Source: Gammaproteobacteria bacterium | Lineage (GTDB): Bacteria; Pseudomonadota; Gammaproteobacteria; GRL18 | Assembly: GCA_015488755.1 (NCBI GenBank) | Contig: WFNB01000023.1 | Coordinates: 1 to 64,000 of the forward strand | Length of the DNA stretch: 64,000 nucleotides | Reading direction: 5' to 3' | The notes under the pieces: model-generated | Told to the model about the DNA's origin: nothing | Databases searched by the model: none | Seen by the model: the letters and a program-made list of their open reading frames with translations, nothing else | Part shown: in pieces, positions 1 to 64,000 of the stretch | How positions within the stretch are numbered: the stretch's first letter is position 1 | Layout: every line of letters begins with the position of its first letter | Translations under genes and position numbers: made by a program

Positions 1-690
1 ATGACCAGTAAATTCCCAGATATGCCAGAGTTGGATCAAAATGATTTAGCTGAGATGCAGACCCTAAAAGAAATTGTTGATTACGTCGAAGAGAAAGCCG
101 GTGCGGTAGCTCCTATAGCGAACAATGTAAGTACAACGGCTAGCAGTGGTATTGATTCAGCTCAAATCAAGCAAGGTATGTTGGAAATCGTCAATGAGAA
201 AACCGGTTACCCAGTAGAAATGCTGGATCTCAATATGAATATGGAAGCCGATCTAGGCATTGATTCCATTAAACGAGTTGAGATCCTCGGTGCCATGACC
301 AGTAAATTCCCAGATATGCCAGAGTTGGATCAAAATGATTTAGCAGAGATGCAAACGCTAAAAGAAATTGTTAATTACGTGGAAGAAAAGGCAGGTGCAA
401 CAAGTTCTGCTGAAGTCGAGACTATTTCAGCGTCATCTGTGATTGATGAAGCATTGATTCAAAATAGTATGCTAGAAATTGTCAATGAAAAAACCGGCTA
501 TCCAGTAGAAATGCTGGACTTAACGATGGATTTAGAGGCTGATTTGGGTATTGATTCCATTAAGCGAGTTGAAATTCTCGGGGCGATGACCAGTAAGTTT
601 CCTGAATTACCAGAAATGGATCAAAATGAATTGTCCGAAATGCGTACTTTAGCAGAGATTGTTAACTATGTTAAATCATTAGTACCTCAG
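1..690 (+). repeat. Tandem ACP-domain coding repeats (period about 291-294 bp)
   Basis: ATGACCAGTAAATTCCCAGATATGCCAGAGTTGGATCAAAATGATTTAGC at 1 and 295, a diverged copy at 586; each unit carries or leads into an ACP. Confidence 0.9.
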
Positions 691-3225
691 GACAGTACCA
701 TTAGCCGTGCCTTGTCTGAGCAATCGCCGGAGGCTGTACAAGCGTCAGCTAATGAAAGTTCTTTTACTACTACCGAAAGTATTGTGGTAAAAAAGTTTCT
801 TCCCCGTCCTGATGTTCTGGAATCAGAAATCAGCATTACGGGGCGCACCTGTTTGATCACCGATAATGGTGATAAAGTAACCTATAATACGGCTAAATCT
901 TTGCAAATTTTGGGTTGGAAGGTGATTGTTTTACAATTACCCAACACCTTAGTTGCCAAGCCAAGTAGCCTGCCTAAAGGCGTACAAAGTGTTAAATTAG
1001 CCAAAGCAAGTGATGATGAATTAGCCAAAACTTTGGCAGCCATTACCAGTGCTCACACATTGAATGGCTTTATTCATCTTAGCGCCAAACCTTCGGCTAA
1101 AGGCAGTAAGATTAAATTCAGTAAGCGTGAGTCCAGTGTCCTAAAGTTGGCTTTTTTCAGTGCCAAATACTTAAAAGAAGCATTGCTTGATCACAGTCCA
1201 CAAGGACGTAATTTCTTTATTAGCGTCTCTTATATGGATGGTGAAATTGGTACGGGTGGTCATAATCGTTTTGAGCTGAATCAAGGTGGTCTTAATGGCT
1301 TAATTAAGACGGCCAATTTAGAATGGGAAAGTGTCTTTTGCCGTGCCATTGATATCAACCCAAAAATTACGGATAAAAATGCGGCGCAAATCATTATGGA
1401 CGAAGTCTTTGACCCAGATTTATCCATTATTGAAGTAGGGCATTCGACTAAAGGACGTATGACCCTAGTCGCTGAGGTTAGACCCCATACTGAACTAGCA
1501 TCAGCCAATAGCAAAATCAGCTCTGAATCGGTCTTTTTAGTCAGTGGTGGTGCTAAGGGTGTTACCGCTGCTTGTATTATGCCATTAGCCAAACAGTACC
1601 AATGTCGCTTTATTTTGGCTGGACGTGCTCCCTATACTGGCTCTGAGCCAGAGTGGGCACAAGGCTGTGATGATGAAACAGAGCTCAAACGCAGGATCAT
1701 GGAAGCACTTAAGGCCGAAGGTGAGAAACCAACGCCGGTTATTGTTAATAAGCGTTTAAGAGCCATTAAGTCAGAGCGTGAAATTAGTAATACCTTACAG
1801 GAAATTACTGCTCTTGGTGGTCAGGCTGAATACATCAGTGCCGATGTTACCAATAGTGATGCGCTCAAAGAACAATCTGCTCCAGCCATTAAAAAACTGG
1901 GTAACATTACTGGTTTGATCCACGGTGCAGGTGTATTGGCTGATAAACCCATTCATAAGAAAACCGAAAATGATTTTAACGCGGTGATTAATACCAAAAT
2001 TGATGGCTTAGAAGCGATGTTATCCTTGGTCAACAAAGAGTCGCTTGACTATCTGGTACTATTTTCTTCGGCGGCAGGTTTTTATGGTAATAATGGCCAG
2101 TCAGATTATTCGGTTGCCAATGAAATACTTAATAAAACAGCCTATCAATTTAGACATTATTATCCACAATGCCATGTGGTCTCCTTTAACTGGGGGCCAT
2201 GGGATGGTGGCATGGTGACTGCTGAATTAAAACGTTACTTTAAAGAGCGTAATGTTGAGATTATTCCAATTAATGAAGGTGTTGAAATTTTTGGCAGTGA
2301 ATTACATCAAGACAGAGCAGAAACTATTCAGCTATTAGTGGGTAGTTCTATGCGCTCTGATATTGACAATACTAACAAGCCATTACGTTCTTTCTTAATT
2401 AATACTAACTTATTATTAGAAGATAATCCCTTTCTAAATGATCATGTGATTGGTGGCAACCCAGTGTTACCATCAGCCACAGCATTATCGTGGATGGCAA
2501 ATATTTGTGAACGTATTAACCCTTCGTATCACTTTTTTGAATGTAATAATTTTCAAGTGCTTAAAGGAATTGTCTTTGATAAAACTCAGGCCGACTCATA
2601 TCAGGTGGATGTAAAAGAAGAATCAAATGATGATAATATTTGTCGTTTGCAAGTGACTATTTCATCTAAAAAAGAAGATGCTAAGGCGCTATGGCATTAT
2701 AAAGCCGATATCTTAGTGGCTAAAGAAATACCCGAAGTGCCTCTATATACACAATCTGACTTAAATGAAACACAAAATACCACAGGTGAAACCTTGTATA
2801 GTAATGGTACTTTGTTTCATGGTTCTTTATTTCAAGGAATTGAGAAGGTTATTAATACCTCAATGGAAAAACTGACCCTATTATGTAACCTTAATAAGGT
2901 TAAAGATAAAGAGCAGGGTCAGTTCCCCATTAGTTCAATTAATCCATTTGCCACGGACTTGATGTTTCAAGCCATGTTAGTTTGGGTAAGAGAACATCGT
3001 CACTTAGGTAGCTTGCCATTGAAGTTCTTAAAAGTGATTAATTACAAATCAATTCCCACACATAAAGATTTTTATATTTCTTTAGATGTGGATTCTACTT
3101 CTGACACGAATATGAAGGCAGATGTTGTCATTCATGATCATAGTGGTAATATTTATTCTAGAGCCTTTGGGGCTGAAGTAACAGTGAGTGAGAGTTTAAA
3201 TGCTATTTTTGCACCTAAAAAATAG
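1..3225 (+). CDS. pfaA: PUFA synthase PfaA-like polyketide synthase, 3' portion (tandem ACPs, ketoreductase, dehydratase-like C-terminus); 5' end lies outside the window
   Basis: Repeated ACP motif LGIDSIKRVEIL with phosphopantetheine Ser; KR-type region VFLVSGGAKGVTAACIMPLAKQY...LIHGAGVLADKPI...LVLFSSAAGFYGNNGQSDYSVANE; HxxxGxxxxP motif (HVIGGNPVLP). The ATG at position 1 is internal: the same ATGACCAGTAAATTCCCAGATATGCC recurs at 295 inside the next ACP, so the ORF is truncated by the window edge. Confidence 0.93.
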   Translation: MTSKFPDMPELDQNDLAEMQTLKEIVDYVEEKAGAVAPIANNVSTTASSGIDSAQIKQGMLEIVNEKTGYPVEMLDLNMNMEADLGIDSIKRVEILGAMTSKFPDMPELDQNDLAEMQTLKEIVNYVEEKAGATSSAEVETISASSVIDEALIQNSMLEIVNEKTGYPVEMLDLTMDLEADLGIDSIKRVEILGAMTSKFPELPEMDQNELSEMRTLAEIVNYVKSLVPQDSTISRALSEQSPEAVQASANESSFTTTESIVVKKFLPRPDVLESEISITGRTCLITDNGDKVTYNTAKSLQILGWKVIVLQLPNTLVAKPSSLPKGVQSVKLAKASDDELAKTLAAITSAHTLNGFIHLSAKPSAKGSKIKFSKRESSVLKLAFFSAKYLKEALLDHSPQGRNFFISVSYMDGEIGTGGHNRFELNQGGLNGLIKTANLEWESVFCRAIDINPKITDKNAAQIIMDEVFDPDLSIIEVGHSTKGRMTLVAEVRPHTELASANSKISSESVFLVSGGAKGVTAACIMPLAKQYQCRFILAGRAPYTGSEPEWAQGCDDETELKRRIMEALKAEGEKPTPVIVNKRLRAIKSEREISNTLQEITALGGQAEYISADVTNSDALKEQSAPAIKKLGNITGLIHGAGVLADKPIHKKTENDFNAVINTKIDGLEAMLSLVNKESLDYLVLFSSAAGFYGNNGQSDYSVANEILNKTAYQFRHYYPQCHVVSFNWGPWDGGMVTAELKRYFKERNVEIIPINEGVEIFGSELHQDRAETIQLLVGSSMRSDIDNTNKPLRSFLINTNLLLEDNPFLNDHVIGGNPVLPSATALSWMANICERINPSYHFFECNNFQVLKGIVFDKTQADSYQVDVKEESNDDNICRLQVTISSKKEDAKALWHYKADILVAKEIPEVPLYTQSDLNETQNTTGETLYSNGTLFHGSLFQGIEKVINTSMEKLTLLCNLNKVKDKEQGQFPISSINPFATDLMFQAMLVWVREHRHLGSLPLKFLKVINYKSIPTHKDFYISLDVDSTSDTNMKADVVIHDHSGNIYSRAFGAEVTVSESLNAIFAPKK

Positions 3226-3238
3226 CCAAGCCTAAGAT

Positions 3239-3275
3239 ATTTATGCTCTATATTTTATTTTTATAGAGCATAAAT
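3239..3275 (+). other. Perfect 13-bp inverted repeat in the pfaA-pfaC intergenic region
   Basis: ATTTATGCTCTAT / ATAGAGCATAAAT separated by 11 nt; no strong T-tract follows. Confidence 0.6.
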
Positions 3276-3386
3276 TAATTCAATTAAATACCTCTTTAAA
3301 TTTCCTTTTCAACACAACAGTATGGTTGTCAATAGCATGAATTTGAACAATGATACTTTTTAAAAAGCGAGTGGAGACTTTTCTAA

Positions 3387-6300
3387 ATGGAAAAAATTGC
3401 GATTATTGGAACAGCCTGTTTATTTCCAGAGGCTGATACACCAGATGCGTATTGGGAAAATCTGGTTGCCAATAAAGACTCACGAGTGACTGCTCAGGCA
3501 GAGCAAATGGGTCGAGATCCTCAAGATTACTTTTCACCGGCCAAAGATACTAAAGACAACTATTATTGCACAACAGGAGGCTATATTAATGGCTTCCAAT
3601 TTGATGCTCAAAATTATTCTCTTGATGCTAATACGCTTAACACTTTGGATAATACGTTTCAATGGGCCTTACATGTTGCTCGTGAGGCACTAAAAGACTC
3701 AGGCTACTATCCATCATCTGCTAATAATCAGCAAACCAATAATAAGTGCTCTGATAATGATTTGTCTCGTTGCGGTGTTATTTTAGGTAACTTATCTTTT
3801 CCAACTAAAAAATCCAATGCCTTATTTTCACCTTTGTATCATCAGGCTATGGCAACGCCATTAAAAGACTTGTTTGGCTCAGCTGATTTTTCTATGGGTG
3901 ATAAAGCCAGTAATGAATTTGCTAATGGTATGGTTGCAGGGCATCCCGCCAGTATTATTAATGATGCCTTAAATTTGGGTGATGTGTCTGTGGTGCTCGA
4001 TGCCGCCTGTGCCTCTTCTCTTTATAGTATGAAATTGGCCTGTTCTTATTTGCAATCGCATAAAGCTGACATGATGTTAGCCGGTGCTGTGAGTGCGGCC
4101 GATCCATGGTTTGTTGCCATGGGCTTTTCGACCTTTAAGGCCTTTCCTGAAAATATTGCCAGTTGTCCCTTGGATAAAAACTCCAGTGGTTTAAATACGG
4201 GTGAAGGTGCCGGCATGTTTGTCTTAAAGCGCTATGATGATGCTCTGCGAGATGGTGATACGATTCATGCGGTTATTAGCGGTATTGGGCTCTCTAATGA
4301 TGGTAAAGGTAAATTTGTTCTAAGTCCCAATGAAGCAGGCCAAACGGTTTGTTATGAGCGAGCTTATAAAAGTACCCATATTAATCCTGAAGATGTGGAT
4401 TATGTTGAATGCCATGCAACGGGGACTCCCTTGGGTGATGCGACAGAAATTCATTCTATGGAAAACTTCTTTGCCAACAAAGATGTGCATTTTACTATGG
4501 GCACAGCCAAGTCTAATTTTGGCCATTTATTAACCTCTGCGGGTATGGCAGGGATGTTAAAAATTATTCTGGCAATGAAAAATGACCTACTGCCTGCTAC
4601 GGTTCATATTAAAGAGCCATTGCAGTCAAGCAGTGATAAAATTGCCGGCGATAACATTCTTACCCAAAATAAAGCATGGCCTGATAGCACAAATAAAGTA
4701 GCTGCGATTAGCGCATTTGGTTTTGGCGGTACAAACGCCCATTTAATTTTAGAAGAAGCATCTGAAGCGAGTACCACTCAATCCAGCATAAAGAAAAAAA
4801 TTACACCCACAACAGAAGCTCTTAGTATCATTGGTATGGGAGCTTATTTTGGTCAAAGTAAAGACTTAACGCACTTTGAACAGCTTATCTATAATGCTCA
4901 AGCTCTGAGCTCACCATTGCCAAAAAATCGTTGGCAGGGGATTGATCAGGATCGCGCCATTTTGGAACAATTTGGCATTGCCCACGATGACATTGAATTG
5001 AATGGCAATTTTATTGATCAATTTGATTTTGATCACCTTTATTTTAAAATTCCACCCGAAGAACAAGCTCCCTTACTGCCTCAGCAATTATTAATGATGA
5101 AAGTGATTGATGAAGCACTACAGGATGCGAAACTACCTAAAGGCGGTAATATCGGAGTGATTGTGGCAATGGAAATGGATCTCGGTATTCATCAGTTCCG
5201 GGGTCGTATTGATATTGCGTGGCAATTGCAAGAAAGTTTAAAAAATAGCCATATTACTTTGACTGTAGAGCAACAAGCACAACTGACTGATATTTTAAAA
5301 GATAGTTTGCATAATGCTGTGGAAATTAACCAGTTTACCAGTTTTATAGGCAATATTATTCCCTGTCGGATCTGCTCATTATGGGATTTTTCAGGGCCTG
5401 CATTTACTATTTCATCTGAAGAAAATTCTACCTTTAAAGCACTTGAAGTCGCACAACTATTTTTAGACTCGGGTGATGTCGATGCTATGGTTGTGGGTGC
5501 AGTCGATATGGCCGGTGGCATTGAGCACATCTATTTACAAAAACAACGCAATGCTGATTATGCCCCTAATTGGCGTATTGGTGAAGGCGGTGGTGCTCTG
5601 GTATTAAAACGTCAAGATCAGGTGCTTAATTCAGATAGAGTCTATGCCAGTATTGATTCTTTTTCTGGTGTGCGTTTTAAAAACAATCAAGATATGGCAA
5701 ATAGTTTAAAACAGGCCGCTGATCGTACTTTGCAACAGGCCAATATTACACGCAATGTAATTGATTACATTGAATTAAACAGCAGTGCCATGAGTCACCA
5801 TGAGCAAGCAGAAATTGACAGCCTAAAACAACTCTACCCAAATGCCATTGATTCATCAGAGAAACCGACACAAACTTGCGCCTTAGGCAGTGTGAAAGCC
5901 AATATCGGCCATACCTTTGTGGCCTCTGGCATGGCCAGTGTTATTAAAACAGCCTTATGCTTATATCAGCGTTTTATTCCCGGCGTTGCTGACTCAGATA
6001 TACTACGAAGCACCAATGATTGGGATGAAACACAGTTTTATTTTCCACAGGCATCAAGACCTTGGTTATTAAATTCACAACAGAAAAAACGCTATGCGAT
6101 GATTAATAATCTGGGGCAGGATAATACCGCCTTTAATGTGATTATGTCAGATACGGCCTCTAGTGCCCGTGCAGAGAAAAGTAAGGTAGAAACAAACAGG
6201 GCAGAAAAAAAACCAGTACCTAACAATCATTATCTTGATGGCTTGGACTTTTTCTTGGTGCCTCTTTATGCAGATTCTGAGCAGGCCTTACATACACAGT

Positions 6301-9300
6301 TGGTCTCTTTAAGTAATGATATCCAAGCGACCACAGAGCTTAATGAATTAGCTTGGGGGAAACTGACGGATTTTACCAAATATGCTCAAGATGCTCGCTA
6401 TCGTATGTCTTTATTGGCACATTCTATAGAAGAATTACAGCGAGAAATACAATCTGCGATTAAAGGCATCAGTAATGCCTTTAACAATAATGAAGAATGG
6501 TCAACCCCATTAGGCAGTTACTTTACGCCAAATCCACAGGCTCAAAAAGGTAAGGTTGCCTTTGTGTATCCAGGGGGCTTTAATTCCTATATTGGTATGT
6601 CGAGCAATCTTTTTCAGTTATTTCCTGAAATCACCGATCTTGTTGCCGATTCAACCTCCAGTTTGCGCCAGATGATGCGCACCCATTATGTCTACCCACA
6701 AACGCTCAATGCACCGGATAAAAAAACCTTAAAACAGCTTGAGGCACAAATGGGTGACGATGCAGTGGCGATGTTTGAGTCCGGTATTATGAGCTCTATT
6801 CTTTATACCAAGGTTATTCAGGACTTGTTGGGTGTGCAACCTCAGGCGGCCTTTGGTCATAGTATGGGTGAATTATCCATGTTATTTTCATCAGGTGCTT
6901 GGGATAATACCGATTATATGAGTAACACCTTGCATTCGACTCCTACGTTCCATAATCGTTTAGTCGGTGAAATGGATGTAGTGCGTCAGGCATGGGATTT
7001 ACCCCCTTCAAGTGAAGATGAAAAGCCCATTTGGGGTACTTATACGCTACGCATTTCACCAGAAAAAGCTGCCGAAGTATTAGCCGAAGAAGAACGAGTT
7101 TTTCTGATCATTATTAATGCCCCTAATGAAATTGTTATTGCCGGTGATGATGAAGCCTGTCGTCGAGTGGTTAAAAAATTAAAATGGCGACTTTTCCCCG
7201 TCCCCATTAAAGATGTGGTACACAATGAGTTGGTTAAAGCTGAGTTTGATGCCCTAAAGCGTTTGCATACGATGCCGACCACAACTATTAACGGGATAGA
7301 TTTTTATACTGCAGCCAACTATCAAAAAACTGAGTTAAAAGAGGATGTTATCGGCCATAATATCGCTACTTTTTATACTCAAATGGTTGACTTTCCTAAG
7401 CTGGTTAGGCAAGTTTATGATGATGGTGCGCGTATTTTTATTGAACTTGGGCCACAAAGCAGTTGTACCAAATGGGTGAGTGAAAGCCTTAAAGGTAAAG
7501 AACATTTAGCTGTGGGTATTAATCGTAAAGGTGTGGATGATCACACCTCATTATTAAAAATGGCGGCCAAACTCAGTAGTCATGGTTTGTCTATGGCATT
7601 GGATAAGCTCTGTCCTAAACCCCAGACATTGTCAGTAGATGATAATAAGCCCAGTTTAGTTAAACCGGTTATCTTAGGTAAAAAACCCTTTGCAGAGGTT
7701 ATTTTAAGTGCTGAAAATCGTGTTAAATTTAAACCTATGCCGATTTCTACACCGCCTATTTCTACACCAGTAGTACATCATGAACAGAAAAAAGATATTC
7801 CTAAATCAGCTCCTAACTATAAGACTTCGTTAAATACCTCAAAAGTAGTTGTCAATGCTCAGCCAGTAACTACACAAAAGATAGGGCAAGAGACAGTAGG
7901 ACAAAGCTCAATTCAATCAGATGTGAAGCAACACCATCCGTCAGCCAGAATACAACCGTTAATGGAACAAAGTATGACACATGTTATTAGTGATACCACT
8001 GCAAATTTATCAGCAAAAGCTTATCTAATACCGAACTATCAAAGTGATATGCTGCATAAAATGATCCAGCATAATATTCAATTGAGTCAGATGCATACTG
8101 AATTTATGGCCTCAAGACATGATGGTTTACAATCACTCAGTGCTGCAATTATTAATAATATTCATTCGCCTGATAGCCATGTGCGTAATAATAATGTTGT
8201 TCATTCGAATCATAGTGCTCAAAATTCTATTGTTGTCTTAGACGATGCTTTAAGTAACAGCACTAAGAATACGAATAGCGTAGCACAAGAAGGTATTAGA
8301 CAACTCTTTCCAAGTGAATACAGCCAGGCTGAACAAATTATTTTTTCTGAACAGGACTTACGTGAATTTGCCTATGGTAAAATTGGCAATGTCTTTGGCT
8401 CTGATTACGATAGTATTGATTGCTATTCTCGTCGTGTTATGTTGCCAATGGATCCTTACCTTTTGGTTACTCGTGTTACTGAAATGCAAGCGAAAAAAGG
8501 TGCTTTTGTCCCCTCTAAAATGACTACGGAGTATGACATACCACATAATGCGTGGTATTCCACCGATGGTCAAATCCCTACTTGTATCTGTATTGAGTCA
8601 GGACAATGTGACTTACTATTAATCAGTTATATGGGTATTGATTTTGATAATAAGGGAAAGTATCTTTATCGCTTATTAGATTGCACCCTAACCTTTTTGG
8701 ATGATCAACCCAAAGAGGGGCAGACTTTGCGTTATGAGATTTCAATCAACTCCTTTGCCAAACATAAAAATAATTTATTATTCTTTTTCTCCTATGAATG
8801 CTTTGTTGGCGATAAAATGATCCTAAAAATGGATAATGGCTGTGCCGGTTTCTTCTCAGATGAAGAGTTAGCTGTAGGTAAAGGTGTTATCCGCACTAAA
8901 GAAGAAATTGAAGCTCGTGCTAAAGTCCAAAAAACATCTTTCACGCCGATATTGCATTGCCAGAAAACATCTTTTGATGAAAAGGATATGTATTATTTAA
9001 TGGAAGGGGATTTAGCAAGCTGTTATGCCAATCCTGATTATGATAAAAAAGGCACCAATCCATCCCTACATTTTCCATTAGAAAAAATTCTTATGTTGGA
9101 TCGGGTTACTTCTGTGGATCGTACGGGTGGTCTATGGGGGCTTGGTTTGATTGAAGCAGAAAAAGATCTGTCACCAGATGAATGGTATTTTACCAGCCAT
9201 TTCCGTGATGATCCTGTCTTAGCGGGTTCATTAATGTCTGAAGGCTGTGTGCAATTATTACAATTTTTTATGTTGTACCTAGGCTTGCAGACAAAAACCA

Positions 9301-10853
9301 TTGATGCCCGTTTTCAGACGATGCAAAATATCCCCCAGCCTATCCGTTGTCGGGGTCAGGCATTGCCCAAAGATCGATTAATGACCTATCGTTTAGAAGT
9401 GACAGAAATTGGTCTTTCTCCTAAACCTTATGCTCGTGGTAATGTTGATATTATTATTGATGGCAAAATCGTGGTTGATTTCCGTGACGTCTGTTTAGAA
9501 CTGTCAGAAAAAAGTGCACAGGAAAAACAATTATTAGCCTCACCTCGTCAGGCAGTCACCTTAGCTACTCCTTCTCAGAAGTCTGTGCAAGCTCAAGTAA
9601 CAGCTGAGATTAAAACAGTAATGCCAAGCCTGAATAAGAAAGATACTCGTTTACCTGAACTGCCTGCCATTGAGGTAAAACCGGCATTATTTAGCGAAGC
9701 ACAGATTGTCCATTTTGCCACGGGGGATATCGAAGCCTGTTTTGGCTCTGAGTTTGCTTTGTATAAGCAACCACCACCAACACCACAAGATCCACCAAGA
9801 AGACCACCGCGTACACCGAATGGCTACTTGCAGTTAATGCATCGGGTTTTGAGTGTCGAAGGGCAGCGCCATGACTTTGATAATACCACCAAATGTGTGG
9901 CGGAATATGATGTGGCTCCTAATGTTTGGTTTTGCACAGAAAACTCTTATGAATCATTGACACCATACTCCATGTTAATGGAGATCGCCTTACAACCTAA
10001 TGGCTTTTTAACCTCTCATATCGGCAGTACTCTGATGTACCCTGATACCAATTTATATTTCCGTAATTTAGATGGCACGGGTCGTCTGATTAAAGAAATG
10101 GATCTGCGAGGCAAAACCATTGTGAATAAAACCACCATGTTTTCGACCTCTGCGGTAATGAATAATATTATTCAAAAATTTACCTTTGAGTTACTTGTTG
10201 ATGGTGAAACCTTTTATGAAGGGGACGCCGTTTTTGGTTTTTTCAGTGCCGAGTCTCTAGCCAATCAGGTCGGTATGGATAAGGGCAAGAAGTTATTGCC
10301 TTGGTATAAAGAAGAAGCAAATATTCAGGCCAAACAACTGACCTTTAATTTACGAGATGAAAGTGCTCAGAGTCTCTTTAAAGCTCCAGCAAATAAGCCT
10401 AATTACCGCTTGGCTGGCGGGGTATTTAATTTTCTTGATGAGTCTCTTGTTATTGCCGATGGTGGTAAGTTTGGTAAGGGCTATGTACACTCATTAAAAG
10501 TGATTGATGAAACCGATTGGTTCTACCCATGTCACTTCTATCAAGATCCTGTTATGCCTGGTTCTCTAGGAGTGGAAGCAATGATTCAATCCTTACAGGT
10601 CTTTGCTCTACAACAGAATTTGGCTCAGGATTTTATTAATCCTCGTTTTGGCTTGGTTGAAGGTGAAGCAAAATGGACTTATCGGGGACAAATTATTCCT
10701 GATAATGAGCAAATGACCTTAGAAGTTCATATTAAAGAGATCCGCACTCGCTCTGGGCGAGTGGATATTGTTGCTGATGGCAATTTATGGAAGGATGGCT
10801 TGCGGATTTATTCGGTAGAAACTATTGGTCTGAGCATTCAGGAGGCAAAATAA
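3387..10853 (+). CDS. pfaC: PUFA synthase PfaC-like multidomain protein: KS-CLF-AT-DH-DH
   Basis: KS active site VVLDAACASSLYS; second KS-like domain with no active-site Cys (SGPAFTISSEENSTFKALE, CLF); AT motif FGHSMGELS; two FabA-like DH modules (TSHFRDDPVLAGSLMSEG; CHFYQDPVMPGSLGVEA). Confidence 0.93.
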   Translation: MEKIAIIGTACLFPEADTPDAYWENLVANKDSRVTAQAEQMGRDPQDYFSPAKDTKDNYYCTTGGYINGFQFDAQNYSLDANTLNTLDNTFQWALHVAREALKDSGYYPSSANNQQTNNKCSDNDLSRCGVILGNLSFPTKKSNALFSPLYHQAMATPLKDLFGSADFSMGDKASNEFANGMVAGHPASIINDALNLGDVSVVLDAACASSLYSMKLACSYLQSHKADMMLAGAVSAADPWFVAMGFSTFKAFPENIASCPLDKNSSGLNTGEGAGMFVLKRYDDALRDGDTIHAVISGIGLSNDGKGKFVLSPNEAGQTVCYERAYKSTHINPEDVDYVECHATGTPLGDATEIHSMENFFANKDVHFTMGTAKSNFGHLLTSAGMAGMLKIILAMKNDLLPATVHIKEPLQSSSDKIAGDNILTQNKAWPDSTNKVAAISAFGFGGTNAHLILEEASEASTTQSSIKKKITPTTEALSIIGMGAYFGQSKDLTHFEQLIYNAQALSSPLPKNRWQGIDQDRAILEQFGIAHDDIELNGNFIDQFDFDHLYFKIPPEEQAPLLPQQLLMMKVIDEALQDAKLPKGGNIGVIVAMEMDLGIHQFRGRIDIAWQLQESLKNSHITLTVEQQAQLTDILKDSLHNAVEINQFTSFIGNIIPCRICSLWDFSGPAFTISSEENSTFKALEVAQLFLDSGDVDAMVVGAVDMAGGIEHIYLQKQRNADYAPNWRIGEGGGALVLKRQDQVLNSDRVYASIDSFSGVRFKNNQDMANSLKQAADRTLQQANITRNVIDYIELNSSAMSHHEQAEIDSLKQLYPNAIDSSEKPTQTCALGSVKANIGHTFVASGMASVIKTALCLYQRFIPGVADSDILRSTNDWDETQFYFPQASRPWLLNSQQKKRYAMINNLGQDNTAFNVIMSDTASSARAEKSKVETNRAEKKPVPNNHYLDGLDFFLVPLYADSEQALHTQLVSLSNDIQATTELNELAWGKLTDFTKYAQDARYRMSLLAHSIEELQREIQSAIKGISNAFNNNEEWSTPLGSYFTPNPQAQKGKVAFVYPGGFNSYIGMSSNLFQLFPEITDLVADSTSSLRQMMRTHYVYPQTLNAPDKKTLKQLEAQMGDDAVAMFESGIMSSILYTKVIQDLLGVQPQAAFGHSMGELSMLFSSGAWDNTDYMSNTLHSTPTFHNRLVGEMDVVRQAWDLPPSSEDEKPIWGTYTLRISPEKAAEVLAEEERVFLIIINAPNEIVIAGDDEACRRVVKKLKWRLFPVPIKDVVHNELVKAEFDALKRLHTMPTTTINGIDFYTAANYQKTELKEDVIGHNIATFYTQMVDFPKLVRQVYDDGARIFIELGPQSSCTKWVSESLKGKEHLAVGINRKGVDDHTSLLKMAAKLSSHGLSMALDKLCPKPQTLSVDDNKPSLVKPVILGKKPFAEVILSAENRVKFKPMPISTPPISTPVVHHEQKKDIPKSAPNYKTSLNTSKVVVNAQPVTTQKIGQETVGQSSIQSDVKQHHPSARIQPLMEQSMTHVISDTTANLSAKAYLIPNYQSDMLHKMIQHNIQLSQMHTEFMASRHDGLQSLSAAIINNIHSPDSHVRNNNVVHSNHSAQNSIVVLDDALSNSTKNTNSVAQEGIRQLFPSEYSQAEQIIFSEQDLREFAYGKIGNVFGSDYDSIDCYSRRVMLPMDPYLLVTRVTEMQAKKGAFVPSKMTTEYDIPHNAWYSTDGQIPTCICIESGQCDLLLISYMGIDFDNKGKYLYRLLDCTLTFLDDQPKEGQTLRYEISINSFAKHKNNLLFFFSYECFVGDKMILKMDNGCAGFFSDEELAVGKGVIRTKEEIEARAKVQKTSFTPILHCQKTSFDEKDMYYLMEGDLASCYANPDYDKKGTNPSLHFPLEKILMLDRVTSVDRTGGLWGLGLIEAEKDLSPDEWYFTSHFRDDPVLAGSLMSEGCVQLLQFFMLYLGLQTKTIDARFQTMQNIPQPIRCRGQALPKDRLMTYRLEVTEIGLSPKPYARGNVDIIIDGKIVVDFRDVCLELSEKSAQEKQLLASPRQAVTLATPSQKSVQAQVTAEIKTVMPSLNKKDTRLPELPAIEVKPALFSEAQIVHFATGDIEACFGSEFALYKQPPPTPQDPPRRPPRTPNGYLQLMHRVLSVEGQRHDFDNTTKCVAEYDVAPNVWFCTENSYESLTPYSMLMEIALQPNGFLTSHIGSTLMYPDTNLYFRNLDGTGRLIKEMDLRGKTIVNKTTMFSTSAVMNNIIQKFTFELLVDGETFYEGDAVFGFFSAESLANQVGMDKGKKLLPWYKEEANIQAKQLTFNLRDESAQSLFKAPANKPNYRLAGGVFNFLDESLVIADGGKFGKGYVHSLKVIDETDWFYPCHFYQDPVMPGSLGVEAMIQSLQVFALQQNLAQDFINPRFGLVEGEAKWTYRGQIIPDNEQMTLEVHIKEIRTRSGRVDIVADGNLWKDGLRIYSVETIGLSIQEAK

Positions 10854-10854
10854 G

Positions 10855-12408
10855 ATGTCTATACAGCAAAATCACTTAGCAATACATGGTATTGAAACAC
10901 TTCGCTCACTGGATAAGCCCTGTTATATTATTCAGGAAAATGATCGATTAGTGATTAATAATGAAGGCTGTGATGAGGTTTCTAAGATTACTGCCTATGT
11001 GCCTCCTATGATGGCTGAACAATTGGGTGATCCCTCATTTAAACAGTTTTATGGCGTTAACTATGCTTATATGACCGGTGCAATGGCCAATGGTATTTCT
11101 TCAGAAGAAATGGTGATTGCTTTAGGACAACACAATATCCTTGCTTCCTTTGGCTCTGGTGGTTTAGATTTAACACGAGTTGAATTGGCCATTAAAAAAA
11201 TACAACAGGCCTTGCCCAATGGTCCTTATGTGTTTAATTTTATTCACAACCCCTCTGAACCTGCTATCGAGCAGGGCACCATTGATTTATATCTTAAGTA
11301 TGGGGTTCATGTTATCGAAGCGGCGGCTTTTTTTAGCCTGACACCCTCACTGGTTTATTATCGTGCCAAGGGTCTGCAAAAAGATGCTCAGGGTAATATC
11401 CGTGTGCATAATAAAATTATTGCTAAAGTCTCTAGAAGGGAAGTTGCCACTGTTTTTATGCAACCCGCACCAGAAGACATTCTTAATAAATTAATCGCTC
11501 AGGGGCTGTTGACTCAGGCTGAAGCACAACTCGCTGCTCAGATACCCATGGCCGATGATGTTACGGTTGAAGCAGATTCAGGCGGTCATACGGATAACCG
11601 CCCACTGATTTCTTTATTACCCTCGGTGATCGCTCTACGTGATGACCTTCAGGCGCAATACCAGTATCCGGTAGAAATTCGTGTCGGTGCCGGTGGTGGT
11701 GTGGGGACGCCAGATGCTGCCTTAGCCTGTTATATGATGGGGGCGGCCTATGTAGTAACGGGTTCGGTGAATCAAAGCTGTGTTGAAGCCGGTGCCTCCG
11801 AACATACGCGTAAATTATTGGCTCAAGCAGGTATGGCTGATGTGGTTATGGCGCCTGCATCTGATATGTTTGAACGGGGTATTAAATTACAAGTATTAAA
11901 AAAAGGTACCTTATTTCCAATGCGGGCACAAAAGTTATATGACCTTTACACAAACTATAATAGTTTGGAGGATATTCCACCTGCTGAGTTAGAAAAACTT
12001 GAAAAGCAAATTTTACAAAATTCAGTTGCGACTATTTGGCAGCAAACCGTTGAGTTTTTCCAAAAGCGTGATCCCTCTATTATTGAAAAAGCACAAAATA
12101 ATCCTAAAAAGAAAATGGCCTTGGTTTTTCGCTGGTATTTAGGTTTGTCTTCACGATGGTCAAATGCGGGTGTTGCAGGACGGGAATTTGATTATCAGAT
12201 ATGGAGTGGCCCAGCAATGGGGGCTTTTAATGACTGGGTTGCTTCGACTTATCTTAATGATTATAAAAAACGCCATGTGGTCGATATTGCTGAGCATCTG
12301 ATGTATGGTGCAGCTTATCAACACCGAATTCAAGTGTTAAAAAGTCAGGGCTTGTATTTGCCTGCTCAATATCAGCGCTATATTCCACAGACATCCTTAG
12401 TGACTTAA
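10855..12408 (+). CDS. pfaD: PUFA synthase PfaD enoyl reductase (FMN-dependent)
   Basis: Directly follows pfaC; PfaD-type motifs such as ADSGGHTDNRPLISLLPSVIALRD, RVGAGGGVGTPDAALACYMMGAAYVVTGSVNQSCVEAG and the C-terminal GPAMGAFNDWV. Confidence 0.93.
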   Translation: MSIQQNHLAIHGIETLRSLDKPCYIIQENDRLVINNEGCDEVSKITAYVPPMMAEQLGDPSFKQFYGVNYAYMTGAMANGISSEEMVIALGQHNILASFGSGGLDLTRVELAIKKIQQALPNGPYVFNFIHNPSEPAIEQGTIDLYLKYGVHVIEAAAFFSLTPSLVYYRAKGLQKDAQGNIRVHNKIIAKVSRREVATVFMQPAPEDILNKLIAQGLLTQAEAQLAAQIPMADDVTVEADSGGHTDNRPLISLLPSVIALRDDLQAQYQYPVEIRVGAGGGVGTPDAALACYMMGAAYVVTGSVNQSCVEAGASEHTRKLLAQAGMADVVMAPASDMFERGIKLQVLKKGTLFPMRAQKLYDLYTNYNSLEDIPPAELEKLEKQILQNSVATIWQQTVEFFQKRDPSIIEKAQNNPKKKMALVFRWYLGLSSRWSNAGVAGREFDYQIWSGPAMGAFNDWVASTYLNDYKKRHVVDIAEHLMYGAAYQHRIQVLKSQGLYLPAQYQRYIPQTSLVT

Positions 12409-12413
12409 CATAA

Positions 12414-12555
12414 GTAGGTACTTAAGCATGTCTGAGGCAGGATAACTCTGTATTTACTACGCAAGACGCCGTAAATCCATCCTTGGAGGCTTTATTGCCA
12501 CATCCATGTGGCAAAAACTTCCTCCGTAAACACAGAGTTATCCTTAAGTACCTAC
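12414..12555. mobile_element. 142-bp MITE-like inverted-repeat element, copy A
   Basis: Ends in GTAGGTACTTAAG...CTTAAGTACCTAC; internal hairpin TTGCCACATCCATGTGGCAA; near-identical 142-bp copies at 29951-30092 and 37929-38070. Confidence 0.85.
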
Positions 12556-12667
12556 GAATGAATAAAAGTAAGTTAATTATCTGCTTTTATCGGTTTTCTC
12601 TAGATAAATAATTTTTATCGACTATTCTTATAGTTAATAACGATGCTAGTGGTGTAGGGGGCAAGTA

Positions 12668-14674
12668 ATGTTGTTAACAGGGTTCAAGTTTGGGCAATCC
12701 ATTAATTCTATTAAGGGGCGTTTGGGGCTTGTTTTGTTCAGTGCTATTGTTGGTATGCTTTTTTTTGCAGTGCTTAGTATCTATAAATTTACCACAGTCA
12801 AACAGACACTTAACTTATTTCAAACAGAGATAAATGCTAAAATTTCACAATTATCTAAGAAAAAAATAGATATTTCGAATAAAAAATCACTTCTTTCCTC
12901 AGAAAAGCAGAAAATTTCCAAAACAAAAATTCGTATCTCAGAGAAAAAGAGAAAGATTTCTGTGCAAAAAGAAGACATGATTGAACGTTCTTTTCAAACG
13001 GGACAAAAATCGGGTATTGTCTATCTTTTAATGGAAGCTATGGCAAAAGGTGAAAAGACTCTCTGGGAATATAGCTCAATCAAACTCTCAGGTGGCGATG
13101 ACTCCAATATAATTCCATTACTTAAAAAACAAAAGGTGGATAGAAATAATCTGATACAGGCATTTTCTTTTTTAGCTCCCCAATCAGATGATGAAAGCAA
13201 GACAAAAGAGGCATTTCTTAATTTTATTAAGTCAGATATTAAGCCACTTTTAAGAGAAGTGATTATTGCCTTAAAACGAAACGATTTTGCTACCTATGAT
13301 CAAGCAAAGCTCAAAATTACACCTACCTATGATAGCCTTTATCGTATTGGCCATAAGCTTATAAAAATAATTAATGCTCAAACCAAGGCCTTTGATACAC
13401 TTCGTGAAGACTTGCGTGCTAAAGAAAATGCCTATACTAAGCAAGAAATAACACTGCAAACACAGGAAAATACACTTAATAAAGAAGAAAATCAGCTTGA
13501 GTCAGTTGAAAAAACACTCAATGCACAACAGGCTGAGGTTGAACAGGAGTCTGCCCAGCGTCTAACTGAATTAGAAAATGCGTTAAATCGCTCTATTGAG
13601 CAAATTAAGGCTATTGGTGCTGTATTGGTGCTTGTTATTTCTTTTGCTGGTTGGTTTATTGCATCTTCAGTGACTAGGCCAGTTAATGAGCTGAGCAAAA
13701 ACATTAATGAAATAGCCCAAGGAAATGGGGATCTTAATAAAGAGTTAAAACTGAGTAAAGTCAGTGAGTTGAGAGAAATTGCTGTAGCTTATAACCAATT
13801 TATTTATAAACTACGCAAAATGCTACAAGATATTGGTGATAATGCTGATCACGTTTCTCAAGCTTCAACGGCTCTTAAACAGGATGCTGAGCAGAGCAAT
13901 AAAATTGTTGGTGAGCAACAATTTGAGACGAATAATGCTGCCATTGCAATGGATGATATTGTTGCTGAATTTAGTAAAATTGCGACAGATATTACTTTAG
14001 CGGCTGATTCATCAGAATCCATTCGTCAAAAAACACAAATAGGAATGAATAAAGTTCAGCAAACGCTGTCCTCAATGAAAAGTGTTGTTTCAGAAGTTGA
14101 TCGTACCTCTGATCTGGTTGACTCACTTGCTAATGGTATTGATGAAATTGCCGGTACCATTATTAATATTAACAATATTGCTTCTCAAACTAACTTGTTA
14201 GCACTCAATGCTGCTATTGAAGCCGCTCGTGCCGGTGAACAGGGGCGTGGGTTTGCGGTAGTAGCGGATGAAGTTCGTAGCCTATCGTTTAATACTCAAC
14301 AAGCAACAGAGCAAATCGATCAGGTCATGCAAAAATTAGTCAATACGACCACTCAAGTGGTTGAGGCAATGAAACGCAGTCGAGCCAGTGTTGATATTGG
14401 GCAAAATAATGCCAATGAAGTCTCGGTAGAACTTAAATCGGTATTAAATGAATTAAATGAGATCACTGAAATTACCACAACAATTTCTCAATCAACGAAT
14501 ACCCAAGCAGAAAATACCCAATCCCTTAATAATAATATTACTCAGATTAATAATGCCACCAATCAAATATCACAATTAAGTCAAAAGACCAATACAGAGT
14601 CTGCATCATTAGCTACTCTAGTTAATAATTTACAAGATTTAATTCACATATTTCAATCTTCAAAATCATCTTAG
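12668..14674 (+). CDS. Methyl-accepting chemotaxis protein with a long coiled-coil sensory region and HAMP
   Basis: N-terminal TM, second TM before HAMP ([24 protein letters not shown]), conserved hairpin tip [36 protein letters not shown]. Confidence 0.93.
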
Positions 14675-14882
14675 TAATTGATCTTAATAATAGTGTCTTG
14701 TTTTAAATCAAGGTGCTTGTATTATCCTTTGTGAATACCTCGTAAAGAGACGTGTTTTTTGTTATACTACACCCCAATAATTAGCACACATAAATAATAA
14801 AAAACGTGATTCTCTCGTTTTTTTAAGAAAACATCTATCATCTGGAGTCTTTCTAGGATTTCAGAAATTTTCCTTTACAAAT

Positions 14883-14906
14883 ATCGGCATATTGTTATAT
14901 GCCGAT
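14883..14906 (+). terminator. Probable hairpin terminator
   Basis: ATCGGCATAT-TGTT-ATATGCCGAT followed by TTATTTC, between the MCP and SulP genes. Confidence 0.55.
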
Positions 14907-14986
14907 TTATTTCTGGTGCTTATCGATCAGTTATTCGCTTGTTTTTATTATTTTCACTTGTTGTGATAAAACTTTAGGATTTTATA

Positions 14987-16714
14987 ATGAAATTAGAGGC
15001 TTTTTTCCCTTTTCTTGTTTGGTTTAAATTGGTCAATAAAGAAACCATTAAGGCAGATATTATTGCTGGATTGACTGGTGCGGTTATTGTTTTACCTCAA
15101 GGTGTTGCTTTTGCAACGATTGCTGGCTTGCCTCCTGAGTATGGTTTGTATACGGCCATGGTGACCCCTATTATTGCTGCTTTATTCGGTTCTTCGTTGC
15201 ATTTGGTTTCAGGTCCAACAACAGCTATCTCTATTGTTATCTTTTCAGCGGTTAGCCATCATGCTGTCACAGGTACTCCTGAATTTGTCTCACTGGCATT
15301 GACAATGACCTTTTTAGCGGGTGTCTATCAATTTTCTTTTGGTGTCGCTCGTCTTGGTTCTCTGGTAAATTTTGTTTCTCATACTGTGGTGATTGGTTTT
15401 ACAGCAGGTGCGGCTATTTTAATTGCCACCAGTCAGTTAAAGCATATTACCGGTATTGATGTCCCTAAAGGGGAATCCTTTTTACATACATGGATGAGGC
15501 TCATTGCTGGTATTGGTGATATTAATCCCTATTTGTTAGTTATTGCGCTGGCAACATTGCTAACCGCACTATTTGTGAAAAAGTTTCTACCTAAATTGCC
15601 TAATCTATTAATTGGTATGATTGTGGGGAGTGTGTTAGCCCTGCTTTTCAAAGACTACACAACGATTAAATTAGTTGGTGAAATTCCTGCTCAATTACCC
15701 CCTTTATCACACCCAATATTTAATCTTGAAACAATAAAAATGCTGGCGCCAGAAGCCTTTGCTGTGGCTCTTTTAGGTTTGATTGAGGCGGTTTCAATCA
15801 GTCGGGCAGTGGCCACAAAATCCAGCCAGAGAATTGACTCTAATCAGGAATTTATTGGTCAAGGTTTGTCAAATATGTTTGGTAGTTTCTTTTCTAGTTA
15901 TGCCGGTTCTGGTTCCTTTACACGCTCGGGTATCAATTATGATGCGGGTGCAAAAACACCAATGTCTGCTATTTTTGCCGCCTTATCTTTAATGATTATT
16001 GTCCTGCTTATTGCTCCTCTTACTGCTTATTTGCCTATTGCTGCAATGGGTGGTGTTATTTTATTGGTCGCCTATAATTTGGTTGACTTTCATCATATTA
16101 AACATACCCTTTCATTTAGCAAATCAGAATCTAGTATCTTATTAACGACATTTTTTGCCACGCTCTTTTTAGAACTTGAATTTGCTATTTACCTAGGTGT
16201 ATTACTGTCTTTAGTTTTGTTTTTAGCCAAAACATCTACGCCAAGAATACCGACCTTATCATTTGACGGTGAGCCCTCTGATCAGAAAAGAAAGCTGGTT
16301 AATATTAATCAAAAGCCGGTTAAACAATGTCCACAGATAAAAATTATCCGAATTGATATGTCTATTTACTTTGGCTCTGTTAATCATATTCAAAAGCGTA
16401 TTGCTCGTATTGTTGAGAATGAGCAGGTGTATCATATTTTAATTGTGGCATCTGGTATTAACTTTATTGATTTGGCTGGTTCAGAAGCGTTAGTTGCAGA
16501 AAACTCAAGCCTAAAAAAAATAGGTGGCGGGCTCTATTTTGTGGGTATGAAGTCTTCGGTGTATGAGTTCTGTGCACAGTCAGGCTTTATTAAAAATATA
16601 GGCAATACACACTTTTTTGATTCCAAGCCAGAGGCCATAAAATATATCTATAAGCAACTTGATAATGAAATATGCGCAAAATGTAATGCGTTAATTTTTA
16701 AAGAGTGTGGCTAA
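14987..16714 (+). CDS. SulP-family anion transporter with STAS domain
   Basis: ADIIAGLTGAVIVLPQGVAFATIAGLPPEYGLYTAMVTPIIAALFGSSLHLVSGPTTA; C-terminal STAS segment IIRIDMSIYFGSVNHIQKRI...ASGINFIDLAGSEALV. Confidence 0.92.
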   Translation: MKLEAFFPFLVWFKLVNKETIKADIIAGLTGAVIVLPQGVAFATIAGLPPEYGLYTAMVTPIIAALFGSSLHLVSGPTTAISIVIFSAVSHHAVTGTPEFVSLALTMTFLAGVYQFSFGVARLGSLVNFVSHTVVIGFTAGAAILIATSQLKHITGIDVPKGESFLHTWMRLIAGIGDINPYLLVIALATLLTALFVKKFLPKLPNLLIGMIVGSVLALLFKDYTTIKLVGEIPAQLPPLSHPIFNLETIKMLAPEAFAVALLGLIEAVSISRAVATKSSQRIDSNQEFIGQGLSNMFGSFFSSYAGSGSFTRSGINYDAGAKTPMSAIFAALSLMIIVLLIAPLTAYLPIAAMGGVILLVAYNLVDFHHIKHTLSFSKSESSILLTTFFATLFLELEFAIYLGVLLSLVLFLAKTSTPRIPTLSFDGEPSDQKRKLVNINQKPVKQCPQIKIIRIDMSIYFGSVNHIQKRIARIVENEQVYHILIVASGINFIDLAGSEALVAENSSLKKIGGGLYFVGMKSSVYEFCAQSGFIKNIGNTHFFDSKPEAIKYIYKQLDNEICAKCNALIFKECG

Positions 16715-16770
16715 GCTTCTAGTGGTTTTTTTAGCCTGAGTGCAATAATATTTTTATGCTATTATCGTAT

Positions 16771-16796
16771 AAAATGTGCTAGAATGAGCACGTTTT
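16771..16796 (+). terminator. Possible weak terminator after the SulP gene
   Basis: AAAATGTGCT-AGAATG-AGCACGTTTT imperfect stem-loop upstream of gyrA. Confidence 0.35.
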
Positions 16797-16947
16797 AGCG
16801 TTTGCCTTCGGTATACCCTGAGGGTGTAAAGTGACTATAAAAAGCATATAAAACGCCTATTAACTATACTTTAAGAATCTTACTTTAAAGGATCTATCGA
16901 AGTATAAAATAGAAGACTAGAAATTAAATGGAATAGATAAGCACTCA

Positions 16948-19620
16948 ATGTCAGATTTTGCAAAAGAACTCCTCCATATTAATATTGAAGAGGAGATGAA
17001 GCAGTCCTATATGGATTATGCGATGAGCGTAATTGTAGGGCGAGCACTTCCCGATGTCCGTGATGGTTTGAAGCCTGTTCATCGCCGTGTTATTTATGCC
17101 ATGCATGAAGCCGGTATGGACTTTAATAAGCCTTATAAAAAGTCTGCCCGTATTGTCGGTGAGGTTTTAGGTAAATATCATCCACATGGTGATACGGCTG
17201 TTTATGACACCATTGTTCGTATGGCTCAGGATTTTTCTTTGCGCTATATGTTGGTGGACGGTCAGGGTAATTTTGGTTCAGTCGATGGTGATTCACCAGC
17301 AGCCATGCGTTACACCGAAGTACGCATGGCAAAAATCTCTCATGAATTATTAGCCGATATTGACAAAGAAACCGTCAATTTCAACCCTAACTATGATGAA
17401 TCTGAGCATGAACCTGAGGTTCTGCCAACCAAGCTACCTAATTTATTGATCAATGGTTCTTCAGGTATTGCCGTGGGCATGGCAACGAACATTCCTCCGC
17501 ATAATTTAACCGAAGTGGTTAATGCCTGCCTAGCTTTTATTGACCAACCTGACATTAGTATCCCTGAATTAATTAATCTTGTCCCCGGTCCCGACTTTCC
17601 AACCTCTGGTATTATTAATGGCTCTCGTGGCATTCATGAGGCCTATCATACCGGACGTGGGCGTATTCGTGTTCGGGCACGGGTTGAAATTGAAGAAATG
17701 GCTAATAGCCGTGAGCGCATCGTAGTCACTGAATTACCTTATCAGGTAAATAAAGCGCGTTTAATTGAGCGCATTGCTGAATTGGTTAAAGAAAAGAAAA
17801 TCGAAGGTATTTCAGAACTACGTGATGAGTCTGATAAAGACGGCATGCGTATGGTAATTGAAGTCAAGCGTGGCGAATCAACGGATGTTCTGGTTAATAA
17901 TCTATACAAACACACGGCTATGCAGAATGTGTTTGGTATTAATATGGTGGCCTTGGTTGATGGTCAGCCTAAATTATTTAATCTCAAAGAGCTTATTGAA
18001 CACTTTGTCCGCCATCGTAGGGAAGTGGTTAATCGTCGCACAGTTTATCAGTTAAGAAAAGCACGCGAACGCGCTCATATTCTTGAAGGTCAAGCCGTTG
18101 CTCTGGCAAATATTGACCCCCTTATTCAAGTGATTAAAGAATCTGCTAACCCACAAGAAGCAAAAGAAAAACTCATTGCCAGACCTTGGCAGGCTGGTTT
18201 AGTAAACGAATTATTATCTGGTGGCGGTGAACAGTCTCGTCCTGATGGCTTGGCTGTAGAATTTGGTTTGTTCGATGATGGTTATCACTTGTCTCCAGTA
18301 CAAGCTCAAGCAATCCTTGACTTGAAATTACATCGCTTAACAGGCCTTGAAATTGACAAAATTATTTCTGAATATAAAGAAATTATTGACCAAATAAAAT
18401 GGTATTTAACTATTTTAGGCAGTCATGAAGTACTTATGGGTGTTATTCGAGAAGAATTAGAAGCCATTTTAGCGCAATATGGTGATGAACGCCGTACTGA
18501 GATCAGAGAGTCAGAAGATGATCTTTGTATGGAAGATATGATTGCTGAGGAAGATCGAGTTGTCACACTTTCTCATGAAGGTTATGTAAAAACACAGCCG
18601 TTAGCAGATTATGCTGCTCAGCGTCGTGGCGGACGTGGTAAGTCTGCTACCTCTATGAAAGAAGAAGATTTCATAGATAAACTTTTTGTTGCCTCCAGTC
18701 ATGACACCCTTTTGTGTTTTACTAATGCAGGTCAGGTTTATTGGAAAAAAGTGTATGAACTACCCTTAGCCAGCCGAGGTTCAAGAGGGCGTCCTATTAT
18801 TAACCTATTGCCTCTATCTGAAGGTGAACAGGTCAATGCTATCTTACCCATTAAAGAATTTATAGATGGTCAGTTTATTTTACAGGCAACCGCTAATGGT
18901 ACTGTTAAGAAAACACCACTATTAGATTATTCTCGTCCCAGAGCCAATGGTATTCGTGCCATAGAATTACGTGAAGGTGATAAGCTCATTGATGTTCAGC
19001 TTACAGATGGTCAGCAAGATATTATGCTATTTAATAGCGAAGGTAAGGCGACCCGTTTTGAAGAATCCAAAGTACGTACAACAGGGCGGGCATCTACCGG
19101 AGTAAGAGGTATGAAACTCTCTGGTGATCATAAAGTAGTTTCCTTAATTGTTGTACCACCAGAATGTGATGACCGTTTTGTCCTGACAGCCACTAAAAAT
19201 GGTTTTGGTAAACGTACTAAAGTATCTGAATATTCTGTTAAGGGTCGTGGTGGTATGGGCGTTCTCGCTATTAAAACCTCTGAACGTAATGGCTCTATGG
19301 TCGGTGCTTGTCTATTGGATGACACCAGTGAAATTATGCTGATAACGGACGGTGGCATCGTTGTCCGTACTCATTCAACAGAAATTTCTGTGGTCGGCAG
19401 AAATACTCAAGGAGTTCGCCTAATTCGTCTAACAAATGGTGAACAACTGGTACAGATTGAACGGGTTTGTGAAACTGCTGTGGATGATCATAATGAAGAA
19501 CCAACGACTGAGGAGAAAGAGCCATTAGCTGAAGTCCAAGAGTCATCAGATCAAGAAAAACCATCAGCAGGAGAGCAAAAAACACAATCCTCTGAGGACG
19601 ATACATTTAGAGAAGACTAA
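16948..19620 (+). CDS. gyrA: DNA gyrase subunit A
   Basis: [98 protein letters not shown]-type C-terminal blades. Confidence 0.99.
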
Positions 19621-19628
19621 TTTTTCTG

Positions 19629-19670
19629 AGCACTTAATTACCTAAAATTTGGCGTATTAAGTGCTTTTTT
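19629..19670 (+). terminator. Rho-independent terminator after gyrA
   Basis: AGCACTTAAT...ATTAAGTGCT followed by TTTTT. Confidence 0.75.
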
Positions 19671-19698
19671 ATTTACAATTTCACAAGGGATATAAATA

Positions 19699-20781
19699 AT
19701 GTCTAGAGTTTTCAATTTTAGCGCAGGTCCAGCAATGTTGCCTGAAGCGGTAATCCAAAAAGCCAGTGATGAAATGCTTAACTGGAATGATGAGGGCATG
19801 TCTGTTATGGAAATGTCTCATCGAGGCAAGGCCTTTATGTCGATTGCCAGCAAAGCCGAAGCTGATTTAAGAACTCTTATGGCTATTCCTGATAATTACA
19901 AAGTGCTTTTTTTACAAGGTGGTGCCAGTCAACAATTTGGTGCTATCCCATTAAATTTACTGGGTGATAAGACCAGTGCAGATTATGTGAATACAGGTAT
20001 GTGGTCTAAAAAGGCCATTGCCGAAGCAAAGCGCTATTGTGATGTCAATGTAGTGGCTAGCTCAGAAGAGTCTGGTTTTACAAGCATCCCAGAATTTTCT
20101 ACTTGGACACTTAATCCCGATGCGGCTTATGTGCATTACACTCCGAATGAAACCATTGGTGGTGTTGAATTTGATTATATCCCAGATACGGGTAGCGTGC
20201 CGTTAATTGCGGATATGTCATCAACTATTTTATCTCGCCCAATTGATGTCTCAAAATTTGCTATGATTTATGCGGGGGCACAAAAAAATGTTGGTCCTGC
20301 GGGCTTAACTTTGGTGATTATTCGTGATGATTTAATTGGTCATGCAGCTGAAAATACACCGGCTATGCTGAACTATAAAACCCATGCGGATAACGGCTCT
20401 ATGTATAATACACCACCTACCTATAGCTGGTATGTGGCTGGTTTAGTCTTTGATTGGGTGCTTGCTAAAGGTGGTCTGGAAGGTATTGGCAAAATAAATA
20501 AAGAAAAGGCTGCAAAGCTTTATGCGGCCATTGATGGCAGTGATTTTTATGCCAATCCAGTGGAAACACGCTATCGTTCTTGGATGAATGTGCCTTTTAC
20601 CTTAAAAAGTGCTGACCTAGATGCGGCTTTTCTTGAACAAGCCGCTGAAAAAGGTTTGGCAACACTAAAAGGACATCGTTCAGTCGGTGGTATGCGTGCC
20701 AGTATCTATAATGCGATGCCAGAAGAGGGTGTTGATACCCTAGTTGCCTTTATGAAAGACTTTGCTGAGGCAAATGCGTAA
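19699..20781 (+). CDS. serC: Phosphoserine aminotransferase
   Basis: VFNFSAGPAMLPEAVIQKA, MSVMEMSHRGKAF, LQGGASQQFGAIPLNLL, YAGAQKNVGPAGLTLVIIRDDL. Confidence 0.98.
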   Translation: MSRVFNFSAGPAMLPEAVIQKASDEMLNWNDEGMSVMEMSHRGKAFMSIASKAEADLRTLMAIPDNYKVLFLQGGASQQFGAIPLNLLGDKTSADYVNTGMWSKKAIAEAKRYCDVNVVASSEESGFTSIPEFSTWTLNPDAAYVHYTPNETIGGVEFDYIPDTGSVPLIADMSSTILSRPIDVSKFAMIYAGAQKNVGPAGLTLVIIRDDLIGHAAENTPAMLNYKTHADNGSMYNTPPTYSWYVAGLVFDWVLAKGGLEGIGKINKEKAAKLYAAIDGSDFYANPVETRYRSWMNVPFTLKSADLDAAFLEQAAEKGLATLKGHRSVGGMRASIYNAMPEEGVDTLVAFMKDFAEANA

Positions 20782-20873
20782 AGCCATTAACCATTTTTTA
20801 TCCTAATATTGCTTGCAAGATAAACGGACTGGTTACTTATCTTGCACCATCATCTATTGCGGACATCAATTAT

Positions 20874-22043
20874 ATGAATAAAATTTTAACCTTGAATAAT
20901 ATCGCTGTTGCAGGTCTTGAAAAATTTCCCAGAGAAAGTTACGAAATTGCTTCTGAAATACAACATCCTGATGGTATTTTACTGCGTTCTTATAAAATGC
21001 ATGATATGGAGATACCTGAGAGCCTAAAAGCCGTGGGTCGTGCAGGTACGGGTGTTAATAATATACCTGTGGATAAAATGAGTGCCAAAGGTATTCCTGT
21101 TTTTAATGCTCCCGGTGCTAATGCCAATGCGGTAAAAGAACTGGTGCTTGCTGGTATGTTAATGTCCGCCCGTCATATTGGTCCTGCTTGGGAATTTGCC
21201 AAAAATCAAGAAGGTAGTGATGAAGAAATTAGTAAAGCGGTAGAAGCGGGTAAGAAAAATTTTGGTGGTTTTGAGTTACCGGGTAAAACCTTGGGTGTGG
21301 TTGGTTTGGGTGCGATTGGTCGTGCAGTGGCCAAAGTAGCTGAAGATCTGGGTATGAATGTCATTGGTTTTGACCCTGGCTTGACCGTTGAAGGGGCATG
21401 GATGATATCATCAAGTGTGGAGCAGGCAGCAAGTTTTGATGCCATGTTGCCAAAAGTTGATTTTTTAACCTTTCATGTGCCTCTTATTGATGTAACACGC
21501 AATATGCTTAATGCTGAGCGTATTAAACTGCTTAAGAAAAATGCCACTATTCTTAACTTTGCTCGTGGTGGTATTATTGATGATGAAGCCATGGCAGAGG
21601 CATTAAATTCTGGTCATATTTATGGCTATGTCAATGATTTTGCTAATAATACACTTAAAGGTGTTCCTAATGTGGTGACCCTGCCTCATTTAGGTGCTTC
21701 TACTCAGGATGCCGAAGATAATTGTGCCATTATTGTGTCTGAAAATGTTCGTGATTATTTAGAAAATGGCAATATTAAATTATCAGTTAATTTTCCTGAA
21801 GTGGCTATGCCAAAGGCGGATGGCTGTCACCGTATTACCGTTGCTAATTCAAATGAGCCTAATATGCTAGGGCAAATATCCTCTATTTTGGCGGATGCTA
21901 ACTTGAATATTTCTGATATGGTTAACAAATCAAAAGGTGATTTGGCTTATACGATCGTTGATGTCAATGAGGGTGTTTCTGATGATGTTGTGAATACTCT
22001 TAGTGCTATTGATGGTGTACGGGCTGTTAGAGTCTTATCTTAA
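20874..22043 (+). CDS. serA: D-3-phosphoglycerate dehydrogenase with C-terminal ACT domain (short form)
   Basis: GRAGTGVNNIPVDKMSAKGIPVFNAPGANANAVKEL, LGVVGLGAIGRAVAKVAEDLGMNVIGFDP, LPHLGASTQDAEDNCA. Confidence 0.95.
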   Translation: MNKILTLNNIAVAGLEKFPRESYEIASEIQHPDGILLRSYKMHDMEIPESLKAVGRAGTGVNNIPVDKMSAKGIPVFNAPGANANAVKELVLAGMLMSARHIGPAWEFAKNQEGSDEEISKAVEAGKKNFGGFELPGKTLGVVGLGAIGRAVAKVAEDLGMNVIGFDPGLTVEGAWMISSSVEQAASFDAMLPKVDFLTFHVPLIDVTRNMLNAERIKLLKKNATILNFARGGIIDDEAMAEALNSGHIYGYVNDFANNTLKGVPNVVTLPHLGASTQDAEDNCAIIVSENVRDYLENGNIKLSVNFPEVAMPKADGCHRITVANSNEPNMLGQISSILADANLNISDMVNKSKGDLAYTIVDVNEGVSDDVVNTLSAIDGVRAVRVLS

Positions 22044-22113
22044 CTAAAAAGTGCATAAGCTAAAGACTGCATAGCTAAGCAACAGAATCTAACAGGATTT
22101 TATTTATAGGAAT

Positions 22114-23226
22114 ATGGCCTTGAGTGACGATCTCAAACAAATACGTGATCAAATTGATGATATTGATCAGCAGATTCAATTATTATTAAATCAACGTGCT
22201 TTATGCGCAAAAAAAGTAGCTGACGCTAAGTTAGCCGATATTCAAGAGGGTGAAGATGTTATCTTTTATCGTCCTGAACGTGAAGCCGCTGTTTTACGCA
22301 AAGTAATGGATCGCAATCAAGGCCCGATCAGTAATGAAGAAATGGCCCGCTTATTTCGTGAAGTGATGTCAATTTGCTTGGCGCTTGAACAACCCATGCG
22401 CATTGCCTTTTTAGGCCCAGAAGGGACGTTTACTCAAGCGGCTGCCTTAAAGCACTTTGGTCATTCAGTTAAAACAGTGCCCTTTTCCAGTATTGATGAA
22501 GTCTTCCGAGAAGTGGATGCTAATTCCTGTCACTATGGTGTGGTACCGGTTGAGAACTCGACCGAAGGAGTGATCAGTCATACTCTGGATATGCTGATTG
22601 AATCACCTTTAAAAATTTGCGGTGAAGTCTCTTTAAGAATTCATCATTATCTTATGTCCAGTGCAGAATCCTTATCAGCGATTAAAAAGATCTATTCACA
22701 CCAACAGTCTTTTGCTCAATGTCGTGATTGGCTTGATAGTCGTTTGCCTAATGTAGATAGAATTACTGTCAGTAGTAATGCCGAAGCGGCACGTCTAGCC
22801 TCTCAGGAAGAAGGTGTTGCGGCCATTGCCAGTAATGCCGCTGCGGAAATTTATCAACTGCATCTTTTGGCTGAAAAAATCGAAGATAATCCTGATAATA
22901 CCACCCGCTTTATTATTTTAGGTAAGCAGGATGTCGATGCCTCATCCAATACGCTGCCTAATACCATTGATAAAACTTCTATCATGGTTACCTCTGCAAA
23001 TCAATCGGGCACACTGCACAGTTTATTAAAACCTATTGCTGAAAATGGTTTGTCTATGACACGTATTGAGTCACGGCCTTCACGTAGTGGTTTGTGGCAA
23101 TATCTATTCTTTATTGATATTGATGGCCATATTTCTGATCCTGCCGTGGCTTCTGCTTTGGCTGAAATCAAACAACAATCCAGTATTTTAAAGATATTGG
23201 GTTCTTACCCAAAGGCTGTTTTATAA
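22114..23226 (+). CDS. pheA: Bifunctional chorismate mutase / prephenate dehydratase
   Basis: N-terminal chorismate mutase helix region (IRDQIDDIDQQIQLLLNQRALCAKKVADAK), FLGPEGTFTQAAALKHFG, VPVENSTEGVISHTLDML, C-terminal ACT with ESRPSRSGLWQYLFFIDIDGH. Confidence 0.97.
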   Translation: MALSDDLKQIRDQIDDIDQQIQLLLNQRALCAKKVADAKLADIQEGEDVIFYRPEREAAVLRKVMDRNQGPISNEEMARLFREVMSICLALEQPMRIAFLGPEGTFTQAAALKHFGHSVKTVPFSSIDEVFREVDANSCHYGVVPVENSTEGVISHTLDMLIESPLKICGEVSLRIHHYLMSSAESLSAIKKIYSHQQSFAQCRDWLDSRLPNVDRITVSSNAEAARLASQEEGVAAIASNAAAEIYQLHLLAEKIEDNPDNTTRFIILGKQDVDASSNTLPNTIDKTSIMVTSANQSGTLHSLLKPIAENGLSMTRIESRPSRSGLWQYLFFIDIDGHISDPAVASALAEIKQQSSILKILGSYPKAVL

Positions 23227-24380
23227 TGGCACACATTGTTTCACCTAAAGCCGTTGCCTGTGTTAATCAGCTCCATCCCTATGTTCCAGGCAAACCCATT
23301 GATGAATTAGAACGTGAATATGGCGTAACAAATGCTGTTAAAGTAGCTTCTAATGAAAATCCTTTAGGCCCTAGTCCTAATGTCATTAAGCATTTACAAG
23401 GCTTACTTACTAATACTCAGGAACTATCACGCTATCCCGATGGCAATGGCTTTATCTTAAAAAATAAGTTATTGGAAAAGTTATCCCCTCAAGTGGCTGA
23501 TTTATCCATTGAACAAATTACTTTAGGTAATGGTTCCAATGATTTGCTGGATATTTTAGCCCGAACATTTGCGACGATGGGTGATGAAGTTATTTTTTCT
23601 CAATATGCTTTCGCTGTTTACCCCATTGCGACTCAAGCGGTTGGTGCAACAGCCGTGATTAGTCCTGCCCTTAATTGGGGGCATGATTTGGATGCAATGT
23701 TGGCGCTCATTAGTGACAAAACACGCTTAATTTTTATTGCTAATCCCAATAATCCAACAGGAACCTGTCTATCTGCTCATGATTTGCAGGCTTTTTTAGA
23801 AAAAGTACCTGATAATATTGTTGTTGTTGTTGATGAAGCCTATGAAGAATACGCTTCTTATCCAAAATCAGCTTTTTCTCACTCTTATCATTCGATGCTC
23901 GCTTCACTGCCTAAGTTTAGCAATCTTGTTGTGACTCGAACCTTTTCAAAGGCCTATGGTCTAGCCAGTTTTCGAGTGGGTTATGCGGTGTCATCGCCAC
24001 AGATTGCTGATTTATTAAATCGGATCAGGCAACCGTTTAATAATAACACCTTTGCCTTAGAGTCGGCAGCGATTGCTTTGGAGGATGTGGCACATCTTGA
24101 TAAAAGTGTGGCATTGAATTATCAAGGAATGCAATTTCTCTGTGAGCGTTTTAAGTCATTAAAATTAGAGTATATCCCATCAGCAGGCAACTTTGTTTGT
24201 GTGAATTTAGGCAGTGAAACACCTGCGATTTATGAAAAATTACTTTATGAAGGGGTAATTACCCGTCCTATCGCTAATTATCAAATGCCGGAGTATCTAA
24301 GGATCTCTATTGGTACTATGAATGAAAATGAACGGGTCATTGCGGCATTAAGTCATGTCTTAAGCACAGAACCTGCTTAA
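23226..24380 (+). CDS. hisC: Histidinol-phosphate aminotransferase
   Basis: VKVASNENPLGPSPNV, LGNGSNDLLDILARTF, FIANPNNPTGT, TRTFSKAYGLASFRVGYA. Confidence 0.96.
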   Translation: MAHIVSPKAVACVNQLHPYVPGKPIDELEREYGVTNAVKVASNENPLGPSPNVIKHLQGLLTNTQELSRYPDGNGFILKNKLLEKLSPQVADLSIEQITLGNGSNDLLDILARTFATMGDEVIFSQYAFAVYPIATQAVGATAVISPALNWGHDLDAMLALISDKTRLIFIANPNNPTGTCLSAHDLQAFLEKVPDNIVVVVDEAYEEYASYPKSAFSHSYHSMLASLPKFSNLVVTRTFSKAYGLASFRVGYAVSSPQIADLLNRIRQPFNNNTFALESAAIALEDVAHLDKSVALNYQGMQFLCERFKSLKLEYIPSAGNFVCVNLGSETPAIYEKLLYEGVITRPIANYQMPEYLRISIGTMNENERVIAALSHVLSTEPA

Positions 24381-24397
24381 TTATCGGTGCCCCTAAG

Positions 24398-25330
24398 ATG
24401 ATTCATCAAGCAAAAAAAATGATCGAGCAAGATGATAAAGCAGCAGGTAGTGAGCAGCTGGGCATTAAACGAGTATGTATTATTGGTGTCGGGCTCATAG
24501 GGGGATCTTTTGCCCGTGCCATTCGTCAGGCAGGTTTAGTTGAACATATTATTGGTTGTGGTCGTAATACAGAAAATCTAAAAAAAGCTGTGGCACTTGG
24601 TGTTATTGATGATTATTCTCAGGATGTATCTGAGGCTGTCAAAGACGCTGATTTGGTCTTTATTGCAACGCCTGTAGGCAGTATTAAAGCCATACTGGCA
24701 CAGATAAAAAATTCCCTAAAAGAAAGTGCTATTATTACCGATGCAGGCAGTACTAAAGTCAGTGTTATTCATGCTGTAAAAACCATTTTTGGTTATATAC
24801 CTGAAAATTTTGTTCCGGGACATCCGATTGCCGGTACTGAAAATAGCGGTGTTGAGGCTTCTTTTGCCAAATTATATCAGGCTCATCGTATTATTTTAAC
24901 ACCACTGAAACAAACCAGTGCTCAGGCATTAAGTGTGGTTACTCGCTTGTGGCAGGCTATTGGAGCTTATGTGGTGCTAATGGACGCTCAGCATCATGAC
25001 TCTGTGTTAGCGGCCACCAGTCATTTGCCTCATTTACTGGCTTTTTCTTTGGTTAATACTCTGACAACCTTAGATGAAAAGCAGGAAATTTTTGAAAATG
25101 CTGCAGGAGGATTTCGAGACTTTACTCGAATTGCTTCGAGTGACCCCAATATGTGGCAGGATATTTGTCTAGCTAATAAGCATGCCTTGCTAACTCATCT
25201 TGATCTTTTTAGCTCTGATCTTGATGCCTTACGAGAAGCTCTCAAACAGGATGATGGTGATTATCTTAATAAAATATTTACCCGAGCTAAAGCTTCTCGT
25301 GATGAATTTATGGCTAAAAAACCGACTTGA
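24398..25330 (+). CDS. tyrA: Prephenate dehydrogenase
   Basis: VCIIGVGLIGGSFARAIRQAG, FIATPVGSI, PGHPIAGTENSGVEASFAKLYQ, ATSHLPHLLAFSLV. Confidence 0.94.
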   Translation: MIHQAKKMIEQDDKAAGSEQLGIKRVCIIGVGLIGGSFARAIRQAGLVEHIIGCGRNTENLKKAVALGVIDDYSQDVSEAVKDADLVFIATPVGSIKAILAQIKNSLKESAIITDAGSTKVSVIHAVKTIFGYIPENFVPGHPIAGTENSGVEASFAKLYQAHRIILTPLKQTSAQALSVVTRLWQAIGAYVVLMDAQHHDSVLAATSHLPHLLAFSLVNTLTTLDEKQEIFENAAGGFRDFTRIASSDPNMWQDICLANKHALLTHLDLFSSDLDALREALKQDDGDYLNKIFTRAKASRDEFMAKKPT

Positions 25331-25890
25331 TAATGAAAACTGATACGATGTCCTCGATTGAAAACATCACCCTGCAAGTGGATAGTAAAAAATTAGATGC
25401 CTTTTGTAAAAAGATTGTTTCTCGCTCCAGAAATACAGCCAATGTTCATGAAGCTCTAACTGTTTTAGAAGCATTTGTCAGTCAATTCTCTAGTGACTCT
25501 TTAGCTAGTGACGCCTATCTTAATATCCAAAACTGTTTAACCTCTCATTCAGAAAAAACTCGTAATAAACTGATGCAGGAAAAAACAGCACAAGTGCAAG
25601 AGGGGATGATAACTAAAAATAGGTTGCTCTTAAGTCATGTCTATAATTCGCTCTCAAGAAATGGTTTTTATCAAATCTTAACAGAGGCGACTCATCTTAT
25701 TAATGATAGTGATATTCCTGAAATTGCTCAATGGGTGATTCAATGGAGCACACAGGCTAAGCAAAAAGCAGAGCAGGCTAGTGGCTACCCAGATGCTTTA
25801 GATTTTACCAAAGCAAAGATCAATATTGAACAATACCAATGTATGAGTGATATCAGTTATTTTTTTAAAAACACTTATCAGTCCAAATAA
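25327..25890 (+). CDS. Hypothetical protein, translationally coupled to tyrA
   Basis: 187-aa ORF overlapping the tyrA stop by 4 nt, same strand; family not recognised. Confidence 0.65.
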   Translation: MIMKTDTMSSIENITLQVDSKKLDAFCKKIVSRSRNTANVHEALTVLEAFVSQFSSDSLASDAYLNIQNCLTSHSEKTRNKLMQEKTAQVQEGMITKNRLLLSHVYNSLSRNGFYQILTEATHLINDSDIPEIAQWVIQWSTQAKQKAEQASGYPDALDFTKAKINIEQYQCMSDISYFFKNTYQSK

Positions 25891-26017
25891 ATGAATAAAT
25901 ATACTAATTTTACTGAATCATTACAGGCGAAAACGGCATTAGCAAGTATTGATAAAAATATTCATAAACAATGGCTTGCTTTTGTCTGTTAAAGCGGATC
26001 ATTTTATTGTTAAGTTG

Positions 26018-26869
26018 TTAGCTTTCAATAACCAATTCATCCACGCCATGATAATCTTGTAATTGCTCAATCACTTGGCTGAGAAGAGGAAAGAGTTGTT
26101 TTGAATAGAGTTGCTGCTGCTCAATACCCTCCATCCAACCATAGAGTGAATGTATTAATTGTTGTTCGGTGTGTACATTGATATGTATGTCATGCAGGAT
26201 ATTTTTATATTCGCTATAAGTGGGGGCTACCGTTAAGTATGAAAATACGTTAGCCAAGGTATCCATAATTGCTTGCGCATCATCATACAAATCAAAATCA
26301 GAAGGGCTATACTCTTTGGGTGTTAGAGAAACTGCATTGACCCAAATTCTGAAGCTGCATTTTTGTAAGCTATGATAAAGTGGTTCATCGCTGATCAATA
26401 AAAGTAATAAGTTTTTATTACTGGCTCTAAGAGTATTATCACTATAAGACCATTGACAAGATTTAATAAAATGATAAATACGAATATGATCTTTAAAATC
26501 AGCACTATGTAATTGATCTAATATGAGTACCGTCGGTTCTCCCTCGCTAAAGGCACAGGCTTCGCTCATAATGTGATCAAAGTCTGATATTGGTGCTTCA
26601 CTAATACCATCTTCATCCTCACTCGGTGGAATAATGACCTTACCTTCAGCCTCGGCTTTTTGAGTAAAGTCATAATAGAATTGCTGAGGATAATCAATCG
26701 CACAGGCTAGAGCATTGGCAAAGGCTGTTTTTCGCCGTCCCTGATGACCTTCAACATTAATGGTTTTTATACCATCAAATTGACTATTCATAAGACAGCG
26801 CAAATGATATTCATAATCATCATTGGATTCAAAACCAAACTCTGCCATGCGTTGTTGCAATTTACTCAT
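26018..26869 (-). CDS. Hypothetical P-loop ATPase
   Basis: Walker-A-like VEGHQGRRKTAFANALA and Walker-B-like PTVLILDQLH in a 283-aa ORF. Confidence 0.7.
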   Translation of the reverse strand: MSKLQQRMAEFGFESNDDYEYHLRCLMNSQFDGIKTINVEGHQGRRKTAFANALACAIDYPQQFYYDFTQKAEAEGKVIIPPSEDEDGISEAPISDFDHIMSEACAFSEGEPTVLILDQLHSADFKDHIRIYHFIKSCQWSYSDNTLRASNKNLLLLLISDEPLYHSLQKCSFRIWVNAVSLTPKEYSPSDFDLYDDAQAIMDTLANVFSYLTVAPTYSEYKNILHDIHINVHTEQQLIHSLYGWMEGIEQQQLYSKQLFPLLSQVIEQLQDYHGVDELVIES

Positions 26870-27140
26870 TTTTGTTAAAACCTATACAAGTTCGTTTGCT
26901 TATGATTAAAATGGCTTAATGTTACTTTATTTATTTTATGGATTGTATTTTTTATGAAAAAACACATTACTTTTGTGCACTTGGTCTATAAATTTATATG
27001 TCTGTTTGAATTATTTTAACCCCTTTTGCTTATAAGTAGCGTCTTCCTAAACAAGCTGATGACTATCAGTGATCACAGAGAAAACTGGGCAAATGATTTC
27101 CCAAATGGCTCAAGTTAGCTAAAAACGGTTAGCCAAGATA

Positions 27141-28403
27141 ATGGTTAAACAGGAGAAACCTATGAAATATAAAACACTCTATCGCGTTATTGCACTGAGT
27201 GTGTGTGCCTTATCCACCACACAGAGCTTTGCTCGTATTAAACTTATTACGCTGCCCGTACGAGAGCATGTGGAAATTCAGCTGGAAAATAAAAACACCA
27301 CAATTATTGAAGAAGAACGCATTGTCCCTCTAAAAAAGGGCAATAATGATATTGATTTTTCTTGGCATAATACCTCAATTCGCCCAGAGACCATTGTCTT
27401 TCGAGTGATTGATGGGAGTAGCGATGTTCATGATAATACACCTAATAATGCTAAACAAAATGCCAAACAAAGTGACATTATAAAAACCAATGTAATTTCT
27501 GTCAGTTATCCTCCTAATGAATCCGCTCTTACTTGGAATGTCTATGCGGATAAAAATGGTACTGCCCGAGTGCGCATTACTTATGCCATCAATAAATTAG
27601 ATAGAAAATATCATTATATTGCTCGTACTAATTCAGATGAAACAAACATGCAATTAATGCAGTATATCAAGGTTAATAACCAATCAGGTGAATCCTATCT
27701 GAATGCTCAAATGAGTACGGGAATGGATCATACAATTGCTTTGCCTATGGGACTGGATGAATCTCAGGAATTTTTAAACCAGAGCTATGACCAGATACCT
27801 ATCGAAAAAACCTATACGGTGAATGCCTCGGAATTAGGCTATCGAAATCGTTCACAAGATAAGCTAAATGTGTATATGCATTACCATATTGTTAATGATA
27901 AGCAACATAATTTAGGTAAACAGTCCTTTGCTCCGGGTAAATTTCGTATCTATCAGCAGGATAAAAAAGGCTCTTCAGTCTTTATTGGTGAGGATTGGGG
28001 ACAGTATACTGCCAAGGAAGATGAGGCGAAGCTCTTTATTGGTGAAGCCAGAGATATTGTGGTCAAGCGGATCATTAAGCGGCAGAAACGACAACGAATT
28101 AATGGTAATCTTTATAATTGGAATGTACTGCTTAGCTATGAAATTGAGAATTTTAAAGATAAGCCTGTGAACTTAATTATTGAAGAAGATTTAAGAGCAT
28201 TGCGAGGTGAAGTGTTTGCATCAAGAAATAATCTCATTGAATGGGAAATAGGTAAGGAGACCTCATTCTCTGGCCAACCACTAAAAAAATATACCACGGG
28301 TGAGCGTGTTGCCTACCAAATTTCTTTACCTGCTCGTCAAGAAGAGGCTAAGCAGATGACGCTAGAAAAGAAATTACATATTAACTTTAAAAATGAATGG
28401 TGA
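27141..28403 (+). CDS. DUF4139-like secreted protein (first of a tandem pair)
   Basis: N-terminal signal sequence; LPVREHVEIQLENKNTTIIEEERIVPLKKGNNDIDFSWHNTSI parallels the next gene. Confidence 0.75.
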   Translation: MVKQEKPMKYKTLYRVIALSVCALSTTQSFARIKLITLPVREHVEIQLENKNTTIIEEERIVPLKKGNNDIDFSWHNTSIRPETIVFRVIDGSSDVHDNTPNNAKQNAKQSDIIKTNVISVSYPPNESALTWNVYADKNGTARVRITYAINKLDRKYHYIARTNSDETNMQLMQYIKVNNQSGESYLNAQMSTGMDHTIALPMGLDESQEFLNQSYDQIPIEKTYTVNASELGYRNRSQDKLNVYMHYHIVNDKQHNLGKQSFAPGKFRIYQQDKKGSSVFIGEDWGQYTAKEDEAKLFIGEARDIVVKRIIKRQKRQRINGNLYNWNVLLSYEIENFKDKPVNLIIEEDLRALRGEVFASRNNLIEWEIGKETSFSGQPLKKYTTGERVAYQISLPARQEEAKQMTLEKKLHINFKNEW

Positions 28404-29869
28404 AAAAAATGCTAACAAATTCACTTAAAAAATTAATACCTCAATGCGCCCTTATTGTTATATTGGCTAGTCTTACTTGTGTCGTTATGGCAAAAAATAT
28501 TGATCTGTCTACGTTGCCTGCAAGAGAGAGTGTGCAATTGACCATTTATAATTCTCAAGACTTAACCTTGGTACGTGAAACTCGTCAGATCAGTATTAAA
28601 AAAGGGCAAAATCGCTTACAGTTTAGCTGGGTTAATACCAAAATTGATCCGACTTCTGTACAGATTGAATTTTTATCGCATCCTACAGCTATGAATGTGA
28701 GCAATACGACCTTTCCTCATGATAAACCACAAATGCTGTATTGGCACATTAATAGCTCGATTGATGCCTTGGCAACGGTTGAAATTAGCTATTTCACCTC
28801 GGGTATTAGCTGGAAAGCAGACTATTCAGGGATTATGGATCAAACAGAAAAAACCTTATCTATGGATAGTTTTATCACAGTGACTAATCATTCTGGTGAA
28901 GATTATGACCACGCTCAGGTACGTTTGGTTATTGGTAAAATTAATTTAGTGGAACAGGTCAATGATCTGCTCGGGCAGGCCAAAGATAAATCCAGAAGGA
29001 TAAGAGAACGTAAAAAAGCCATGCGTCCTAAAGTTGCTCGTATGCTAATGACTAAATCAGCAGGTACTTATGCCATAGAAAATGATGCTGTGGTGATGGC
29101 TGATGTAATTATGGCAGAAAAAGAAGTCACTAAAGAAAGCCTGAGTGAATATTATATTTTTTCTATTGAGGGTACAGAAAGCATCCCAAATCAATGGTCC
29201 AAGCGTTTACGTAGTGGCTTTGCCAAAGATATTCCTATTGATACCATTTATCGCTATCGCCCAAGAGAATATGGCGATATACTGGCCAGAGTCTTACTAT
29301 TTAAAAATGATAAAGAATCGTCCTTAGGCGAGGCACCTTTGCCTAAGGGAAGGATTCAACTCTATCAGAAAACCAAGCAGGGAAGCCTGAGTTATATTGC
29401 TGATTTAGAATTAAAATACACCTCAATTGGCGACAAAGTAGAGTTGAATACAGGGAAAAATCCAGAAATCTTTTTTGAATTACAAAATTTAAAAAACTGG
29501 CGGGATAATATCTGGATGCGTTATCGTAATGGTAATTATTATCGCAGAATAGGGGATGCTCATATAAAAATCGATCATAATAGTACAGTTGCGGGATGGA
29601 ATGAGCATAGCCTTTTTGTACAGCGAATACGCAATTTTACTGATCAACCTATAGCTGTTGAAATCCGTAGAATTCTCTCTGGGGATGCCGTGCTTAGAAG
29701 TCAGTTAGACATTAAAAAACATGACTTTCAAAGTGTTGATATTCAGACAAACCTAGCGGTAGGAGAGCAACAAGAGTTATTATACGAGACCTTGGTTAAA
29801 CAAGGGCGTAATGCAAAGCAGAGTCAGATTGTTTTAGAAAATAGAAAGATTTCTTATCCTGTTTGGTAA
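28397..29869 (+). CDS. DUF4139-like secreted protein (second of a tandem pair)
   Basis: LPARESVQLTIYNSQDLTLVRETRQISIKKGQNRLQFSWVNTKIDPTSVQ; overlaps the upstream gene. Confidence 0.8.
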   Translation: MVKKMLTNSLKKLIPQCALIVILASLTCVVMAKNIDLSTLPARESVQLTIYNSQDLTLVRETRQISIKKGQNRLQFSWVNTKIDPTSVQIEFLSHPTAMNVSNTTFPHDKPQMLYWHINSSIDALATVEISYFTSGISWKADYSGIMDQTEKTLSMDSFITVTNHSGEDYDHAQVRLVIGKINLVEQVNDLLGQAKDKSRRIRERKKAMRPKVARMLMTKSAGTYAIENDAVVMADVIMAEKEVTKESLSEYYIFSIEGTESIPNQWSKRLRSGFAKDIPIDTIYRYRPREYGDILARVLLFKNDKESSLGEAPLPKGRIQLYQKTKQGSLSYIADLELKYTSIGDKVELNTGKNPEIFFELQNLKNWRDNIWMRYRNGNYYRRIGDAHIKIDHNSTVAGWNEHSLFVQRIRNFTDQPIAVEIRRILSGDAVLRSQLDIKKHDFQSVDIQTNLAVGEQQELLYETLVKQGRNAKQSQIVLENRKISYPVW

Positions 29870-29891
29870 ATGACTTAGCTTAGTGATAGTA

Positions 29892-29926
29892 TTTCAGGGA
29901 AATTTTGTAATGAAATTTTCCTGAAA
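29892..29926 (+). terminator. Possible hairpin terminator
   Basis: TTTCAGGGAAATTT...AAATTTTCCTGAAA inverted repeat downstream of the DUF4139 pair; no clear T-tract. Confidence 0.4.
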
Positions 29927-29950
29927 ATAGAATATATCTTGTAATCATAG

Positions 29951-30092
29951 GTAGGTACTTAAGAACTTTTGAGCTAGGATAACTCTGTGTTTACTACAGA
30001 AGACGCCTTGAATCCATCCATGGAGGCTTTATTGGCACATCCATGTGGCAAAAACTTCCTCCGCAAACACAGAGTTATCCTTAAGTACCTAC
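29951..30092. mobile_element. 142-bp MITE-like inverted-repeat element, copy B
   Basis: GTAGGTACTTAAG...CTTAAGTACCTAC; same length and internal hairpin as copies A and C, with more substitutions. Confidence 0.85.
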
Positions 30093-30119
30093 ATTTGATC
30101 TTGTAATAGAGGAAAAAAA

Positions 30120-30902
30120 GTGAAAAAACAATTAATCGTAGTGTCTGTTGTTATCGGTCTGGGGCTGTCATTTAATAATGCATACTCTGGTTGGCAAGAC
30201 TATCTTAAAACGGCTGATAGCGCTATAAAATCAGCCACAGGTCAGGATGGTGCATCCGTGGCCACATCGGCTTTATCTAATGATAAAATTGCCAGTGGCT
30301 TAAAAGAAGCACTAGGTGTTGGTGTCAAAAAAGCCATTGCAATGCTCGGCTCAGAAAACGGCTTTTTAAATGATCAAAGTGTTAAAATTTTATTGCCAGA
30401 GAGTATGCAAAAAGTTGAGCAAGTCTTACGTTCTGTAGGACAAGAAAAAATGGCTGATGAATTTATTACCAGTATGAATCGGGCAGCAGAAAAAGCCGTT
30501 CCTAAAGTGACCGATGTGTTTGTGGATCAGATTTCTAATATGTCATTAGATGATGCCAAGGGAATTTTATCGGGTGGTGACACGGCAGCAACGGATTATT
30601 TTAAAAAGCATACCTCAGCTCAGTTAAGAGAATTAATGACCCCTTATATTAATGATGCAATGGATCAGGCTCAGGTGACTCAATACTACAAAACCATGAC
30701 CGCACAGGTGAAAAAATACGATAGCTTTGGCTTGATGAATAGCTATCTTGGTAGCGCCTCGGATATTGATAAATACGTCACCGACAAAACAATGGATGGC
30801 CTATTTAGTAAAATTGCCGCACAAGAAGCATTGATCCGACAAAATCCAGCTGCACGCTCCACAGAACTATTAAAAGATGTCTTTGGCTCATTAGGCAAAT
30901 AA
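30120..30902 (+). CDS. DUF4197-family secreted protein
   Basis: Signal peptide, then KIASGLKEALGVGVKKAIAMLGSENGFLNDQSVKILLPESMQKVEQVLRSVGQ and C-terminal DKYVTDKTMDGLFSKIAAQEALIRQNPAARSTELLKDVFG. Confidence 0.88.
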   Translation: MKKQLIVVSVVIGLGLSFNNAYSGWQDYLKTADSAIKSATGQDGASVATSALSNDKIASGLKEALGVGVKKAIAMLGSENGFLNDQSVKILLPESMQKVEQVLRSVGQEKMADEFITSMNRAAEKAVPKVTDVFVDQISNMSLDDAKGILSGGDTAATDYFKKHTSAQLRELMTPYINDAMDQAQVTQYYKTMTAQVKKYDSFGLMNSYLGSASDIDKYVTDKTMDGLFSKIAAQEALIRQNPAARSTELLKDVFGSLGK

Positions 30903-30947
30903 TTTTGGAACCTAGCCATAATATAATGTGCCTATAATAACCTACTG

Positions 30948-31763
30948 ATGCCATCATTAATTGATAGTCATTGCCATTTTGATTTTTCAGTCTTTGATGG
31001 CCAGCGTGCTACTATTTTAAGTCGATGTAAGGCATATCAAATTCAGGCAATTATTGTCCCAGGTGTTTGTGCAAGTGGCTGGCAAACACTGCTGTCTATT
31101 TGCCATGATGAGCCTGTCTTATACCCTGCCTTGGGTTTGCACCCATGTTTTACTCATAAGCATCATATTGACGATCTTAAGCAATTAGTAAGATTATGTG
31201 AGCAGCAAGGTGTGTGTGCGATAGGTGAGATTGGCTTGGATTATTTTATAAAACATACTGATAGAAGCATGCAACATGATTATTTTGCCGAACAATTAGA
31301 TATTGCTCAACAGTATCAGCTTCCGGTGTTAATTCATGCTCGAAAATCTCACCATGATATTGTGCAACAATTAAAACAACGGCCCTCACTAAAGGGTGTT
31401 ATTCATGCCTATAGTGGCAGTTATGAACAGGCAAAAGAGTATTTAAAAATGGGCTTTAAACTAGGCTTTGGTGGGGCATATACCTATCCCAAAGCAACAA
31501 GGTTACGCTCTTTGCTGACTAAATTGCCGATTGAGGCTTGGGTATTAGAGACCGATGCACCTGATATGAGCCCCATTGGACATCAAGGGGAAACCAATAC
31601 CCCTCTTTATCTTACTGAAATAGCTCAAGCATTTGCTTGTTTATTGGCTTATTTACCCGAGTCGCAACGAGATTTTACACAGATAATGACTCAAATAGAA
31701 AAAAATACCCTAGCCATTTTTCCCTTTCTTAAACTCAATAATAGTAAGCAAAGCAATGTATGA
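30948..31763 (+). CDS. TatD-family metal-dependent hydrolase
   Basis: LIDSHCHFDFSVFD, AIGEIGLDYF, PVLIHARKSHHDIV, GVIHAYSGSYEQA, VLETDAPDMSP. Confidence 0.95.
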   Translation: MPSLIDSHCHFDFSVFDGQRATILSRCKAYQIQAIIVPGVCASGWQTLLSICHDEPVLYPALGLHPCFTHKHHIDDLKQLVRLCEQQGVCAIGEIGLDYFIKHTDRSMQHDYFAEQLDIAQQYQLPVLIHARKSHHDIVQQLKQRPSLKGVIHAYSGSYEQAKEYLKMGFKLGFGGAYTYPKATRLRSLLTKLPIEAWVLETDAPDMSPIGHQGETNTPLYLTEIAQAFACLLAYLPESQRDFTQIMTQIEKNTLAIFPFLKLNNSKQSNV

Positions 31764-32622
31764 AAAAAAACACACCATACTAAAACAAGCTGTTTTTTGT
31801 GCGGTACTCTTTATCTTTTATACCCCATTTACGTATGCAAAGTTGCTCTTAATAGAGACGCAACAAAAATCTTATCCTATCGAAAATAAGCATATTAATG
31901 AGTCTAGTGGCTTGGCTTGCTCAACACGAGATAAACATCTCTTGTGGACACATAATGATAGTGGTCATATGCCCATTATTTATGCCATGAGCAACAAAGC
32001 AAAAACCTTAGGAACTTTTTATCTGGATGGGGTCGAAAGTTATGATTGGGAAGATATGGACGCCTTTATCTGGCAAGGCAAGCATTATTTATTGATTGCC
32101 GATACGGGTGATAATTATCAAATGCGCTTTAATTATCAGCTTATTCTTATTAAAGAACCTAAGCTAAAAAAACAAGGTAGTAGTCTTTCTCCTCAGCAGA
32201 TACTAACCTATCAGTTTGCAGATAATAAGTCCTATGATGTGGAATCGGTCGCCGTGGATGTCAAACGTAATAAAATCTTATTACTGACTAAACGCACCCA
32301 ACATGCCTATTTGTTTGAAGTGCCACTTTTACCAACTGATCCAGATAAGACACAAACAGCGGTGAAAGTTGCAGAGTTTAAAGATATAGTCCATCCAAGT
32401 GCTATGGATATTTCCGCCGATGGTTTACTCCTATCCATTAATACCTATCGGCGGATCCACCGTTTTTATCGACGTTCGCTGACTGATACATGGCATTATC
32501 GTAATTCGTTAACATATAAAAAACTATTCCAGCCTGAGGCTATGTGCCTTAGAAAAGATGGAAAATATTACTATGTCAGCTCAGAAAAAAAATCTTTTTT
32601 ACTAAAAATTAAAGAAAAATAA
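31756..32622 (+). CDS. Hypothetical secreted protein, possibly beta-propeller
   Basis: Signal-like N-terminus; ESSGLACSTRDKHLLWTHNDSGHMPIIYAMS...WEDMDAFIWQGKHYLLIADTGDN; follows tatD with overlap. Confidence 0.7.
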   Translation: MYEKKHTILKQAVFCAVLFIFYTPFTYAKLLLIETQQKSYPIENKHINESSGLACSTRDKHLLWTHNDSGHMPIIYAMSNKAKTLGTFYLDGVESYDWEDMDAFIWQGKHYLLIADTGDNYQMRFNYQLILIKEPKLKKQGSSLSPQQILTYQFADNKSYDVESVAVDVKRNKILLLTKRTQHAYLFEVPLLPTDPDKTQTAVKVAEFKDIVHPSAMDISADGLLLSINTYRRIHRFYRRSLTDTWHYRNSLTYKKLFQPEAMCLRKDGKYYYVSSEKKSFLLKIKEK

Positions 32623-32797
32623 TAGTTGAAATAGGGTGATTAGACATGCTCACAGCTAAAAAAAATAAGCCTTTTTCCTCAACTAGGATTATTTCTCGGT
32701 TTTTTTAAAATTTACTGCTATGATTAGCATTGAGCTTATAAAAATTTACAGTTTCTTAATTATTCCGTAGTTTCTTATTACCAATAGAGTATTATTT

Positions 32798-33097
32798 ATG
32801 GCCGTTAATTATGATGAAAAGCGTTCTTTCTACCGCATGTCAGTAGATTGTCATATTGAATTTTCAGAGGAAGGAAGCTCCGATAGCTACAAAGGTGACG
32901 GTAAAGATCTCAGTGCTGATGGCGTTAGGTTTATTACTGATCATGAGTTAAAAGAAGGACAACAACTGAATGTTATTGTCCACCCCGTGATTAAAACTGT
33001 CGTACCTCTTAGTGCCAAAGCAAAGGTGATACGAGTCGTAAAGGATGAAGATAGTGGCCAATATATTGTTGGTGTATCATTAGAAGAAGTTATTTAA
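32798..33097 (+). CDS. PilZ-domain protein
   Basis: KRSFYRMSVDCHIEF...GDGKDLSADGVRFITDHELKEGQQLNV; RxxxR and (D/N)xSxxG motifs. Confidence 0.88.
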   Translation: MAVNYDEKRSFYRMSVDCHIEFSEEGSSDSYKGDGKDLSADGVRFITDHELKEGQQLNVIVHPVIKTVVPLSAKAKVIRVVKDEDSGQYIVGVSLEEVI

Positions 33098-33309
33098 CCT
33101 GAACTTTGGATAAGATGATCTTGAAAATAACTTCAGAGTGTTGGTTAGCCTGTATTTGTGGAAGAAGTCTCTTTGGCATGGATGCCAAAGTGAAGCCTGC
33201 AAGGATGTATTCACGCCCGAAGGAAGTACTCTTGGGGGGGGGCGGCGACTTCTATAACAAATGCAGGCTAATCAATACGTTACTTATTCAGTTATCCAGA
33301 ACTCAGGTT
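33096..33309. mobile_element. 214-bp MITE-like element with long imperfect inverted repeats
   Basis: AACCTGAACTTTGGATAA...TTATCCAGAACTCAGGTT, inner TTAGCCTGTATTTGT...ACAAATGCAGGCTAA, central hairpin TTTGGCATGGATGCCAAA; flanked by ATTT on both sides. Confidence 0.75.
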
Positions 33310-33354
33310 ATTTAGCACTTCTCTTGAATAACAAAAAATTGGCTGTGAGCACTG

Positions 33355-33792
33355 CTAAATATAGAGATCAATATTTCCTTGTTGCTGAGTGCCCATTGTA
33401 TTGGCCGGTTCATTATTCAGATAGCGTTGTACGACTAAAGAACTTCCAGCAAGTCCTTGCTGACTGCGGCGATTGCCATAAGGAAAGTTATTATCTGCCT
33501 TGCTTGGATCGGGCTGGGTGTTTGCGGACTGAACATTTGCTAATAGCGACTTGTTCGAATACAACACCTCTGGTACAGTGCCCATTTGTGTCGATAGCGT
33601 GTTGTTACTGCTACCTTGTTGGAAGCTAGGAAGTGTAAAGTCAGGTGTTTGCTCTTTTGTTGGTTGCTTTTTATCTTCAACTAGCTGTCCTTCAATAATA
33701 ACAGGCTTGGCAGGCGAACGACTATTCTGCTGAGGCTGAGCAGGAATAGAAGGGGCAACAACTGGTGATAAAAAGGGATCAGGAATTTGCAT
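33355..33792 (-). CDS. Hypothetical low-complexity Pro/Gln/Ser-rich protein
   Basis: 145-aa ORF; the antisense ORF 33261-33629 is Cys-rich and looks like a shadow. Confidence 0.5.
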   Translation of the reverse strand: MQIPDPFLSPVVAPSIPAQPQQNSRSPAKPVIIEGQLVEDKKQPTKEQTPDFTLPSFQQGSSNNTLSTQMGTVPEVLYSNKSLLANVQSANTQPDPSKADNNFPYGNRRSQQGLAGSSLVVQRYLNNEPANTMGTQQQGNIDLYI

Positions 33793-33923
33793 GATAATAT
33801 GTATATTAGTCGTTAAATGGATACCTCACGCTAAATTATAGTCTTGATTTTGAATTTACACCAGCTTAGGATCAATTTTTAATGACTATCAATATAACTA
33901 TTAAATAAGTTCTATAATCTCTT

Positions 33924-34424
33924 ATGATAGAAGACACTCTCAAGTTACTTAGTAAACTATGCCTTATAAATAAAGCTAAAATTGCCACAGCTGAATCCTG
34001 TACGGGTGGTTTGGTTGCCATGCTTATTACCGATCAGGCAGGTAGTTCCCAATGGTTTGATCGTGGCTTTGTCACCTATACTAATCTGGCTAAACAACAA
34101 ATGCTCGGTGTAGCAGAGTCATTATTAGTAACTCATGGTGCTGTCAGTGAACCGGTCGCACAGGCTATGGCAGAAGGAGCATTAAAACATTCACAGGCAC
34201 ATTATGCTTTAGCTATTACAGGCATTGCGGGTCCAGGTGGCGGTAGTGAGACAAAGCCCGTCGGTATGGTTTGTTTTGCTTGGGCGTATTATCAAGAACA
34301 AGGCAATTTAATTGATGTATACTCAAGCAGTCAATACTTCTCTGGCAATCGCCAATCGGTACGTGAGCAATCAGCACTGTTTTCCCTGACCGGGTTGCTT
34401 AATAGACTAAAAATAAACTCGTAA
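33924..34424 (+). CDS. pncC: CinA C-terminal-domain protein (nicotinamide-nucleotide amidohydrolase PncC-like)
   Basis: KIATAESCTGGLVAMLITDQAGSSQWFDRGFVTYTNLAKQQMLGV...HGAVSEPVAQAMAEGAL...ALAITGIAGPGGGSETKPVGMVCFAW; directly upstream of recA. Confidence 0.93.
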   Translation: MIEDTLKLLSKLCLINKAKIATAESCTGGLVAMLITDQAGSSQWFDRGFVTYTNLAKQQMLGVAESLLVTHGAVSEPVAQAMAEGALKHSQAHYALAITGIAGPGGGSETKPVGMVCFAWAYYQEQGNLIDVYSSSQYFSGNRQSVREQSALFSLTGLLNRLKINS

Positions 34425-34431
34425 TTATTTC

Positions 34432-34460
34432 TTGACCCATTCTATAAGACTTCTTATAAT
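34432..34460 (+). promoter_or_regulatory. Putative sigma-70 promoter for recA
   Basis: TTGACC - 17 nt - TATAAT, about 90 nt upstream of the recA ATG. Confidence 0.65.
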
Positions 34461-34549
34461 TGTTGTACAAATATCAATACCTAATACACTCACTAACTTA
34501 TCATCCTCATACTTAAACTGATTAAGTGTCGGGAATACAGGCGTAAACT

Positions 34550-35584
34550 ATGGATGCAAACAAGCAAAAAGCACTAGAAGCAGCAATATCTCAAATTGAT
34601 CGTCAATTTGGTAAAGGCTCTGTCATGCGAATGGGAGATTCTGGTATTACCCAAATAGACTCAATTTCAACCGGTTCTCTAGGCTTGGATGTAGCATTGG
34701 GAATAGGAGGCTTACCTAAAGGTCGTGTGGTTGAAATTTATGGTCCAGAATCTTCGGGTAAAACAACCCTGACCTTACAAGTCATTGCCGCTGCTCAAAA
34801 GGCTGGTGGTACAGCGGCTTTTGTTGATGCAGAGCATGCCTTAGATCCTGTTTATGCAGAAAAACTCGGTGTTGATGTTGAAAACTTGCTGGTTTCTCAA
34901 CCGGACACAGGAGAGCAGGCCTTAGAAATTACTGATATGCTGGTTCGCTCTGGTGCTGTTGATGTCTTGGTGGTTGATTCAGTTGCTGCTCTAACGCCTA
35001 AAGCAGAAATTGATGGTGAAATGGGTGACTCACATATGGGACTGCAAGCTCGTCTTATGTCACAGGCTTTGCGTAAGTTAACCAGCATTATTAAGCGCTC
35101 AAATACCTTAGTAATTTTTATTAATCAGCTACGCATGAAAATTGGCGTGATGTTTGGCAATCCAGAAACAACAACGGGTGGTAATGCACTCAAGTTTTAT
35201 GCCTCTGTTCGTTTAGATATCCGCCGTATCGGTGCGATTAAAAAAGGCGATGAAATTCTAGGCAATGAAACCCGAGTGAAAGTGGTTAAAAATAAAGTTG
35301 CTCCACCATTTAAGCAAACTGAATTTGATATTCTTTATGGTGAAGGGATTTCCTATGAAGGTGAACTAATTTCTCTTGGGGTAAAAGAAGGCTTAGTCGA
35401 TAAAGCCGGTGCATGGTATGCCTACAATGGTGAAAAAATAGGCCAAGGTAAAGACAAAGCTCGAAATTATCTAAAAGAAAATCCAGATATTGCTTCTGAG
35501 TTGGACGCTAAAATTAGGGCAAAACTTTTGCCATCGAATACGGCAGAAACTGACAGTGAGATTGAAACTAGTCAAGAATCATAG
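34550..35584 (+). CDS. recA: Recombinase RecA
   Basis: [96 protein letters not shown]. Confidence 0.99.
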
Positions 35585-35611
35585 CTTGCTAATCTGTCGT
35601 AGCTCAGCCTT

Positions 35612-35629
35612 AATCTGAACTCTGGATAA
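35612..35629 (+). repeat. Solo terminal-repeat-like fragment resembling the 214-bp element end
   Basis: AATCTGAACTCTGGATAA versus AACCTGAACTTTGGATAA at 33096. Confidence 0.45.
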
Positions 35630-35639
35630 TCCTACTGAA

Positions 35640-35831
35640 CAACGCACCGTCAAAGACGGTGGGTTAGCATTAGGGACTGAAAGTTCCACCAAATACCCGT
35701 TGACAAACGGATTCCTATATTTTAATCCCAAAGTTAGGATCATTTTTTTAGTTAATACTCCCGCAGTCACACAAAAATAAGCTCTAGCCCAAAATGTCGT
35801 CCCCAATAATGTTTTTATGGATGGTGCTGTT
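35640..35831 (-). pseudogene. Probable relic of an IS200/IS605-type TnpA C-terminus with terminal hairpin
   Basis: Minus-strand translation KTAPSIKTLLGTTFWARAYFCVTAGVLTKKMI resembles TnpA C-termini (WARGYFxxTxGxxxxEMI); downstream hairpin CACCGTC/GACGGTG at 35645-35661; no intact ORF or N-terminal HUH domain. Confidence 0.55.
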
Positions 35832-37733
35832 TTAGCTATTCCTATTTAACCCATACCCCAAGACTTTTAATGCGGTTTTAATTTCATCTAAAATAGCAGG
35901 GTCGTCTATGGTTGCTGGAATTTTATATGCGGTATTATCGGCAATACAGCGCATGGTAGCACGCAAAATTTTACCTGAGCGTGTTTTGGGCAAGCGCTCG
36001 ATAATCATTGCTTGTTTAAATGCGGCTACGGGGCCTATTTTTTCGCGAACTAATTGGATGAGCTCTTGAATAATCGTATCATTTGCCTGAGTAACCCCAC
36101 TTTTTAGTACCACCAGCCCTAGAGGTACTTCACCCTTGAGTTTATCAGCCACACCAATCACCGCACATTCAGCAACATCTGGGTGGCTGGCAAGCACTTC
36201 TTCAAATGCTCCAGTTGAGAGGCGATGACCAGCAACATTAATCACATCATCAATACGACTCATAATCCATAAATAATCATCCTCATCAGCATAGCCGGCA
36301 TCACCTGTTAAATAATAGCCTGAATAGCGGCTCATATAGGCATCGACAAAGCCTTGGTCATTATTCCATAAGGTCATCAAGCAACCTGGGGGCATGGGGA
36401 GCTTAATAACAATATTACCGATACTGCCTTTAGCCACTTGTTCACCCTGATCATTAAGCACCTGAACATCATATCCAGGGACACTTTTAGTTGGGGAACC
36501 CGCCTTAATCGGTAGTGCTTCAATGCCAAGACAATTAGCAACAATGGCCCAACTGGTTTCTGTTTGCCACCAATGATCAATAACAGGCACATGTAACAAG
36601 TCTTCTGCCCAATGTAAGGTGTCAGGGTCACATCGTTCACCGGCTAAAAATAAAGTACGAAAGTGCTTTAAGGTATAATTTTTAAGGTATTCTCCTTTAG
36701 GATCTTCTTTTTTAATGGCACGAAATGCTGTTGGGGCAGTAAACAAAACAGTAACCTTATGCTCTTCAATGACTCGCCAGAAAGCACCGGGATCAGGCGT
36801 GCCGACAGGCTTACCTTCATATAAAACAGTTGTTGTGGCATTAAGTAATGGGGCATAGACGATATAGGAATGTCCGACCACCCAGCCAACATCAGAGGCA
36901 GCCCAAAAGACATCACCAGCTTTTAAATTATAGACATTGCGCATGCTCCAGAGCATTGCCACGGCATGACCGCCATTGTCTCGTACCACACCTTTAGGAT
37001 TGCCTGTTGTTCCCGAGGTATACAATATATACAATGGGTCGGTGGCAGCAACAGGCACGCAGTCAACGGCGTGACTCTGTGAACAGGCTTGCTGCCAATC
37101 AATATCCCGCCCATCGATCATACTGACGGGCATTTGTGGCCGTTGAAAAATGAGACAATGTTCTGGTTTATAATGGGCTTGCTCGATAGCAGAATCCAAT
37201 AATGATTTATAGTCGATGAGTTTATTGACCTCGATACCACAAGAGGCTGATAAAATGACTTTAGGCTGCGCATCATTGATACGATCGGCTAATTGATCCG
37301 CAGCAAAACCACCAAACACGACCGAATGTATGGCGCCGATACGAGCGCAGGCCAGCATGGCCATGGTTGTTTCGGGGATCATCGGCATATAAATAACCAC
37401 TCGATCGCCTTTATTTACGCCCATATCCCTTAATACACCGGCTAATAAAGCAACCTCATCTCGTAATTGACGAAAGGTAAATTTTTTCTTTACTGAGCCA
37501 ACAGGACTGTCATATATCAGAGCCGTTTGATTGGCCAGGCCATTGTTAATATGACGATCCAAGGCGTTATAGCAAGTATTCAGTTTAGCCCCGCTGAACC
37601 ACTTGTAAAACGGGGCATTAGAGTCATCTAAAACCTGTTCCCAAGGCTGATACCAATCAATATCTTGAGCAGCTTGTGCCCAAAAATCTTGGGGATTATT
37701 AAGTGAGTGGCTATACGTTTCTTGATATGTCAT
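35832..37733 (-). CDS. prpE: Propionyl-CoA synthetase / acyl-CoA synthetase (AMP-forming)
   Basis: YTSGTTGNPKGVVRDNGGHAVAMLWSM, DHWWQTETSWAI, SGYYLTGDAGYADEDDYLWIMSRIDDVINVAGHRLSTGAFEEVL, PKTRSGKILRATMR. Confidence 0.93.
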   Translation of the reverse strand: MTYQETYSHSLNNPQDFWAQAAQDIDWYQPWEQVLDDSNAPFYKWFSGAKLNTCYNALDRHINNGLANQTALIYDSPVGSVKKKFTFRQLRDEVALLAGVLRDMGVNKGDRVVIYMPMIPETTMAMLACARIGAIHSVVFGGFAADQLADRINDAQPKVILSASCGIEVNKLIDYKSLLDSAIEQAHYKPEHCLIFQRPQMPVSMIDGRDIDWQQACSQSHAVDCVPVAATDPLYILYTSGTTGNPKGVVRDNGGHAVAMLWSMRNVYNLKAGDVFWAASDVGWVVGHSYIVYAPLLNATTTVLYEGKPVGTPDPGAFWRVIEEHKVTVLFTAPTAFRAIKKEDPKGEYLKNYTLKHFRTLFLAGERCDPDTLHWAEDLLHVPVIDHWWQTETSWAIVANCLGIEALPIKAGSPTKSVPGYDVQVLNDQGEQVAKGSIGNIVIKLPMPPGCLMTLWNNDQGFVDAYMSRYSGYYLTGDAGYADEDDYLWIMSRIDDVINVAGHRLSTGAFEEVLASHPDVAECAVIGVADKLKGEVPLGLVVLKSGVTQANDTIIQELIQLVREKIGPVAAFKQAMIIERLPKTRSGKILRATMRCIADNTAYKIPATIDDPAILDEIKTALKVLGYGLNRNS

Positions 37734-37928
37734 CTTGGGATCACCCGTGATTTTTTCTTGGTTAAAATGCTATAAAAATGCGAATACTTTTTTGGCCATA
37801 CGATATTGGGCTTGGTTGTTCTTAAGGCTGATATCAGTACAAATATACTACTATACAATACTATAAAAATACTGGAGTGAAGACAAATAAATCATAATTA
37901 CCCCAGTGAAATAAGTAGGCGTTCATAC

Positions 37929-38070
37929 GTAGGTACTTAAGGATAACTCTGTGTTTACGGAGGAAGTTTTTGCCACATGGATGTGGCAATAAAACCTCCA
38001 AGGATGGATTTACGGCGTCTTGTGTAGTAAATACAGGATTATCCTGCCTCAGACATGCTTAAGTACCTAC
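37929..38070. mobile_element. 142-bp MITE-like inverted-repeat element, copy C (opposite orientation)
   Basis: GTAGGTACTTAAG...CTTAAGTACCTAC; reverse complement almost identical to copy A. Confidence 0.85.
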
Positions 38071-38266
38071 CTATGAGTAGGCGTTAGGTATACCTTCGTT
38101 ATATTCTAACTATGCTTTTGAACCAGAGAATAAACTTATAAATACTTTAAATACAGATGGTTATAAAATTATTACCTAAAATGGATGGGTTTTTAAAAGC
38201 AAAATTTAATGACTTAGGAGCATTTTTTAGGTATATTATACGCCTCTTAATTACTCTGACTTTTTA

Positions 38267-38956
38267 ATGAACCATAATCTTAGCGATAAAAAGCCAATAC
38301 AACAGACAGATAAACAGACGAATAATGAAGTCTCAATGAGTATCAATGGTCAGGCCATTACTGCTCCAGATTCATTGTCTGTTATACAAGCTTTATGGCA
38401 TGCAGGTTATCCGCGTGTTAAAGGTGTGGGTTGTCTTGATGGTGTGTGTGGTTCTTGTCGGGTTATGGTTCGTCGTTCAGGCTCACCAGAAATAAAAATG
38501 GAGTTGGGATGCCAACTTCTTATTGAAGAAGATATGGATGTCTTTTTCTCTGTCTTTGATACGCCGTCTCAACATCACTATGATTTATCTAAGATAAGCA
38601 CCTCTTGGGATGTGCAGACTGAATTTCATAAGATTTTTTCAGAGGCTCAAAAGTGTCGTCATTGTGGCGGTTGTAATAAAGCTTGCCCCAAAGGCATTGA
38701 TGTTGAAGAGGGCGTGGCGCTCGCGGTTAAGGGGCGTTTTCGTGAATCGGGTGAATTATTTGTTGATTGTGTGATGTGTAACTTATGCATGACCGGTTGT
38801 CCAGAATATATTGATCCCAATCATGTTGGTTTATTTGCCCGTCGGGTAACCGGCTATTTTCATACTCGTCCTTCCAACCTTATCAATCAACTTGAAGCCA
38901 TTCGTACGGGTGAGCTTGATGTGGATACTCATTCTGGGATGGAGGAATCACTATGA
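38267..38956 (+). CDS. Succinate dehydrogenase/fumarate reductase-like iron-sulfur subunit with two CxxCxxCxxxCP motifs
   Basis: N-terminal [2Fe-2S] motif CLDGVCGSCRVMV...ELGC; CRHCGGCNKACPKGID and CVMCNLCMTGCPEYIDP; ATGA overlap with the next gene. Confidence 0.85.
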   Translation: MNHNLSDKKPIQQTDKQTNNEVSMSINGQAITAPDSLSVIQALWHAGYPRVKGVGCLDGVCGSCRVMVRRSGSPEIKMELGCQLLIEEDMDVFFSVFDTPSQHHYDLSKISTSWDVQTEFHKIFSEAQKCRHCGGCNKACPKGIDVEEGVALAVKGRFRESGELFVDCVMCNLCMTGCPEYIDPNHVGLFARRVTGYFHTRPSNLINQLEAIRTGELDVDTHSGMEESL

Positions 38957-40611
38957 ATCATATCAATAATAGTGTGTCCTATCATCAGGCCTTAGATAAT
39001 TATTTACTAAAACAAAATACAGATGAAGGTTTTGAAGCGGTTAAACTCTCCATAGATGAGCATGAACTGCTCAGTAAATTTCACCCTGATCACCGTGAAG
39101 AAACGATGACCAGACTGCAAGTCGGACCCAATCAAGGTGATCGTTGCCATCAGCAAATTGCCGATGTGTTACAAGCCGACTCTCGTATTGATGCTGCGGA
39201 TTTGGCAGGAGCACAAATTAAAGAAACCGATGTGCTGGTGATTGGTGGGGGTGGTGCTGGCTGTGCCGCAGCATTGATTGCTGCTGAATCTGGGGCAAAT
39301 GTTATTTTAGCCACTAAATTGCGTTTGGGTGATAGCAATACCGTGATGGCGGAGGGCGGTATACAAGCATCCATTGAAAAGGGTGATAGTCCGCAGGCAC
39401 ACTATAATGATACCTTTAAAGCAGGGCATAAGAGAGGCAATAAAGAGCTCATAAAAAATTTAGTTATGGATGGCCCCGATACGATACGTTGGTTAATTCA
39501 ACAGGGTATGCAATTTGATCTCAATCGCTTTGGCGATCTCCTAACCCGTAAAGCCGGTGGCACATCAGCTAATCGAGTGGTCTATTTTCGAGATTATACG
39601 GGTCTGGAAATGATGCGTGTGTTACGTGAAGCTGTTAGTAATAGCGATATTGATGTCTGGGATTATAGCCCCGCGGTGGAGTTATTAAGCAATGAATCAG
39701 GGCATTGTGCGGGAGCAATTGTTTCATCACTACATGATTGCCGCTATGTACAAATTAAAGCCAAAACAGTGATTGTTGCCACCGGTGGTATTGGGCGGAT
39801 TCATTTGAACCAGTTTCCTACCTCAAATCACTTTGGTGCAACGGGTGATGGTCTGGTCTTGGCCTATCGTCTAGGAGCGAAACTAAGAGATTTAGACTCG
39901 TTTCAATATCACCCGACAGGGCTTGCTTATCCACAGCATCTTTCTGGTACTTTGATAACCGAAGGAGTCCGATCTTCAGGTGCCTATATGATCAATGCTC
40001 TGGGTGAGCGCTTTGTCGATGAACTCAAGCCCAGAGATATTGTTGCCGCAGCGATTATTAGAGAATGTCGTGAAGGTCGAGGGGTTGTTGGTGATAATGG
40101 CCTGCAAGGCGTTTGGTTGGATACGCCAGGTTTAGAACAACGAAATCCTGGGATCATTAAAGAACGTTTTCCTAAACTCATGCACTTGGCGCAGAAAAGT
40201 AATATTGATATTACTCGTACACCGATGTTGATTTACCCAACATTACACTATCAAAATGGTGGTGTGGTCATAGATAAAAATGGCCGCTCAACAATTGCCG
40301 GCTTATATTGTGTGGGTGAAGTCAGTGGTGGCTTGCATGGTCGTAACCGTTTAATGGGCAATGCCTTATTAGAAATTATTAGTTTTGGCCGTAGAGCCGG
40401 AGCCAGTGCCGTAAAAGATAAAAAAACACGAGGTCACAAACAGATCAGCATTGATCACATCAGCAATTTACGTCGTGAATTGATGCAAAAAGGCATGCCA
40501 ATGACCAGTAAGTCACCGGTATTATTCCCTGACTATGTACAATATGATTCAGAAGAAAATACCGCGATGAGAAAAGATACTGATTCCCATTGTGGGGTCT
40601 GTTTATCATGA
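38953..40611 (+). CDS. Fumarate reductase/succinate dehydrogenase-type flavoprotein
   Basis: VLVIGGGGAGCAAALIAAESGANV, LGDSNTVMAEGGIQASI, FQYHPTGLAYPQHLSGTLITEGVRSSGAYMINALGERF, GLYCVGEVSGGLHGRNRLMGNALLE. Confidence 0.9.
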   Translation: MNHINNSVSYHQALDNYLLKQNTDEGFEAVKLSIDEHELLSKFHPDHREETMTRLQVGPNQGDRCHQQIADVLQADSRIDAADLAGAQIKETDVLVIGGGGAGCAAALIAAESGANVILATKLRLGDSNTVMAEGGIQASIEKGDSPQAHYNDTFKAGHKRGNKELIKNLVMDGPDTIRWLIQQGMQFDLNRFGDLLTRKAGGTSANRVVYFRDYTGLEMMRVLREAVSNSDIDVWDYSPAVELLSNESGHCAGAIVSSLHDCRYVQIKAKTVIVATGGIGRIHLNQFPTSNHFGATGDGLVLAYRLGAKLRDLDSFQYHPTGLAYPQHLSGTLITEGVRSSGAYMINALGERFVDELKPRDIVAAAIIRECREGRGVVGDNGLQGVWLDTPGLEQRNPGIIKERFPKLMHLAQKSNIDITRTPMLIYPTLHYQNGGVVIDKNGRSTIAGLYCVGEVSGGLHGRNRLMGNALLEIISFGRRAGASAVKDKKTRGHKQISIDHISNLRRELMQKGMPMTSKSPVLFPDYVQYDSEENTAMRKDTDSHCGVCLS

Positions 40612-41852
40612 GTGCTGTCATGAATAATGTTCTATTACATGCAGACTCTATTGGTGATAATCTGAGTCAGTGGCTTAATGGTAATGGTGGCGATGGCTTG
40701 CAAAATGCCTTATCTGAACCGTCAAATATTATTTCAATTATTGAACAAGCAGGTTTACGGGGCTTGGGTGGCAGTGGTTTTCCTAGTTATAAAAAATGGC
40801 AATTTGTAGCTGATCAAGTAGCTAAACCAGACAAGTATCTGATTTGCAATGGCAATGAAGATGAACCGGGTACCTTTAAAGATGCTCATTTGTTATTGCA
40901 CTCACCTCATCAGGTGATTGAAGGCGCATTAATTACCGCTCTGGCAAATGGCATTAATCATATTGTTTTTTATATTAATCCAGAACAAGAACTAGCGATA
41001 GAAAAAGTCCGTATTGCGGTGGAACAATGGCAAACCAGCGACTTGTTTGCTCAAATAGAGGCTCATCTTAATAGTGCTCTGAGGATTCATGTAATGGCCA
41101 GTTCTGGGCATTATATCGGTGGTGAAGAAACCGCCGCCATTGAATCAGTTGAAGGTCATTTCCCTTTTCCTAGAGGTAAACCACCTTTCCCAGCTGTATC
41201 AGGTGTGCATGGTAGCCCCACACTGATCAACAATATTGAGACCTTGTCTAATGTGCCACATATTTTAAAAAATGGTGCCCAGTGGTATCAAGATTTAGGC
41301 TGTGGTAATTCAGCAGGCACTAAGATTTATTGCCTCAGTGGTGATGTCTTACAACCGGGTGTCTATGAGTTGCCTATGGGAACCCCTTTATCTGAGCTTA
41401 TCTATGATTTTGGTGGTGGTATGTTGCTGGAGAAGGAGATTAAAGCGGTCTTTACCGGAGGCGCTTCAAGCTCCATTTTAACACCTAAAGATTTAGATGT
41501 ACCCTTAGATTTTGACTCAGTGCATGCAAGAGGCTCTAGCTTAGGCACAGGGGCAATGATTGTTGTTTCAGAAGGGACAGGCATTGTGAAACGGGTAACA
41601 GAATATGTTAATTTTTATGCCCATTCTTCGTGTGGACAATGCCCACCATGTAAAACAGGCACTTTTTATATTTCGCAGTTGCTCAATAAAATTGATACTG
41701 GACAAGCCAGTTCTTATGATCTGGACTCTTTGATTAACCTATGTAAAATTTTACCCGGTAGTGGCCGTTGCCATTTATTAGATGGCGCTATTAAAATTGT
41801 CGATAGCTCCTTATTACATTTTGTTGATGAATATAAACATTCATTAACGTAA
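40608..41852 (+). CDS. NuoF-like NADH-binding flavoprotein (51-kDa-type) without NuoE/NuoG neighbours
   Basis: GLRGLGGSGFPSYKKWQFVA, CNGNEDEPGTFKD, YIGGEETAAIESVEG, SSCGQCPPCKTGTFYI. Start revised to 40608 (ATGA overlap with the upstream stop). Confidence 0.88.
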   Translation: MSAVMNNVLLHADSIGDNLSQWLNGNGGDGLQNALSEPSNIISIIEQAGLRGLGGSGFPSYKKWQFVADQVAKPDKYLICNGNEDEPGTFKDAHLLLHSPHQVIEGALITALANGINHIVFYINPEQELAIEKVRIAVEQWQTSDLFAQIEAHLNSALRIHVMASSGHYIGGEETAAIESVEGHFPFPRGKPPFPAVSGVHGSPTLINNIETLSNVPHILKNGAQWYQDLGCGNSAGTKIYCLSGDVLQPGVYELPMGTPLSELIYDFGGGMLLEKEIKAVFTGGASSSILTPKDLDVPLDFDSVHARGSSLGTGAMIVVSEGTGIVKRVTEYVNFYAHSSCGQCPPCKTGTFYISQLLNKIDTGQASSYDLDSLINLCKILPGSGRCHLLDGAIKIVDSSLLHFVDEYKHSLT

Positions 41853-41875
41853 AGATTTTAAATCGTTAAAAATTC

Positions 41876-43801
41876 ATGAAGCAGGACTCTGATAAGATGA
41901 ATGATCAAGTAATTAAACCGACCGAAAAGCCTCAACAAATTGCTGAGCATATTGTTGAAATTGTCAGTGATTCAGGTGAAGGAGCACAGAAATGTGGTCA
42001 AACCTTTGCTGGCATTTGCGGTAAAATGGGTAATGGTATTTGGACAGTAGAAATTATTCCTGCTGAAATTCAACCCCCAGCACGTACCCCAGCAGGTGGT
42101 AGTGGTAATCGGATCCGCATGGGTTCTAAGATTATGACTAATATGGGTGATGAAGCTGACTTAGTGGTGGGTTTTAATGAGCAGGTATTGTATGCCCGTA
42201 TTGCCAATGGCGCTTATAAAGAAGGTACCATTGTTTTATTAGAAAACAAATGGGCCAGTGACCCACAAGAAAACATTCGAGAAGAATATGCCTCTGCAGT
42301 GGCAGAATTTCGTAAAAATGGTTTAATTGTTCATGAACTGCCCCTAGAAGAAGAATGCTTAAAAATTGTCAGCAATGCCCGCAAGGGAAAAAATATGTTT
42401 GTCTTGGGTATGCTCTGTCGTATCTACAATCGTAATGCTGAACTGGGTTTAAATGAGATCCACAATACCTTTAAACACAAAGGTGATAAGATTGTTAAAC
42501 CAAATCAAGATTTATTTAATGCCGGCTATCAGTTTGCTAAAGAAAATCTTGAATATTTTTATAATATCCCAGCCTATGAAGGTGCAGAAGACGTTCTTAA
42601 AAATGTGATTATTACCAATGGCAATACATCACTTGGTTTAGGTGTTATGGCGGCCGGCATGGAAATGATTTCTATGTATCCGATTACACCAGCCACGTCA
42701 GCGTCTCATTATGTTGCGGATGTGTTTCATAATGTCGGTGGTTTTGTGCATCAGGCAGAAGATGAAATTGCTGCTATTGGCTTTGCTATTGGTGCTTCTT
42801 ATGCGGGTAAAACAGCCTGTACCATCACCTCAGGTCCGGGTATGGCTCTAAAAACAGAGATGATAGGTTTGGCTGTTATGGCCGAAATTCCATTGGTTAT
42901 TGTGGATGTACAACGTGGTGGGCCTTCAACGGGCTTACCAACTAAGGTAGAGCAATCAGACTTATTGGCATCACTTTATGGTGAACCCGGAGATGCACCT
43001 AAAATTGTGCTTGCGGCTGCAACTATTCCAGAGTGTTTTGAATTTGTTATTATGGCACGTAAATTAGCTGAAGAATTCAGAACCCCTGTTATTTTATTAA
43101 CGGATGCTAATTTAGCCACCGGTGTGCAACCTTGGATACGTCCAGAAATACAAGAAGAATGGTTTTCGGCACCGGTTGATCAATCCCCTTGGAATAAAGA
43201 CATTCCAGCTTATGATTGGGATGAAAAGACAGGCCTATCACAAAGACCCATCCCTGGTCAGCCTGATGGTATGTATGTGCTTACCGGTTTATCTCATACA
43301 GAGCGTAGTAAAGTATCCTATAACTCAGAAACCAACCAAATTACCTCAGAGCATCGTAGTCGTAAAATTGCCGCTCTGCAAAGTACCTTAAAGCCACCCA
43401 TTGTTCATGGTGTAGATTCTCAAGAAGATGAAGGCGATTTGCTGGTTGTGGCATGGGGTTCAACTATTGGTGCCATTGAAGAAGCCATTGATGTGTTAAG
43501 AGAACAGGGAAATAAAATTGCCAGCTTGCACTTACGCTTTATGTCACCATTAGAACCTGGCTTACCTGAAATTTTCAGTCGCTATAAAAAAGTAATGACC
43601 ATTGAGATCAACTATAGTGATGATCTCAATGCACCCATGATAACGAGTGAAAATAGGCGTTATGCTCAATTAGCTAATGTCTTACGGGCACAATTTGCCA
43701 TTGATATTGATTGTTGGTCGGTTGTGTATGGTCATCCCCTACAACCGGGTATGTTGATTGAAGAACTTACTAAGCGTCTTGACGCTGTTAATGTTAACTA
43801 A
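41876..43801 (+). CDS. korA: 2-oxoglutarate:ferredoxin oxidoreductase alpha subunit with fused gamma domain
   Basis: N-terminal gamma-type domain (GEGAQKCGQTFAGICGKMGNGIWTVEIIPAEIQPPARTPAGGSGNRIRMGS); YPITPATSASHYVADVFHNVGGFVHQAEDEIAAIGFAIGASYAGKTACTITSGPGMALKTEMIGLA. Confidence 0.9.
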   Translation: MKQDSDKMNDQVIKPTEKPQQIAEHIVEIVSDSGEGAQKCGQTFAGICGKMGNGIWTVEIIPAEIQPPARTPAGGSGNRIRMGSKIMTNMGDEADLVVGFNEQVLYARIANGAYKEGTIVLLENKWASDPQENIREEYASAVAEFRKNGLIVHELPLEEECLKIVSNARKGKNMFVLGMLCRIYNRNAELGLNEIHNTFKHKGDKIVKPNQDLFNAGYQFAKENLEYFYNIPAYEGAEDVLKNVIITNGNTSLGLGVMAAGMEMISMYPITPATSASHYVADVFHNVGGFVHQAEDEIAAIGFAIGASYAGKTACTITSGPGMALKTEMIGLAVMAEIPLVIVDVQRGGPSTGLPTKVEQSDLLASLYGEPGDAPKIVLAAATIPECFEFVIMARKLAEEFRTPVILLTDANLATGVQPWIRPEIQEEWFSAPVDQSPWNKDIPAYDWDEKTGLSQRPIPGQPDGMYVLTGLSHTERSKVSYNSETNQITSEHRSRKIAALQSTLKPPIVHGVDSQEDEGDLLVVAWGSTIGAIEEAIDVLREQGNKIASLHLRFMSPLEPGLPEIFSRYKKVMTIEINYSDDLNAPMITSENRRYAQLANVLRAQFAIDIDCWSVVYGHPLQPGMLIEELTKRLDAVNVN

Positions 43802-43824
43802 TACAGAGTCGAGAAGGAGATATT

Positions 43825-44781
43825 ATGTTTGGTATTAAAGCAGATTGGTCTTTAGAAGTATTTGAACGCTATTTTACCCTAGATGATTATAGTGCGGGTG
43901 GTGATGTTCGCTGGTGTTCTGGTTGTGGTGATTTTTCCATTCTAAATACCGTGCATCGTGTTCTTCGAGATGCACAAGTACCACCTGAAAAGAGTGTTGC
44001 GGTATCCGGTATTGGCTGTTCCAGTCGTATGCCCCATTATATGGGGACTTATGGCTTTCATGGTCTGCATGGTCGTGCTTTACCTATTGCTAGCGGTATT
44101 AAATCACGTCGTCCTGATTTGGATGTCTGGGTAGCCACAGGCGATGGTGACTGTTTCTCCATTGGGGCAGGACCTTGGTTACATGCTCTACATCAAAACA
44201 TGGATATGGTGGTACTGGTTTTTGATAATGGTATTTATGGTTTAACAAAAAAACAAACCTCACCTACGACTCAGCAAGGGACAAAAACCAATACTCATCC
44301 ACGAGGTTCTATTTTGCCACCATTAAACCCATTAACCATTACTTTGGGTATCACTAATGTTTCCTTTGTGGCTCAGGTTGTTGATTGGAACCCCCCTTTA
44401 TTATATGAAACAATCAAAGCAGCTCACGAACACCGAGGTCTAAGTTTTGTGCGTGTGTTACAACGCTGTCCTGTATTTTCACAAGAATTTACCAAGCCCA
44501 TGCAAGAAAACCCTGATAAATTTGTTTTATTAGAACATTCTGAAGGCATAAACATTGATGACAATGTCAAACGCTTGTTCAGTAATGTGGTTGAGCATGA
44601 TCCCAGTGATTGGTTGGGCGCAATGAAATATGCTAAGGATGAAGAGAATATGCCTCTGGGTATTTTATTTAAAGATCCGGATGCCATTGTTTATGAAGAT
44701 CATTCCAGTGTGGGTCTTGGTATGACCAATGAAGAAAAAGTCGCCGGATTAAATGCTGCCTTTGATAAGTTTTCTATTTAG
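43825..44781 (+). CDS. korB: 2-oxoglutarate:ferredoxin oxidoreductase beta subunit (TPP-binding)
   Basis: WCSGCGDFSILNTVHRVLRD, SGIGCSSRMPHYMGTYGFHGLHGRALPIASGIK, VATGDGDCFSIGAGPWLHALHQNMDMVVLVFDNGIYGLTKKQTSPTT. Confidence 0.94.
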   Translation: MFGIKADWSLEVFERYFTLDDYSAGGDVRWCSGCGDFSILNTVHRVLRDAQVPPEKSVAVSGIGCSSRMPHYMGTYGFHGLHGRALPIASGIKSRRPDLDVWVATGDGDCFSIGAGPWLHALHQNMDMVVLVFDNGIYGLTKKQTSPTTQQGTKTNTHPRGSILPPLNPLTITLGITNVSFVAQVVDWNPPLLYETIKAAHEHRGLSFVRVLQRCPVFSQEFTKPMQENPDKFVLLEHSEGINIDDNVKRLFSNVVEHDPSDWLGAMKYAKDEENMPLGILFKDPDAIVYEDHSSVGLGMTNEEKVAGLNAAFDKFSI

Positions 44782-44827
44782 CATTGATCCACAAATTAGC
44801 ACCAATACAGACTCCGTACAGAATAGC

Positions 44828-47335
44828 ATGACCATAACTATGAATACACAATCTCTGCCAACATTAGCCATAGTGAATAATGATATGGATGACTCCGCCT
44901 CGGCATTTAGTGAGTCACAGGAAATTATGCACACTTTGCGTCATTTTCACTTAGGCAATCCAGCCGCATCCAAGCAACTTGAAAGCTTAAGCGAAGATTT
45001 TTTACCTGCTTTGCTGGCAGAATATCGTGATACCTCACAATTGCGTTATGACTACCCACTGTATTTATGCCCCTGTGATGCCAGCAATAGTGTTAGTCTT
45101 TCTTTAGCAAAGCCCTTAGCAGAATTTTTGTATGAAAGAATAGCCATGTTTGCACCCAATGCAGACAGTGCTATTTTACTAAAAGATAATACTCCTTGGT
45201 TGGAACGGTACTTGCGCAATGTCACTCGAGCAATAGAAGGGCCGACTTTAATTAAGCCCTTATTGGTGAAGGCCTGCAAAAAGTTATCCGAACATTTGAA
45301 TTTTGATAGCGAGAATGCACAGCGTTTACAAGGCGATATTGAAAAATTATTAGATAATATTCCAGAAGATGGACTTATCTTGGGGTATGGGCGTTTTCCA
45401 GCATTGCATTTATTGATGCACTTGATCCGCAATCAGGCACTGCCTCAGATTTCATTGTTTAAACAAGAGATTACACAATACATCCAAAAACTACAAATTT
45501 TACTGGATGTGGATGATAGCAAACAAGCACAAGCCTCTTCTGCGGATGCTTTAAAATCGAATATCAGCTCAAATCAGTTTTTTGATACCGTTTCATTGTC
45601 TAAAGTGGTGCAGCATAGTAAAGGTTCTATTTCCCTTTCTACTTCTCAACGTCAGCGTATAGAAAATGCCTTACTGGTACTTAAAAAATTCACTGAAAAA
45701 GAAATTTTAGTACATATTGTGCATGCCAATAAAGCCTTGGATCATTCATGGTTAGATAGTAGTCAATGTTTTACCAGTGAACATCATGAAGATCCCTGCT
45801 TGAGAGCCACTGAAATCTTTGATCAAGAAGCACAGGAATTGGCAGATGTTTTTGCTGCTGCCCGTATTGCAAAACTAGAGCTTAATAACCGTTATGATGA
45901 AACGATTCATGATCCGTGGTTTAAAAGCTTTAATTGGGAAAACTTTTCTAAAGAAGAACTGATCTTAGTACCTTCTGTTATTGTCTTAGAGGCAGCTAAT
46001 CGTTTAGTCGATGAAAGCATGGTGTCATTTTCCCAGCTATTGAATTCTGGCCGTCCTGTGAATATTTTTGTGCGTGTGCAAGCGCATAATAATCCAGGAG
46101 CTAAGGCCGACGAAGACCCATTTCATAATTATCGAACCGAACTGGGCTACTTAGGCATCAGTCATCGTCAGGCAGTGGTGACACAATGCTCCGCTGCTCG
46201 TCATCAATTGTTACTATCGCATTTTGAGATGTCTTTAAATGCAACTCGTACCAGTTTGCACTTGATTAATGTCGGTCTGCGTGAAGTGGGAGAAGATTCA
46301 GGTTTGAATGCTTGGCTCGTTGCTGGTGCTGCCTTAGAAGGGCGGGCACACCCATTTTTCTCTGTTGACCCCGGTGCTGGTGATTCCGCAGCTGATCGCA
46401 TGGACTTTTCTGGCAATCCACAAGCCGATAAAGATTGGCCATCACAGCCCTTTATCTATAAAGATCAGACAGATGAAGTCAGCCAAATGGAACTGAGTTT
46501 TACCTTTGCAGATTACGCCTTATTGATCCCACGTTTAAGTTATCACTTTGCCTTAATACCCCTAGAATGTGAATCCGATGATTTAATTGCTGTTGCTGAT
46601 TATTTAGCATTGCCCGTGAATGAAGTCGATAATTTTGTGCCTTATATTTGGTCAGTGAATCAAAGCAATGAATTACGCAAAGTAGCGGTTTCTAGAGCGT
46701 TAATTCATGCCTGTCGTGATCGCTTAAATTTCTGGCACTCTTTACAGGAAATGGCGGGTATTCGTAGTCGTTACATTGAAGATGCAGAACAACGTATTCA
46801 TGCTGAGGCAGAAGAAGAGATTGCTCGTCAACTTGCGCAGATAAAAGCAGATTATGAGGCACAATTGGAGCAAGTAAAAACGGAAACAGCAGCCAATGTG
46901 ATGAGTCGTTTAACCGATATGCTCTTAGGCATGGATCTCAGTGCGACTAGCGTGTCTGTCCCTCCAATGGCTTTGAATAATACCACAGCAACAAATGATA
47001 CCGTAGTAGCCGAAACGGTGGCAGATGACTCTGAAGAAGATGCTCCAGTAGAGTCTGAGGAAGTGGTTGATGATGATACCTTTGATGAAGCATGGATTGA
47101 CTCGCCGTTGTGTACAACCTGTAATGATTGTACCAATCTTAATCCCATTATGTTTGTTTACAATGATACCAATCAGGCTATTATTGCCGATCTCAATGCT
47201 GGAACGTACAAAGATATGGTTGAAGCGGCAGAAATGTGTCCTTCTAAATGCATTCATCCGGGTAAGCCTTGGAATAAAGATGAAGCCGATTTAGATGACT
47301 TAGTTAAACGGGCAGCACCGTTTAATTCATTCTAA
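44828..47335 (+). CDS. PFOR C-terminal-half-like protein with degenerate TPP domain and C-terminal ferredoxin motif
   Basis: PFOR-domain-VI-like order (VNIFVRVQAHNNPGA...AWLVAGAALEGRAHPFFSVDPG) parallels the 1609-aa protein; shared tail FWHSLQEMAGI...EEIARQLAQIKADYEAQLEQ; C-terminal CTTCNDCTNLNP...CPSKCIHPG. Likely start at 44828 or 44843, not 44753 (inside korB). Confidence 0.75.
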   Translation: MTITMNTQSLPTLAIVNNDMDDSASAFSESQEIMHTLRHFHLGNPAASKQLESLSEDFLPALLAEYRDTSQLRYDYPLYLCPCDASNSVSLSLAKPLAEFLYERIAMFAPNADSAILLKDNTPWLERYLRNVTRAIEGPTLIKPLLVKACKKLSEHLNFDSENAQRLQGDIEKLLDNIPEDGLILGYGRFPALHLLMHLIRNQALPQISLFKQEITQYIQKLQILLDVDDSKQAQASSADALKSNISSNQFFDTVSLSKVVQHSKGSISLSTSQRQRIENALLVLKKFTEKEILVHIVHANKALDHSWLDSSQCFTSEHHEDPCLRATEIFDQEAQELADVFAAARIAKLELNNRYDETIHDPWFKSFNWENFSKEELILVPSVIVLEAANRLVDESMVSFSQLLNSGRPVNIFVRVQAHNNPGAKADEDPFHNYRTELGYLGISHRQAVVTQCSAARHQLLLSHFEMSLNATRTSLHLINVGLREVGEDSGLNAWLVAGAALEGRAHPFFSVDPGAGDSAADRMDFSGNPQADKDWPSQPFIYKDQTDEVSQMELSFTFADYALLIPRLSYHFALIPLECESDDLIAVADYLALPVNEVDNFVPYIWSVNQSNELRKVAVSRALIHACRDRLNFWHSLQEMAGIRSRYIEDAEQRIHAEAEEEIARQLAQIKADYEAQLEQVKTETAANVMSRLTDMLLGMDLSATSVSVPPMALNNTTATNDTVVAETVADDSEEDAPVESEEVVDDDTFDEAWIDSPLCTTCNDCTNLNPIMFVYNDTNQAIIADLNAGTYKDMVEAAEMCPSKCIHPGKPWNKDEADLDDLVKRAAPFNSF

Positions 47336-47349
47336 GTAATGTATTGATT

Positions 47350-48210
47350 ATGACTTTTTTAGATGTTTTTACAGCCCCCATAATCATGACCAGTTTAGGC
47401 TTACTCTTTGGCCTTATTTTGGCCGTGGCTTATCATTATTTAAAAGTAGATGAAGATCCTCGAATTTCACAAACTGAAGAGTTATTACCTGGTACCAATT
47501 GTGGTGCCTGCGGTGAACCAGGTTGTCTGCCCTTTGCCACAAAACTGGTTTCAGGAGAGGTGCCACCAAGTGGCTGTACCGTTGCCTCAGAAGATGATAT
47601 TGATAATATATCTGAATTTCTAGGTGTCGATGCCGGTGAACAGGAAAAAATTGTTGCCCGTCTTAAATGTGCCGGCGGTAAGGCACAAGCCTTTCAAATT
47701 GCAGAATATCAGGGCTTTGAAGGCTGTCGGGCGGCGGCGGTTATTTCTGGTGGTGGTAAAGGTTGCTCGTGGGGATGCTTGGGCTTAGGCGATTGCGAAG
47801 TGGCATGTACTTTTGATGTCATTCACATGAATGACAATGGCTTGCCCGTTGTTGATGCTGCCAATTGCACTGCCTGTTCAGATTGTGTGGATATTTGCCC
47901 CAAGAATTTATTTGAACTACGTCCTGTTGCCGAACAATTGTATGTACAATGTAATATCCCTCTTGAAGGGGATACAGTCACTGCCCTATGTAGTGCCGGT
48001 TGTGATGCCTGTGGCAAGTGTGTAGCGGATGCTCCTGCTGGATTGATAAGTATGCATAATGAGTTGCCAGTGGTAGATTATACTTCAGGGCTTTTCAATA
48101 CTGATAAATTAACCAAAAAAGCCATTGAGCGTTGCCCAACTCAGGCGATTCAGTGGTTAGAATTGAATCAATTTAATGAACAGGCTGATGAGCAAGAGCG
48201 TTATTCTTAG
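47350..48210 (+). CDS. rnfB: Rnf electron transport complex subunit B
   Basis: N-terminal TM, GTNCGACGEPGCLPFATKLVSGEVPPSGC, CSWGCLGLGDCEVACTFDVIHM, CTACSDCVDICPKNLF, CDACGKCVADAP. Confidence 0.93.
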   Translation: MTFLDVFTAPIIMTSLGLLFGLILAVAYHYLKVDEDPRISQTEELLPGTNCGACGEPGCLPFATKLVSGEVPPSGCTVASEDDIDNISEFLGVDAGEQEKIVARLKCAGGKAQAFQIAEYQGFEGCRAAAVISGGGKGCSWGCLGLGDCEVACTFDVIHMNDNGLPVVDAANCTACSDCVDICPKNLFELRPVAEQLYVQCNIPLEGDTVTALCSAGCDACGKCVADAPAGLISMHNELPVVDYTSGLFNTDKLTKKAIERCPTQAIQWLELNQFNEQADEQERYS

Positions 48211-48288
48211 TCCTCTTTAACTAAATTGCATTACCAGATAATCACCGACTAAACTTTCTCTGATGAACAATAATAAAACGAATTATTT

Positions 48289-51200
48289 ATGTTAAATCTT
48301 ACTGCAAATCTTACTGAAACAGCGATTCGTCTCTATCGTCAATTATTTGGCTCGCCCGAACGGATTGGACAGCTTGCTGATGGTGTTGATACAGTGTTAG
48401 ATGGCCGTACAGCAGTTGCCATAACAGAAGCGTGTTTTAGCGAAGTATTAAGCTTTGGTGGCGAATTTTTAACGCAGACTTCTGTCTTGGCTTGGCTATC
48501 TGAGCAAGAGCGTGTGACGAGCAATCTCTTTAATGATGCGTTGAGCGTGCAAAAGGCAGATTCTCCAAGAGGTGCTCTGGCATCAGCGATAGGGGTGAGT
48601 TTATCTGGGCATCGTAGCAGTATTTTTTTAACTGCTCAGGATATTCTTAGCACTCAGGATCTTCTGCAAAGTGCTGTTGCTCGCCATGTGCCCTTAGTGA
48701 TCCACCTTGATAATACACTTTGTGCTCAGCATTCAAGTAGTATGCATAGTGGTCATGAGGCGCTACAACAGGCGATGGATAGTGGCTGTCTGGTCTTATT
48801 TGCTGCTAATGTTCAAGAAGCGGTTGATTTTACCTTAATTGCTCGTCATGTTGCTGAATTAAGTTTGACGCCTGCTTTAGTGGTTATGGATGGTGCAGAA
48901 ACCGCTTGGTCTGCACAAGATGTTCGCCTGCCTTCTGCTGAGCTTATTAGACAATTTATTGCTCGTGCAGATGAGTTAATTGAGTTACCCAACACGGTAC
49001 AAAAACAATTATTTTCTTATCGTGCGGCTGATAAGGATGTCACGATAGAACAACGACCACGAGTCCCCAAGTGGCACGATTTGGATAGACCGGTATTACA
49101 AGGTGCCATGCAGGATGCCAAAATTTTTGCTTTAGGACATGCGGCTAAACGTGTTTACTTTGATGATTTTGTTCGTTCGGTATTAGAACAAGCCTTTGCT
49201 GACTATGCGCAACTCACAGCTCGGCAATATGCCTCGGTGTCAAATTATGATGTCAATATAGGTACTAAAAAAAGTGCTAAGAAAGAGACGCTAAAAAAAG
49301 CAGATATTATTTTTGTTGCTCAGGGCAGTGCCATTGAAACACTCAATGCCTGTCGTTTGTATTTGCAAAAATTAACTAAAAAAAATACCTCAAACATTAG
49401 TAAAGTAAACATTGGTATTATTGCTTTACATAGTTTACGACCTATTAATACGGAGTTGTTGGGTGATTTATTAAGTTGCAATCCAAATTTGACTCAGCCT
49501 GTTATTGTCTTAGAACGCATGACGTCAGCCTTGGCGGATGATGCTCCTTTAATACGTGAACTGCGAGCAATCTTAGCCCGTTATGCCGAGAACAAACAGT
49601 TGACGAAAGTACCACAACTGCGGTCGATTATTTATGGTCTAGGGGGTAGTGAATTAAATATTGCCGATATATGGGCACTCTTAGATGAGCTTAGTAGCAA
49701 TCAGTCGCAGAGAAAGGGACAGTATTTAGGCATTCCATTTATTTCTTATGATGTTAACAATGCTCGCAGTAAAACCAAGGAGTATCACCCTAAGCGTCAG
49801 GTTATGCTGGATACTTTGGAGCGTTATTATCCTCATATTAGTCAACTGGGTATTAATGCCAAAGGCAAACAATACGCACTTTATTCACCACAAACAGCTG
49901 CTCTTGGTTTTGCTATTAGCTCTCTTGCTAATGATGATGCGCCTATTTCTTATGCTATGGATCTTGGTGCTTATTTATACCAACTTAAGCAGGGAAGCAT
50001 CCGCAGTCTTATTGCCTCATCATGGTCACAATATGCTACTCGACAAATAGATTTTATCAGCCATGCTCAAAATGCCTATGCGGTAGGCCACGCCAGTCCA
50101 GTTAATTTTTTCTTACTCTTATCAGCCGATGCCCAAAGTTTGCTGACGGCCTGTCAGAGCTTGGATGAGCAGGGTGTGTTAATTATCAGTGGCAATGATT
50201 TCAGTCGTTTTTCTGGCGAGGCAAAAACAAAAGCGAAGCTGCTTGAATCCCTAAGCATAATCAAGGATAAAGGCTTAACAATTTATCACCTCAATGAAAG
50301 TAAAGAAGATGATACGATTGAGCATCAATTAAGCCCCACCTTAGTTTGGGAAAAAATGCTTGCTCTATTAGTGGCCAGCCTCAGTCAGAAGGAACAGCTT
50401 AATTTAAAAACTCGTAAGATTGTCAGTCTAAGAGAAACCATGCATCATGACCGTGCTATTGAGCAATATGAGGCACAAGAGGTGTTTAAGTCAACTCTTA
50501 GCTTAGTGATGGATAAGTTAACAGCTTATAATATAGATGCAGTTATTCACAAAGCATTAGAAAATAGTGTGCTCTTTGATAATGAGCAGGCATTTGATAT
50601 ACCCGAAATGGTGAAGCACTTTGGGCAGACTAACCAATCTTATGATAGTTTGCCACGTTTTTGGGATCAAGTGGGCGTGTTGCAACAGCAGGGTGATATG
50701 GAGCAATTAACAGCCGATCCCTATTTAGCAACCGGTACCATGCCTTCGCTCAGTGCGACCTTTCATAGCATTAATACCGATCATAGTGCTAGAGGCTTGC
50801 CTCTATTTCAGGCAAATTCATGCACAGCCTGTGGTGAGTGTTGGTCAAACTGTCCAGAAAGTGCTATTGCTACGCTTGCTATTCATCCTAAAGCCTTGTT
50901 GGAAACCGGTATTAAAATAGCCCAAGCCGATGCCCTGCGTGCGGTGTCCTCTAAACTGGCTGCTCAAATTGCTAAAGAGTGTCGTAATGCAATTCGTAGC
51001 GATGATTTTAGCGTAAATAATAGTGCCGATTTATTAACGACCGCTTTTACTGCCTTTAAAGAAAAAGCCAATATGCCTCAAGAGCGTATGCAGAATATTG
51101 AGCAGGACTTTATTAAAACCCGTGATGCTCTTGCTGATTTGCCTATTGTTGCCAGTGATATTTTATTTACACAGCCAGAAGCCAAGCAAAACGATAGTGG

Positions 51201-59388: not shown

Positions 59389-59763
59389 ATGAAAAAAATA
59401 ATGATGCTTATTATGATCTCTATTTTATTAAGTTTGACTATCGCCTGTTCGGCAAAGCAAACTCGACCAGACAAGCCAGGACCAAACTATGTTTGGGTGC
59501 CTGCTCACACACAAGCCAATGGTAATTATCTTGCAGGGCATTGGAAATATATTGACCCAAAACCTACCAAGTCAAATAGGCCTGATAAGCCTGGTCCAAA
59601 CTATATTTGGGTACCCAAGCATACTAAGCCTAATGGTAACTTTGTTGCCGGACATTGGAAATATGTCGATCCTTATCCAGGCAAGCATAAAAAAGGGAAA
59701 AAATGGATTCCAGGGCATTACAAGCCCAATGGTAAATGGATTCCTGGTCATTATAGAAAATAA
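59389..59763 (+). CDS. Lipoprotein with tandem YVWVPxHxxxNGxxxxGHWKY repeats
   Basis: Lipobox LTIAC; RPDKPGPNYVWVPAHTQANGNYLAGHWKYIDP / RPDKPGPNYIWVPKHTKPNGNFVAGHWKYVDP / KWIPGHYKPNGKWIPGHYRK. Confidence 0.8.
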   Translation: MKKIMMLIMISILLSLTIACSAKQTRPDKPGPNYVWVPAHTQANGNYLAGHWKYIDPKPTKSNRPDKPGPNYIWVPKHTKPNGNFVAGHWKYVDPYPGKHKKGKKWIPGHYKPNGKWIPGHYRK

Positions 59764-59770
59764 TTAATGC

Positions 59771-59814
59771 TTTAGGATATGGGGAGGATGTGTTTTATCT
59801 GCTCCTATCCTAAA
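59771..59814. terminator. Probable bidirectional terminator between convergent genes
   Basis: TTTAGGATATGGGGAG...CTCCTATCCTAAA imperfect inverted repeat. Confidence 0.5.
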
Positions 59815-59819
59815 TCCTA

Positions 59820-60470
59820 CTAATCAAAATTAACCACTTTTCCCGTTGATAAAAAAACCACACTTTCAGCAATATTAGTGACCCGATCACCCACACGTTC
59901 TAATTGGTGAATGATCCATAGTTGATAGGTGTAATTAATAGATTTTGTTGGCTTTGCCTGCATAAGGTTGAAAATACGATCATTAAGTAGATGTTCAATA
60001 TCATCTATTTCATCATCCAATAAGGCAATATCATTGGCTTTTTTGGCATCTTGTTCGGCATAGTCAATTAATATTTCATTAAGCATAAAAATACATTTTT
60101 TTGACATATCAAGAATATCAGATTTTAATTCTAAATGAGTAAAGTTTCTTTTTTTTACAATTTTTGCAATAGAGACAGCATAATCTGCAATGCGTTCCAG
60201 CTCTTTTGCAATACTCATATCAGCGAGTAACTCACGTAAGTCATGAGCAACGGGCTGTTGTCGAGCAATGACCTGAATACAATCTTGTTCAACACGAGCT
60301 TCTAACTCATTAATGACTTTATCATTTTTAATCACTTCATCTGCGAGCACAGGATTAGCAGATTGATAACAACTCATGGCTTTTTCAATAGCCTGACATG
60401 TTTCATGCCCCATTTTAAGAATATTTTTTCTTATGAGACTTTCTTCTTTAGATAGATATATTGCTAGCAT
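59820..60470 (-). CDS. phoU: PhoU-family phosphate regulatory protein (copy 1)
   Basis: KELERIADYAVSIAKIVKKR...HQLERVGDRVTNIAESVVFLSTGK. Confidence 0.88.
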   Translation of the reverse strand: MLAIYLSKEESLIRKNILKMGHETCQAIEKAMSCYQSANPVLADEVIKNDKVINELEARVEQDCIQVIARQQPVAHDLRELLADMSIAKELERIADYAVSIAKIVKKRNFTHLELKSDILDMSKKCIFMLNEILIDYAEQDAKKANDIALLDDEIDDIEHLLNDRIFNLMQAKPTKSINYTYQLWIIHQLERVGDRVTNIAESVVFLSTGKVVNFD

Positions 60471-60503
60471 ATATGCTATGTTCCTTTATCTTAATTTAAT
60501 CGC

Positions 60504-61175
60504 TTAAACTCTACCCATTGCTCCGCCTACCTTGGCATAATGCATGAGTGTTGCAATGCTCAGTGCTCGATCAGCAATCTTTTCAAGACGACGTAATGCG
60601 GCCATAATGTCTTGATAATCTTTTGTTAAATTCATATCACTATTGATTTTTTTAAGTAAGCTTTTTTCAATTATTTTATACAAATCATCATTCTTACTTT
60701 CTTCTATAACCACTTGTTTATAATAGTCATCAACAGATTTTTTATCAGTGACTTCAATTAACTTAAGGGCATAAGTGAGGGCATTCACAGATGATTTTTG
60801 TAATGGTATGGCATACTCAAGAATAAAATCTTTATCAACATCATCGGTTAAAGAATTAGGGAAATCACGAATAAATGAATTGCAACTATTAGCAATGCGA
60901 TCAAATTCATTGGTTATTTTTAAAAAAGCAATCAATTCTCGTAAGTCTCGTGCCTCTGGTGTGTATAAGGCAAATACTTTTATGATTAAGTTATCAATCG
61001 TATCAATACTTTCATAGCGCTCTTTTTTAGGTATTTTTTTTATTTTATTAAGTGCACAAGTATCACAACGCTCTAATGATTCTAAGATCACTTTATTCAT
61101 TGTTAATGTTGTTGTGCCAAGTTTTACTATTTCATTTAAAATGAGATTTAATTTTTCTTTTTCTGTGGGTAACAT
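60504..61175 (-). CDS. PhoU-like protein (divergent copy 2)
   Basis: ARDLRELIAFLKITNEFDRIANSCNSFIRD...LRRLEKIADRALSIATLMHYAKVG. Confidence 0.75.
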   Translation of the reverse strand: MLPTEKEKLNLILNEIVKLGTTTLTMNKVILESLERCDTCALNKIKKIPKKERYESIDTIDNLIIKVFALYTPEARDLRELIAFLKITNEFDRIANSCNSFIRDFPNSLTDDVDKDFILEYAIPLQKSSVNALTYALKLIEVTDKKSVDDYYKQVVIEESKNDDLYKIIEKSLLKKINSDMNLTKDYQDIMAALRRLEKIADRALSIATLMHYAKVGGAMGRV

Positions 61176-62024
61176 CTATCCATACCTGCCTGTAATATAA
61201 TCTTCTGTTTTCTTTCTTCCAGGGTTAATAAAAATCGTTTCTGTATCCGCATATTCAATCAATTCGCCCATATGAAAAAATGCGGTATGATCAGCAACTC
61301 GTCCTGCCTGTTGCATATTATGTGTGACGATAACAATGGTGTATTTTTCTTTTAGTTCCAACATTAATGTTTCAATTTTTTCTGTTGAAATGGGGTCTAA
61401 TGCGGATGTGGGCTCATCCATTAATATGACATCGGGCTGTACTGCTATCGTTCTAGCAATACATAAACGTTGTTGCTGACCACCTGATAGGGAAGTGCCA
61501 GGTTGAGCTAGTTTGTCCTTGACCTCATTCCATAAACCAGCTTGTAATAATGATTTTTCTACTAAATCGTCACATTTATGGCCTTTTTTTACCATACCAT
61601 GCTTAAGTGGTGCATAAGAAACATTGTCATAAATTGATTTTGGAAAGGGATTGGGTTGCTGAAAAACCATACCAACTCGTTTTCTGACAGAGACTTCATC
61701 AACATCCTTATCATAGATATTTTTACCATCAATAATGACGGTTCCTTCTACTCGAACAGAGCTGATTAAGTCATTCATACGGTTTAAGCAACGCAAAAAA
61801 GTGGATTTTCCACAACCAGAAGGGCCAATGAGTGCGGTGATTTTATTTTCATATACATCAATGTCAATGGTCTTCAATGCTTGATTGTCACCATAGTATA
61901 AATTCAGTCCTTGGACCATTATTTTGTTATTGAGTAATGAATTATTAAGAGGCTTTTGCCCTGTAATATCATTAGAGGGATAGTCCATGTTTTTTGTCAT
62001 TGTCTTGTTACCATTTAACTTCAA
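61176..62024 (-). CDS. pstB: Phosphate ABC transporter ATP-binding protein
   Basis: [87 protein letters not shown]. Confidence 0.97.
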
Positions 62025-63222
62025 GTTTTTTGCGAAGGATAATTGCTAGAGTATTTAGTGAAATAAGGACACTTAATAGGATCATAATGCCTGCGGCAGT
62101 ACGTTCGATATAGGCACGCTCAGGCATACCAGCCCAAGTAAATATTTGTGCCGGCATAACCGTTGCTGCTTCAAAAATAGAACTGGGACTGTCGGGGATG
62201 AAAGCGATCATACCGATAATAATTAAGGGTGCTGTTTCACCCATAGCCTGAGCCATACCGATAATTGAACCGGTCATAATACCAGGAAAGGCTAAAGGTA
62301 ATACATGATCCTGTACGACTTGAATTTTGGTTAAGCCTAAACCATAGCCTGCCTGACGGATACTATCAGGAACACTGCGTAGTGCCGCACGGGAGCTGAC
62401 AATAATAATTGGTAATGTCATCAGTGCTAAAGTTAGGCCACCGACCAATGGAGAACTGCGGGGCATGCCTAATAAATTAATAAAAACAGCCAACCCTAAT
62501 AAGCCAAAAAGAATGGATGGAATAGCGGCTAGATTATTAATATTCACTTCAATTAATTGTGTCCAACGATTGTCCTCGGCAAATTCTTCCAGATAGACAG
62601 CGGTCATTACGCCTAAGGGAAAGGCCGTGAGCATGGTCACAATTAATGTCAGTATTGAGCCAATAGTTGCTGAAAGCATGCCTGAATTTTCAGGTGTTTT
62701 TGAGTCGCCATGGGTAAAAAAGAGGCTGTTAAATTTTAGCTTAATAGTAGCCTGTTGCTCCATTTGTTGAATAAGTTTTAATTGCTTATCTTTTATTTTG
62801 TAATAATGTCCCTTCATGTACTGATCAATTTGATGATTAGCCAGAACCCAAGTCTTTCTGGTGGTATTGATAAGTTCTGGTGATGCTTCTACTAACTTGG
62901 GAATATTTCTTAGCCATGCACGACTGACAATTCTACGATATTTTTTATCAATGGCTTTACGGGTCGATACAATGGTTTTTTTATTATAAGTAACATCGAT
63001 TTGTACATAGGTTTGTTGGAAAGCAGGTAATCCCTTAACCACCATATCACCTAAGAAAAAAACTAAAAAACAAATAGCAAAAACAATACTGGCGATGGTA
63101 AAAAACTTAAATCGTTTAGCCTTATTATGACGTTTTATAAGAGTGGGGTCATAAAAGGGGTTATCATTGACCACTTGTGATGATTGATGTTTTTCTGAAG
63201 TTGGTTCTATTATATTATTCAT
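62008..63222 (-). CDS. pstA: Phosphate ABC transporter permease PstA with long N-terminal extension
   Basis: [87 protein letters not shown]. Confidence 0.94.
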
Positions 63223-63248
63223 AATTATTTATCAGGCTATAGAAATTT

Positions 63249-64000
63249 TTATAAGGTATTAATTTTATATTTTTCTTTAAATTTTCGGATTAACGCTAAA
63301 GAGACAATATTGAGTAATAAGGTCACAAAAAATAAGATTAAACCCAGAGCAAAAGCGGACAAAGTATCGGGTGAATTAAATTCATGATCACCGACTAATG
63401 AATCAACAATTCGAACAGTAACGGTGGTCATATCTTCAAGGATATTCCATGATAAATTGGGACGTAGACCAGCGGCCATAACAACGATCATGGTTTCACC
63501 TAAAGCCTTAGATAAACCTAATAAAGTAGCTGATATAATCCCTGGTAAGGCAGAAGGAATAACAATATGACTAATGGTTTCACTCATGGTCATACCTAAG
63601 GCAAGAGAAGCCTTACGTTGTGAATCAGGAACGGCTTGTATCACATCATCACTTAAAGATGAAATAATTGGGATGATCATAATGCCCATAACAATACCAC
63701 TGGCTAGGGCACTATTAAATGAAGCATGGATACCTAATAAGGAGAAAAAATTAACAATAGCCGGAGCAACAGTAATGGCGGCAAAAAAACCATACACAAC
63801 AGTTGGAATACCGGCCAGTATTTCTAATAAGGGTTTCAGTTTGTTTCGTGTGCTGGGTGTGGCATATTCACTCATAAAAATAGCACTACCAAGACCAATA
63901 GGTAAAGCAACAGACATGGCAATAAAAGTAATAATAAAGGTACCAGAAAAAATAGGTAGGGCACCGAACTTACTATTAGCAACACCGGGTGACCACTCTG
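63249..64000 (-). CDS. pstC: Phosphate ABC transporter permease PstC, C-terminal part (5' end outside window)
   Basis: LPIGLGSAIFMSEYATPSTRNKLKPLLEILAGIPTVVYGFFA; reading frame stays open to the window end (EWSPGVANSKFGALPIFSGTFIITFIAMSVALPIG). Confidence 0.92.
   Translation of the reverse strand, partial: EWSPGVANSKFGALPIFSGTFIITFIAMSVALPIGLGSAIFMSEYATPSTRNKLKPLLEILAGIPTVVYGFFAAITVAPAIVNFFSLLGIHASFNSALASGIVMGIMIIPIISSLSDDVIQAVPDSQRKASLALGMTMSETISHIVIPSALPGIISATLLGLSKALGETMIVVMAAGLRPNLSWNILEDMTTVTVRIVDSLVGDHEFNSPDTLSAFALGLILFFVTLLLNIVSLALIRKFKEKYKINTL

Follow-up and report, generated by a model that had tools for sequence, protein, structure and literature searches.

How low-potential electrons are supplied for 2-oxoacid synthesis in microbes with relatively oxidizing electron donors is an open question. 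The operon described here joins a putative 2-oxoglutarate synthase (KorAB) to an ion-driven electron pump (Rnf) via two dead enzymes, whose retained cluster motifs and ferredoxin suggest a dedicated wire. What, then, are two proteins that have lost their catalytic centers doing in this position?

The operon lies in a 64,000-nucleotide stretch of gammaproteobacterial DNA (hereafter the window). A first-pass annotation had described one of its genes as a half-PFOR protein with a degraded TPP domain and an appended ferredoxin, and as a pseudoenzyme partner of a 1609-aa protein encoded nearby. We refer to these two proteins as P835 and P1609. The features of the locus are as follows.

38267..41852, + strand: genes resembling tfrB, tfrA and nuoF (a putative fumarate reductase linked to NADH); their position upstream of korA is conserved among relatives
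41876..43801, + strand: korA, catalytic 2-oxoacid:ferredoxin oxidoreductase alpha(-gamma) subunit (TIGR03710 over cut-off; EDEIA glutamate intact)
43825..44781, + strand: korB, catalytic beta subunit (GDGD...N and four cluster Cys, 31, 34, 65 and 215, intact)
44828..47335, + strand: P835, 835 aa, a degenerate C-terminal half of PFORfd with a ferredoxin (open frame; hhalign; 24 orthologs aligned at catalytic sites)
44930..45382, + strand: PFOR domain V remnant in P835, residues ~35-185, both Fer4 motifs lost (hhalign to PFORfd 756-1015, around its two Fer4 motifs)
45968..46123, + strand: pseudo TPP site of P835, residues 381-432, with the Asn but without GDG (aligned to NifJ, PFORfd and P1609)
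46763..46927, + strand: 54-residue coiled-coil-like linker of P835, residues ~646-700 (segment lengths; long helix at 648-700 in the AF2 model)
47093..47263, + strand: C-terminal [4Fe-4S]-type ferredoxin domain of P835 (C762, C765, C768, C804; extra C808) (Fer4_13; Foldseek 1fxr; Cys kept in 23/24)
47344..48210, + strand: rnfB-type polyferredoxin subunit (TIGR01944 over cut-off)
48289..53118, + strand: P1609, a full-length pseudo-PFOR without ferredoxin (site counts and alignments)
50821..50853, + strand: P1609 Fer4 motif a, CTACGECWSNC (Cys conserved 17/17)
51235..51267, + strand: P1609 Fer4 motif b, CKACGLCVELC (Cys conserved 17/17)
53159..57572, + strand: rnfC, rnfD, rnfG, rnfE and rnfA (order same as in contig C38, described below, and all relatives)

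Genomic context of the operon

The catalytic motifs of KorA and KorB are retained, and therefore the chemistry of the operon belongs to KorAB. P835 sits between korB and rnfB, as had been claimed, and the order korA-korB-P835-rnfB-P1609-rnfC-D-G-E-A is kept in every locus long enough to show it. The korA-korB pair lies directly 5' of P835 wherever the contig permits, and tfrB-tfrA-nuoF is often found upstream of korA. These loci come from the genus and family of the window and from families f35, f102, f125, f134, f141 and f161; family f119 has a divergent version. Symbionts of two lucinid clams, Bathyaustriella and Lucinoma, are among the named records, as is a MAG labelled Sedimenticola thiotaurini. 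Full-length P835 and full-length P1609 occur in exactly the same 11 of the 369 gammaproteobacterial genomes (7 families).

Some relatives (L054, L063, L119, L120 and L121), though not all, carry sucC-sucD between P1609 and rnfC. These genes were identified by eye from translations as the content of a 2.1 kb gap, and the candidate explanation of this gap as an unknown extra component was rejected on that reading. SucCD, TfrAB and KorAB together complete the path fumarate-succinate-succinyl-CoA-2-oxoglutarate, from which we infer that the substrate of KorAB is 2-oxoglutarate. Operons with sucC-sucD represent a near-complete reductive TCA branch.

No 2-oxoglutarate dehydrogenase E1 was found in the genome of the window with a family that does match in control genomes, and the genome has RuBisCO. 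A search for the ATP-citrate lyase family was uninformative, as the family had no match in any control genome.

P835 derives from a PFOR that carries its own ferredoxin

The frame that encodes P835 is open from 44753 to 47335 and yields 835 aa from the ATG at 44828 and 860 aa only from an upstream ATG at 44753. Because orthologs align from residue 1-2 of the shorter form, we took the length to be 835 aa. The first-pass annotation was therefore wrong in assigning 860 aa to 44828-47335, which encodes 835 aa, whereas the sequence segments it quoted are all present in this frame.

Pfam finds only the C-terminal ferredoxin in P835 and NCBIfam finds nothing meaningful, so most of the protein is invisible to both libraries. 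PDB sequence searches with P835, either as a single sequence or as a profile, returned ferredoxins as the only credible matches and no PFOR. Its relationship to P1609 can be detected by BLASTP (8e-15, residues 327-702), and a far stronger match (7e-45) is to a protein encoded on another contig (C38) of the same genome. This protein, of 1652 aa, is a complete PFOR that ends in a ferredoxin and has intact catalytic motifs (PFORfd). It matches TIGR02176 at E 1.5e-114, yet falls under the equivalog cut-off.

Profile comparison by hhalign places residues 35-824 of P835 against residues 756-1649 of PFORfd over 739 columns (probability 100, E 2.7e-78), and gives a weaker match between the P835 and P1609 profiles (E 2.9e-16). 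The long alignment with PFORfd indicates that P835 is the whole back half of such a protein, comprising what remains of domain V (both Fer4 motifs are missing), followed by domain VI and the ferredoxin. Within domain VI, P835 is 30% identical to Rnf-linked PFORfd versus 15% to classical PFOR. The kinship with PFOR that had been proposed thus held and can be refined: the nearest relative of P835 is a PFOR of ~1650 aa with its own C-terminal ferredoxin, not an ordinary PFOR. Linking P835 to PFOR required either PFORfd as an intermediate or structure prediction.

A lack of structural similarity to PFOR would have refuted the original reading. A first AF2 model, built from P835 orthologs alone, had a pLDDT of 56 and gave no significant result in a fold search. 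After the C-terminal halves of P1609 were added, the model (no templates) reached a mean pLDDT of 67 and a moderate pTM of 0.49. Foldseek against the PDB then returned Moorella PFOR as the top match (E 1.5e-4, prob 1.00), with oxalate oxidoreductase beta, PorB and OorB ranking next, and the refutation did not occur. The TM-scores are modest, and therefore this analysis supports the fold of P835 but not its details. Both the profile alignment and the fold search place P835 within the common fold and ancestry of PFOR domain VI.

Loss of the catalytic center and retention of the ferredoxin

Alignment of the segment VPSVIVLEAANRLVDESMVSFSQLLNSGRPVNIFVRVQAHNNPGA of P835 with CPPVVSVGGDGAMYDIGFQNLSRMMMSGIPIKVMIVDTQVYSNTGGQ of PFOR shows that GDG is gone from the position of the TPP motif, as had been noted; the Asn of GDG...N, however, is retained. 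A second segment, GLNAWLVAGAALEGRAHPFFSVDPG, aligns with PFOR ...FAVESRAYPLFKFDPDQG, which bears out the claim that it parallels the PFOR C-terminal region. Among the 24 P835 orthologs, GDG, the set of proximal-cluster Cys and both Fer4 motifs are gone (two rows hold one stray Cys), and the Asn is retained in 22. Domain I, with the TPP-activating Glu, is absent from P835. Three features expected of a PFOR, namely the TPP motif GDG...N, the domain I Glu and the four proximal [4Fe-4S] Cys, are thus all unmet. The original reading would also have been refuted by a functional TPP site elsewhere in P835; none was found, and the region upstream of domain VI aligns throughout with domain V remnants, with no domain I.

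The C-terminal ferredoxin that had been claimed is present (Pfam Fer4_13, E 1.1e-7, 32.9 bits versus a cut-off of 24.5), and it also matches D. africanus ferredoxin I (E 4e-5). Its motif is CTTCNDC...CPSKC, which corrects the earlier CPxxxC to CPxxC. The ferredoxin Cys are retained in 23 of the 24 orthologs, the exception being a row split by a frameshift. No match to KorD or PorD models was obtained at E up to 1. By its CxxCxxC...C ligands and Fer4_13 score, the domain qualifies as a single-cluster [4Fe-4S] ferredoxin, for which a bound cluster and a low potential are inferred. P835 is therefore a PFORfd-derived pseudoenzyme half that has lost its catalytic center and kept its ferredoxin, although its cluster content is an inference.

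P1609 is a second pseudoenzyme with complementary losses

Site counts were made over 61 aligned sequences, including PFORfd, P1609 and P835. The TPP Glu, the Asn and all four proximal-cluster Cys are lost in every one of 17 P1609 sequences, all eight Fer4 (dicluster) Cys are present in the same 17, and the C-terminus lacks a ferredoxin. PFORfd, by comparison, retains the TPP Glu, GDG, Asn, four proximal Cys, eight Fer4 Cys and the first three ferredoxin Cys in 18/18, and the fourth ferredoxin Cys in 17/18 (one row is cut off). These complementary losses and retentions indicate that P835 and P1609 retain complementary parts of one ancestor. P1609 is itself a pseudoenzyme, a point that the first-pass annotation had omitted; that the genome also carries an intact enzyme, in a different Rnf operon, could not have been known from the window.

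Might the two proteins jointly make up a single active PFOR-type site? The pair does hold equivalents of all PFOR domains, and the Mg-ligand Asn is present in 22/24 P835 sequences. However, 17/17 P1609 sequences have lost the TPP Glu, P835 has lost GDG, and neither protein has the four proximal Cys, which all but excludes this possibility. On the same site counts we also rejected a working TPP site in any other part of the two proteins.

The intact PFORfd belongs to a second Rnf operon, rnfB-PFORfd-rnfC-D-G-E-A-ppdK, with an adjoining divergent lysR (G000, contig C38; L047, 978-15186). The slot between rnfB and rnfC is thus occupied by intact PFORfd in this sister operon and by P1609 in the Kor-Rnf operon. 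We infer that the C38 operon probably encodes an Rnf-linked pyruvate oxidoreductase.

Rnf-linked PFORfd operons of this type occur in about 20 of the 369 genomes of the class and also in Bacteroidota (L066). A divergent PFORfd-like protein (35% identity) is encoded in another class of the phylum (L128, G402 C27, 5059-10110), with no Rnf genes in the fetched stretch. The P1609 orthologs of family f102 (L120-L122) are only 1143-1292 aa long and miss a stretch around the PFOR domain III region, which suggests that this region is perhaps dispensable there.

Selection, ancestry and a matched coil segment

The dN/dS ratio is ~0.09 for P835 and 0.12-0.15 for P1609, with many pairs saturated at synonymous sites. 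Values near 0.1 argue that neither protein is decaying. An obvious alternative is that both genes are decaying pseudogenes of a redundant PFOR copy. In its favor, catalytic residues have been lost, and in one genome (G057) the sequences of P835 and korA are broken into several frames (L119, contig C1, 8149-13542); this is a one-contig genome, and the split reflects either sequencing error or real decay. Against it, the frames are full-length in no fewer than 7 families, dN/dS is 0.09-0.15, and the Fd and Fer4 Cys are retained nearly without exception. Decay is thereby all but ruled out.

In a tree of domain VI, P835 (24 rows) and P1609 (18 rows, the divergent f119 form among them) each form one group with support of 100/99, and both groups adjoin PFORfd. 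Their exact attachment is unsure because the branches are long. A plasmid of Gemmatirosa kalamazoonensis carries korA-korB-rnfB-PFORfd-rnfC with the catalytic motifs of PFORfd intact, an arrangement that we infer to be the likely ancestral state before duplication.

A coiled-coil-like segment between domain VI and the protein end is exactly 54 residues long in 17/17 P1609 and 23/24 P835 sequences. It spans 52 residues in the Gemmatirosa PFORfd and 23-38 in the other PFORfd compared (23-29 in the gammaproteobacterial Rnf-PFORfd among them). Furthermore, hydrophobic positions line up between the P835 and P1609 segments (r = 0.56 at lag 0). These matched segments fit a parallel P835-P1609 heterodimer, but common ancestry would give the same result. 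The proposal that P835 is a pseudoenzyme partner of P1609 is thus supported by co-occurrence in 11/11 genomes, by location in the same operon where contigs allow, and by the 54-residue coils; direct contact remains an inference.

A proposed electron-wiring module and its rivals

The homology, the losses and retentions, the conserved order, the co-occurrence and the purifying selection are established by these data. The explanation that we find best, and hold with moderate confidence, is that P835 and P1609 connect KorAB with Rnf as a dedicated module for electron wiring and docking, in which contact, docking, cluster binding and electron path are all inferred. KorAB (2-oxoglutarate/succinyl-CoA) would supply the TPP chemistry, and the two pseudoenzymes would rebuild the non-catalytic parts of an Rnf-linked PFORfd, that is, its scaffold and electron relay. 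P1609, taking the position that PFORfd has in the sister operon, would dock at RnfB/RnfC and form a heterodimer with P835. Electrons would then move, in either direction, along a route from the KorB cluster through the ferredoxin of P835 and the diclusters of P1609 to RnfB/RnfC. NADH and the ion gradient could drive 2-oxoglutarate synthesis, or the reverse could occur. We lean modestly toward the synthesis direction because genes of the reductive branch are present, and this is a judgement.

Several points weigh against the wiring module. There is no direct evidence for complex formation, bound clusters or electron transfer, all of which are inferred from sequence alone, and the tie of P835 to the Rnf complex rests on operon linkage only. 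A free ferredoxin could do the same job without the ~600 aa of dead domain that P835 carries, and therefore a structural or regulatory function is possible. Both the coil register and the co-occurrence may reflect only common ancestry and operon inheritance.

One rival holds that P835 is a dedicated ferredoxin subunit of KorAB (a giant analogue of KorD/OorD) with no special link to Rnf or P1609, and that Rnf is nearby by operon inheritance only. Consistent with this view, korB is always directly upstream of P835. Moreover, one genome (G235, 100% complete) has korAB and a P835 relative without P1609 and without an RnfC match at E 1e-10. Its gene order is two genes matching PRK06222 and TIGR01316, then korA-korB, and then the P835 relative, which carries three near-identical ferredoxin repeats (L125, 1805-10067). 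However, the other 11 genomes have P835 and P1609 together without exception, flanking rnfB, and the coil lengths of the two proteins are equal. We therefore regard this rival as unlikely. From their matches, the two upstream genes in G235 probably have the composition expected for an NAD(P)H:ferredoxin enzyme of the Nfn type. The constant theme would then be KorAB, P835 and some NAD(P)H:ferredoxin enzyme, which favors electron delivery over a structural role within Rnf alone.

A second rival is that P835 and P1609 are a regulatory or assembly pair, in which the pocket binds CoA, a 2-oxoacid or a nucleotide and gates KorAB or aids the maturation of Rnf, with the clusters acting as sensors, for example of oxygen. 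The remodelled pseudo-site has acquired new residues (LLNSGRPV, RVQAHNNPG, GISHRQAV) and shows strong conservation, beyond what a passive scaffold would need. Nevertheless, the separate cluster motifs are conserved and positioned as in an electron wire, and P1609 is placed in the rnfB-rnfC slot that the electron-transferring PFORfd occupies in the sister operon. We consider this rival very improbable.

A bolder version of the wiring module, which we offer tentatively and with some doubt, is an Rnf-Kor supercomplex in sulfur-oxidizing Gammaproteobacteria that has not been described before. Here the complementary pseudo-PFOR pair, descended from a PFOR docked at Rnf, would channel electrons directly between the ion pump and KorAB, and succinyl-CoA carboxylation would be driven by NADH and the ion gradient with no freely diffusing ferredoxin.

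Relation to known systems

P835 resembles PFOR/NifJ (Moorella 6CIN-6CIQ; D. africanus 1B0P) in the fold and alignment of domain VI, but lacks domains I-IV, GDG and the ligands of the proximal, medial and distal clusters. It has a C-terminal ferredoxin, whereas E. coli NifJ has none. The PFORfd proteins of the C38 operon, Persicobacter and Gemmatirosa are homologous to P835 over the 739 columns, including the ferredoxin, and share its rnf neighborhood. Unlike these proteins, in which catalytic residues and cluster ligands are kept in 18/18, P835 is half-length and adjoins korAB. With KorAB and OorDABC (a Foldseek match, 8ys5_C), P835 has the KorB-like fold in common. OorD is a ferredoxin subunit encoded with its enzyme; it is a small ferredoxin, whereas P835 is a dead PFOR half bearing a ferredoxin in an Rnf operon.

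In the Riftia symbiont, a "PFOR-like" gene and dimeric korAB(3) drop together under sulfide limitation (PMC11636981), and KorABCD, Hdr-Flx and Rnf cluster in tubeworm symbionts and Thioflavicoccus (PMC6315080). As here, electron-transfer complexes are clustered with Kor and fumarate reductase genes in these systems. The relevant passages of both papers mention neither a pseudoenzyme nor the kor-P835-rnfB-P1609 order, and we do not equate the Riftia gene with P1609. We found no description of the P835/P1609 pair in the open-access literature searched, which does not prove its absence.

NuoG of complex I is a relic of a catalytic enzyme kept as an Fe-S electron wire. By analogy, the theme of a relic serving as a wire is the same, although the fold of NuoG, a molybdopterin enzyme, is unrelated. 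If the wiring module is real, a TPP enzyme has been converted to an electron conduit, much as a molybdenum enzyme gave rise to NuoG, and such a wire could shield low-potential electrons from oxygen. It would also call for caution wherever the 1609-aa protein is automatically annotated as an active pyruvate oxidoreductase.

Elsewhere in the window, positions 1-12408 hold large multifunctional open reading frames with repeated acyl-carrier-like and ketosynthase-like segments, resembling a polyunsaturated fatty acid (pfa) synthase cluster.
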